Virus record (IMG/VR): IMGVR_UViG_3300006810_000111
Coordinates: 1 to 41,529 of that record
Length of the DNA: 41,529 nt
Strand: one strand, 5' to 3'
From: a virus
In this document: positions 1 through 41,529 of the stretch, piece by piece
Numbering within the stretch: the first letter of the stretch is position 1
How the letters are laid out: every line of letters starts with the position of its first letter
Translations under genes and position numbers: made by a program
Notes under the pieces: generated by a model
What the model was told of the DNA's origin: nothing
Database searches by the model: none
The model's input: only the letters and a program-made list of their open reading frames with translations

Positions 1-2
1 AG

Positions 3-179
3 AAACACCCTGAAACAGAAATACACCTATGGAATCCTGCAATACAGGAAGAGAAAATCTCGCAATATGGTGGAACTAACATAAGGTATGCTAAACATCT
101 GAAGCCATTGTACATAGATGCATTTAAGGCTTTGCACGAAAAAGTTATACCTTGGAATAAAATCCGATATATATTTTAA
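3..179 (+). CDS. C-terminal end of an unidentified protein (5' truncated by window edge)
   Basis: An open frame enters from the left edge and stops with TAA at 177-179, leaving 58 residues that end in ...KVIPWNKIRYIF. The reading is good protein-like sequence (NIRYAKHLKPLYIDAFKALHEK), and the next gene starts one base after its stop, as expected for an operon member. I could not assign a family from this fragment. It contains no complete motif, and the rest of the gene lies outside the window. Confidence 0.6.
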   Translation, partial: KHPETEIHLWNPAIQEEKISQYGGTNIRYAKHLKPLYIDAFKALHEKVIPWNKIRYIF

Positions 180-180
180 T

Positions 181-396
181 ATGCCTAGTAAAGATTATTT
201 AGACTACAATCCTCTTATACCAGAGGTAAAAAAGAAAGTAAAAAAAGAAATTAAACTAAACACAGTAACAAAAAATGCATTTGAATTAATATTTGGGTTT
301 GGATACCCTAAAACGTATAACACACCGAGTGTTATGAAAACTTATAAATACCCTAAAAACGACGGAAGCAATGGCAAAGTTAGTAAATTTCGATGA
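181..396 (+). CDS. Small basic protein of unknown function
   Basis: This is a 71-residue lysine-rich protein (VKKKVKKEIKLNTVTKN near the start). I chose the ATG at 181 rather than the in-frame ATG at 118, because 118-179 is occupied by the end of the upstream gene in another frame and 181 follows its TAA by one base. It ends with TGA at 394-396, overlapping the DUF932 gene by 26 nt. No domain is recognised. The net positive charge would suit a nucleic-acid-binding role, but that is only inference. Confidence 0.5.
   Translation: MPSKDYLDYNPLIPEVKKKVKKEIKLNTVTKNAFELIFGFGYPKTYNTPSVMKTYKYPKNDGSNGKVSKFR
317..335 (+). promoter_or_regulatory. Perfect hairpin upstream of the DUF932 gene
   Basis: ATAACAC and GTGTTAT form a perfect 7-bp inverted repeat around a 5-base loop (ACCGA). 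It ends 35 nt before the ATG at 371 and lies inside the preceding small gene. It could modulate translation or mRNA processing. No T-run follows, so it is not a terminator. Confidence 0.25.
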
Positions 397-1123
397 TCTT
401 AGTATGATAGCAGTACCTGAACGTACTGAGACTTACATACCAGTGAGTCACCAAGAGTTAGTAACAAGAGTAAAAAAAGCAGGAATGCTTAAGTATGGCA
501 GAGAGCCTATTTCACAAAAGCTAGAAGTAAATCACAGAGGACAACAGATGTTTGGCTCTATGGTATTTCCAAGCAGTGATAAAAACTCTGACATATCTAT
601 AGGATTTCGTAATTCTTATGATAAAACATTACCAATAGGCTTATGTGCAGGCTCACAAATTACAGTGTGCTCTAACTTAATGTTTGTAGGTGATATTGTA
701 AAATTACGTAAGCATACTCAGAATATTGAGAGTGATATGGATGCATTGATTGCAGAATTGTTTACACAAACTGATAAACTGCACAACAAAGCGCAAGAAG
801 ATGCTAGTTATATGCATGACATACCTTTTGACAACAACCAAGTAGGTGATTACTTCGGTCAATTGTTTGTAAACGAGAACATTTTAAATGGTTCACAACT
901 TAAAACAGCTACTAGAGAGTGGTTTGAGTCTGAAGTGTTTAAAGCTAGAAACCTATGGTCTGCTTACAATGCGTGTACAGAAGCACTTAAAACTTCACAT
1001 CCATCAAATGCTTTGGAAAACTACACTAAATTACATACATTTACAGAAGAATATATCCTAAATGATTATAAGAAACATTTCAATCAGCAAATGGCTGAGA
1101 TGGAAGGTTATATTGAAATATAA
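371..1123 (+). CDS. DUF932-family phage/plasmid-like protein
   Basis: A 250-residue protein that fits the DUF932 family. The central stretch (roughly residues 60-115) contains ISIGFRNSYDKTLPIGLCAG followed by ...ITVCSNLMFVGDIVKLRKHT, the typical pattern of an invariant NSYDKS/T-like turn and a conserved CSN motif. The C-terminal half is mostly helical. The molecular function of DUF932 proteins is not established. They are frequent in phage and plasmid replication regions, which fits this location ahead of the helicase and SSB genes. The start is supported by a clean MAKLVNFDD N terminus, and the stop is TAA. Confidence 0.75.
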   Translation: MAKLVNFDDLSMIAVPERTETYIPVSHQELVTRVKKAGMLKYGREPISQKLEVNHRGQQMFGSMVFPSSDKNSDISIGFRNSYDKTLPIGLCAGSQITVCSNLMFVGDIVKLRKHTQNIESDMDALIAELFTQTDKLHNKAQEDASYMHDIPFDNNQVGDYFGQLFVNENILNGSQLKTATREWFESEVFKARNLWSAYNACTEALKTSHPSNALENYTKLHTFTEEYILNDYKKHFNQQMAEMEGYIEI

Positions 1124-1129
1124 TGTAAT

Positions 1130-1357
1130 ATGAAAGACAGTCCCTACAAAGGAAAGAAGTTAGAATTTAATGAAATATGGCACTTAATGCAAGTGTTAAA
1201 ATTTTATTATGACGACATTATGTTGTTGACAGCCAAAGACATAGCAGAGATTTTAAGGCTAGAGTTTGGTTGTGTACTCCAAGAAAATGACGTATCTTTA
1301 AACCTCCTTCTAGCACATCGTAGAGACAGTGACGGTAATTTAAAATGTTATGAGTAA
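1130..1357 (+). CDS. Small hypothetical protein, 75 aa
   Basis: A short acidic/basic mixed protein starting 6 nt after the DUF932 stop and ending in TAA. The segment FYYDDIMLLTAKDIAEILRLEFGCVLQENDVSLNLLLAHR reads like a small helix-turn-helix or winged-helix arrangement: helix AKDIAEILRLEFG, turn, second helix. That suggests possible DNA binding, but no family is recognised. It overlaps the next small ORF by 8 nt (ATG at 1350). Confidence 0.55.
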   Translation: MKDSPYKGKKLEFNEIWHLMQVLKFYYDDIMLLTAKDIAEILRLEFGCVLQENDVSLNLLLAHRRDSDGNLKCYE

Positions 1358-1502
1358 TTGTATACAATGTGAAGATGGATTAAAATGCTTACCAGACGAA
1401 AGTTTGGTGAGCTTAACTGAAGAGGAACTCGATAAATATTTAAATTGCGATGAAAGTATCTTTAAACTTAACCAAGTTGAAAGGCAATCATCTCACACCT
1501 AG
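1350..1502 (+). CDS. Cysteine-containing 50-aa micro-protein
   Basis: A short ORF with ATG at 1350 and TAG at 1500-1502. It starts MSNCIQCEDGLKCLPDES and has cysteines at residues 4, 7, 13 and 33, a spacing (CxxC, then C, then C) that could bind a metal ion. It fills the otherwise empty stretch between the 75-aa and 179-aa genes and overlaps both of them (8 and 53 nt), like other neighbours in this operon. Real coding status is uncertain because it is short and has no recognised homologue. Confidence 0.45.
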   Translation: MSNCIQCEDGLKCLPDESLVSLTEEELDKYLNCDESIFKLNQVERQSSHT

Positions 1503-1989
1503 CGAATTTGTTTATATGCTTCTTAAAAGTGAAGGAGACAAACAAGTTCAAAAGTACTTAGAAATTTTACCCGTTGACAGAGAAAAACTACAGACACGAG
1601 GCTTTATTAAAATAATGCCCGACGAGTCACTTACACTCCGTCAAAAAGCGTTGGATTTGTTTAAAGTACGAGGTTGCGAAGATTGCTGGAATCAATTTGC
1701 AATTGCCTATCCTAGAAAAGATAGAGGTAGGCCTCTCCACAATGATATGAAGCGTAATAAGCTTAAATACATAGCATTGATAGAGAGAAAACCAGACTTG
1801 CACGAGACTATAATCAAAGCTATTGCAGCAGAACATGAAGATAGGAAACAAGCAAGTTACACTAATGATTTTCGTCCACCGTGGAAGATGATGTCATCAT
1901 ACCTAAACCAAGAAGCTTGGACTATGTATGAAGGCATTGAAGCTCCCAAACCTTCGGACGAACAAAACTATGGAGGAGATTTAATATGA
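1450..1989 (+). CDS. Hypothetical replication-module protein (possible helicase loader)
   Basis: A 179-residue protein immediately upstream of the replicative helicase gene. Its TGA stop overlaps the helicase ATG (ATGA). The N-terminal half is helical (LTPSEFVYMLLKSEGDKQVQKYLEIL) and the C terminus contains a compact PPWKMMSSYLNQEAWTMYEG segment. I do not recognise the family. The position directly before a DnaB-like gene, with translational coupling, is where phages often place a helicase loader or initiation factor, so that role is a reasonable guess from context only. The start overlaps the 50-aa ORF. Confidence 0.6.
   Translation: MKVSLNLTKLKGNHLTPSEFVYMLLKSEGDKQVQKYLEILPVDREKLQTRGFIKIMPDESLTLRQKALDLFKVRGCEDCWNQFAIAYPRKDRGRPLHNDMKRNKLKYIALIERKPDLHETIIKAIAAEHEDRKQASYTNDFRPPWKMMSSYLNQEAWTMYEGIEAPKPSDEQNYGGDLI
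1972..1985 (+). promoter_or_regulatory. Strong Shine-Dalgarno site for the helicase gene
   Basis: GGAGG at 1972-1976 stands 9 nt before the ATG at 1986. It is one of the few canonical ribosome-binding sequences in the window; most other starts have only A-rich leaders, as in many Bacteroidota and their phages. It lies within the last codons of the upstream gene and supports 1986 as the true helicase start. Confidence 0.5.
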
Positions 1990-2486
1990 GTGAAGACCAC
2001 AAAGCCTTACCTTGGCGCCACATATCTAAAGCATCTAGTGCAGCACTACGCTATATAGATGGTAGACGTAAGGGTGAGATTAAATCTCTTGCTACACCTT
2101 GGAAAAAGTTTAACAACATTTCTATGGGTGGTATCGAATGGCAGACTATCACAACTATTGCTGGTATGTCTGGTAGCGGTAAAACCGCAGTGCTAGGTCA
2201 ACTTGAGACAGGATTGAAAGATCTTAACGAAAAGGATGACTTTGCAATACTCTCATTTAACTTTGAGATGCTTTCTTCTCGGCTAATTGGCCGTAAACTT
2301 AGTAATAAGATGAAACTTACTACACAGCAACTATATAGTGCGTCAGAAAACTTTACGTTGAATGACAATTACTATATGAATGCAGTACAAGAAGCTCGCA
2401 AGTTAAATAAGTATGATATAAACTACGTAGATATACCAGGTAGTGTTAAGGCTCTAGAAGCTACAATACTAGCATTCTCTAAATAG
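1986..2486 (+). CDS. Replicative DnaB-like helicase, N-terminal part (interrupted by in-frame TAG)
   Basis: The first 166 codons of a RecA-fold replicative helicase. Residues 60-67 are the Walker A motif GMSGSGKT, preceded by the typical entry strand ITTIA and followed by a helix; DDFAILSFNFEM matches the next core strand of DnaB-like ATPases. There is no separate N-terminal DnaB scaffold domain. The frame stops at TAG (2484-2486), just before the strand carrying Walker B. The following frame continues the protein with no base inserted or lost, so this and the 2508-2993 entry are one gene. As read, the piece alone lacks Walker B and sensor residues and could not hydrolyse ATP. Confidence 0.8.
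   Translation: MSEDHKALPWRHISKASSAALRYIDGRRKGEIKSLATPWKKFNNISMGGIEWQTITTIAGMSGSGKTAVLGQLETGLKDLNEKDDFAILSFNFEMLSSRLIGRKLSNKMKLTTQQLYSASENFTLNDNYYMNAVQEARKLNKYDINYVDIPGSVKALEATILAFSK
2484..2486 (+). other. In-frame TAG inside the helicase gene
   Basis: The reading ...LAFSK-TAG-KDKPVIVMLDHT... stays in one frame across the stop. The distance from the first ATG to the downstream ATG (2508) is 174 codons exactly. The stop falls immediately before the hydrophobic strand ending in the Walker B aspartate. Possible causes are a sequencing or assembly error, a nonsense mutation, or suppression/readthrough. Confidence 0.85.
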
Positions 2487-2507
2487 AAAGACAAACCTGT
2501 TATAGTT

Positions 2508-2993
2508 ATGTTAGATCATACTCTTCTTGTAAAAAAGGTTGGAGGTGCACAAGATAGAGATCTTCTCTATGATTTGATGGCTATGTTTAATGGATTAAAG
2601 AAAGTTATTAGAGTGTCATTCATTCTAATATCTCAAATGAACCGTAACATAGAGAATTCAGAGCGTATCCAAAACCCTGATTTACATTACCCTAAGAAGC
2701 AAGACATCTTCGGTGCAGATGCATGTTATATGTATTCTGACATTGTGGTGGTAACACACCGTCCAGAGATGCTTGGTATTAGGGCATATGGCCCAAAGAG
2801 ATGGCCTACAACTAATGCTATATTTTGGCATTACTTGAAGGTTAGGGAGGGCGAGCCTTGCATTGCACTTATGGAAAATGATTTGGCGCATAATCAAATA
2901 TTAGACGCTAAACCAGCAAACTATTCGAGCAATGAAAATCAAGAAGTACGAGAAGAGAGTGTCAGCGATACTACTCAACAAGGCCAAAGCTAG
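2508..2993 (+). CDS. Replicative DnaB-like helicase, C-terminal part (continuation after TAG)
   Basis: This continues the helicase frame from 2487. In full numbering, VIVMLDH (residues about 172-178) is Walker B, and ILISQMNR is the conserved Gln/Asn-Arg sensor strand of the RecA/DnaB core. IFGADACYMYSDIVVVTHRPEM is the typical following segment. Initiation at the ATG 2508 would begin inside Walker B, and no Shine-Dalgarno sequence precedes it, so a free-standing protein is unlikely. The whole helicase would be 335 residues. The tail (EVREESVSDTTQQGQS) is hydrophilic and overlaps the next gene by 62 nt. It ends in TAG. Confidence 0.8.
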   Translation: MLDHTLLVKKVGGAQDRDLLYDLMAMFNGLKKVIRVSFILISQMNRNIENSERIQNPDLHYPKKQDIFGADACYMYSDIVVVTHRPEMLGIRAYGPKRWPTTNAIFWHYLKVREGEPCIALMENDLAHNQILDAKPANYSSNENQEVREESVSDTTQQGQS

Positions 2994-3228
2994 AGACTGC
3001 GATTACGTTCTATATGGTTTTATCTTATTGGCTTACAATATTGATATAACAACTCTAAGCACTAGAGATTTTCTAAAAGGTTTACACAGCAAACAATACC
3101 CGTCTTTCGAGGGGGTAGGACGTTGTCGACGTAAATTACAAGAAAAACATCCTGAGCTTAGAGGTACCAAATGGAATGCAAGACACGCAGAACAAGAAAA
3201 AGTAAAAACCGAAATAAATCTATTTTAA
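2932..3228 (+). CDS. Small basic protein, 98 aa
   Basis: A 98-residue, strongly basic protein between the helicase and the Sak4-like ATPase. It is mostly helical, with a central segment (STRDFLKGLHSKQYPSFEGVGRCRRKLQEKHPELRGTKWN) that looks like a winged-helix-type DNA-binding arrangement; RKLQEKHPELRG is common in small phage proteins annotated as hypothetical. It overlaps the end of the helicase gene by 62 nt and ends directly before the next ATG. No family assigned; nucleic-acid binding is inferred from charge and context. Confidence 0.6.
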   Translation: MKIKKYEKRVSAILLNKAKARDCDYVLYGFILLAYNIDITTLSTRDFLKGLHSKQYPSFEGVGRCRRKLQEKHPELRGTKWNARHAEQEKVKTEINLF

Positions 3229-3909
3229 ATGGCACAAGAACTATTAATAGTTGGCGCAAGTGGTACAGGGAAATCCACTTCAATTGAAAACCTAAACCCT
3301 GAGTCCACATTCATTGTTAACGTAGCTCGTAAGGCGTTACCATTCAAAGGATGGAAGACTAAATACCCTACATTCAACAAAGATAATCCCGACGGTAGAT
3401 TTCACTCTAGTGATGTCCCACACGAGATTCTCAAATGTTTGAATTACATTAATGACAAACGTCCTGAAATAAAGACAATTGTTATTGATGACTATCAATA
3501 CACTATGGCTAACGAGTATATGCGTAGAGCTAACGAAACTGGTTTCAAAAAGTTTACTGAGATTGCTCAGAACGCTTGGTCGATAATCAATGCAGTTAAA
3601 TCTATGCGTGACGATTTGCTTGTAGTATTTATGATGCACTCAGAAGTTACATTCGATGCTCACGGTAACAAAGTTACTAAGGCAAAGACTATCGGTAAAA
3701 TGATGGATAATGTAGTTACTCTAGAGGGTATGTTTACTATTGTATTGTATACAGACGTTACTAAGAGCGAGACAGGTATGGACTATTCATTCATAACACA
3801 GAATGATGGTGCTAACACAGGTAAAGCTCCTAAAGACATGTTTGGGTCTGTTAAAATTCCAAATGATTTAAACTTGGTAGCAGAGGCTATCGAAGAGTAT
3901 AACAATTAA
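3229..3909 (+). CDS. Sak4-like RecA-fold ATPase / AAA_24-type phage nucleotide-binding protein
   Basis: A 226-residue P-loop ATPase. Walker A is GASGTGKST at residues 9-17, almost at the N terminus, and Walker B is TIVIDD at 83-88 (followed by YQY). LLVVFMMHSEV fits the third core strand with a sensor residue. The short length, N-terminal P-loop and absence of extra domains match Sak4-like single-strand annealing recombinases and related phage AAA_24 ATPases. The next gene is an SSB, a usual partner of Sak4 proteins in recombination. It could also act as a general replication ATPase. Start follows the previous stop directly; stop is TAA. Confidence 0.75.
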   Translation: MAQELLIVGASGTGKSTSIENLNPESTFIVNVARKALPFKGWKTKYPTFNKDNPDGRFHSSDVPHEILKCLNYINDKRPEIKTIVIDDYQYTMANEYMRRANETGFKKFTEIAQNAWSIINAVKSMRDDLLVVFMMHSEVTFDAHGNKVTKAKTIGKMMDNVVTLEGMFTIVLYTDVTKSETGMDYSFITQNDGANTGKAPKDMFGSVKIPNDLNLVAEAIEEYNN

Positions 3910-3932
3910 TTAATTTCTAAAAGAGAGAAAAA

Positions 3933-4487
3933 ATGTACGGAAGTAACGTAGAAAGTAACAGTACTGGTGGAGTAATGCCAGCAGTAGGTATTCAAGAGAA
4001 TTGTGAATTAGTAAATGTAACGCTTAACATGGATCAAGGCGGAAGACTTGACTTTGAGTTTAAGCAATCTAATGGTGCATCAGTGAAGCATGCAGAATTT
4101 CCTGCTAACCCAGATTATGGTGATGTAGAAAAGCAAGCAACTGACGTGTCTCGTCGTGTAAAGCATATTGCTACTAAGTTTATGCCTGAAGCAGAGTTTG
4201 TTATAGACAATGTAACAACATTTGCAGAGTATGGTAACAAAGTTATTGCTTTGTTTGGTAAGAAGTATGCAGGTAGAAAGTTTAGAATGCTATTTATCTA
4301 CAAAGGTAAGTATGTATCTCTTCCTAAATACCCTAACTTTATTGAGCCTATGGAGATAGCTGCAGCTAACACTAACATCTATATCTCAGAGTGGAACAAG
4401 AAGAAACTTGTTAAGCCTGAGCCAGATGCTGCAGTAGGAAGCCCTACAACAGTATTAGCAACAGGAGGATCTGATATGCCGTTCTAA
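3933..4487 (+). CDS. ssb: Single-stranded DNA-binding protein
   Basis: A 184-residue protein with an OB-fold-like beta-rich body (CELVNVTLNM..GRLDFEFKQSNG near the N terminus, KFRMLFIYKGKYVSLPKYPNF in the middle). Its C terminus is flexible and ends in GGSDMPF. That closely copies the D-x-P-F tip by which bacterial and phage SSBs recruit partner proteins. Its place between the Sak4-like ATPase and the primase agrees. An A/G-rich leader (AAAAGAGAGAAAAA) precedes the ATG, after one of the longer gaps in this operon (23 nt). The stop overlaps the primase start (TAATG). Confidence 0.8.
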   Translation: MYGSNVESNSTGGVMPAVGIQENCELVNVTLNMDQGGRLDFEFKQSNGASVKHAEFPANPDYGDVEKQATDVSRRVKHIATKFMPEAEFVIDNVTTFAEYGNKVIALFGKKYAGRKFRMLFIYKGKYVSLPKYPNFIEPMEIAAANTNIYISEWNKKKLVKPEPDAAVGSPTTVLATGGSDMPF

Positions 4488-5560
4488 TGTACGGTAGCCG
4501 AGTAGTAGAACTTAGTGATGAAGAGATTCTAGGGAGAATTAACTCTCTAGACATCTTTTCGTACTACATAGGCAAAGATTTTAAGTATGGGAGAGCTATG
4601 TGCTCTCCTTTACGTAAAGATAGATCTCCGTCTTTTACAGTTTTCAAACATAGTAGTGGTAAGTATTTCTTTAAAGATTTCAGTACGGGCGAGTCAGGTG
4701 ATTGTTTCACCTTTCTCACTAAACTGTTTGGCCTAAAGAGATTTGATACTTACAGGTTGATAGACAATGACTTTCAGCTTGGTATCTCTACTAAATCTTT
4801 TACAACACCTACTAAACAATATGTGGGTGAGCATATAAAAGAGTATGAAAACTTAAAACCATCTACTACTACAATACAAATTAAATCACGTCCCTGGAAT
4901 ACCCAAGAGGATAAAACTTTTTGGTCTAAATATGGAATATGTTGTAAGATACTTAGTAAATATAATGTACGAGCTGCCGCTAATGTGTGGGTTAATGATA
5001 ACCTTATTGTTAGCAGTAATCGTTACAATCCTATTTATGCTTATCATTTCCCTAATGGAAAAATGAAAATATATCAACCATATAGTAAATTTAAATGGTT
5101 AAGTAATACTAGCGTGTCTGATCTACAAGGGTTGAGCCAACTTCCACTTCGGGGGGACACGTTAGTTATTACTAAATCATTAAAAGATGTTATGTGTTTG
5201 GATGTATTTGGAATACCCTCTGTGGCACCTTCGTCAGAAAGTTGTGTCATTCCTGCAGATGTTGTTAAGGACTTAACTGACAGATTTGCAAGAATATACA
5301 TATTATATGACTTTGATCGCACTGGAATATCTTTTGCTAATAGACATAGGAAACTGTATGGATTTATACCGTTATTTTTCACTAATGGAAAATTTAATAC
5401 CTTTGACTACAAATCAAAAGATTTTTCGGACTTTATAGCTCTTAATGGAGTTAGGGGTGCGGCCGAACTAATAGAATATGTATGCCAAGAGGAATATTTA
5501 TACCAGGGAACGTCCCATCAAGCAAGAATGGTAGAAGATGGACGGGAAGATACTTTATAG
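4487..5560 (+). CDS. DnaG-type primase with zinc-finger-like N terminus and TOPRIM domain
   Basis: A 357-residue primase. The N terminus holds CSPLRKDRSPSF (residues 39-50) and FKDFSTGESGDCFTFL (C73), the CHC2-type primase pattern with a reduced set of cysteines. A TOPRIM domain follows: LVITKSLKDVMCL around 224-236 and ILYDFDRTG around 272-280, giving the DxD metal-binding pair. In the first TOPRIM motif the usual catalytic Glu is replaced (TKSLKD rather than xEGxxD). It would make RNA primers for the helicase encoded upstream. The gene ends in TAG and overlaps the RusA-like gene by 79 nt. Confidence 0.8.
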   Translation: MYGSRVVELSDEEILGRINSLDIFSYYIGKDFKYGRAMCSPLRKDRSPSFTVFKHSSGKYFFKDFSTGESGDCFTFLTKLFGLKRFDTYRLIDNDFQLGISTKSFTTPTKQYVGEHIKEYENLKPSTTTIQIKSRPWNTQEDKTFWSKYGICCKILSKYNVRAAANVWVNDNLIVSSNRYNPIYAYHFPNGKMKIYQPYSKFKWLSNTSVSDLQGLSQLPLRGDTLVITKSLKDVMCLDVFGIPSVAPSSESCVIPADVVKDLTDRFARIYILYDFDRTGISFANRHRKLYGFIPLFFTNGKFNTFDYKSKDFSDFIALNGVRGAAELIEYVCQEEYLYQGTSHQARMVEDGREDTL

Positions 5561-5865
5561 TATCTAAACAAACTGCTACTTACTATAAAACTAGTAAGGA
5601 GTTTTGGAAAAAGAACAAAAAGGATTTCTTAAAATTACTGAAGGCTAAATCTTCAGGAGACAATCCGTATAGAATATCGTTTAAGTTTGTAAGAAAAAGT
5701 AAGCACAAGTTTGATTACATCAATCCTGCGCAAACTATACAAGATGAAATGGTAAAATATGGATGGATAACTGATGATAATGCAGATGTAATGGTGCCTA
5801 TATTCTTAGAGTATGAATATGACAAAGAGAATCCAGGAGTTTATATTAATGTATTAAAATCTTAA
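5482..5865 (+). CDS. RusA-like Holliday junction resolvase
   Basis: A 127-residue protein with the RusA layout: an N-terminal beta strand with GNVPSSKNGRRW, and a central FDYINPAQTIQDEMVKYGWITDDNADV, where the aspartates of FDY, QDE and TDDN correspond to the metal-binding acidic residues of RusA. Length matches the family (about 120-130). RusA enzymes are dimeric endonucleases that cut four-way junctions, useful after Sak4/SSB-driven recombination. The start MPRGIFIPGNVPSSKN fits family N termini, so the long overlap with the primase gene appears real. Confidence 0.8.
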   Translation: MPRGIFIPGNVPSSKNGRRWTGRYFIVSKQTATYYKTSKEFWKKNKKDFLKLLKAKSSGDNPYRISFKFVRKSKHKFDYINPAQTIQDEMVKYGWITDDNADVMVPIFLEYEYDKENPGVYINVLKS

Positions 5866-5867
5866 TT

Positions 5868-6188
5868 ATGTCTGAAGCTAAAATTGAGTATCCACAAAAG
5901 TTTAAAGATAAGGTGTTTAACAACCTTAGATTTGCTGTTGGAGATATTAGATTACTCATGTCCGCAATAGAAAGCGGGAGAGACAATGTTGTGCGCTATA
6001 TAATAGAACAAACTCTAGATGATCCTGATTTATATATCAGTGATGAAATTCTAGATGATGGTTCTAGAAGAATAGCTAACGCAAGAATACACACGCATAA
6101 AATGCGGCAAGAAATATACAACGAGTATATGGAATTATTAACTGAAACTTTAGATAAACAACATGTCAGAAGAAAATTACTACGCTAA
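5868..6188 (+). CDS. Hypothetical protein, 106 aa, in recombination module
   Basis: A helical, acidic protein of unknown family located between the resolvase and exonuclease genes. It starts 2 nt after the previous stop and overlaps the next gene by 26 nt. Segment RYIIEQTLDDPDLYISDEILDDGSRRIANARIHTHKM is predicted helical. No catalytic or metal-binding motif is evident. Context suggests an accessory factor of replication or recombination. Confidence 0.55.
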   Translation: MSEAKIEYPQKFKDKVFNNLRFAVGDIRLLMSAIESGRDNVVRYIIEQTLDDPDLYISDEILDDGSRRIANARIHTHKMRQEIYNEYMELLTETLDKQHVRRKLLR

Positions 6189-7143
6189 AGAAGATATTTC
6201 TAATAGCGACTTAGGAGAATTAAAAGTATCTCCTCGTAGATTTATTATGCGTAAGCAACAAGAAATGCAAACCAAAAGTGGTGCTATGCAGCTTGGTACT
6301 CTTATTCATCAATTTACTCTTGAGCCTGAAAACTTTGTTATGGCTGACGTAGAACCTGTGTCAGGTAAAATGGGTGATTATATCAAAGCGTATTTTGAAT
6401 TAGAGAAATCTGGTACTCCAGAAGATAAAATAGCTGATATTGCTTACACTGCAGCTGCTTACAAAGAGAGCCATTCTAAACCTAACACTATCTACAAAAG
6501 TTTTAGAAACAAGCCAGAGAATGTAGCGTTCTATGAGTTTCTAAAGAAAGCAGATGGTAAAATTGCTCTTAACAATAAAGATAAACAAATTATTGAAGGA
6601 TGTTTGATGTCTTTACAGGGCCATGTTGTAGCAAATAAGTTATTATTTGCAGAAAATGACGAAAATGTAGAGAGTTTTAACGAAAAAGAGCTTTATTTTG
6701 AGCAAGAAGGCGTTAAATGTAAATCTAAGCTAGACAGAGTTATTGTTAATCACAACGATAAGACTGTAACTCTTGTAGATCTTAAAACTACAAGCAGTCA
6801 AGTTTATGGTGAATGTACACCCTTAAATACTAAAACAGGTATATTGTTAAGAGATTGGCATGTTACAGGTTTTATGTATTCTTGTTTACAATACTCTTAC
6901 CACAGACAGCTTGCGTTTTATGAGAATGCACTAAAAGCTGAGTATCCTGAGTACACTGTTGAGTCTTTTATAACAGCAGTAGACACTAAAGGATCTTATG
7001 ATTGTGCAGTTTACAAACTGCCAAAAGAATGGTTAGAAGAAGGTAGAGAAGAAATTAAATGTCTTTTATCTGAGTACAAACACTACAGAGAATCAAATAA
7101 CTTTAATGTTAAACAAGGATTTGAAGAAGCTGTAGTTTATTAA
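6163..7143 (+). CDS. RecE/exonuclease VIII-like PD-(D/E)XK nuclease
   Basis: A 326-residue nuclease of the PD-(D/E)XK type related to the RecE C-terminal domain. The N-terminal YYAKEDISNSDLGELKVSPRRF and GTLIHQFTLEPE give the conserved helix with the His of this family. KSKLDRV...VTLVDLKTTSS (about residues 187-212) supplies the D...DxK active site. The helix with HRQLAFYENAL (about 246-257) contains the conserved Q..Y motif. These enzymes degrade dsDNA 5'-3' to expose single strands for annealing recombinases; a Sak4-like ATPase and SSB are encoded upstream. Stop is TAA. Confidence 0.85.
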   Translation: MSEENYYAKEDISNSDLGELKVSPRRFIMRKQQEMQTKSGAMQLGTLIHQFTLEPENFVMADVEPVSGKMGDYIKAYFELEKSGTPEDKIADIAYTAAAYKESHSKPNTIYKSFRNKPENVAFYEFLKKADGKIALNNKDKQIIEGCLMSLQGHVVANKLLFAENDENVESFNEKELYFEQEGVKCKSKLDRVIVNHNDKTVTLVDLKTTSSQVYGECTPLNTKTGILLRDWHVTGFMYSCLQYSYHRQLAFYENALKAEYPEYTVESFITAVDTKGSYDCAVYKLPKEWLEEGREEIKCLLSEYKHYRESNNFNVKQGFEEAVVY

Positions 7144-7152
7144 TAAGAATTT

Positions 7153-7668
7153 ATGACTATGAAAACAAAAACTTTTACGTATATACTTCCTTTAATGGCG
7201 TATTTTGTAAATGTTAGGAAACGTAATCTAGTCAATGCTTATGTAGGGGATGTTAATTTTCCAGAACTTACAAATCACATATTCTTATTATATAAATTTC
7301 ATGGAACTAAAGATTTTATTTTATATGAAGAGACTTTAGAGAAGTCTGAGCTATTTCATACTAAATATGACCCTAACAAAACACATGTTATGTTTATATT
7401 TAATGTGCCTGAAGATTATCAGGACGTGTATGATTTATATAGAGCAGGTAAATACTCTGAATTGCCTCAAGATTATAAAATACAAATCTTTAAATTCCAT
7501 AATATAACTTCTGCAGACCATAGGGTAGCAAAAGTTTTATTTAAACACGCAGATATAAGGGAAGAGTGGGAGGAGAAGCTTGACGTTGAAATTCCTGAAG
7601 ACATGGAGGTTTCGTCTATACCAGATATGAAAACTGAAAAATACACTAAACGTAAAAAGAAAATTTAA
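7153..7668 (+). CDS. Hypothetical protein, 171 aa
   Basis: A mixed alpha/beta protein with a conserved-looking core (NHIFLLYKFHGTKDF, KTHVMFIFNVPEDYQ, VAKVLFKHADIREEWEEKL) and a lysine-rich tail (KYTKRKKKI). Proteins of this look occur beside phage exonucleases, but I cannot name the family. Two ATGs are possible (7153 and 7159); the second lacks only two residues. The stop abuts the rIIA-like ATG. A role with the adjacent exonuclease is inferred from position only. Confidence 0.6.
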   Translation: MTMKTKTFTYILPLMAYFVNVRKRNLVNAYVGDVNFPELTNHIFLLYKFHGTKDFILYEETLEKSELFHTKYDPNKTHVMFIFNVPEDYQDVYDLYRAGKYSELPQDYKIQIFKFHNITSADHRVAKVLFKHADIREEWEEKLDVEIPEDMEVSSIPDMKTEKYTKRKKKI

Positions 7669-10083
7669 ATGAAACTACAACAACAACACCACGTCGATGA
7701 AGTAATTGGCGTGCAGAAACAACACAAGTTTAAAATAACGGACGGATCACAGGCTATCATTATGGATAGCCTGATTAATTTATACTCGGACCCTATTGGT
7801 TCGATTGTCCGTGAGATCACTTCAAATTGTATAGATGCAAACCGCGAGCGGAACCTTAAGTTAGAGGGTAAGATTCCAATGGAAGCAGAAGATGACAAGT
7901 CTTTCTGGTCTAAGAAGCAAACGGTTTGCATCGAATACGTAGAGAAGAACACAATTCTAGGAATAGAGGAGTGTATTATGTTCCATGATTATGGTTGCGG
8001 TCTTTCGCAAGATAGAGTTGCTAATGTATTTACTACATTCGGTGCTTCTACTAAGAGAGACAACAACTATGAGATTGGCGGCTTTGGCTTAGGTGCTAAA
8101 TCACCTTTAGCTTATTCAGATACTTTCTATGTGTCTAGTAGACACAATGGTACTGAAACATATTATATGATATATCGTAACAACGACAATGTCCCACATA
8201 TGGATCAAGTGCACCAAGCAAGTACAGATCAACAAAACGGTAGCACCGTAATTGTTCCTATTAAAGATAGTTATGATAGAAGATCTTTTAAAGAGTCTAT
8301 TGCAACTCAACTATGTTTCTTTGACAATCTTGTATTCAAGAATGTTGTAGAATCTATAGGGAAAGTAAATAACTATTATACTTCAGGCGATTCCTCTTAC
8401 AAAGTTACTGAAGAAACTGACGATTACATTATAACTAACGACGGTAGAGAACCTTTTCTACTTGTTGGTAAAGTAGTGTATCCACTTAACTGGAATATGT
8501 TAGATGATTTTACTGAATCTGATTTTAGAGGTAGTGTTGGTATTAAATTTAATATCGGTGTTTTAGACTTAGTTCCTTCTCGTGAGGAGTTACGATATAC
8601 ATCTAAAACTATATCTCTTATTCAAGATAAATTAAAATCTGTTTTAGAGCAATTTAAGCAACAAATTAACAAAAAGTACGAAAATATCACTGATTTTGGT
8701 GAATATTTGAGAGTTATTAGCGTTTTAGGGCAAGGACATAGTACTTGGAGAAGGATGACAAGTGATGACCCTAATGCAGTAAAATCAGATATTGCAGGAG
8801 TAGGTTATTATGATGTACCTTTTGTTCCATTTCCTAAACTAAGTTGCGATAAGAATACTAACGATACAGGGGCTTTTCATAAAGTGTTTGATGGCATTAG
8901 TTTTTATCATTGCAAGCTAGTTAGTAATAAAGGTGCTATAGGTGGAGAAACAATTTACAAAAAAGAGTGTAACTCTTGGTATGATTTGTTTTCAGCTTTA
9001 GACGGCAAAACTAATTTCTATTATGTAGACAGTAACTTTAGTAAAAATAAAGATTACACTCTTATAAATAGTGTAGGAGAATTTGTAGCTTTTAAAGTTG
9101 ATGCTGTTAAAATAGGAGAAAGGACTTTAGATACTAAACTTAATTTAAATGACCCTAGACCTTCTTATGAGAAAACTGCAACATTTAACACTGTATGTAG
9201 ACTGTTAGGTAAATCTTCAAGTATGATTAAATACTCAGATGTAGAAGAAACTGAACTAGACAGCGAACTTATGGGAGATGTAGTTGATAACAAGACTCGT
9301 CGTAAAGTAAATAAGATGGTGTTTGCTCGTAATGCTGAATTTAAAGCTGATGGTTATGAAACTACAATTAAGTACACTAACCAAGAGTATAAAATTTCAG
9401 ATTTGCAGGTAATGTTGCACCCCGAAGAAGGAGATCCTAAACTTAAAGCTATAGTTTATGCTGAAACAAAGGATCTTGATGAGCTTGAGAAAGTTGTCAA
9501 AGTTTTAGGTAGTAGTAGAGATTTTTATGATAGCAACTACAATTATACATACAAATTTGACTCATATTACAGAGTATTAAAAGTATCTAAAGATGTTGCA
9601 AAGCAATTTGCAAACCTTGATGGATTTATAACAGCACATGAGTTTATGAAAGATTCTACACACTTGCAGAGATTTGCTACTGCGCAATATATTGGTAAAT
9701 TTATAGAAAAAATTAGATTTTTACGTTATTTTGAACTTTATGACAAAGATTTAAATAATAAATTTTATAGTCTAAATAACTTTTATAAAAGCAATACCAA
9801 CGGATGTTGGCGTTGTGAAGATGATATACAGCCTGTTGTAGAAGAAATCATGAAACTAGATATTCCAGACACTGTTAGATACGACATGGAACTAGTAGAT
9901 AAGCTAGAAGAAGTGGTGGAATACTCACAAGGTTTAGATCTTTTAAACTATGTAGAGTTTAGCTCAAACTCTAGGAAATCAATTGAAGATTTCTTATCTT
10001 TAAAGGGCAAAATGCCTGACACTCAACAAATTAAATTAACATTAACAGCTAAAAATCAAAAAGATGAATTACTTAGTAGCTAA
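7669..10083 (+). CDS. rIIA: rIIA-like protein with GHKL ATPase domain
   Basis: An 804-residue protein whose first about 200 residues form a GHKL (Bergerat) ATPase fold. REITSNCIDANRE at 48-60 carries the catalytic E and Mg-binding N; FHDYGCGLS (about 105-113) matches the second motif; GGFGLGAKSPLAY (about 138-150) is the ATP-lid glycine motif. Overall it matches rIIA proteins of T4-like and crAss-like phages. In T4, rIIA and rIIB are membrane-associated and needed to overcome RexAB exclusion; the exact activity is unknown. The rIIB-like gene follows, overlapping by 20 nt, which suggests coordinated expression. Confidence 0.8.
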   Translation: MKLQQQHHVDEVIGVQKQHKFKITDGSQAIIMDSLINLYSDPIGSIVREITSNCIDANRERNLKLEGKIPMEAEDDKSFWSKKQTVCIEYVEKNTILGIEECIMFHDYGCGLSQDRVANVFTTFGASTKRDNNYEIGGFGLGAKSPLAYSDTFYVSSRHNGTETYYMIYRNNDNVPHMDQVHQASTDQQNGSTVIVPIKDSYDRRSFKESIATQLCFFDNLVFKNVVESIGKVNNYYTSGDSSYKVTEETDDYIITNDGREPFLLVGKVVYPLNWNMLDDFTESDFRGSVGIKFNIGVLDLVPSREELRYTSKTISLIQDKLKSVLEQFKQQINKKYENITDFGEYLRVISVLGQGHSTWRRMTSDDPNAVKSDIAGVGYYDVPFVPFPKLSCDKNTNDTGAFHKVFDGISFYHCKLVSNKGAIGGETIYKKECNSWYDLFSALDGKTNFYYVDSNFSKNKDYTLINSVGEFVAFKVDAVKIGERTLDTKLNLNDPRPSYEKTATFNTVCRLLGKSSSMIKYSDVEETELDSELMGDVVDNKTRRKVNKMVFARNAEFKADGYETTIKYTNQEYKISDLQVMLHPEEGDPKLKAIVYAETKDLDELEKVVKVLGSSRDFYDSNYNYTYKFDSYYRVLKVSKDVAKQFANLDGFITAHEFMKDSTHLQRFATAQYIGKFIEKIRFLRYFELYDKDLNNKFYSLNNFYKSNTNGCWRCEDDIQPVVEEIMKLDIPDTVRYDMELVDKLEEVVEYSQGLDLLNYVEFSSNSRKSIEDFLSLKGKMPDTQQIKLTLTAKNQKDELLSS

Positions 10084-11071
10084 AGTAACGCCAAACGACG
10101 TTACAGTAATTATTGATGGAAAGCACAAGAGAATCCGAAAGGATTCTCCTGATGCTGAACTAGTTATTGCTCTCGTAAAGCAATACAATTCGTGTAATAT
10201 TCTAACTGAGAGAGAAGATATTGTTACAAAGATAGAAGAACTTTGCAATCCTGCAAAGAAAATTGAATTTAATTCCGATGGTCGGTTTGAATTTGATGGG
10301 AACTCTTCTATGTATCTTAAAGGTACAAGTGACCCAATACCTGAGTTTCTTGCTAAAAAGCTTTTGGAGTATATCGACAAAGGTTTGAATGTAGAAGCTC
10401 TAGTTAACTTCTGGAAGAACACACTGCTTAACCCTGATAAAGGCGTTAGACAGCAGTTGTTTGGCTTCTTAGAACACAATGGCCATCCAATAACTGATAA
10501 GGGTTATTTCTTAGCTTACAAAGCAGTGAAAGTTGCTCGTAAGTATGACGCAGAAACAGGTGAGGAAGTTGTAAGCATTCGCTACGATGAAAACACAGGT
10601 GAGCGTATTGAAGAAACTCTTAACCAGTCTATGACTTTCAAACCGTATCACTCAGGTGCACATGGTATGACAGTTAAAGTTGGTGAGCCTATTACAATGC
10701 CAAGAGAAGAATGTGACTCTGATCCTGAAGTAACTTGCTCTGCAGGTTTACATGTAGGTTCTATGGAGTATGTACATGACTTTGGCTATAGTGGAGGTGT
10801 AATACTAGAAGTGCTAGTAAGTCCTCGTAATGTTGTAGCAGTTCCTGCTGATTATAACAATACTAAGATGCGTACTTGCGAGTATTATCCTATTGCTATT
10901 ACTAATGGCGAGAATTCTGACATTTATTTAGAATCTGATTATGCTTCGTTTGACCATTCTACTATGGAAGACGATATAGTAAACTATGAAGAGTCTAAGC
11001 GAGATGTAATAAATGAAATTGAAAAAGAATTAGCAGAGCGTAGAGCTGTTGCTGACTCATTACTTCAATAA
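10064..11071 (+). CDS. rIIB: rIIB-like protein
   Basis: A 335-residue protein resembling T4 rIIB. The middle contains LVNFWKNTLLNPDKGVRQQL and FGFLEHNGHPITDKGYFLAYKAV, and the C-terminal half contains VTCSAGLHVGSMEYV, ILEVLVSPRNVVAVPAD and MRTCEYYPI, in the order found in rIIB homologues. The partner rIIA-like gene lies directly upstream. It is the last gene of the + strand operon; its TAA is followed by a convergent intergenic region with hairpins. Function is probably protection against host exclusion, by family analogy only. Confidence 0.8.
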   Translation: MNYLVAKVTPNDVTVIIDGKHKRIRKDSPDAELVIALVKQYNSCNILTEREDIVTKIEELCNPAKKIEFNSDGRFEFDGNSSMYLKGTSDPIPEFLAKKLLEYIDKGLNVEALVNFWKNTLLNPDKGVRQQLFGFLEHNGHPITDKGYFLAYKAVKVARKYDAETGEEVVSIRYDENTGERIEETLNQSMTFKPYHSGAHGMTVKVGEPITMPREECDSDPEVTCSAGLHVGSMEYVHDFGYSGGVILEVLVSPRNVVAVPADYNNTKMRTCEYYPIAITNGENSDIYLESDYASFDHSTMEDDIVNYEESKRDVINEIEKELAERRAVADSLLQ

Positions 11072-11080
11072 TAATGTTAA

Positions 11081-11133
11081 TCCTCACAAGTTTTTGTGTT
11101 GTTGTTAACTTGTTGTTGTTGTACTTGTGAGGA
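11081..11133. terminator. Perfect 10-bp inverted repeat in convergent intergenic region
   Basis: TCCTCACAAG (11081-11090) pairs perfectly with CTTGTGAGGA (11124-11133). The loop is about 33 nt and rich in GTTGTT units. It lies between the end of the + strand operon and the end of the - strand operon. On the - strand it is followed by AT-rich sequence. It may act as a terminator for the leftward operon or as an mRNA 3' stabilising hairpin. Confidence 0.45.
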
Positions 11134-11140
11134 AATAACG

Positions 11141-11166
11141 GAGGGGGAGAAATCCCCCTCTTTTTA
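11141..11166 (+). terminator. Rho-independent terminator after rIIB
   Basis: GAGGGGGA (11141-11148) and TCCCCCTC (11153-11160) form an 8-bp GC-rich stem closed by a GAAA tetraloop, followed directly by TTTTTA. This is the classic shape of an intrinsic terminator for the + strand operon, placed 70 nt after the rIIB-like stop. Confidence 0.85.
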
Positions 11167-11202
11167 TTTCTTTAACTATTTTTTATTTACTTTCATTTTC
11201 TA

Positions 11203-11646
11203 TTAGCTTACAGAGGCTATAAAGTATTCTATGCGAACAGATGCAGTGTCAGCTTTAGCGGCTATTGCATCAATGTTAGCTAAAGATACATCACTACCAA
11301 AAGCATCTCCAGACTCAGCGTCCATAGAGTTGTTACCTAGTATAAAATGATCTTCTAATTCTACTTTTACAAAATACTCAGAAGCAGCAGTACGAATTCT
11401 TAAATTAACGTAGTTAGTTGCTCCTAAGTTTGTAATGCGTAGATACTTTACTGTACCATCTGCAAATGTACCTGCGGAATTAGCAGCATCAAATTTAATA
11501 ATGTCTACCCAAGATGTTGGAATATCCATTATTCTGTGATCTACCTCATCTATATTAGGAATAGTTTGTATGTTAGTTGTACCTCTATCAGTACTGCCGT
11601 CTCCCAAAGAGACAGCTTCAGTTAAAGTCACTGTCAGTGTTGCCAT
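11203..11646 (-). CDS. Beta-rich virion-associated protein of marine-phage type
   Basis: A 147-residue, small-residue-rich protein predicted to be mostly beta strands. The stretch VKYLRITNLGATNYVNLRIR...EYFVKVELEDHFILGN...NIDAIAAKADTASVRIEYFIASV matches a pattern I recognise from many marine viral contigs, where it sits in structural modules. There it may be a decoration, fibre or receptor-type protein; the exact role is unknown. It is the last gene of the leftward operon. Its start is preceded by an A/T-rich leader and overlapped for 29 nt by the 54-aa gene. Confidence 0.65.
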   Translation of the reverse strand: MATLTVTLTEAVSLGDGSTDRGTTNIQTIPNIDEVDHRIMDIPTSWVDIIKFDAANSAGTFADGTVKYLRITNLGATNYVNLRIRTAASEYFVKVELEDHFILGNNSMDAESGDAFGSDVSLANIDAIAAKADTASVRIEYFIASVS

Positions 11647-11782
11647 AATCTATAATTATAAAAATTTGTATTAATCCTAAAAAAAATTGTATTTCATAGT
11701 AAGGTGCATGCTCTTCTGGTTGGAAGTGCCTTACACCAAATACTATACCTTTTGCCCATGTTAATCCAAAGCCTAGTTTCAT
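11618..11782 (-). CDS. Small hydrophobic protein, 54 aa
   Basis: Its ATG (11782-11780) follows the TAA of the giant gene with no gap, and it stops with TGA at 11618-11620, inside the start of the 147-aa gene. The sequence opens MKLGFGLTWAKGIVFGVRHF, then EYY-like and hydrophobic EIQFFLGLIQIFIIID, which could be a membrane segment or a buried strand pair. Similar short GF..GK..FGVR-type proteins occur in phages, but the function is unknown. The start position and the otherwise empty 136-nt gap support it as a real gene. Confidence 0.6.
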   Translation of the reverse strand: MKLGFGLTWAKGIVFGVRHFQPEEHAPYYEIQFFLGLIQIFIIIDYGNTDSDFN

Positions 11783-14700
11783 TTATTCATCTTCATTAAA
11801 ATATTCTTGCTCTATCCAATCGGACATTCCGTAGGATGTATCTAAATCTTTCTCTGTAATAACTGTCCACTTATATATCTGATTAGTGAACGGGAATACT
11901 TTAGCCCATTTATGTAAAGGATGATCTCCTCTGTAATTATCTTTTAGCATGTATCTTTGTGTACCATCTACAGCTCTTGTAAAATCAAATATAGTTTTTA
12001 AAGCTGGTGTAGGGTCCTTGAATACACTAATAAATGTAGTGGGACTTCTATAGTAACTTAAATCTTGCTCTACTCTGTATAGTATATTTATAGAAGCCAT
12101 TAATAATGGTTCAATTGGATCGTCATCATCAGTCCCTTCTGCTAAACTCTTAAGCATAATACCTAAAGCAAGAATAGTTGCCTGCACTTTTATTGCAGAT
12201 AAAGTTTTCTTTAAGTTTATTGCATCTATATTGTCATCTACACCACTAAGTATGCTTTCAGAAGATTGTCTTGTAACTCTCTTCATTAGTAGTTTCATTA
12301 ATATTTTAGAAGAAGATTTTATTCCTACATCAAAAATACTATTATATCTACCTTTTGTGTATCTACCTAATTGGTCATTCCACACTTTTTTACTATACCT
12401 CGCGTTAAACCCTTCAAAGGCCCATGTTCTAAACATTGTAAACAAAAGATTAATGTCTTTACTTTTTATCTTTGTAAGAGAGTTAGGGTCGTAGTTACCA
12501 TGGAGTTTTTTATTCATCTCAATAGTAGCATCTCTAAACTTAGTGTATGAATTTTTAGTGGTTGCTCCTAAATTATTGAAATCCCATTCTTTTTGGTATC
12601 CAAACTCATTTACATTCCAAGTACCGTCTGCATTAAATGCTTCATATAAATTTCTAACATTACCTTGTAGATCTGTAACAGGAGTGTTAATCATTTTAGC
12701 TACAGCTCCCATACCTTGCACAATAAATTCTGTAGACTGTTGTATGTACATAGGACTAAGCTTACCTAGAAATTTAAATTTCTTTTTACCTCTTACATCT
12801 CCTTTACCATAAGTTATATCTCGCATTTCAAAAAGAACATTCATTCTCTTCATTATAGCTCCTGCTTTACTTGCAGAAGTATTAGTTGCAGATCGTAACA
12901 TAATAGCTAAAGACTCTGCAAGCTGTCCACTAGTAAAATCTTCTTCACCAGATGCGTGAACTACAGATGCTAGCATACCAAACCCAACGTTAGCTATACC
13001 TGCAGATGCATTCCAACCTAATCCTTTAAGTTGTGTGTAGCTAATAAATCCTCTAATTAATTTGTGGAAACTAAATGCTTTAATATCTAATTCTTTAAAA
13101 TCATTTTCTAATAACTCTGCTTCAGCGTTAAATTGTGCTTGAGTTATTTTACCGTCCACTAAATCATCATTTAACTGATCGTATTCTTTTTTAAGATCTT
13201 TAGCTTTTCTATATCTAGCTCTCATGTCTGTACTTAGACTTCCAGGTAGCTCTAAAGAAGTTTTACCTACTTGCTCTCTAGATCTTCCATACATAATAGC
13301 TTGCTCACTATAATCTAAAGCTTCTTGTATTACTTGGGGCCCAGACTTGATAGTTATATTTTTATTTGTACCCCAACGTTTAATTTTTTTACCTGAAGAA
13401 TCTAAGTAAGGCTTAGTTGCTTCTCTAACTGTACGCATCAATATGTTTACAAGAGGTTCTGCTTCTGACTTAAATTTATAATTTACAGACATACCTGCAA
13501 ACATAACCATCACTCTCTCTAAATCAAATGCTCTGTCTTCTAAAGCAACATCTTCAGATCCTAAGAATCTTAACGGTACTTTAGATATAGGTACACCTCT
13601 CTCATCAAGCTCTGCTTTTAGGCCTTCATTTTCTCTATTTAAACCTAAAGTTTCATCGGCAAACAAAGCTCCATACAGTTGAGTGTCTTTTCCTAAATAA
13701 GAAAGTGCAGCTACAATACCTTTATTGCTATATTCTTCTAATAAATCTTTTTGTATACTAGGGAAGAAGTTTTCAGACATTCCATTCACTGCTACTTCAG
13801 GTAAGTAACTCTTAAATTGAGACATTTTATCTGTGTAAAATGCGTAGAATGAAGATAATTCTTTGTTATTTTCTATTGTAGAAAACTCTTCGTTAATATA
13901 CATATCAACTTTAGGGTGTGTCACAGTATATTTATAACCTGCAGTACCAAATGTAATATTTGTAGGCGTTGTATTATATCTTTGTTCTAAATAGAATTCA
14001 GGGTTGTTTTTATTAACCCATCTCTTATGAATAGCTGCTGCAGTTTCTGTTAATGTCATACCTATAGCTGGTTTAATAACACCTTCAGCTAAATCGGCAG
14101 CCACTTTTCTTTTGTGTGCATTTTCTTCTAGATTGTATCTAGCTAAACCATCTTCAGCTTGCCCTATAATATCTTGAGCAGAGCCTTCACCAATAGTTTT
14201 ATTAAGATACTCAATGTATTCTTTTTTAGACTTTGCATCTGAAGTACTGTGAGTATCTTTTACCCAAAATCTAATGTCAACAGCTATCTCCATTCCATTT
14301 TTAGCATCATACATAGATGCAAAAGATTCATACCTCTCTCTTTTTATTTGATCAGGTGTAAGTCTAGTAGAGCTCATAATACTTTTTAACTGCTTTCCGT
14401 GCAGTTCATGTATTCTCTGTCTTTCTTTATAATAAGATTCTTTAAACTTAGAAGCAAAATAACCTGTAGGCTTACCTTCATCATCTTTTTGTAAGAATAT
14501 ATCAGTGGATAATCCTAAAGACTCAAGCTCTTTATTTAAATCTTTAAATCTTTTTTGTATTTCTAGTACTGTATTTAAAGTGGCATCTTCTGCGTTTCTA
14601 GCCACTCTCTTTAAAGCTCCATCTGTTGCTCTTGCAATAGGACTAGTAAACCCAGCAGCATCTATAAAGTTACCTCTAAACCAACCTTCGTCTTCCATGT

Positions 14701-17700
14701 TTAAGAACGCCATGTCATCGTCTGTTAAAGGCTCTCCACTTTGGTTTTCTACATAAGATTTAACCCATTTTTTAGTTTTAGCTGCTAACGTAAGACCAAC
14801 ATCTTCTGCTATAGCTCCTACTTGTGCAAACACCTTTCTTGTAGGATTGTTCTTATCTTCTGCTTGCGCTTCAGACAATAAGTGTTTAGTGTTTTTAAAA
14901 CTCCATATATCTACAAGTCTATTAGCATCTTTAATTTCTTGTAAAGAGATCTGTGGCCTATCTAAAATATTCTTAGCCCAGTCTAGTTGACGTATAGCTA
15001 CATCTTCAATAACAAATGTGTTATTCCCTTCTTTTAGTCTTTCAACATCCTCTTTTAATGCCTCTATTTGAGAATCTATATAAATCCTTTTATCTACAGA
15101 TAGTGCTAAAGTTTTTCTACGCTGTAAAGATTTAATTCTACCGTTTAAACCTTGAATTATCTCTGCAATCTCTCCTTTAGCGTTTACAGGCATATCCATA
15201 GAGTCAGATACTATAGAGTAATCAGTTGCTCCTGACTCGTGTATAAGTTTATCTACCTCATCTTGGAATGCTTGTACAGTCTCGTAATTGTTTTTAATAG
15301 CTTTCAGAACTTTATCTTTACCGTGCATTTCAATGTAATCATTGTAAATAGGTAAATATCTAGTAGCTACTTCTAGTACAGATTCATAAGATTTTTGATC
15401 TTGAGGCGTAACAACTTGTTTACTTTCTACAGGACCTGCTTGGTGATTAACTGCATTCCGTATAGAAGCTAAAGGAGCTGTAGTATGATGATATGCTTTC
15501 ATCAAAGTTACATTTTTTTCAGCTCTTGTTATTGCTGTGTATAACCATCTAGTAGGATCAAATTTACCTTGACCAGACCAATTATGATTAACATACACAG
15601 TCTCCCACTGAGATCCTTGTGATTTATGCCCTGTAATAGCATACCCATAGTACGCTAATATTACACTTTTAGGAACAACTTTTTGTACTCTTCCTTGTAC
15701 TTTAGCTTTAACAAGAAAAGGTTCAAAGAAATCTAATGTTTCTTGTGCTTGCACAGGGTCTTTTAATCTATCCCAAGGCTTTTTACCAAATAAAACTTTA
15801 TTTATTTGTTGATGCACTATGCTGGCATCTTTAGCGTCAGGGAATAATATAATCGTATTACCTTTTTCATCTAACACTGCTTGAACTGTTAATGCTGTAG
15901 TTCTTTGCTTTTCTCCTTGAGGAGTGTATGCAGGCATATATATTACAGCTTTTTCAGGTTGTTTAGGATGTTTAGTGTATGTTTTATCTTTATTTCTACC
16001 TAAAATTTCAGAATTTGCTACAGTATTGCTTTTTTTTCCAAACTCACTAATAACATCTACTTCTGAAGAGTTAGCTACAGATATTAATATTTCTCCATCT
16101 TCTATAATGTCAGCATCAGGCCCAAACAAAACAGCTCTTGCTTGGTTGTTTGCTTTTATTCTATCTGGGTTACCAGAAGTTATCATTATAACATCTTTAT
16201 CCTGTTTAAGTTCTGTTAACCATGCAGTTTGTGCATCTACTGTGCTAGTAACTTTAAAGTTAGGAACAGATTCAGAAGGAATTGTAATGCTTTTTGTATT
16301 ACGCATATTAGTTGCTACAGTTAATACAGGATTGTCTTGCACCTGTCTTTTAACTTCAGTCATTTCTATTTTATGCGAGTATTCTTTTTCAAATATTTTA
16401 GGATCTACATCTCCTTTACTTAGTACTGGAGGTAATTGGAAGCCATCTCCTATATATATACTTTTTAAACCTAGATCTTGAACTTGTCTTAAATTTTGTA
16501 GCATTTCGTTACTTAACATAGAAGCCTCATCCATTATATGAATAGAATTTTCTAAGTCCATATCGTCAAATCTATCGTAATCTAACTCAAATCTACCGCT
16601 ATCTGCGTCAGGTTCTCCTGTTAAGAATCCGTGATTAGTGGTTGCTTCCACTGATCGTAGCCCCACTAATTTTAATTTTTGATTTATAACTAAAGCAGCT
16701 TTATTTGTAGGAGCAGTTACTATAATATTTTTGCCTACAGATTCTGCATACTTTATTATATTTTCTATAATAGTAGTTTTACCTGTACCTGCGTACCCTG
16801 CAAGAAGCATTTCTGATGTGCTATCATTATTTATAAAGTCAGAAGCCATAAGTAAGGCTTTTTCTTGATCTGCTGTATAGTCAATAGCATTTCTTCTTTC
16901 TTCTAATATTTGTCTATCTTCATTAGAGAAAGACTTTTCTTCTACAATAGCTCCTGTATCATTATTAAACCTAAACTCTTCTAATAACCTTTGTTTTAAA
17001 TAAGTATAAGTTTGAGGAGCTTTTTCTTTAAGTTTTGCTAAACCCGTACCAAATCCATCTTTAGGAAACACTAGTTCTCTACCATCAGCTTTTATTTTAG
17101 CTATGTCAGAATCAATAACATCTTTATTAGATTGTAAATCATTATCAGACATAAATGCAGCAGCACTGTTATTAGGTTGAAGCTTAGTGGCTATTCCAAA
17201 AGCATTTTCATTATTTCTAATTTGTGCTTGTCCTCCTGTACCTTTTCTTTGTGTGTTATCTCCAAATACATATATCTTATCAGGATTAGCTTTTACATCA
17301 GCATTTGTATATCTAGATACAACTTCTACAGTCTCAACAACTTCTTCAGCTTTTGCAGCAATTTCTTCTTGCACTTTAATTTTGTCAAGTTCTTTTACGT
17401 CTTGTGCAGCTTGTTGTACTTTATCTACAGGCGTTTGCTCAGGAGATGTAACTATAACTTCTCCAGTAGGATTTCCGTTACTGTCCATAACTAATGTAGC
17501 ACCGCCAAGAATTCCTGCAAGCTCTCCTGTATCTTTTTCAGGAGTTCTTTGGTTTTCTTCAGCTATTTGCTCCTCTACTACTGCATCTTTCAGTTGTAAG
17601 AACATTAACATTTCATTAAGCCCTACATCTAAAGCGCTACCCTCTCTAACATCAAATCCTAACTGTTTAGCTAAAGCTTTGTAATATGTTTTAATAAGAT

Positions 17701-20700
17701 TTTTAATTTTTTCAAATAGATTTTGATCTTTTTGATATATAATATTATTTAAAAACTCTTGCACATACTTGCTCTCTGCCATACCTGCTACAAGCTCTTT
17801 AGGGTTTGTTAAAGCATAAGCAATTCTTGCATTTCTATTTTCTTCTCTAGTTGTTCTATTTTGCTTATAAGTTGGATTTGTTTCAAACTCAGATTTAGCT
17901 TTAACAAGCATAGCATCCATTGCTCTTTTAAATCTCTTTGCATGGACAGACGTATCCTTTCCCACTAAAGCAGCTACTGTAAAGTAGTGCACAGTTTCAT
18001 GTAAAAATGTTTCTGCTCTAAATGCCTTAGTAGCTTTTGCTGCTTGAAAAGAGCCTTCGTATACTGTAATATTAAACTTTGCGTTATTATAGCTACCTAA
18101 TATATATTTAGTAGGCTCTCCTTCTTTTTTTCTTTGTTTTACTGCGTCAGAGTATACAACACCTTTAAATGGCACAGACTTATAAATACCTTTAGTTTTT
18201 AAAAGTTTTGCTAATTCTACAGTACCTTCTTTACCGTCTGTAATAATTCTATCTAAAAGATTGTCTAATTGATTTTCGTAATCAGGTTTTCTATTTTCAT
18301 ACTCTTCTAGCATTCCCACTAAAACCTCTTCAGGAACACCTAATTGCTCTCCTTCAGGGAAAGGTTCTTCATTCCAGGGAACTCCAACAGACGGCATTCC
18401 TGTAGGTATAGGATCTTTAATAGTTTTTATTACTTTGTTTTCTTCTAAGTACGACGCTGTGTTTCCAGAGTAATCGTATTCAGTACCAAACTTATCGCCT
18501 TTAAGATCTATTCTTTCGTAGTAATTTCCTCCTTCAATTTCCCCTTTGTGAGAAAATAAATAGTAGGTTTTTCCTACAGGGTACACTAAAAACTCTTTGT
18601 AATATGTGTGCCCTTCACTTATATATATAAAAGGACTAAATGCCTCTAAATTATTAGCTTCTTCTATTGTAGGCATTACTAACCCAGTAATAGTTTTGTT
18701 AGGGTCTACTCTAAATTTAGCATACTTCTTAATTACACTATTTTTCATATCAATAGATGTAGCTAACCAAGGCTTATGCTGTAACACTTGTTTTAAGTAT
18801 GTTATAGTGTCTGTTATAGCTTCGCTTTTAAACATGTCATTGCTTAAGTGCTTATTTAAGCCTAACTTTTCTATACCTCCAAATGGTATCATACTTAAGT
18901 AAGACGAGGCTTTTTGTGTACCTCCGTTTAAGTATGCTGCTATAATTAAATTTTTACCAAATTCTTGAGCTTCTACACTACCTAGTAGTAATGCAGTAAA
19001 CCCTCTTTGCATAGCTAAGTTTTCAATATTACTGGACCAGTCAACAGTTACTGCTGATTTACCTTTATTTTTGTTTGTAGACAGTACAGGTTTAAGCGCC
19101 ATAACAAACTCATTAGTTTTACCCCAATCTGTTTTTTGAGCTTCAATAGTTTGTACAGCTATATTATTGTCTTCTACAAATAATTTTCTACGTAATTCAT
19201 ACAAACTAGTTGCTTCTTGTGTTTCTCTAACAAACACTTGCTCTATAGCATAGCTCCACCCATTAGCAACTACTGCGTCAAATATAGTGGACATAACATT
19301 TTCAGATACTTCTGTAGAGTCTGTGTTGTTTAAGAATACTTCTTCAAAATTAGACATAAAGTCTGAGCTTACAGGGTACACATTTGCAAATAAATTAAAT
19401 GCGCTCTCTAAGTATTTAGCAAGATTAGCATATTCAGTGTTTGCCAATCCAGAAAGACCAGTTAGTCTAGCTGCCGCTTCATCAGATGCTTTGTCTTGTT
19501 TAAACACTTCAAATCTATTAATGTAACTTTTTGCAGAAGCCATTGTAGATCCTAATCCTTTTACTGAAGGGTCATTAACTGCTTTTCTAGGCTTGTTAAG
19601 TCTATTAGAGTCTTCTTCAAACTTTAAAAACTGCTCAAAAATAACTAATTGTTTTCTATAGTATTCTTTTGTTTTTTCTAACCCTGAATTAGGAGCTCCT
19701 ATTATAAGTTCTTTTTTAAGTAGTTTAGACTGAAATAACATTTTAAACGCTGCATTACTTTTGTCTGTATATTCTTCGTAAGCAGAATCTATTTCTTTAA
19801 CATTAGCAACGTCTGATAGCTCTTGATATTTTGACTGCACAATTTTGACTGCCTCTGCTTTTCTGTCGAACACATTTTTATCTGACAGCCCAGGAACTAT
19901 TTTTTCTAACTCTCTTGTATAATCCCTCATTATTTCTTGAGGGAACATATAGCCAATATTTTCTATGTTTATACCTCCTTGAGCCATAAATAGCGCTGTA
20001 GGTAAAGTATCCATAGTAAAGTATAGCTTACCTAGAGTAGGTTTATTTGCATTATCAATAGCGGCATTCATTGTAATATTAATTACATCTGAAGACGTTC
20101 TAGTTTTCTTTACATCATTTTCGTAGTAAACTGTTTCGTTTTGATTAGATAAATTGCTAAACCTCAGCTCTTTAAAGTACTCACCTTTTTTATTTTTATT
20201 TTCTCCGTAGAATCCTCGCAAATATCTTTTTATTTGCTTCTTTTTCTTCATTTCTACTAAATAGATATTCATTCCTTCCATTATAGCATTAAGGGTGTTG
20301 GCTTGCGCTCCAGGCCCAATTAACACTTGTCCTGCTCTTTGAGAAATATTATCTTTTATCTGATCTATTCTAGATATTGCAGTTCTAGTTCTAGTATTTT
20401 TATTTAGTATAGAATCGACATCATCTGCTATGTTTTCTAATGCAGGATCATCAATACCTTTTGACATCATATCAAAAGATTTTTTATTAGTTGTAAGTAC
20501 AGTCCAGAATATGTCTCTTAACTCATCTAATAATAAGTTTTCATCTGTAAATTTATTAGGGTATTTTTTCCTATCTCTCCTATAAACTCCTTTCACCTCT
20601 CCGTTCTCGTTTTTATTAACGATATATTGAGACATTAAAGTATTAAGAGTATCGACATCAAAATCACTACCCATCTGCGGAAGCATTTCATCAGGAACTA

Positions 20701-20752
20701 TCACTGTTAATTCCATGTTAGAAGGTAGGAAACCTACAATTTCTAATGGCAT
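11783..20752 (-). CDS. Giant virion RNA polymerase, part 2: catalytic DFDVD barrel, HExxH domain, VFGDN/GGQA domain, SF1 helicase, C-terminal internal-protein region
   Basis: A 2989-residue ORF whose coding frame extends upstream through 28 more codons to the TGA at 20837. Near the N terminus, DFDVD (D30, D32, D34) is the metal-binding triad of DPBB RNA polymerases; GYRIPYQNIGSEM just before the ATG is the RxP-type motif, as in crAss-like phage polymerases. Further domains: LHETVH (about 916-921) with ELVAG (about 985), a gluzincin-like site; VFGDN/GGQAQIR/KDGFGTGLA (about 1147-1260), a conserved phage domain I believe is DUF7831; an SF1 helicase (about 1270-1760) with GYAGTGKTT, MDEAS, GDGFQLPP, GHKSQGSQWETVYV and YTAITRA, closest to Dda/RecD2. 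The remaining about 1200 residues are helical with hydrophobic patches, likely ejected internal protein. Confidence 0.8.
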   Translation of the reverse strand: MPLEIVGFLPSNMELTVIVPDEMLPQMGSDFDVDTLNTLMSQYIVNKNENGEVKGVYRRDRKKYPNKFTDENLLLDELRDIFWTVLTTNKKSFDMMSKGIDDPALENIADDVDSILNKNTRTRTAISRIDQIKDNISQRAGQVLIGPGAQANTLNAIMEGMNIYLVEMKKKKQIKRYLRGFYGENKNKKGEYFKELRFSNLSNQNETVYYENDVKKTRTSSDVINITMNAAIDNANKPTLGKLYFTMDTLPTALFMAQGGINIENIGYMFPQEIMRDYTRELEKIVPGLSDKNVFDRKAEAVKIVQSKYQELSDVANVKEIDSAYEEYTDKSNAAFKMLFQSKLLKKELIIGAPNSGLEKTKEYYRKQLVIFEQFLKFEEDSNRLNKPRKAVNDPSVKGLGSTMASAKSYINRFEVFKQDKASDEAAARLTGLSGLANTEYANLAKYLESAFNLFANVYPVSSDFMSNFEEVFLNNTDSTEVSENVMSTIFDAVVANGWSYAIEQVFVRETQEATSLYELRRKLFVEDNNIAVQTIEAQKTDWGKTNEFVMALKPVLSTNKNKGKSAVTVDWSSNIENLAMQRGFTALLLGSVEAQEFGKNLIIAAYLNGGTQKASSYLSMIPFGGIEKLGLNKHLSNDMFKSEAITDTITYLKQVLQHKPWLATSIDMKNSVIKKYAKFRVDPNKTITGLVMPTIEEANNLEAFSPFIYISEGHTYYKEFLVYPVGKTYYLFSHKGEIEGGNYYERIDLKGDKFGTEYDYSGNTASYLEENKVIKTIKDPIPTGMPSVGVPWNEEPFPEGEQLGVPEEVLVGMLEEYENRKPDYENQLDNLLDRIITDGKEGTVELAKLLKTKGIYKSVPFKGVVYSDAVKQRKKEGEPTKYILGSYNNAKFNITVYEGSFQAAKATKAFRAETFLHETVHYFTVAALVGKDTSVHAKRFKRAMDAMLVKAKSEFETNPTYKQNRTTREENRNARIAYALTNPKELVAGMAESKYVQEFLNNIIYQKDQNLFEKIKNLIKTYYKALAKQLGFDVREGSALDVGLNEMLMFLQLKDAVVEEQIAEENQRTPEKDTGELAGILGGATLVMDSNGNPTGEVIVTSPEQTPVDKVQQAAQDVKELDKIKVQEEIAAKAEEVVETVEVVSRYTNADVKANPDKIYVFGDNTQRKGTGGQAQIRNNENAFGIATKLQPNNSAAAFMSDNDLQSNKDVIDSDIAKIKADGRELVFPKDGFGTGLAKLKEKAPQTYTYLKQRLLEEFRFNNDTGAIVEEKSFSNEDRQILEERRNAIDYTADQEKALLMASDFINNDSTSEMLLAGYAGTGKTTIIENIIKYAESVGKNIIVTAPTNKAALVINQKLKLVGLRSVEATTNHGFLTGEPDADSGRFELDYDRFDDMDLENSIHIMDEASMLSNEMLQNLRQVQDLGLKSIYIGDGFQLPPVLSKGDVDPKIFEKEYSHKIEMTEVKRQVQDNPVLTVATNMRNTKSITIPSESVPNFKVTSTVDAQTAWLTELKQDKDVIMITSGNPDRIKANNQARAVLFGPDADIIEDGEILISVANSSEVDVISEFGKKSNTVANSEILGRNKDKTYTKHPKQPEKAVIYMPAYTPQGEKQRTTALTVQAVLDEKGNTIILFPDAKDASIVHQQINKVLFGKKPWDRLKDPVQAQETLDFFEPFLVKAKVQGRVQKVVPKSVILAYYGYAITGHKSQGSQWETVYVNHNWSGQGKFDPTRWLYTAITRAEKNVTLMKAYHHTTAPLASIRNAVNHQAGPVESKQVVTPQDQKSYESVLEVATRYLPIYNDYIEMHGKDKVLKAIKNNYETVQAFQDEVDKLIHESGATDYSIVSDSMDMPVNAKGEIAEIIQGLNGRIKSLQRRKTLALSVDKRIYIDSQIEALKEDVERLKEGNNTFVIEDVAIRQLDWAKNILDRPQISLQEIKDANRLVDIWSFKNTKHLLSEAQAEDKNNPTRKVFAQVGAIAEDVGLTLAAKTKKWVKSYVENQSGEPLTDDDMAFLNMEDEGWFRGNFIDAAGFTSPIARATDGALKRVARNAEDATLNTVLEIQKRFKDLNKELESLGLSTDIFLQKDDEGKPTGYFASKFKESYYKERQRIHELHGKQLKSIMSSTRLTPDQIKRERYESFASMYDAKNGMEIAVDIRFWVKDTHSTSDAKSKKEYIEYLNKTIGEGSAQDIIGQAEDGLARYNLEENAHKRKVAADLAEGVIKPAIGMTLTETAAAIHKRWVNKNNPEFYLEQRYNTTPTNITFGTAGYKYTVTHPKVDMYINEEFSTIENNKELSSFYAFYTDKMSQFKSYLPEVAVNGMSENFFPSIQKDLLEEYSNKGIVAALSYLGKDTQLYGALFADETLGLNRENEGLKAELDERGVPISKVPLRFLGSEDVALEDRAFDLERVMVMFAGMSVNYKFKSEAEPLVNILMRTVREATKPYLDSSGKKIKRWGTNKNITIKSGPQVIQEALDYSEQAIMYGRSREQVGKTSLELPGSLSTDMRARYRKAKDLKKEYDQLNDDLVDGKITQAQFNAEAELLENDFKELDIKAFSFHKLIRGFISYTQLKGLGWNASAGIANVGFGMLASVVHASGEEDFTSGQLAESLAIMLRSATNTSASKAGAIMKRMNVLFEMRDITYGKGDVRGKKKFKFLGKLSPMYIQQSTEFIVQGMGAVAKMINTPVTDLQGNVRNLYEAFNADGTWNVNEFGYQKEWDFNNLGATTKNSYTKFRDATIEMNKKLHGNYDPNSLTKIKSKDINLLFTMFRTWAFEGFNARYSKKVWNDQLGRYTKGRYNSIFDVGIKSSSKILMKLLMKRVTRQSSESILSGVDDNIDAINLKKTLSAIKVQATILALGIMLKSLAEGTDDDDPIEPLLMASINILYRVEQDLSYYRSPTTFISVFKDPTPALKTIFDFTRAVDGTQRYMLKDNYRGDHPLHKWAKVFPFTNQIYKWTVITEKDLDTSYGMSDWIEQEYFNEDE

Positions 20753-20836
20753 TTCAGAACCTATATTTTGATAAGGTATACGATAACCTATAAGCTGTCT
20801 AACTTCTTTAGGTACTTTGTTAGGATTTAAAAATAA

Positions 20837-20839
20837 TCA
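20837..20839 (-). other. In-frame TGA within the RNA polymerase catalytic barrel
   Basis: The reading ...FEKNG-TGA-LFLNPNKVPKEVRQLIGYRIP... is one uninterrupted frame on both sides. No ATG, GTG or TTG occurs in the 28 codons between the TGA and the ATG at 20752, and starting at that ATG would delete GYRIPYQN. The catalytic D30 codon lies 58 codons after the TGA. Without readthrough the barrel would be split. Error, mutation or recoding are all possible. Confidence 0.85.
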
Positions 20840-23800
20840 ACCATTCTTTTCAAATAAGAATATGTAATTATCTTTACTATCTTTTGCTTGTATATCTAGC
20901 TCGTTACCATCTTCGTCTTTATAGAAAAACTTAACCATAACTTGGCCAGGAATAACTTCATTTTTTTCTGCATCCCATCTAGGGCCTTGCAACCCTTTAG
21001 ACTCGTCAAAGCTTGTAGTTGTTATAAGCTGATTACGCATATTTCCTTTTAGCTCAGACCAAGCTCCTGTAGCCTTAAACCCTGCAGATGAAGACTGTAC
21101 AAATGTAATACCTGGCATTTTAATGTCAGTTATTTTATTTACAATACTAAGCATCAAACCTTCTAGCATTTTTCTAGATTGTATAAATGGTAAGGGTACA
21201 ATAGTTCCTGAACCATCTTCTTTTAAATCTAAAGAAAATACATCATTAATACTCCAATTTCTAGCTTTTGCCTCTTCTTTTAAGGCCTCCACTAATTTGC
21301 TTAGCTGTATTTCACTTCCTTGTACTGCTAATGTTTCAGTGTCTGCATTTTCTACTATATTACCGTATTTTTTAAGAAACTTATCGTGTTTTATTTTATA
21401 GATTTGACTTATAATCTCTTGTTTACGAGCTCTAGCTTCTTCACCAGTTTTAGTTTCTTCATCAATAGTAAACTCTTCTTCTAATAGACCTGTAAACATT
21501 ACTTTAAGTTTCTGCGTAGAAACTTTTATAAGCTGACTGTCTTTAACGTTTTTCTCTTGTTGGATACCTAAACCATCTCTAAATAAAGTAAATTTAGAAG
21601 ATTTCATACCTTCCATTAATTTTTCTACAGACAATACATTTCCATCAGAATCATAAGCATTCATTCTACTAAACGGAGATAATTTATCTGAAGTTGCATG
21701 CCCTGTTCTTTGCACTCCTGTGTTTTCCATAGCAATACGTATGTTGTCTAGTTGCATATCGCTAGTCATATCAGGTAGCATTGGCAGAGACATTGATTTT
21801 CTATACACTCTAGAAAGTCTTCCTGTAGAAGGATCTGGGTGCATAAAATCGTATTGTGGTTTTACAGGTTTAAGAGCAAAAGCCATTTCTTGCTCCGTTA
21901 GCTCGTAGTAATTAGTGCTGTTGTTTTTGTCTTTTATAGCATTATCTATTTTTTTAGATATAGATGTATGCATTTCAGTGGATATTTGCCCAAAGTATTC
22001 TAACATATCTATGTGCTCTTGCACTGTAGTAAGTTCTAATGCATCTGTACTTTCTATAGATTTATTTGTAGGGCTACCATAAGGGCTGTTACCTCCAAAT
22101 AGTTTGTCGTAATATTTGTAGTTTTCAGAAAATGATAACCTATCGTTAAATGTAACTGCCGAATACTCTCTTTTAGTGTAGTTACCTTGAGTTTTAGGTG
22201 CATCAGAACCTATTAAACGTTTTTGGTAATTAGTTCTACCAGAAGCTATTTTTGCAGCTGCTGTAGACCCTTTACCATTGTAAGCTTCTGCTAAATCTCC
22301 ACCAAATAATATTTGTTGCTCTATATTAGATATAATGTAATTCAATTCTAGATCTCCTGCAGCAACCACTGCTTTATCTTCTACACTTCTTTCTTTACCT
22401 AAAGAATCCATGTACCCTGAGTCTAGTTTAGTTTTACTCTCTTCTACTATTCCAAGCTCATTCCATTGCTCTACAGACTCATTTATAATGTTTGTAGCCC
22501 ATAAGTTTATTGCTCTTCTTAGTACAGGCTCAGAATTTGTAATGTCTAGCATTGGAATGCCGTCAATACCTTCTGAAGGGTAAACTTGATTTACCTCTTG
22601 TTCTTCAAAAGTTTTATCTAGCTCATGCTTGTTTAAAAAAGAGAAAAAGTGGAAATACTGTGAACCTTCTCTGTATTTAGTTTTTTGTAAATACTCAGGG
22701 TCAGATTGTATTTTACTTTGTGTGCTGTAGATTCTTTTTATTTCTCCCATAGCATAGCTATACAAGTAATCTTCTGCAGTTTTTAGAATTTTAGTGGCTA
22801 CACCATTTTCTACAATAACCTGATCCTTAAAGTTTATCTTATCATGCTCTATAAGTTCTGATATACCACGGTCAGCTTTAGTTACACCAAAGAAAAGTGC
22901 CTTCTTTTTATTAGAATTTTGGAATAACCAACAAGAATTTAAATCTTGCTGTAATATACCTTGGTGTTTTCTTTTAGATGCAGAATTCTCATTACCAAAC
23001 TTATCTTTTAATGCATCTGCGTAAAGAACCTTAAGAACATTTTTATTTTTAATAATCTTAGGAAGTAATCTACTTACAGACCCCATATGTGTAGACATCA
23101 TTCCGTCTACTAAACTTTTTGCTATATCATCATTATCGTAATTCTCATATAATTTTAAAAGTACGTGCATAGACGTAGTTCCATTATATGGGTATACAGT
23201 TTTACCTTCTCCATCTCTATAAGATATAGAGTATATAGGGTCACCAAATTTAGCAGTTACTTCTGCTAGTTTTAGTATGATACCTTGGAAATTACCTCCT
23301 TTTAAAGGGTTGTTCTTAAATAAAGGTTTTGCATTGTCTTGAACTTCTGGATCGTATTTAACATCCTCTTTTTTAGGTGCATTATTTTTATAAGCACTAA
23401 ATATAAGCCCCATTAATCCTAATCTACTTTTAGGGTCTACTGCAAATCCCCACGCTTGGTCAAGTACTTCGTCACCAATAGTTCTATTAGTTCCTTGTAC
23501 AGGTGTGGCCATATACTTTATAGCTTCTGGCGGCACTGTGATAGACAAACTAGTTAACGTGCTGTGCACTAAATCTGCCATTTCATCAGAAGAATTCTTT
23601 TCTAATATACTTTTATATTTAGAATCCTTAGATATTTTATCGTATTGCTCTCTATAGTTTTTTTCTACAGATGCAACATAATCAGAGTCAATATAAGCTT
23701 CTCCATCTTCCGAGAATTTTACTAAATTTGGATTACTAAATTGTTCTGTAAGCCACCTGTCTTTAATTACGTTACTTTCTTTATTAGCTGCAGAATCTAT

Positions 23801-26800
23801 AATCTCTGCTTTAAAATTACCATTTTTGTCTTTAGAGAACATAGTAACTCTTTGAGATATATAGGCGTTTGCAAACTCAGAAACAAACTCACTTTTTTCT
23901 TGTTCAGTTAATTTGCTATTTATATACTTAGCAATTTCTCTGTACATAGGGTTAGTATCGCTTTTATCATTAAGCTGTTGCAACATTGAGTCTATATTAG
24001 GCAATGACTCACTTAATATTCCTTTTATATTACCCCAAACTTCATCAAAAGTATAAAAAGTAGGTAGTTTTAAATAATTAAGTTTTAAGCTACCGTCTCT
24101 GTTTCTTTTAACTATCTGAGACATTTTAATTTTTATACGCTCAGAAGCTTTCTTTTTAGGGTTAGACTGCCATCTAGCTTCATCATTAAAGTTATTTTTT
24201 TCTAGATCTTTTTTATTACCTCTAGAACCTTCTTTAATGTTCATTGTAGACTTTAACTGCTCTTTTGTAAGTTCAGAAACTTTATCCCATTTATCTATAA
24301 TTATACTTATATCCCTTCGCATTATTTCAGGAAGAGTGTCAAAATTTGGTAAATTCTTAACTTTTACAAATACATTTTTAGCATTTTCTAATGCTTTGTC
24401 TACACTTATGTTTTCGTCTGCTAAAAAGTCTTTAGTTACGTGATAAGTGGTAAAATTTAATATTTCTTTTTGTCTGTTGAAATCTATATTAGCAAAGTCA
24501 ATAAATAAAGGCTCTAACCTACTAGATATTTTATTATCAACTTTTAATTCTTCTTCTGCAGCTTCAAAAGGTATTTCAGGTTGAGCTGCACCTTCTTGTG
24601 GGACTAAACTAAAACTTAAGTCATAATCTGCATCGTCTATTAAGTCTTGGAATAAAGTATTAGGATCTAGCTGATTTGACTCCTTAGAATCTTTTTCACG
24701 TAGCCCATATTCTTTACGTAGACCTTTAACTATACTTTTTTCATATTCTTTTAGTTCTGCAGGATCTTTTTCAAGCAGCTCTTTATGATATGCCTGGATG
24801 TCTTGTAGATCCTTTCTTATTTCCATTAAGATTTTTGGGAAGAGTTTTCCCCACTTACTTTTGTCTTGAGTGTGCGTAAGAGTAGCATTGCCTGTAGCAA
24901 GAAGCTTTTGTTCTGCGTCAGGATTTTGTTCAAAAGACCAAAATAGTATATCTTCCATAACACCTTCAGACCTTTCGTCCCAGTTAGCAGTATTTAAACC
25001 TTCTATTTGTTTTCCTAGCCTTTTAGCTTCAGCTCCTGTAGCATTTTGTAATTTTTTTACTAACTTTTTACCTTTTTCGTTAAGTTTTGAAAATGGCTCT
25101 ATTGTAGTATATAACCCAGGAGTAGTATATTCTATTTTTGTAGCTTGAAAAGCTCCTTCTGGTGTTCTAAAAGAAGCGTCATACACCCCTCTAACACTGC
25201 CTCCTTCTATTCTTATTTTTCTTTCTGCAAAGTTACTTAGCTCTGTATTTTCGTTTGTTCCTGCGTATATATTTATTACCTGATTTGAGCTGATAGATTC
25301 TTTTTTACTTAGAGCTTTAGCAGCTTTAACTGATTCACTCTGCGAAGCAAGTTGCAATATATCAGCTTCTGTTAACTTTAAAAATCTATCTACAGTTCTT
25401 AAAGTTCCGCTAGATTTACCTTCTCGTTTATTTAAACTATTAATAACATGTTTCCAATCAGTAAATCCTTGTTCTTTAGCAAAGTTTTCTTTTTTCTTAA
25501 ATTCAGGATTACTTAATTCTTTAATTCTTTTCTTCTTTGCATTTATTTGTTTTATATAAATTTCATCCTGTAGACTTCCTGGATAGCCCCTTTCTCCTGG
25601 CCCAGTTATATTTGGTTTATCAGAAACAGGCATATTTTCTATTTCTTCTATCTCTTGCTTTAATCTTTCAATCTCAGCTTTTTCTGAACTAATTGATACC
25701 TGATTTGGCTTAGGAGATTCTTTTTTACTTGGAACAACGCCTTCTTGTTTTAATCTTGGACTTATATCTTTAAAAACATAATTTAAAGCAGTGACAAGTT
25801 CAGGATACTTAGCTATTAAATCTTTAAGTGGTAATTTTTCTTTTTCTTCTACTTCTTTTGTAAAAGTATCTAGAATTTTTTGATGGCCTGGCAGTTGGGA
25901 ATCAAACATAATCCAATTTGCTCGAAATGCAGCACTATTAAAATCATTAATCTCTGTATTTGGACCGCCAGTTAAAAGTATTCCTAAGTCTTTATTATAA
26001 ATATTATCAAGTTGTATTTGTAAATTTTTTCCAGGACTAATGTTAAACTTTTTTATTTTTTGATTTAAGAAGCTTTCCATTGTCTTTTGTCCTTCAGTAT
26101 TCAAATCAAAAGGCATAGTTAATCCAGATGTAGAAGATACTTGATTTGGCTTAACAGATTCTTTTTTAGCTACAGGCTTAGGCTTGCTTGCTGATTTAAA
26201 GTCCTTACTAAACTGTATTACAGGCTGATTAATATATACATACTCTTGCTGCCCATTAGCGTCAGTAAAGCTATTAGTACCATTTATATTTGTTTGTACA
26301 AGCTCAAATGCATACTCATTATAAGATTCGTATTTCTTAGGAGTTACAGTTCCGTCTTCTGCTATTGCAATATCTGTATAGCTTTCATTTACGTTAGCTT
26401 TGTTAATGTTCAATGACGGCAACACTGTTTGTAGTATTTTTCTAACAGCAGCTTCGTTACCTTGGATAGGTAGTACTTTTGATTTAGTAATATCTAAGTT
26501 AGCTGGTATACTATCTGGTTTATTTGTATAGATAACTCTATTCCCTTCAGTAGCTATCATAATAGCATTGTTCTTAGGGTTAACATCAAAGTACACTGTT
26601 TCGTTTGGTTTTTTAGGATCAAACTCAAAGCTATTTGTGTAAGCTATTCTATTTACAAAAGTATATAACGCAGAAGCATTTTTCTTACTAAAATCAAACC
26701 CTAATGCATCAGATATACTTTTAGCTGTAGCAGGGTTTTCTAATGCAGTCGCAGCATACATAATTGTATTTATTTGCGAAGTGTTTAATGGCTTAGTCCA

Positions 26801-29800
26801 TAAAGGAGCTACAAAAGACTCTCCTTTCTTTTTAGTGGGTAGTACTAAACCTATTCTACCGTCACTGTATTCTTTATCGTTTATAATAAAGTCGTCAACT
26901 CTGTCAGAAGAATTAGTTCTCCATCCACCTACTTTTCTAAAAGCTATGGATAAATCTCTCCAACCAGGCATTAAACTTTTAACTCCTTCCCATTCAGTTT
27001 TACCTGTAGGAGTACCATCTTCTGCAAATACAACATTTAAAAACGGAGTACCTGAAGCTACCTCACTTATAGTAGTTGTAACTTCTCCTCCTGCATCTAT
27101 AATATTTTTTCTTAAACTTCGTATCTCTGCTTTTTGGTAACTCCAGTTATCAAAGCTTCCTTTTTGATCTTTTATTTCTTCTACAACATTACGTGCTTGA
27201 CCTGTAGCTAATTGCGCATCTACCCAATTAGTGTCGTGCACATAACCTATAACTTTTTCTTCACCTTGTACGGTAGCTACAATTTCTATAGGTATTTCGT
27301 TTGCATTTATTTCTGCAGGTATTGCTCCGATAGCCTCTTGCACAAAGTCAGAGTATTGCCAAGTAATTTCTTTAGGCATACCTAAATTATCATACACATA
27401 CCTAACACCTTTAGAGCCTGGTTTAACTGTACGTAAAGTTATAGGAGCACCTTTTTGTAAAAAGTTTGGAGACTCTACTTCAGGAACTAATGTTTTAGTT
27501 TTATCTTTAGAGGCTGTTTGTCTTACAAATATTTCTCCACTAGGAGTGTTAATTAATTTAGATACATAGTCTACAGCTAGATATGCCATTGCATTAGCCC
27601 CATCTATTATCTGTTTAGTTCTAATACCTATTCTAGTTTTAGGATTGTTAGGTACAGAATCTTTAGTTTCTTTTGTAAGCTGTTTTTTATCTTGCTCTTC
27701 TGTTAATCCACTTTGAGCCTCATAAGGTATAGAACCGTCTTCATTCTTTTGGTAATTAAAGTTTTTAACTTGTCTATCGCCTTCAGAGTTTTCTCCTATC
27801 GTTTTGTCGTTTACAGCTGCAGATGCTACTTCAGCAGTATTAGAGTTCTCCTCTACTTTATTCTTTTTAGCTGTTTCTTTGTTAGTTTTTTTATTTTGTA
27901 TAGATTCCTGCAGTGCAGCCTCTTGCTCTGGAGATAACTGGCCTTCAAGCATAGCTTGGTACGCCTCCATAGATTCTATATCTCCTTGGCTAATAACTTT
28001 ATTTAATTGCTCATCTACATTAGGTGCTTCTCCTTCTAGTTTAATTTCTTCAGGAGCTTGCTCACCACTTTTTAATATATCATCTAAATTAACTTGAGCT
28101 TCTTCTTTTGCTTGTATATTTTTAGATGTACTATCTTCTCCTTCTACTTTATTAGAAGTAGCTTTTTGTTTTTTAGCTTCAACTTTCTTTTTAATATTTG
28201 CAGCTTTTTCCTCTGCTTTTTGCTTTTTACGATTAGATTTCTGAGCTTTTTCTACTTTTTTAGCTCTTTTTGTTATGTTATTTGCTTCTTTCTTAAGCTT
28301 AGAAGGGTTGTTTTTAAATTCTGTATACCTATCAACTTCTTTAGCGTATCTAGAGTTTGCATCTATTACATTGTACTCTGCTAAAGTTTTTTGGTACAAA
28401 GGATTGCCAGGTTTAAATCCTTCGTCTATAATAGTGTTTAACTGCTCTTGAGTTGCAGACTCAGGTAAATTATCTATTACTTTATCTCTTTGTTTAACAG
28501 CTGCATCTCTCTTAGACTGAATGTCTTCTATTCTAGCCTTAATGTCTGCACCGTTCTCTCCTTTATCTAAAGTACGATCTTTATTATTCTTAATGTCTTT
28601 AGATAACTCGTTGTACTCTTCTGTAAGTTTATCTATAGCAACATTATAAGCTTCTACTTTAGTGCTTAATTCTATAGCTTCATTAAGTTCTGCAGGAGAT
28701 CCTTTAGCATTTAAATACTTACTAACTTCTACGCCAGCCTCCGAAAGAGATGTATTAGCTTGCTCTACCTCATCGTTTAATAAGTTTTGTACATACTTAC
28801 TTCTTGTAAGTATTTCTGCTCTAACAGGGTCATTAAATAAGTATATGTTAGCGTTATACTCTTGCTCATATTCTAGAGCTTTATCTATAGCGCGTTGTGC
28901 TTTCTCTTTATAGTCAGCATCCATACCTCTTTTATCTGCATCTTCTGCAGACATATTCTTTACATCTTCAAAATTCTTAATCATACTTTCGTATGTACCT
29001 TTTTGAGCATTGGCTCTAAAAGTTTCAAAGAGAGCTACTTCATTTAAATCATTGTATTTTTTTGTATCGTTAGCAAAAGCAGCGTTAGCTTTCTCTTGTT
29101 CAAGCTTTACACGTCTTGCTTTACCGTCAGTAAAAGCTAAAGAATATGCACTAAACATACCACCCCCAATAAGACCTGATAAACCTTCAGTTACACCTTC
29201 ATAAGACATAGCATGTTCAGCCCATCGATCTACTCCTGTAGAGTAATCGTTTTCATAGTATCCTTTTTCTATACCCACTTGTCTAGCTCCTTCTTTTTCT
29301 AAGTACCCAGTCCAAACTTCTTCACTGTATTCTTGTAGAGGTTCTAGCGTTCCTATTGCAGCTCTTTGTGCTGTTTTTTTAGCACCTGATGATGCTATTC
29401 CAGATAACGCTCTTGTAGTAGAAGGGCTTCTGAATAACATATAGTTAGTAGGGATTTCAAATAACAAATTCCATCTACCTTGTGTAACTACATTAGCAGC
29501 GTCGGCCCCTGCTTTTATTCTAGCTCTTTTATCTATTTCTTCGTCACTTGCATCTGGGTCTAAGTTTCTAAATATCTTAACGTACTCTGCTTTATTCTCT
29601 GCAAATACATTTCCTGCAGAGTGCATGTGTTCATAATAATTTTGTGTAATACCCGTGAATGCAGCGGAAGTTCCTCTACTAATTCTTTCTATATTTTTAC
29701 CTTGATTTGCAAGTTGCGCTGCAGTTTTAGTTGCATTAAGTGATTGCGCTGTCCTACTTAAAGCAAAGCTAGTTGCAGACCCTAATAGTCTACCAGCTAT

Positions 29801-30340
29801 CATACCGTAAGGGTAGTAACCTAAAGATCTTATCACTTGATCTCCATTATTGACCCACCATCCTGAACTCAAAGGAGTTGGTTCGTCTTCTATATCTCCT
29901 TTGTATACTGGTAAAGCTGCATCTATATCTTCTTCAATACTTTTAAGATAATCATTAAAATTATTTCTAAAATCTTCTTCACCTTCCTGAATGTCTCCAA
30001 TAACATAATTAGATACATAATCTACACCATACCCAATAGGCTCTAAGAATGCAGGTACAGTCTTAGCTAAACCTCTAGCAAAAACATTAAATCCTCGATC
30101 AAAACCTGATTGGCTTTGTCCAAGGAGTCTATCCATGTCTGCGTATAAACTTGGTGAAAGGCCTTCATCTTTAAAAGAATTCAGCTGATCTTGACTAAAA
30201 GTGTAAGGAATTTCAGGTAATTGATCTTGACTTTCTATTCTTAATTTTAATAAACCTCTTTCTAACGGGCCCATTTCACTAAATTGTCGGTTGTAGCTCT
30301 CGGCTATATTTCTTTTTCCCGACTTCTTGGGTTGTATCAT
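20837..30340 (-). CDS. Giant virion RNA polymerase, part 1: N-terminal internal-protein region, NADAR cassette region, polymerase N-terminal half
   Basis: A 3167-residue ORF ending at TGA 20837-20839, inside the polymerase catalytic barrel. Residues 1-600 are helical with hydrophobic stretches, like crAss-like internal proteins. About 690-880 is a Lys/Glu-rich flexible region. About 930-1390 contains beta-rich modules (IGYVHDTNWVDAQ). About 1390-1900 is a cassette region with four repeated linkers (KKESxKPNQVS-like), separating two unknown domains and a NADAR domain (about 1685-1845: YAGTNENTELSNFA, TPEGAFQATK, KLLATGNATL, WGKLFPKILMEIRKDL). The C-terminal about 300 residues (LFRDGLGIQQE, PGITFVQSSSAGF) resemble the polymerase region preceding GYRIP in crAss-like phages. 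NADAR proteins hydrolyse ADP-ribose conjugates, including ADP-ribosylated guanine in DNA. Confidence 0.75.
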   Translation of the reverse strand: MIQPKKSGKRNIAESYNRQFSEMGPLERGLLKLRIESQDQLPEIPYTFSQDQLNSFKDEGLSPSLYADMDRLLGQSQSGFDRGFNVFARGLAKTVPAFLEPIGYGVDYVSNYVIGDIQEGEEDFRNNFNDYLKSIEEDIDAALPVYKGDIEDEPTPLSSGWWVNNGDQVIRSLGYYPYGMIAGRLLGSATSFALSRTAQSLNATKTAAQLANQGKNIERISRGTSAAFTGITQNYYEHMHSAGNVFAENKAEYVKIFRNLDPDASDEEIDKRARIKAGADAANVVTQGRWNLLFEIPTNYMLFRSPSTTRALSGIASSGAKKTAQRAAIGTLEPLQEYSEEVWTGYLEKEGARQVGIEKGYYENDYSTGVDRWAEHAMSYEGVTEGLSGLIGGGMFSAYSLAFTDGKARRVKLEQEKANAAFANDTKKYNDLNEVALFETFRANAQKGTYESMIKNFEDVKNMSAEDADKRGMDADYKEKAQRAIDKALEYEQEYNANIYLFNDPVRAEILTRSKYVQNLLNDEVEQANTSLSEAGVEVSKYLNAKGSPAELNEAIELSTKVEAYNVAIDKLTEEYNELSKDIKNNKDRTLDKGENGADIKARIEDIQSKRDAAVKQRDKVIDNLPESATQEQLNTIIDEGFKPGNPLYQKTLAEYNVIDANSRYAKEVDRYTEFKNNPSKLKKEANNITKRAKKVEKAQKSNRKKQKAEEKAANIKKKVEAKKQKATSNKVEGEDSTSKNIQAKEEAQVNLDDILKSGEQAPEEIKLEGEAPNVDEQLNKVISQGDIESMEAYQAMLEGQLSPEQEAALQESIQNKKTNKETAKKNKVEENSNTAEVASAAVNDKTIGENSEGDRQVKNFNYQKNEDGSIPYEAQSGLTEEQDKKQLTKETKDSVPNNPKTRIGIRTKQIIDGANAMAYLAVDYVSKLINTPSGEIFVRQTASKDKTKTLVPEVESPNFLQKGAPITLRTVKPGSKGVRYVYDNLGMPKEITWQYSDFVQEAIGAIPAEINANEIPIEIVATVQGEEKVIGYVHDTNWVDAQLATGQARNVVEEIKDQKGSFDNWSYQKAEIRSLRKNIIDAGGEVTTTISEVASGTPFLNVVFAEDGTPTGKTEWEGVKSLMPGWRDLSIAFRKVGGWRTNSSDRVDDFIINDKEYSDGRIGLVLPTKKKGESFVAPLWTKPLNTSQINTIMYAATALENPATAKSISDALGFDFSKKNASALYTFVNRIAYTNSFEFDPKKPNETVYFDVNPKNNAIMIATEGNRVIYTNKPDSIPANLDITKSKVLPIQGNEAAVRKILQTVLPSLNINKANVNESYTDIAIAEDGTVTPKKYESYNEYAFELVQTNINGTNSFTDANGQQEYVYINQPVIQFSKDFKSASKPKPVAKKESVKPNQVSSTSGLTMPFDLNTEGQKTMESFLNQKIKKFNISPGKNLQIQLDNIYNKDLGILLTGGPNTEINDFNSAAFRANWIMFDSQLPGHQKILDTFTKEVEEKEKLPLKDLIAKYPELVTALNYVFKDISPRLKQEGVVPSKKESPKPNQVSISSEKAEIERLKQEIEEIENMPVSDKPNITGPGERGYPGSLQDEIYIKQINAKKKRIKELSNPEFKKKENFAKEQGFTDWKHVINSLNKREGKSSGTLRTVDRFLKLTEADILQLASQSESVKAAKALSKKESISSNQVINIYAGTNENTELSNFAERKIRIEGGSVRGVYDASFRTPEGAFQATKIEYTTPGLYTTIEPFSKLNEKGKKLVKKLQNATGAEAKRLGKQIEGLNTANWDERSEGVMEDILFWSFEQNPDAEQKLLATGNATLTHTQDKSKWGKLFPKILMEIRKDLQDIQAYHKELLEKDPAELKEYEKSIVKGLRKEYGLREKDSKESNQLDPNTLFQDLIDDADYDLSFSLVPQEGAAQPEIPFEAAEEELKVDNKISSRLEPLFIDFANIDFNRQKEILNFTTYHVTKDFLADENISVDKALENAKNVFVKVKNLPNFDTLPEIMRRDISIIIDKWDKVSELTKEQLKSTMNIKEGSRGNKKDLEKNNFNDEARWQSNPKKKASERIKIKMSQIVKRNRDGSLKLNYLKLPTFYTFDEVWGNIKGILSESLPNIDSMLQQLNDKSDTNPMYREIAKYINSKLTEQEKSEFVSEFANAYISQRVTMFSKDKNGNFKAEIIDSAANKESNVIKDRWLTEQFSNPNLVKFSEDGEAYIDSDYVASVEKNYREQYDKISKDSKYKSILEKNSSDEMADLVHSTLTSLSITVPPEAIKYMATPVQGTNRTIGDEVLDQAWGFAVDPKSRLGLMGLIFSAYKNNAPKKEDVKYDPEVQDNAKPLFKNNPLKGGNFQGIILKLAEVTAKFGDPIYSISYRDGEGKTVYPYNGTTSMHVLLKLYENYDNDDIAKSLVDGMMSTHMGSVSRLLPKIIKNKNVLKVLYADALKDKFGNENSASKRKHQGILQQDLNSCWLFQNSNKKKALFFGVTKADRGISELIEHDKINFKDQVIVENGVATKILKTAEDYLYSYAMGEIKRIYSTQSKIQSDPEYLQKTKYREGSQYFHFFSFLNKHELDKTFEEQEVNQVYPSEGIDGIPMLDITNSEPVLRRAINLWATNIINESVEQWNELGIVEESKTKLDSGYMDSLGKERSVEDKAVVAAGDLELNYIISNIEQQILFGGDLAEAYNGKGSTAAAKIASGRTNYQKRLIGSDAPKTQGNYTKREYSAVTFNDRLSFSENYKYYDKLFGGNSPYGSPTNKSIESTDALELTTVQEHIDMLEYFGQISTEMHTSISKKIDNAIKDKNNSTNYYELTEQEMAFALKPVKPQYDFMHPDPSTGRLSRVYRKSMSLPMLPDMTSDMQLDNIRIAMENTGVQRTGHATSDKLSPFSRMNAYDSDGNVLSVEKLMEGMKSSKFTLFRDGLGIQQEKNVKDSQLIKVSTQKLKVMFTGLLEEEFTIDEETKTGEEARARKQEIISQIYKIKHDKFLKKYGNIVENADTETLAVQGSEIQLSKLVEALKEEAKARNWSINDVFSLDLKEDGSGTIVPLPFIQSRKMLEGLMLSIVNKITDIKMPGITFVQSSSAGFKATGAWSELKGNMRNQLITTTSFDESKGLQGPRWDAEKNEVIPGQVMVKFFYKDEDGNELDIQAKDSKDNYIFLFEKNG
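24666..24701 (-). repeat. Domain-linker repeat, copy 4 (most diverged)
   Basis: A 36-nt copy of the linker repeat, encoding EKDSKESNQL after the NADAR domain. The shared TGATTTG and AGAATCTTTTTC cores are recognisable. It lies 609 nt (203 codons) from copy 3, in the same reading phase. Confidence 0.6.
25275..25310 (-). repeat. Domain-linker repeat, copy 3
   Basis: Encodes KKESISSNQV directly before the NADAR domain. About 28 of 36 nt match copy 2, including ACCTGATTTG and AGATTCTTTTTTACTT. Spacing to copy 2 is 420 nt (140 codons), in phase. Confidence 0.75.
25695..25730 (-). repeat. Domain-linker repeat, copy 2
   Basis: Encodes KKESPKPNQVS between the two unknown cassette domains. 31 of 36 nt match copy 1. 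Spacing to copy 1 is 441 nt (147 codons), in phase. Confidence 0.8.
26136..26171 (-). repeat. Domain-linker repeat, copy 1
   Basis: Encodes KKESVKPNQVS after the Lys/Pro stretch KSASKPKPVA. It is the first of four in-phase copies that bracket domain cassettes in the giant protein. Confidence 0.8.
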
Positions 30341-30351
30341 ATATAATTATT

Positions 30352-32478
30352 TTATTTTTCCAAAGATACTTTATTTTTTTTATCTTCTAAATATTGTTTT
30401 AACAGTATTTGAGGCAAAGTGCTTATGTATTTTCCTGCTACTGATCTAGTTGGTACATTTTCTACAACATCAAGTTTAACGCCATCTTCTGTTATTACTT
30501 GTACTTCTATACGCAACCCTACAGTTTCTTTTACAATTCTAGCAGAAACATCTGCATTACCTGTAATAGATTCTTCATCTATAGCCGCTTCAATACTGTC
30601 TTCTATTTGAGGTAAAACAGAATGCATACCTGTTATAGGTGCTGCAGCTATTCTTGACACTGGTTCTGCATCTATACCTTTATAATCTAAATACTTTTCG
30701 TCAACACCCTCTTGAATATTAAGCTCTCCTTGAGTAAACATTGATTGGAATTGCTCTTCAGGCATTTTTACTTTATATGATTTTGTATTTACATTATTAT
30801 TTCTACCTTTTTTATGCTCTATATTTAAAGTTCTAAACGTACCTGACGCTTCTGTTTGAGGGTATCTTTGATAACCAGTTATTACTGCGCTACTATCTTC
30901 GTCATATATATTTGCCATTTGCTTAGAATTAAGCCTTTCAATTTTATTACCCTCTAAAATTTGATACACTTCTACAGCTAAATCAGGATTACTTAATATA
31001 GTTTTTGCTGCTATGTTTGTTTTACCTGCTTGCGTATCTGATAGATCTATTATCTGAGCTTGAGGCTCAGTTCTAACCATGTCTTTAATAATCTGTTTAA
31101 ATTGTTTATTTATTTCTTCAGTTTTATCTTCAACATTTTTTTGAACTTCTCTTAACTCATCTCTAAGATTTATTACACCGTCTCTATCTTCTTCCGCTAC
31201 ACCACCTATCCATGCAGAATTTCCAAAAAATACATTTGTTTTTAATTTTTCCATGTCTACTTTACCTTCTTCGTCTGTAAAGTATTCTTTTAAAGGATTA
31301 TCTCCCATAGCTCTTTGAAGACTTTCTTCCATGTCAGGAATTCTACCTCCAAATGCATCAGTAGTTTTCGCAACAGCAGCATCAACTGCAGATGTAAGGA
31401 TAGAAGCATCTATATTACTTATTTCGTTTGCATCTCTCATTTTTGTTATTTCTTCTACTAATGTAGTAGGGTCGGTTACATTTTCTACTAAATTATCTAA
31501 CATAGCTAATCCTTTATTTTCTATAGGTAATCCTATGCCTCTTCTTAAACTTAAATCTTTTCCAGACTCTTCATCTTTATCTGAGTCGCTTGAAGATGAG
31601 GGAGTGTTGTAGATTTGCCCCATAGATATGTCATTTCTAAAGAAAGTATTTGCTAAAGGGTTTACTATCTTTTGCATGTATACATCAGAATCTATTCCCA
31701 TAGCTTCAGCCATATCTTGTATAGAAGATCCATACGCGTTAGTTGCGTACTTAAACAAACTTTTTTGTATTTCTTTAGGAGTTCTTTGAGTTTGCGTTAC
31801 TTGTTGTTTTTTTATACTATAACCTTCTATAGGGTTTTCTAAATACTGTTCTATTACTTCAGGGTTAGTATAACTCTTTCCAGTAGCTTCTTCAACTAAA
31901 ACATCAATTTCTCTTTCTTGTTTAGGAGCTGTACTGTATAAGTTTTTAGCGTGCGCTGCTAAATCTTTTTGTATATCTTGAGCAGTAACTTCAGAAAAAG
32001 GTTGCCCTCTAAACACACCCTGATCAGCTCCTTGGTAATTGTTAAGAGCTTTGTTTATATAAAAGTTTTTCATTGGCTGGTCTATACTAGCATCCATGAC
32101 CTGAGTATAATACTCATCAAAATTTTTTTTACTTTGTATAGCTCTAGAGTAGGTAGGGTTTTTAGCAACTTGTCTAAATTCAGAATTAAGAAATCCAGTT
32201 AACTTGCCTAAGTCTCCTCCTACAGATTCTATTTGTTTAGATAAATTATCATTAAAATCCTCTTCACTTCTTTGTAGAAGATCTCGATCTTTTTGCAACA
32301 CTGGTTGATTGTATAAACTATCAATAGTGTCTATAGTTTCTTGCCCTTTATCGTAAGAAGCTTGACGCATTAAATTACCTGCCATCATCTCTTTGTAAGG
32401 CAGCCCAACATACTGTTGTTCCACGTCTTTCATTCTACCAAGAGCTCCTCTTAAACCTTTTCCGTATTTTATAGCCAT
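30352..32478 (-). CDS. Internal virion protein, 708 aa (crAss-like cargo/ejection region)
   Basis: A largely helical protein of 708 residues between the 1533-aa cargo protein and the giant polymerase. The N terminus (YGKGLRGALGRMKDVEQQYVGLPYKEM...SYDKGQETIDTIDSLYNQPVLQKDRDLL) has the form seen in internal proteins of crAss-like phages, where this gene position encodes virion components. The middle has a Ser/Asp-rich flexible stretch (NTPSSSSDSDKDEESGKD) and the C-terminal third is more beta-rich. No enzymatic motif was found. The gene starts 3 nt after the TAA of the upstream gene. Assignment rests on position and general resemblance rather than a defined domain. Confidence 0.6.
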   Translation of the reverse strand: MAIKYGKGLRGALGRMKDVEQQYVGLPYKEMMAGNLMRQASYDKGQETIDTIDSLYNQPVLQKDRDLLQRSEEDFNDNLSKQIESVGGDLGKLTGFLNSEFRQVAKNPTYSRAIQSKKNFDEYYTQVMDASIDQPMKNFYINKALNNYQGADQGVFRGQPFSEVTAQDIQKDLAAHAKNLYSTAPKQEREIDVLVEEATGKSYTNPEVIEQYLENPIEGYSIKKQQVTQTQRTPKEIQKSLFKYATNAYGSSIQDMAEAMGIDSDVYMQKIVNPLANTFFRNDISMGQIYNTPSSSSDSDKDEESGKDLSLRRGIGLPIENKGLAMLDNLVENVTDPTTLVEEITKMRDANEISNIDASILTSAVDAAVAKTTDAFGGRIPDMEESLQRAMGDNPLKEYFTDEEGKVDMEKLKTNVFFGNSAWIGGVAEEDRDGVINLRDELREVQKNVEDKTEEINKQFKQIIKDMVRTEPQAQIIDLSDTQAGKTNIAAKTILSNPDLAVEVYQILEGNKIERLNSKQMANIYDEDSSAVITGYQRYPQTEASGTFRTLNIEHKKGRNNNVNTKSYKVKMPEEQFQSMFTQGELNIQEGVDEKYLDYKGIDAEPVSRIAAAPITGMHSVLPQIEDSIEAAIDEESITGNADVSARIVKETVGLRIEVQVITEDGVKLDVVENVPTRSVAGKYISTLPQILLKQYLEDKKNKVSLEK

Positions 32479-32481
32479 AAT

Positions 32482-35400
32482 TTAACTTCTTTGTCCTTTA
32501 TTTCTTCCTCCTAAAAAATCACCAAACATACCGTACATTTGTGTGCCTATGTTTTTAGATTTTAAATTATCCATATACAGATTAGTACCTGCATTAATTA
32601 TTTGACCTAGCCCTGTAGAGAATGAATTTGCAGGATCGTTTTGCATAGCAAACTCATCTTCCATTACTGTTTTTTGATCATTTCTAGCCATAATACCTTG
32701 ATTAAATGTATCAGTTGCTCTTCTAGACTCTTCTATTTGAGGAGACAATTGATTCATAAACTGCCCCATTTGCGATTGAGCCCCACTATTCATAGCTTGG
32801 TATCCAGCTCTAAGCTGTGAACCTGTTGCTCCAGAGCCTTCTAAACCTGCTCTACCTAAAGCTAAACCTCTTCCTTGTCCTCTTAAATATGTATCCATAA
32901 GGGGTTGAAAATTTCTATAGTCTTGCTTCTCTTCTCTTTCTAACTCTAACGTAGGAGCTGTTCCAAACAATCCTTTAGCCATATTAACAGCTCCAGGTAA
33001 AGCGTTAGCAGCATATAATTGCCAAGGCAATTTAGATTTATCCTCTTTTAATTTAGGTGAACTTACTCCTGATAAATTCATTCCATTACCATATGTAGCG
33101 TTTAACCCCTGAGACTCTCCATATCCTGCAGGAAACAAACTCCCTCCTAAACTAGGTGCATCACCCATTAGTGCAGGATTAGGCTCAAACTCTTCTCCAA
33201 ACTGAGCTGTTCTTGTAGGGTTACCTATATTGTTTTGCTCTTTAAAATCTTCCTGAGCATTAAATAAGTTTTCAAATTCTACCATAGCTAAAGGCTCCAT
33301 TAAATCTGCAGTCTTTCTATCATAAGATTCTCCACCCATTCGCATTTCGGCAATGTCTTCTAAACTTTTACTTCTAGACTTAGCTGCGTCAGCAAAGGTA
33401 TTAAATTTACCAAACTCTTTTGGCACTTTTAAATCCATACTATTGCTAAACACATAAGAAGAGTCTCCACCAAACTGCATAATACCTATACCGCCTTCTG
33501 AATGTTTAGGCCCAGATAATAAATGCATGCCTCCACCTTTATATGATTTCATAGTACCACCGTTGTAAGCTCTGTTTACTTTAACATCACCTACAATAAC
33601 TTCTCCATCTTCAGCTTCGTAATCTACTTCAGGCATAAACTCTCCACCATCTTCTGCAAACGCATTCATTGCTTTGCCTGCACCTCCCATAGGATTAAAT
33701 AACATAGAACCAATCCCTCCAAACATTTGTCCTGCTTGAGCGCTTTGATCGTTAGGGTCTACTCCAATAGCGTTTTGCATCATTCCTCCTACTATAGGCA
33801 CACTACCTGCAACACCAGAAAGAGCTCCTTTTAAAAATCCTCCAAGGCCGTACTCAGGTAACATACCACCGTAAGTTGCTTGAGAATTTTTAAAAGCTTC
33901 ATTTGTAGGAGCACCTTCACTTCCAGGTTTACGCATTTTTTCCCCTCTTCTTCTTTTGGCATGTATATTATCCCATAATCCTGGTCTACCACCTTTTTTA
34001 TATTGTTTCATATTTTTACCTCCGTATCTATTCATTTTAAATGGATTTACATACTGATCTAGTATTACTGATTGCCCTGGCGTTATTCTTTCTCCGTAAA
34101 AAGAATTATGCAAATTTTCTAAATCTTTATTTTGACTTTGAAATCTAGGTTGCTTTAAAGGGTTAAGTTGTAAATTTCTATTGCTAGGTAAAAATTCTTG
34201 TAGCCCTTTAGCAGAAGGGTTAGTGTAAGCTTTTAATAAAATATCATCTAAAGGTTCATAAGATTTATACTTACCTGTTAAAAAATTGTCTAGCTCTTTA
34301 TTTGAATTATTTAGTTTTACTTTACTGTTATCTGCTATTTTCTTTAATTCTTTTATTTGGTATTGTTTAAGTTCTGGGTTTTTTGACAATTTAAGTGCAT
34401 CTTCATATAACGTTTTATTAAAAGATGCTTCATCTAAAGTTTCTCTCATTAAATTAATAGGATCATCAGGATCTAATCCTTGTTTAAGAGCTTTTGAATC
34501 GGGCATTAATTTATATCTATTAGGCCCTATAATATCTCCTGCCTTATCTAATTGATTCATTAAATCTTTTAAATCATCTACTTCTTTTAAAGCAGCTTTT
34601 TCTTTTCCGTAACCAGAAAGCCCAAGATCAACAATTCTTTTAGCGTTTAAATAAGCATCTTGTACTTTATCTCCTATTTGTGCAAGACTTCCATAGTTTT
34701 TATTAGCATACTTCATCATTGCAGGAAAACTTTTTGCTAACTTCAACAATTGTTTAATACTCATACCTGAAGGGTCAGGAGCAATACCTGTATAAGGTTC
34801 AGGCTTAGAAAATCCTACCATTGGAAAGTCGCTTATATCAAATCCTTGATTACGTAATGCTTCCATTTGTGGAGTAACAGTTACTTCTGGTAGCATTTTA
34901 CTTCCTGGTCCACCTTTTTTATATTTTTTCATATCTCCTCCGTATTTAGCCATGTTATAAGATTGATCTTCCATAGCAACTTCATTCATAAATTGTATTG
35001 CATTTTTTCCTATATCTTTAGCAGGAACTCCGTCTACATCTGGAACAAAATCCATCCAATTTTCTCCTTGAAATTCTTTTCTTTTATTATAAGAGTCTTT
35101 AATTTCTCCTTCAAGAGCGGGCATATCTCTATAGCTAGACTGTTGATACCCTTTCATTACATTATTGTAAGCATCCATAAGAATTTTCTCATCTTTTTTG
35201 TATGAACTTCCTGTTTGCTCTTTGTAGCCTGTTTTAATAAAATCAGCTATATTTCTAGCATTTTGTTTTACAGCTTTTTTATATTTTCTTTTACTTAACT
35301 GGTCAGAAACATTTGCCATAGGATTTACTCTACCTACTTCCCCATTACTCTGTCTGTAATTTACATTATACTTATCTAATGTTTCTGCATTTATTCCAGA

Positions 35401-37083
35401 CATTCTTTCGTAAGCAGCCTGTACTTCAGGATTATTTTTTATTTCATTATTCCAATATGCATTTCCACTTTCACTTCCTGTAAGACGATTAATATCTTGT
35501 GTTAACCCTACAACATTTCCTGCGTTAGCAAAATATTTATCTTTCATGTCTTTATAAGATATTCCTTTATTAAATAAATTTCTAAAATTTTTGTTACTTC
35601 CTTTTACTATATCGCTAGCATACCCTCTATATTTTTTTTGATCTCTTACGCTAAAATCTCCTAAGCTTTTAGAACTATAAGGATTACTTTCTAGATTACT
35701 ATAACCTTCGTACAAATATTCGTCGGGATTTTTTTCGTAAGCATTACCAGGAGTTAAAGGGTTAGCTTTGCTCCCTCCAAGAATTGTGTGTGTATCTCTA
35801 ACATTAGAGCCCACTGATTTTCTTGCTATATCACCTCTTGAAGAAGTAACTCCAGAATTTAAAGGAATTCCTTTAGAATCTAATAGAGGTACTTGAGCAT
35901 CTCTAAATTTATTTCCTTCAAAAGAAACCGCTGGCGCACCACTACGAAAAGGATTAGCGTTAAACCCATAAGGATCTACATCTTTGTAAGCTTCTGCTAA
36001 ACTGTTAAGGCCTAATCCTTGGGTCATAACATTTGTAGTAGAACCTGAAAGTACTTTTTCGTTTCCTAGTAAAGATCTTAAATTGCTTTGATCAAATTCA
36101 GATTTCATAGGATTCCAAACTTCTTGATTCTGCATTTCATCTTCTAACTGTAATTTATAAGATTTAATTTCGTGTGGAGATCTATAATACCTTGACCTGT
36201 TACTTCCTATTTCTCCTTCTTCAGTATTTTCTATTCTATAAGCTCCTTGCGTATAAGGTTTATTAAAGAAACTTTGATTATAAGCAATAGACTGATCTAT
36301 TAAGGGAGAGTGCGTGCTACTTGAAAAAGGAGTTCCTAAAGCGGCATTGTATCTATGGCCAACTTCGTGTTTAGCTACACTTTTCGTAGCATCTTCATCA
36401 AGACCTGGGCGTAAAGATATTTGCCCTAAAACAGGGCTAGGAATTTTTCCTAAAAAAGGATGAAAACTATAATCACCTCTCATAAATCCTGCTGCTCTAG
36501 AAGAAGTATTTGCCATTCCTTCTTCTGTATACGTAGCAGTATTACCACCAGTGTTAATCATGTCTATACCACCAGAAACTAAATCAGACATTTGCTGGTC
36601 TGTTAAATCTATGCCGTGAGCGTTAGAGTATTCTTTTCTTAATCTATTTTGAAAAAAAGGATTATTTAATCTGTTGATATTATAATCCATAGCAGGCTGT
36701 AAATCATACGTTGCAGCTAAACCTGTTGGCGGATCAGTTGGTCCACCGTATTTATAATTAGGTCTAGGATATTTAGGTAATTTCCAACTACCTTCTGCAA
36801 ACTTACTTGCTTCTTCTTGTGTATCGAAAGGAATACCTTCTCCAGCATTCATCGCTTCTCTAAAAGACTGAGGGTGATAAACGCTACTAGCGTAAGGAGC
36901 TTTGTTATTTGTTATAGAAGGCGCAACATAGAATTTTCCATCTGCTTCATACGTTGTACCTAAATGTGTAGAATGAGAATTTGAAGGCTGGCTAAAGTCG
37001 TACATGTAGTTTTCACCTACTGCAGGACGCATAGCTCTAAATTTTCTAGCTTTGTCTTTATTATTATATTTTTTCTTAGCCAT
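32482..37083 (-). CDS. Large cargo/tail-interior structural protein with HEVGH zincin motif
   Basis: A 1533-residue protein encoded next after the muzzle gene, the place of the cargo protein C1-type gene in crAss-like phages. Around residues 237-245, SVAKHEVGHRY is an HExxH zinc-peptidase motif; SPHEIKSYK about 60 residues later can supply the third ligand, as in gluzincins. Three copies of a YGG..MK.YKKGG motif occur at about 718, 1024 and 1178, and LLSGPKHSEGGIGI (about 1185-1200) resembles the H(S/x)xGGI motif of Bacteroidota phage structural proteins. The C terminus is Gln/Gly-rich and helical. A virion-carried peptidase could process internal proteins or cut the cell wall or membrane barrier; this is inference. 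Confidence 0.7.
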   Translation of the reverse strand: MAKKKYNNKDKARKFRAMRPAVGENYMYDFSQPSNSHSTHLGTTYEADGKFYVAPSITNNKAPYASSVYHPQSFREAMNAGEGIPFDTQEEASKFAEGSWKLPKYPRPNYKYGGPTDPPTGLAATYDLQPAMDYNINRLNNPFFQNRLRKEYSNAHGIDLTDQQMSDLVSGGIDMINTGGNTATYTEEGMANTSSRAAGFMRGDYSFHPFLGKIPSPVLGQISLRPGLDEDATKSVAKHEVGHRYNAALGTPFSSSTHSPLIDQSIAYNQSFFNKPYTQGAYRIENTEEGEIGSNRSRYYRSPHEIKSYKLQLEDEMQNQEVWNPMKSEFDQSNLRSLLGNEKVLSGSTTNVMTQGLGLNSLAEAYKDVDPYGFNANPFRSGAPAVSFEGNKFRDAQVPLLDSKGIPLNSGVTSSRGDIARKSVGSNVRDTHTILGGSKANPLTPGNAYEKNPDEYLYEGYSNLESNPYSSKSLGDFSVRDQKKYRGYASDIVKGSNKNFRNLFNKGISYKDMKDKYFANAGNVVGLTQDINRLTGSESGNAYWNNEIKNNPEVQAAYERMSGINAETLDKYNVNYRQSNGEVGRVNPMANVSDQLSKRKYKKAVKQNARNIADFIKTGYKEQTGSSYKKDEKILMDAYNNVMKGYQQSSYRDMPALEGEIKDSYNKRKEFQGENWMDFVPDVDGVPAKDIGKNAIQFMNEVAMEDQSYNMAKYGGDMKKYKKGGPGSKMLPEVTVTPQMEALRNQGFDISDFPMVGFSKPEPYTGIAPDPSGMSIKQLLKLAKSFPAMMKYANKNYGSLAQIGDKVQDAYLNAKRIVDLGLSGYGKEKAALKEVDDLKDLMNQLDKAGDIIGPNRYKLMPDSKALKQGLDPDDPINLMRETLDEASFNKTLYEDALKLSKNPELKQYQIKELKKIADNSKVKLNNSNKELDNFLTGKYKSYEPLDDILLKAYTNPSAKGLQEFLPSNRNLQLNPLKQPRFQSQNKDLENLHNSFYGERITPGQSVILDQYVNPFKMNRYGGKNMKQYKKGGRPGLWDNIHAKRRRGEKMRKPGSEGAPTNEAFKNSQATYGGMLPEYGLGGFLKGALSGVAGSVPIVGGMMQNAIGVDPNDQSAQAGQMFGGIGSMLFNPMGGAGKAMNAFAEDGGEFMPEVDYEAEDGEVIVGDVKVNRAYNGGTMKSYKGGGMHLLSGPKHSEGGIGIMQFGGDSSYVFSNSMDLKVPKEFGKFNTFADAAKSRSKSLEDIAEMRMGGESYDRKTADLMEPLAMVEFENLFNAQEDFKEQNNIGNPTRTAQFGEEFEPNPALMGDAPSLGGSLFPAGYGESQGLNATYGNGMNLSGVSSPKLKEDKSKLPWQLYAANALPGAVNMAKGLFGTAPTLELEREEKQDYRNFQPLMDTYLRGQGRGLALGRAGLEGSGATGSQLRAGYQAMNSGAQSQMGQFMNQLSPQIEESRRATDTFNQGIMARNDQKTVMEDEFAMQNDPANSFSTGLGQIINAGTNLYMDNLKSKNIGTQMYGMFGDFLGGRNKGQRS
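33533..33570 (-). repeat. YGG-MK-YKKGG motif repeat, copy 3
   Basis: Encodes YNGGTMKSYKGGG, the most diverged copy, just before the HSEGGI segment. The same codon string recurs at two upstream positions in this gene. Confidence 0.5.
33989..34035 (-). repeat. YGG-MK-YKKGG motif repeat, copy 2
   Basis: Encodes MNRYGGKNMKQYKKGG. The DNA is clearly similar to copy 1 (shared CCACCTTTTTTATATT and TCCGTAT strings on the + strand). Confidence 0.65.
34910..34953 (-). repeat. YGG-MK-YKKGG motif repeat, copy 1
   Basis: Encodes MAKYGGDMKKYKKGG between the N-terminal peptidase-like half and the following helical domain. It may mark a module boundary. Confidence 0.65.
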
Positions 37084-37107
37084 AATCGCGCAATATACTA
37101 TTTATTA

Positions 37108-40100
37108 TTATCTTCTAGAAATTCTAAATAAGGTTTTTACATAATGCAATACAAAACTTTTTGCAGTTCGTAGTTTAACTTTTATGTAAGTATCTCTAAA
37201 CCTAGCACCATCTTCAGTTCTTGGTACTGCTAATTTAGTCACTCGTTCTTTAACTACTGCATCTGTTAAAGTAGTGGACACTGCATTTACACTGTTCTCA
37301 AACACTGCACTCTGAAATTTATTAGTATCAGACCCTGTGTACCACTCTATGTTATCAAACACTTTTGTGTATATAGGATTTTTATTTACAACAAACTCTA
37401 TACTACTTTCGTTAGATGTTCCATAAAAAGTATTTTCATTTCCTACATTATGCTCATACAAATTAGAATATTGTTCAGAAAATAAACGATCAAAAGAATT
37501 TAAATACATAGTAGTTCCGTAGGTATAAAAAGATGTAAACTTATTTATTACTTCATTAAATACTAACGTATTGTCTAAGGTAGAAATTAACACTTCATTA
37601 TTTAAAGAGTCTACCCCTAAAACAATACTTGTATTATTGTCAATGTTGCTAGCAAACCAGGATTTCATACCATTTACATCTGATAAACTTTCTAAGCCAT
37701 TAGCTCTAAATGCATATGATTTTCTTGTTAATTGGTCTACCCAATATATACCTTTAGAAGTGCTTACCACCCCTTCTCTAGATTGTGCTCCTACATTACT
37801 AGAAAGATACTTAAAGTCTTGTATCACACTACCTGTACCTAAAACAATTGCAGAACCACTTTCATCTATTACAGTTGATGTAGGATTAATACTTAAAGCT
37901 CCAAACCCTCTTTGTTGTAAAAAATATATATTATCATCGTGAAGCATAAGTTTTGTTATAGGTCCACTAGCTCCATCTAAATCTTTATAGTTTTCTAATC
38001 TAAATTTTTTCCAATTATCTGTGAGAGTGTTATTTATTTTTGCATCAGAGTACATAACCCTAGTATCGTAACTTGAAACTTCATTAAATTGTAAAGGTTT
38101 AGGTATAAATACTTCTGTATTATTTTCAGAAGAATAACAAGACGATAGATCAAAAGAATTTAAAGGAGTTTCATTATCTGAACTCCAATCTACTTTGTTT
38201 GCAAAGTGCCATCCTCCCCTTAAAGTTGTATTAAAAGTAGACTCTACAGGAAAAGCAAAATTAACTGATTTAGATACAGCAGATGCTAAAGCACTTGAAA
38301 CAGAAACTTTTTGCATTTTTTCAAGATCGTATATTACTGTATATATATCTCCTCCCCAAACAGAATGGTAATTATATTCGTTTAATAGCTCACTATTATT
38401 AATGGCTATAAAAGGACCTGCAGGTATATAGTTATTTTTTTTTCTTCTTAACTCTGTGCTTCCGCCATACTGGTTAGGTCTTGGAGACTTTACAGAGGCT
38501 AAAATTTTACCTGTTCCAAGTACACCAATATTTTGATCATAAACTGCATCATTAACAAAATCTTTATACTCTAAACCATTGTCTAAAGCTAATCTAATAA
38601 ATAAAGTTTCTTCTCCTTTACCCAGTAAAGGTGGTGACTCTCCACTAAAAGAAGGATTAAAATAATAATTATTAAAAAATCCTAATTGCTGATCATTTAA
38701 AAAAGTACTATCTGGTTCTAGCTCAAAATTAGGAATTGTTAAATTACCTCCCGCTTCTATTTTTGATGCATATTCTATATCATATGTGCTAAATAAAGAA
38801 CTTTCAGTTAATCCTAATTTATGACTAGAGTAGCATGCAGCTGACCCTGAATTAGTGTCTTCAAAATTATCTTCTCTTCTTCCTGTAGCTACTCCTATAA
38901 CTTTTAAATAATTAGATGTTGAAGTAGGGTATTGGCCAAATGCAAAATCAGGAGAATCTATTGTTATACTTCTATTTATATATTGTCCTAAATTTTGAGC
39001 TCCTTCAATTGCAGTTTGCATACCGTAACCTAATGGAGCTTGATTAGCACCCATTCCTCTACTAAAACCAGAATATAAATTCTGATCTTCAACGTTCCAA
39101 AATTCAGTGGCAAAGTTAACTACACCTGTTCCAAGAATTGTTTTATCTTCTTGCTTTCTTTCTACTCTAACTACTCTGTACCCACTTATCTTATTTCTTA
39201 TTTCAGTAGGTATTGTTACTTTAAATTCAATTCCTAACGCATATATTTGTCCGCCTGCAGATTGATTAAACTCTCCAGAATCGTTATTGTAGTTACTTTC
39301 AATTATATCATCTTCTGTTAAATTTGAAGTATCGTTTAATTCTATATTTTGATATGCATTTGGGTTTGTGTCACCTGTATTGTATATGTAATTAGTACCG
39401 CTATTAGTAGTTCCTGCTACTTGAGCTAAAGTAAAATTATAAATACCTTCTGAATGATTAATATCATAGTCTTGATAGTCTGGAAATTTTATATCTCCAA
39501 TCCAATTTACAAACCCTGGGTTACCTTGTAAATCGTAAAGTACAATTCCAAATCTATATATTTCGTTACGATGGTATCCCATAAACTCAGAAACATTTTC
39601 AGGAGACTTGTAATCTCCTGCTTCAGAATCACTTCTAAAAGTAGATTTTACATAAGGAGCTTCATCGGGAATAAAATAACCTTTATTACCTTCTAATCTT
39701 TTCTTTATAAATTTATATTTTATGTTAGGCCCTTCTCCTCCTAAAGTAACACCGTCTTTTCTAAATTTATAATCATTTCCTGCTGTAATTTCTTCTTTAG
39801 TAGAATTGTTGTATGGGTTTACAGCATCTATATTTTGCTGCTCTGTATACTCAGAGCTTCCCTCTAAAGTTATAGGATTAAATTCTTCGTCTACGTATGT
39901 AGTTGCGTCTTCTTCGCTATCTAAAGAAAGTCTAGGATATTTAACTCCGTCTGATCTTTTGTATCTATAAGCTCTAGAATTAAACTCTAAATTAAAAGGA
40001 GAGTATTGCACTCCTCCTAAAAATAATCGATTATCTTTAGTTGCTATACTTTTAACTTTACTAGGAGTGTTAGTTATTTCTGTAATTTCTTCTATAAGAA

Positions 40101-41337
40101 GAGATGCTCCAACATCAGTAGAGTGAGTTGTTTTAACGTACTCGTTATCTATTCTAGTGTTGTCTATTAAGTATGCATTTGTTATAGAGTTACTGCTTGT
40201 TTTGTATATTGCTGCAATCTCTATAAAGTCATAATCTAAATCAACACCACTTATTTCTATAACAACTGCTTTGTCTGTTATTTCTCCAGGAGCAGTGTTA
40301 CTATATTCAGTTTGATTTTCAGGATCTTCTTGGTAATCCCAATACTGAGATCCATTTACTATATGTATAAAATTAGATAAAGGAGAAAATCTAGTTACGT
40401 TTCCTTCTAATGTTTTTAATCTATACGCATACTGATACATTCCTGCAGGAAGAGTACCAGACTTATTTACTTCTTTTATTGTAGGAGAACTAAAGGTAGC
40501 AGGAATGCTTAAAGAAGTTTCTTCTACAGTTACGCTAAAAAGATCTTCTTGAGCAATATTTAAACTTCTAACAGGGTTTAAATTATCTGTCCAATAAACT
40601 CTTTGAATATTTTCTGCTTCATATCTTGAAACTGCTTCAATTGGAAAATCTTTATTAAAATTTAATTCTGAAGAACTGTAAATTAATGAAGCTTCTTCAG
40701 AATTTAAATCCCATTTTAAAACAGAAGACATAGTTCCTGCTGCATAAATTAAATTGCAAAAAATAATTGCAGTATTTCTAATCAAACAACTACCTATAAT
40801 TTCTACAGATTCAAATTCAATTAATTCTGAAAGAGTTTCATATAAATTTAAATAATTTTCTTGAAGAGTACCCCAACCATAAATATTTGGAGTTTCATCA
40901 TACTCTATTAATTGCTCTTCTATATATTGTATAGGACTTGCAAGACTTTGTTTAAATAATTCAATGTCAGCACTGTTATTATAATATACATAAAATAAAT
41001 TATTTACAGTAATTCCTAAATATTTGTGGCTAGGCCATATTAAATAATCCCCACCGTCTTCTAAATTATCTAAAGTTAAAGAGTCAGTGCTTACCCATAA
41101 AGAGTATGCTTCAGGTATAAAAACTTCTACAGATTCAAATGCATTATTTTCTGAAAAATCTAAAACTTTTTTATTTCCTTTAACATTTTTTACTACTCCT
41201 GAATTATTTTCTTGCCCAGAAGCGTCTGATACAACTCTAATATTTTTAGCATCTACATAAGTTCCTTGCTGAGGAATAGTAGTTCCTAAATCTTTCATCA
41301 TACCCCCACCAAAACTATTTACTTGCTGATCTCTCAT
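37108..41337 (-). CDS. Muzzle-like tail protein (crAss-like gp44 type)
   Basis: A 1409-residue, beta-rich protein. Its N terminus, NSFGGGMMKDLGTTIPQQG followed by TYVDAKNIRVVS and then NVKGNKKV, matches the signature of crAss-like muzzle proteins and, more distantly, T7-type tail nozzle proteins (a gateway with a beta-propeller-like body that closes the tail). The body has many repeated short beta stretches ending in aromatic/Asn-rich turns. The start overlaps the stop of the upstream gene (TAATG). Its position ahead of the cargo and polymerase genes matches the crAss-like order. Assignment is by pattern recognition without a database search. Confidence 0.7.
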   Translation of the reverse strand: MRDQQVNSFGGGMMKDLGTTIPQQGTYVDAKNIRVVSDASGQENNSGVVKNVKGNKKVLDFSENNAFESVEVFIPEAYSLWVSTDSLTLDNLEDGGDYLIWPSHKYLGITVNNLFYVYYNNSADIELFKQSLASPIQYIEEQLIEYDETPNIYGWGTLQENYLNLYETLSELIEFESVEIIGSCLIRNTAIIFCNLIYAAGTMSSVLKWDLNSEEASLIYSSSELNFNKDFPIEAVSRYEAENIQRVYWTDNLNPVRSLNIAQEDLFSVTVEETSLSIPATFSSPTIKEVNKSGTLPAGMYQYAYRLKTLEGNVTRFSPLSNFIHIVNGSQYWDYQEDPENQTEYSNTAPGEITDKAVVIEISGVDLDYDFIEIAAIYKTSSNSITNAYLIDNTRIDNEYVKTTHSTDVGASLLIEEITEITNTPSKVKSIATKDNRLFLGGVQYSPFNLEFNSRAYRYKRSDGVKYPRLSLDSEEDATTYVDEEFNPITLEGSSEYTEQQNIDAVNPYNNSTKEEITAGNDYKFRKDGVTLGGEGPNIKYKFIKKRLEGNKGYFIPDEAPYVKSTFRSDSEAGDYKSPENVSEFMGYHRNEIYRFGIVLYDLQGNPGFVNWIGDIKFPDYQDYDINHSEGIYNFTLAQVAGTTNSGTNYIYNTGDTNPNAYQNIELNDTSNLTEDDIIESNYNNDSGEFNQSAGGQIYALGIEFKVTIPTEIRNKISGYRVVRVERKQEDKTILGTGVVNFATEFWNVEDQNLYSGFSRGMGANQAPLGYGMQTAIEGAQNLGQYINRSITIDSPDFAFGQYPTSTSNYLKVIGVATGRREDNFEDTNSGSAACYSSHKLGLTESSLFSTYDIEYASKIEAGGNLTIPNFELEPDSTFLNDQQLGFFNNYYFNPSFSGESPPLLGKGEETLFIRLALDNGLEYKDFVNDAVYDQNIGVLGTGKILASVKSPRPNQYGGSTELRRKKNNYIPAGPFIAINNSELLNEYNYHSVWGGDIYTVIYDLEKMQKVSVSSALASAVSKSVNFAFPVESTFNTTLRGGWHFANKVDWSSDNETPLNSFDLSSCYSSENNTEVFIPKPLQFNEVSSYDTRVMYSDAKINNTLTDNWKKFRLENYKDLDGASGPITKLMLHDDNIYFLQQRGFGALSINPTSTVIDESGSAIVLGTGSVIQDFKYLSSNVGAQSREGVVSTSKGIYWVDQLTRKSYAFRANGLESLSDVNGMKSWFASNIDNNTSIVLGVDSLNNEVLISTLDNTLVFNEVINKFTSFYTYGTTMYLNSFDRLFSEQYSNLYEHNVGNENTFYGTSNESSIEFVVNKNPIYTKVFDNIEWYTGSDTNKFQSAVFENSVNAVSTTLTDAVVKERVTKLAVPRTEDGARFRDTYIKVKLRTAKSFVLHYVKTLFRISRR

Positions 41338-41528
41338 TATTTATTAAAGTTTTTTCTTATTTCAGGCGAACCTACTCGTTTAAAAAATGTTTCGTGTGCA
41401 TTTACGTTAGGTAGCAACCTCATAGTTTGATTTTTAATTGCCTCTAATTGGTCTATGTTAGGCATTTTAGCTTTATTACCAGCTTGCCCTACATACCACA
41501 TCCACTCACGCTCAGAGTGATCGTATAC
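41337..41528 (-). CDS. C-terminal end of an upstream structural gene (perhaps tail hub), truncated by window edge
   Basis: A 63-residue reading enters from the right edge (VYDHSEREWMWYVGQAGNK...) and ends in FNK with TAA at 41339-41337, whose last base is the first base of the muzzle ATG. Such coupling supports a real gene. In crAss-like phages the gene before the muzzle encodes the tail hub, so that is the best contextual guess. The fragment itself carries no recognised motif. Confidence 0.55.
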   Translation of the reverse strand, partial: VYDHSEREWMWYVGQAGNKAKMPNIDQLEAIKNQTMRLLPNVNAHETFFKRVGSPEIRKNFNK

Positions 41529-41529
41529 T

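Follow-up and report, generated by a model that had tools for sequence, protein, structure and literature searches.

crAss-like phages carry a giant virion RNA polymerase (RNAP), represented by gp66 of phi14:2 (PDB 6vr4), which enters the host with the DNA (PMC7886860), and the RNAP-associated proteins of crAss001 (gp47, gp49, and gp50) were found by mass spectrometry to be virion cargo (PMC10172136). Polyvalent proteins (Iyer et al. 2017, PMC5512222) are giant multidomain proteins thought to be delivered with phage DNA and loaded with conflict enzymes, and their authors raised recombinational cassettes, by analogy to polymorphic toxins, as a possibility. Polymorphic toxins (Rhs, CDI) combine a fixed delivery part with a variable effector part exchanged by recombination. 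In T4-type adhesins (gp38), conserved glycine-rich motifs within the gene act as recombination points that swap functional segments, and integrons hold arrays of exchangeable units separated by a repeated DNA element. Phage proteins delivered at the start of infection must counter changing host defences, but how such enzymes are gained and swapped without breaking a giant virion protein has not been clear.

We present here an analysis of a repeat-delimited domain array in a 41,529-nt stretch of viral DNA (positions 1 to 41,529 of IMG/VR record IMGVR_UViG_3300006810_000111), referred to below as the window. The array lies in a crAss-like virion RNAP that is probably injected into the host. We found no mention of a cassette array or linker repeat in the crAss-like survey (PMC7886860), and the linker DNA is absent from the isolate phage records searched. 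Relative to polyvalent proteins, the exchange borders, the repeat itself, occupied/empty pairs, and recent cassette transfers are visible here, on an RNAP scaffold. The protein is a very large polypeptide with several domains including conflict-related enzymes (RNAP, NADAR, DUF7831, and a Dda-like helicase; SLOG in one relative), as in polyvalent proteins; delivery with the genome was not measured here and is inferred from the crAss-like literature. Relative to polymorphic toxins, the payloads are internal to a polypeptide of about 5,000 to 6,000 aa in the window type, can be tandem, and have no immunity gene seen, and the conserved boundary is a 34-nt in-frame DNA repeat on both sides; in a three-gene type of the polymerase, the next gene is the polymerase subunit. 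Relative to T4 adhesins, where host-range loops of tail fibres are exchanged, whole enzymatic domains portable between unrelated backbones are involved. Relative to integrons, the units are in-frame domains of one protein. In the papers searched, which exclude most subscription journals, no description of a linker repeat or cassette exchange in virion RNAPs was found. In-gene exchange at conserved motifs and cassette exchange are already described, while a portable in-frame DNA repeat on both sides of whole enzymatic domains in a virion polymerase, with tandem, single, and empty states, appears new.

The repeat array and its gene

The initial annotation reported four in-phase copies of a 36-nt repeat encoding KKES..PNQVS-like linkers, spaced by 147, 140, and 203 codons, around two unknown domains and a NADAR domain, and this observation was confirmed. 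All four copies are in frame in a 3,167-aa open reading frame (ORF1), with start-to-start spacings of 147, 140, and 203 codons. Copies 1 and 2 share 31/36 nt, as had been reported, and the other pairs share 23 to 28 of 36. The copies form the top-ranked direct-repeat family of the gene (44 nt, 4 copies). A consensus with up to 3 mismatches finds exactly these four in the window, against 0 in 100 dinucleotide shuffles; because this consensus was drawn from the copies themselves, independent support comes from other phages. The DNA-conserved core is about 34 nt, within 2 nt of the positions first reported. The NADAR match scores 52.2 bits against a Pfam cut-off of 35.1, and the other two segments match no known family above threshold. 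A weak Pfam hit of cassette B to Glyco_hydro_65m (E = 0.005, below cut-off) was rejected. AlphaFold models of cassette A and of cassette X (see below) had mean pLDDT values of 42 to 43, so no fold search was run.

One correction concerns the extent of the gene, which does not end at 20837. ORF1 is the first half of a giant protein that is interrupted by a single in-frame TGA and continued by ORF2. In the closest relative found, contig G003 (also listed as L001), the same protein is one ORF of 5,151 aa; contigs G002 and G009 also have one long ORF, and contig G004 reads straight across the same point. We did not distinguish between a natural break, recoding, and an assembly error at this codon. 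A profile built from window positions 17423-20752 and five homologues hits the crystal structure of the phi14:2 RNAP (6vr4_A, E = 5.3e-129). The catalytic DxDxD motif is present as GSDFDVD in ORF2, with an invariant GSDFD.D pattern (profile columns G28, S29, D30, F31, D32, and D34). A neighbouring 1,409-aa protein, of muzzle type, matches Crassvirales virion structural/stabilisation proteins, including one of phi14:2. First-subunit homologues in Cellulophaga phages phi17:2 and phi4:1 are annotated structural proteins, although the presence of the window protein in virions was not examined. ORF2 also holds an insertion of DUF7831 plus a Dda-like SF1 helicase; in G004 the helicase part aligns but the DUF7831 part does not. 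This second variable site has no linkers and is treated as a separate phenomenon.

Features of the window
Coordinates	Strand	Feature	Supporting evidence
20837..30340	-	ORF1, 3,167 aa, N-terminal (first-subunit) part of the giant virion RNAP protein, carrying the cassette array	63-67% identical to the corresponding parts of the 5,151-aa protein of G003
20837-20839		Single in-frame TGA between ORF1 and ORF2	Sense codon in G003 and G004
11783..20752	-	ORF2, 2,989 aa, continuation of the same protein (RNAP part with GSDFDVD motif, HExxH motif, DUF7831, Dda-like helicase, C-terminal part)	Profile hit to 6vr4_A
26138..26171	-	Linker 1 (KKESVKPNQV, residue 1392), left end of the array	Same position and 30/33 nt as G003 linker 1
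25727..26137	-	Cassette A, 137 aa, unknown domain	No Pfam match; absent from G003
25697..25730	-	Linker 2 (KKESPKPNQV, residue 1539)	27/27 nt identical to the G002 linker core
25307..25696	-	Cassette B, 130 aa, unknown domain	No family match above threshold; absent from G003
25277..25310	-	Linker 3 (KKESISSNQV, residue 1679)	
24698..25276	-	Cassette C, 193 aa, NADAR domain	PF08719, E = 1.1e-13; YbiA 2b3w, E = 1.2e-4; NADAR 8bau, E = 4.5e-4
24668..24701	-	Linker 4 (REKDSKESNQL; EKDSKESNQL at residue 1882), closing linker, starts CGT like other closing linkers	30/33 nt match to G003 closing linker
15389..17407	-	Second insertion (DUF7831 + Dda-like SF1 helicase), without linkers	Absent in G003
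3229..3909	+	Sak4-like ssDNA annealing protein, candidate recombination agent	phrog_2872, E = 3.1e-70; 90-100% identical in 8 of 10 linker-phage records searched
6163..7143	+	Exonuclease VIII (RecE)-like PD-(D/E)XK nuclease, candidate partner of the annealing protein	phrog_412, E = 7e-37; DUF3799, E = 7e-16; 70-82% identical in 8 of 10 linker-phage records
7669-11071	+	RIIA- and RIIB-like genes next to the virion RNAP block	phrog_612, E = 2e-68; phrog_609, E = 1e-44

Cassette content in related phages

The initial annotation had proposed that the linkers let homologous recombination insert, delete, or exchange domains in frame, making the polymerase a carrier of variable anti-host enzymes, and had predicted that related phages would show different numbers or kinds of domains between conserved linkers. 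The prediction was borne out in several phages. In G003, which is 63 to 67% identical to the window outside the array, everything between linkers 1 and 4 is replaced by one unrelated 123-aa domain, here called X. Linker-pattern scans of a viral sequence collection gave further phages. Contig G001 carries a SLOG domain (cpYpsA, PF12694, E = 3.8e-26) between two linkers, whereas contig G010, about 97% identical in DNA around the site, has a single linker there and no SLOG. Contigs G005 and G009 share 88 to 100% DNA identity (mostly 95% or more) on both sides of the site, but G009 holds X and G005 holds two unknown domains, Y plus Z. Contigs G006 and G011 are one family (72 to 76% amino acid identity) with different content: an unknown domain plus Y in G006, against an unknown domain followed by a linker and an E3-binding domain (PF02817, E = 4.9e-13) in G011. 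Contigs G007 and G008 have the same arrangement as G006; the three come from three metagenomes. Contigs G012, L241, and G002 add further linker sites, and in G002 the linker precedes a segment with a PD-(D/E)XK-like motif, seen by eye and only weakly by Pfam. No homing-endonuclease or splicing domain was found in any cassette scanned by Pfam.

In all, about 21 clear linkers were found in 11 contigs, counting the window and leaving out the duplicate contigs G007 and G008. All lie in the first-subunit part of the polymerase gene, at two places: between the N-terminal helical part and the following conserved domain, and after that domain. The hosts of these phages are probably Bacteroidota. All relatives are metagenomic contigs, mostly incomplete, and some cassette ends lack a clear linker (the right end of Z in G005 and the right end of the segment in G002; the left ends in G006 and G011 are degenerate). 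A DNA profile scores the linkers at 32.8 to 50.9 bits and nothing else in 400 kb above 24.7. Of the weaker hits, those in G009 and G012 (21.6 and 22.5 bits) are out of frame and were treated as chance, while in-frame hits in G002 (24.7) and G011 (24.4) may be decayed linkers.

Cassettes were shared between unrelated backbones. X is 85% identical in protein and 90.6% in DNA (427 bp) between G003 and G009, whose backbones are 24 to 27% identical, and sits at the second site in G003 and the first in G009. Y is 100% identical in protein and 96.2% in DNA (338 bp) between G005 and G006, whose best backbone alignment is 35%. In both cases, the block of DNA similarity starts in one linker and ends in the next. 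Two phage pairs match in DNA at the linker alone within this otherwise unalignable region: 30/31 nt for the window and G002 and 28/28 nt for G011 and G005.

The G010 empty-site linker matches G001 linker 1 in its left 15 nt (15/15, against 12/15 for linker 2) and G001 linker 2 in its right 15 nt (15/15, against 10/15 for linker 1). Near the cassette, G001 and G010 stay at 93 to 100% identity up to the linker; after the second linker, a tract of about 280 bp (G001 about 10660-10940) falls to 58 to 83% before identity returns to 97 to 100%. This is what crossing over within the linker, with a second crossover downstream, would leave, the tract probably being the far end of the same recombination event.

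The bacterial and archaeal genome collection gave 87 loci with the linker pattern, and every in-frame match lies in an unrelated protein, as chance would give. Other viral matches (KKESAKTDK in four near-identical contigs, KKESGITNQY, KKESSKTNKQ, KKESGFTNKT, and others) lie in unrelated proteins and are not flanked by cassettes. Isolate phage records hold no relative of the linker DNA above noise, nor of cassettes A, B, or X.

DNA-level conservation and candidate recombination agents

Where two lineages encode the same amino acid in a linker, they use the same codon in 91.6% of cases, against 56.2 ± 3.4% expected from each genome's codon usage (maximum, 68.6% in 2,000 resamplings). Rare codons are kept, namely CCA for proline (21 to 36% usage) and AAG/CAG (14 to 30%), and wobble positions are as conserved as second positions (0.844 versus 0.848). 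Part of this is ascertainment, because several contigs were found with DNA patterns that fix the AAAAAAGAATCT half, but the CCA and AAG/CAG wobble bases were left free in the patterns that found all but G012. The two outer linkers, in the same place in the window and G003, are 60/66 identical, while flanking DNA is about 71% identical (P = 9e-5). The conserved element has edges at about 34 nt, with the consensus A-nnT-RAAAAAGAATCT-nnn-ARnYCAAATMAG-nTA.

The window encodes a Sak4-like annealing protein and a RecE/exonuclease VIII-like nuclease. Both are carried by eight of ten linker-phage records searched, even where the polymerases are only about 25% identical, and the other two records are short fragments. 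The 90 to 100% identity of the annealing protein among such phages points to recent genome mosaicism of the early region. Annealing systems of this kind can use homologies of a few tens of bases, so a 34-nt repeat between diverged genomes is a suitable and perhaps the only shared target in this gene.

Interpretation of the array

We consider it likely, with good confidence, that the repeat is a DNA recombination module built into the first-subunit part of a crAss-like virion RNAP gene. Each in-frame copy also encodes a short [KE]KES..[PS]N[QK] linker between folded domains. In this view, when two such phages meet in one cell, strand exchange inside a linker would insert, delete, or replace the cassette between two linkers without breaking the reading frame. 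The sequences themselves establish the linkers and their conservation as DNA, the different numbers and kinds of cassettes between the same linkers, the empty site with one linker, and the same cassettes in unrelated backbones and at two sites with borders in the linkers. It is by inference only that we name short-homology recombination by the phage's own Sak4 and RecE-like proteins as the agent, have the payload travel into the host with the virion RNAP, and have payloads such as NADAR and SLOG act early against host ADP-ribose-based defence. The evidence is comparative, with no recombination event, injection, or payload activity observed. The interpretation in the initial annotation is supported, including its naming of a polymerase, with two parts unproven: that recombination is homologous rather than site specific, and that the payloads act against the host. 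Both findings that it had named as contrary to its reading were absent: relatives do not have fixed content, and coiled-coil or low-complexity bias cannot explain linker DNA conserved at rare codons.

A dedicated site-specific recombination site, making the array a gene-internal, integron-like system, appears unlikely. The conservation of DNA rather than protein, the sharp edges of about 34 nt, and the single orientation and frame of the cassettes would fit it, but halves of one linker segregate with different flanks and the central triplet varies freely, which fits homologous exchange within the repeat. No inverted-repeat core or attC-type boxes were seen by eye, and no tyrosine or serine recombinase was seen among the ten window ORFs scanned; as the window is only part of the genome, these observations leave the comparison with integrons undecided. 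It is also unlikely that the linkers are kept purely for a protein reason, as flexible spacers or as protease cleavage sites releasing payloads after injection, with cassettes exchanged by ordinary illegitimate recombination. The linkers do sit between domains, are charged and probably disordered, and an HExxH motif is present in ORF2. However, amino acids vary (EKDSKESNQL to KKESASTNQI) while rare codons are fixed, cassette homology begins and ends in linkers, and the empty-site linker is a hybrid of the two occupied-site linkers. A cleavage role in addition is not excluded. Chance, low-complexity similarity, or metagenomic chimaeras made at a repeat are very unlikely despite the AT-rich, Lys/Glu-rich sequence and the metagenomic origin of the contigs, given the shuffling and profile results, the shared arrangement of G006, G007, and G008, and the presence of X and Y in frame in several backbones with sequence divergence inside X.

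A broader reading, which we offer only tentatively, is that the repeat is under selection for recombination and turns one essential virion gene into a cassette-loading platform shared by a pool of crAss-like phages, so that each phage can reload the enzymes it injects, a gene-internal counterpart of integrons for a first-strike arsenal. The exchange points can be read directly here, with occupied and empty sites, repeated transfers, and a plausible recombinase in the same genomes. The repeat may also serve as a search tag, in that whatever lies between two linkers is a candidate early anti-host factor, giving a list of unknown domains (A, B, X, Y, Z, and others) worth testing for counter-defence activity.

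Most cassettes with linkers on both ends have no recognised function, and only NADAR and SLOG have a known anti-defence rationale. NADARs remove ADP-ribose from guanine, reversing the modification made by the anti-phage toxin DarT1 (PMC11543638), an activity not assayed for the window domain, and viral NADAR and SLOG domains have been proposed to counter ADP-ribose signals of bacterial immunity (PMC9503650). NADAR is also fused to giant RNAP-type proteins, without the linkers, in Crassvirales phages cr126_1 and cr131_1; in cr131_1 it is followed directly by a DUF7831-like domain, and several in-frame stops suggest recoding. First subunits of the three-gene type (L236:3038-8608, L079:8276-14011, and L181:14073-19622) start with a peptidase-like segment (TDFTITSA.R...AHFHLEF) that resembles M15 peptidases by eye.
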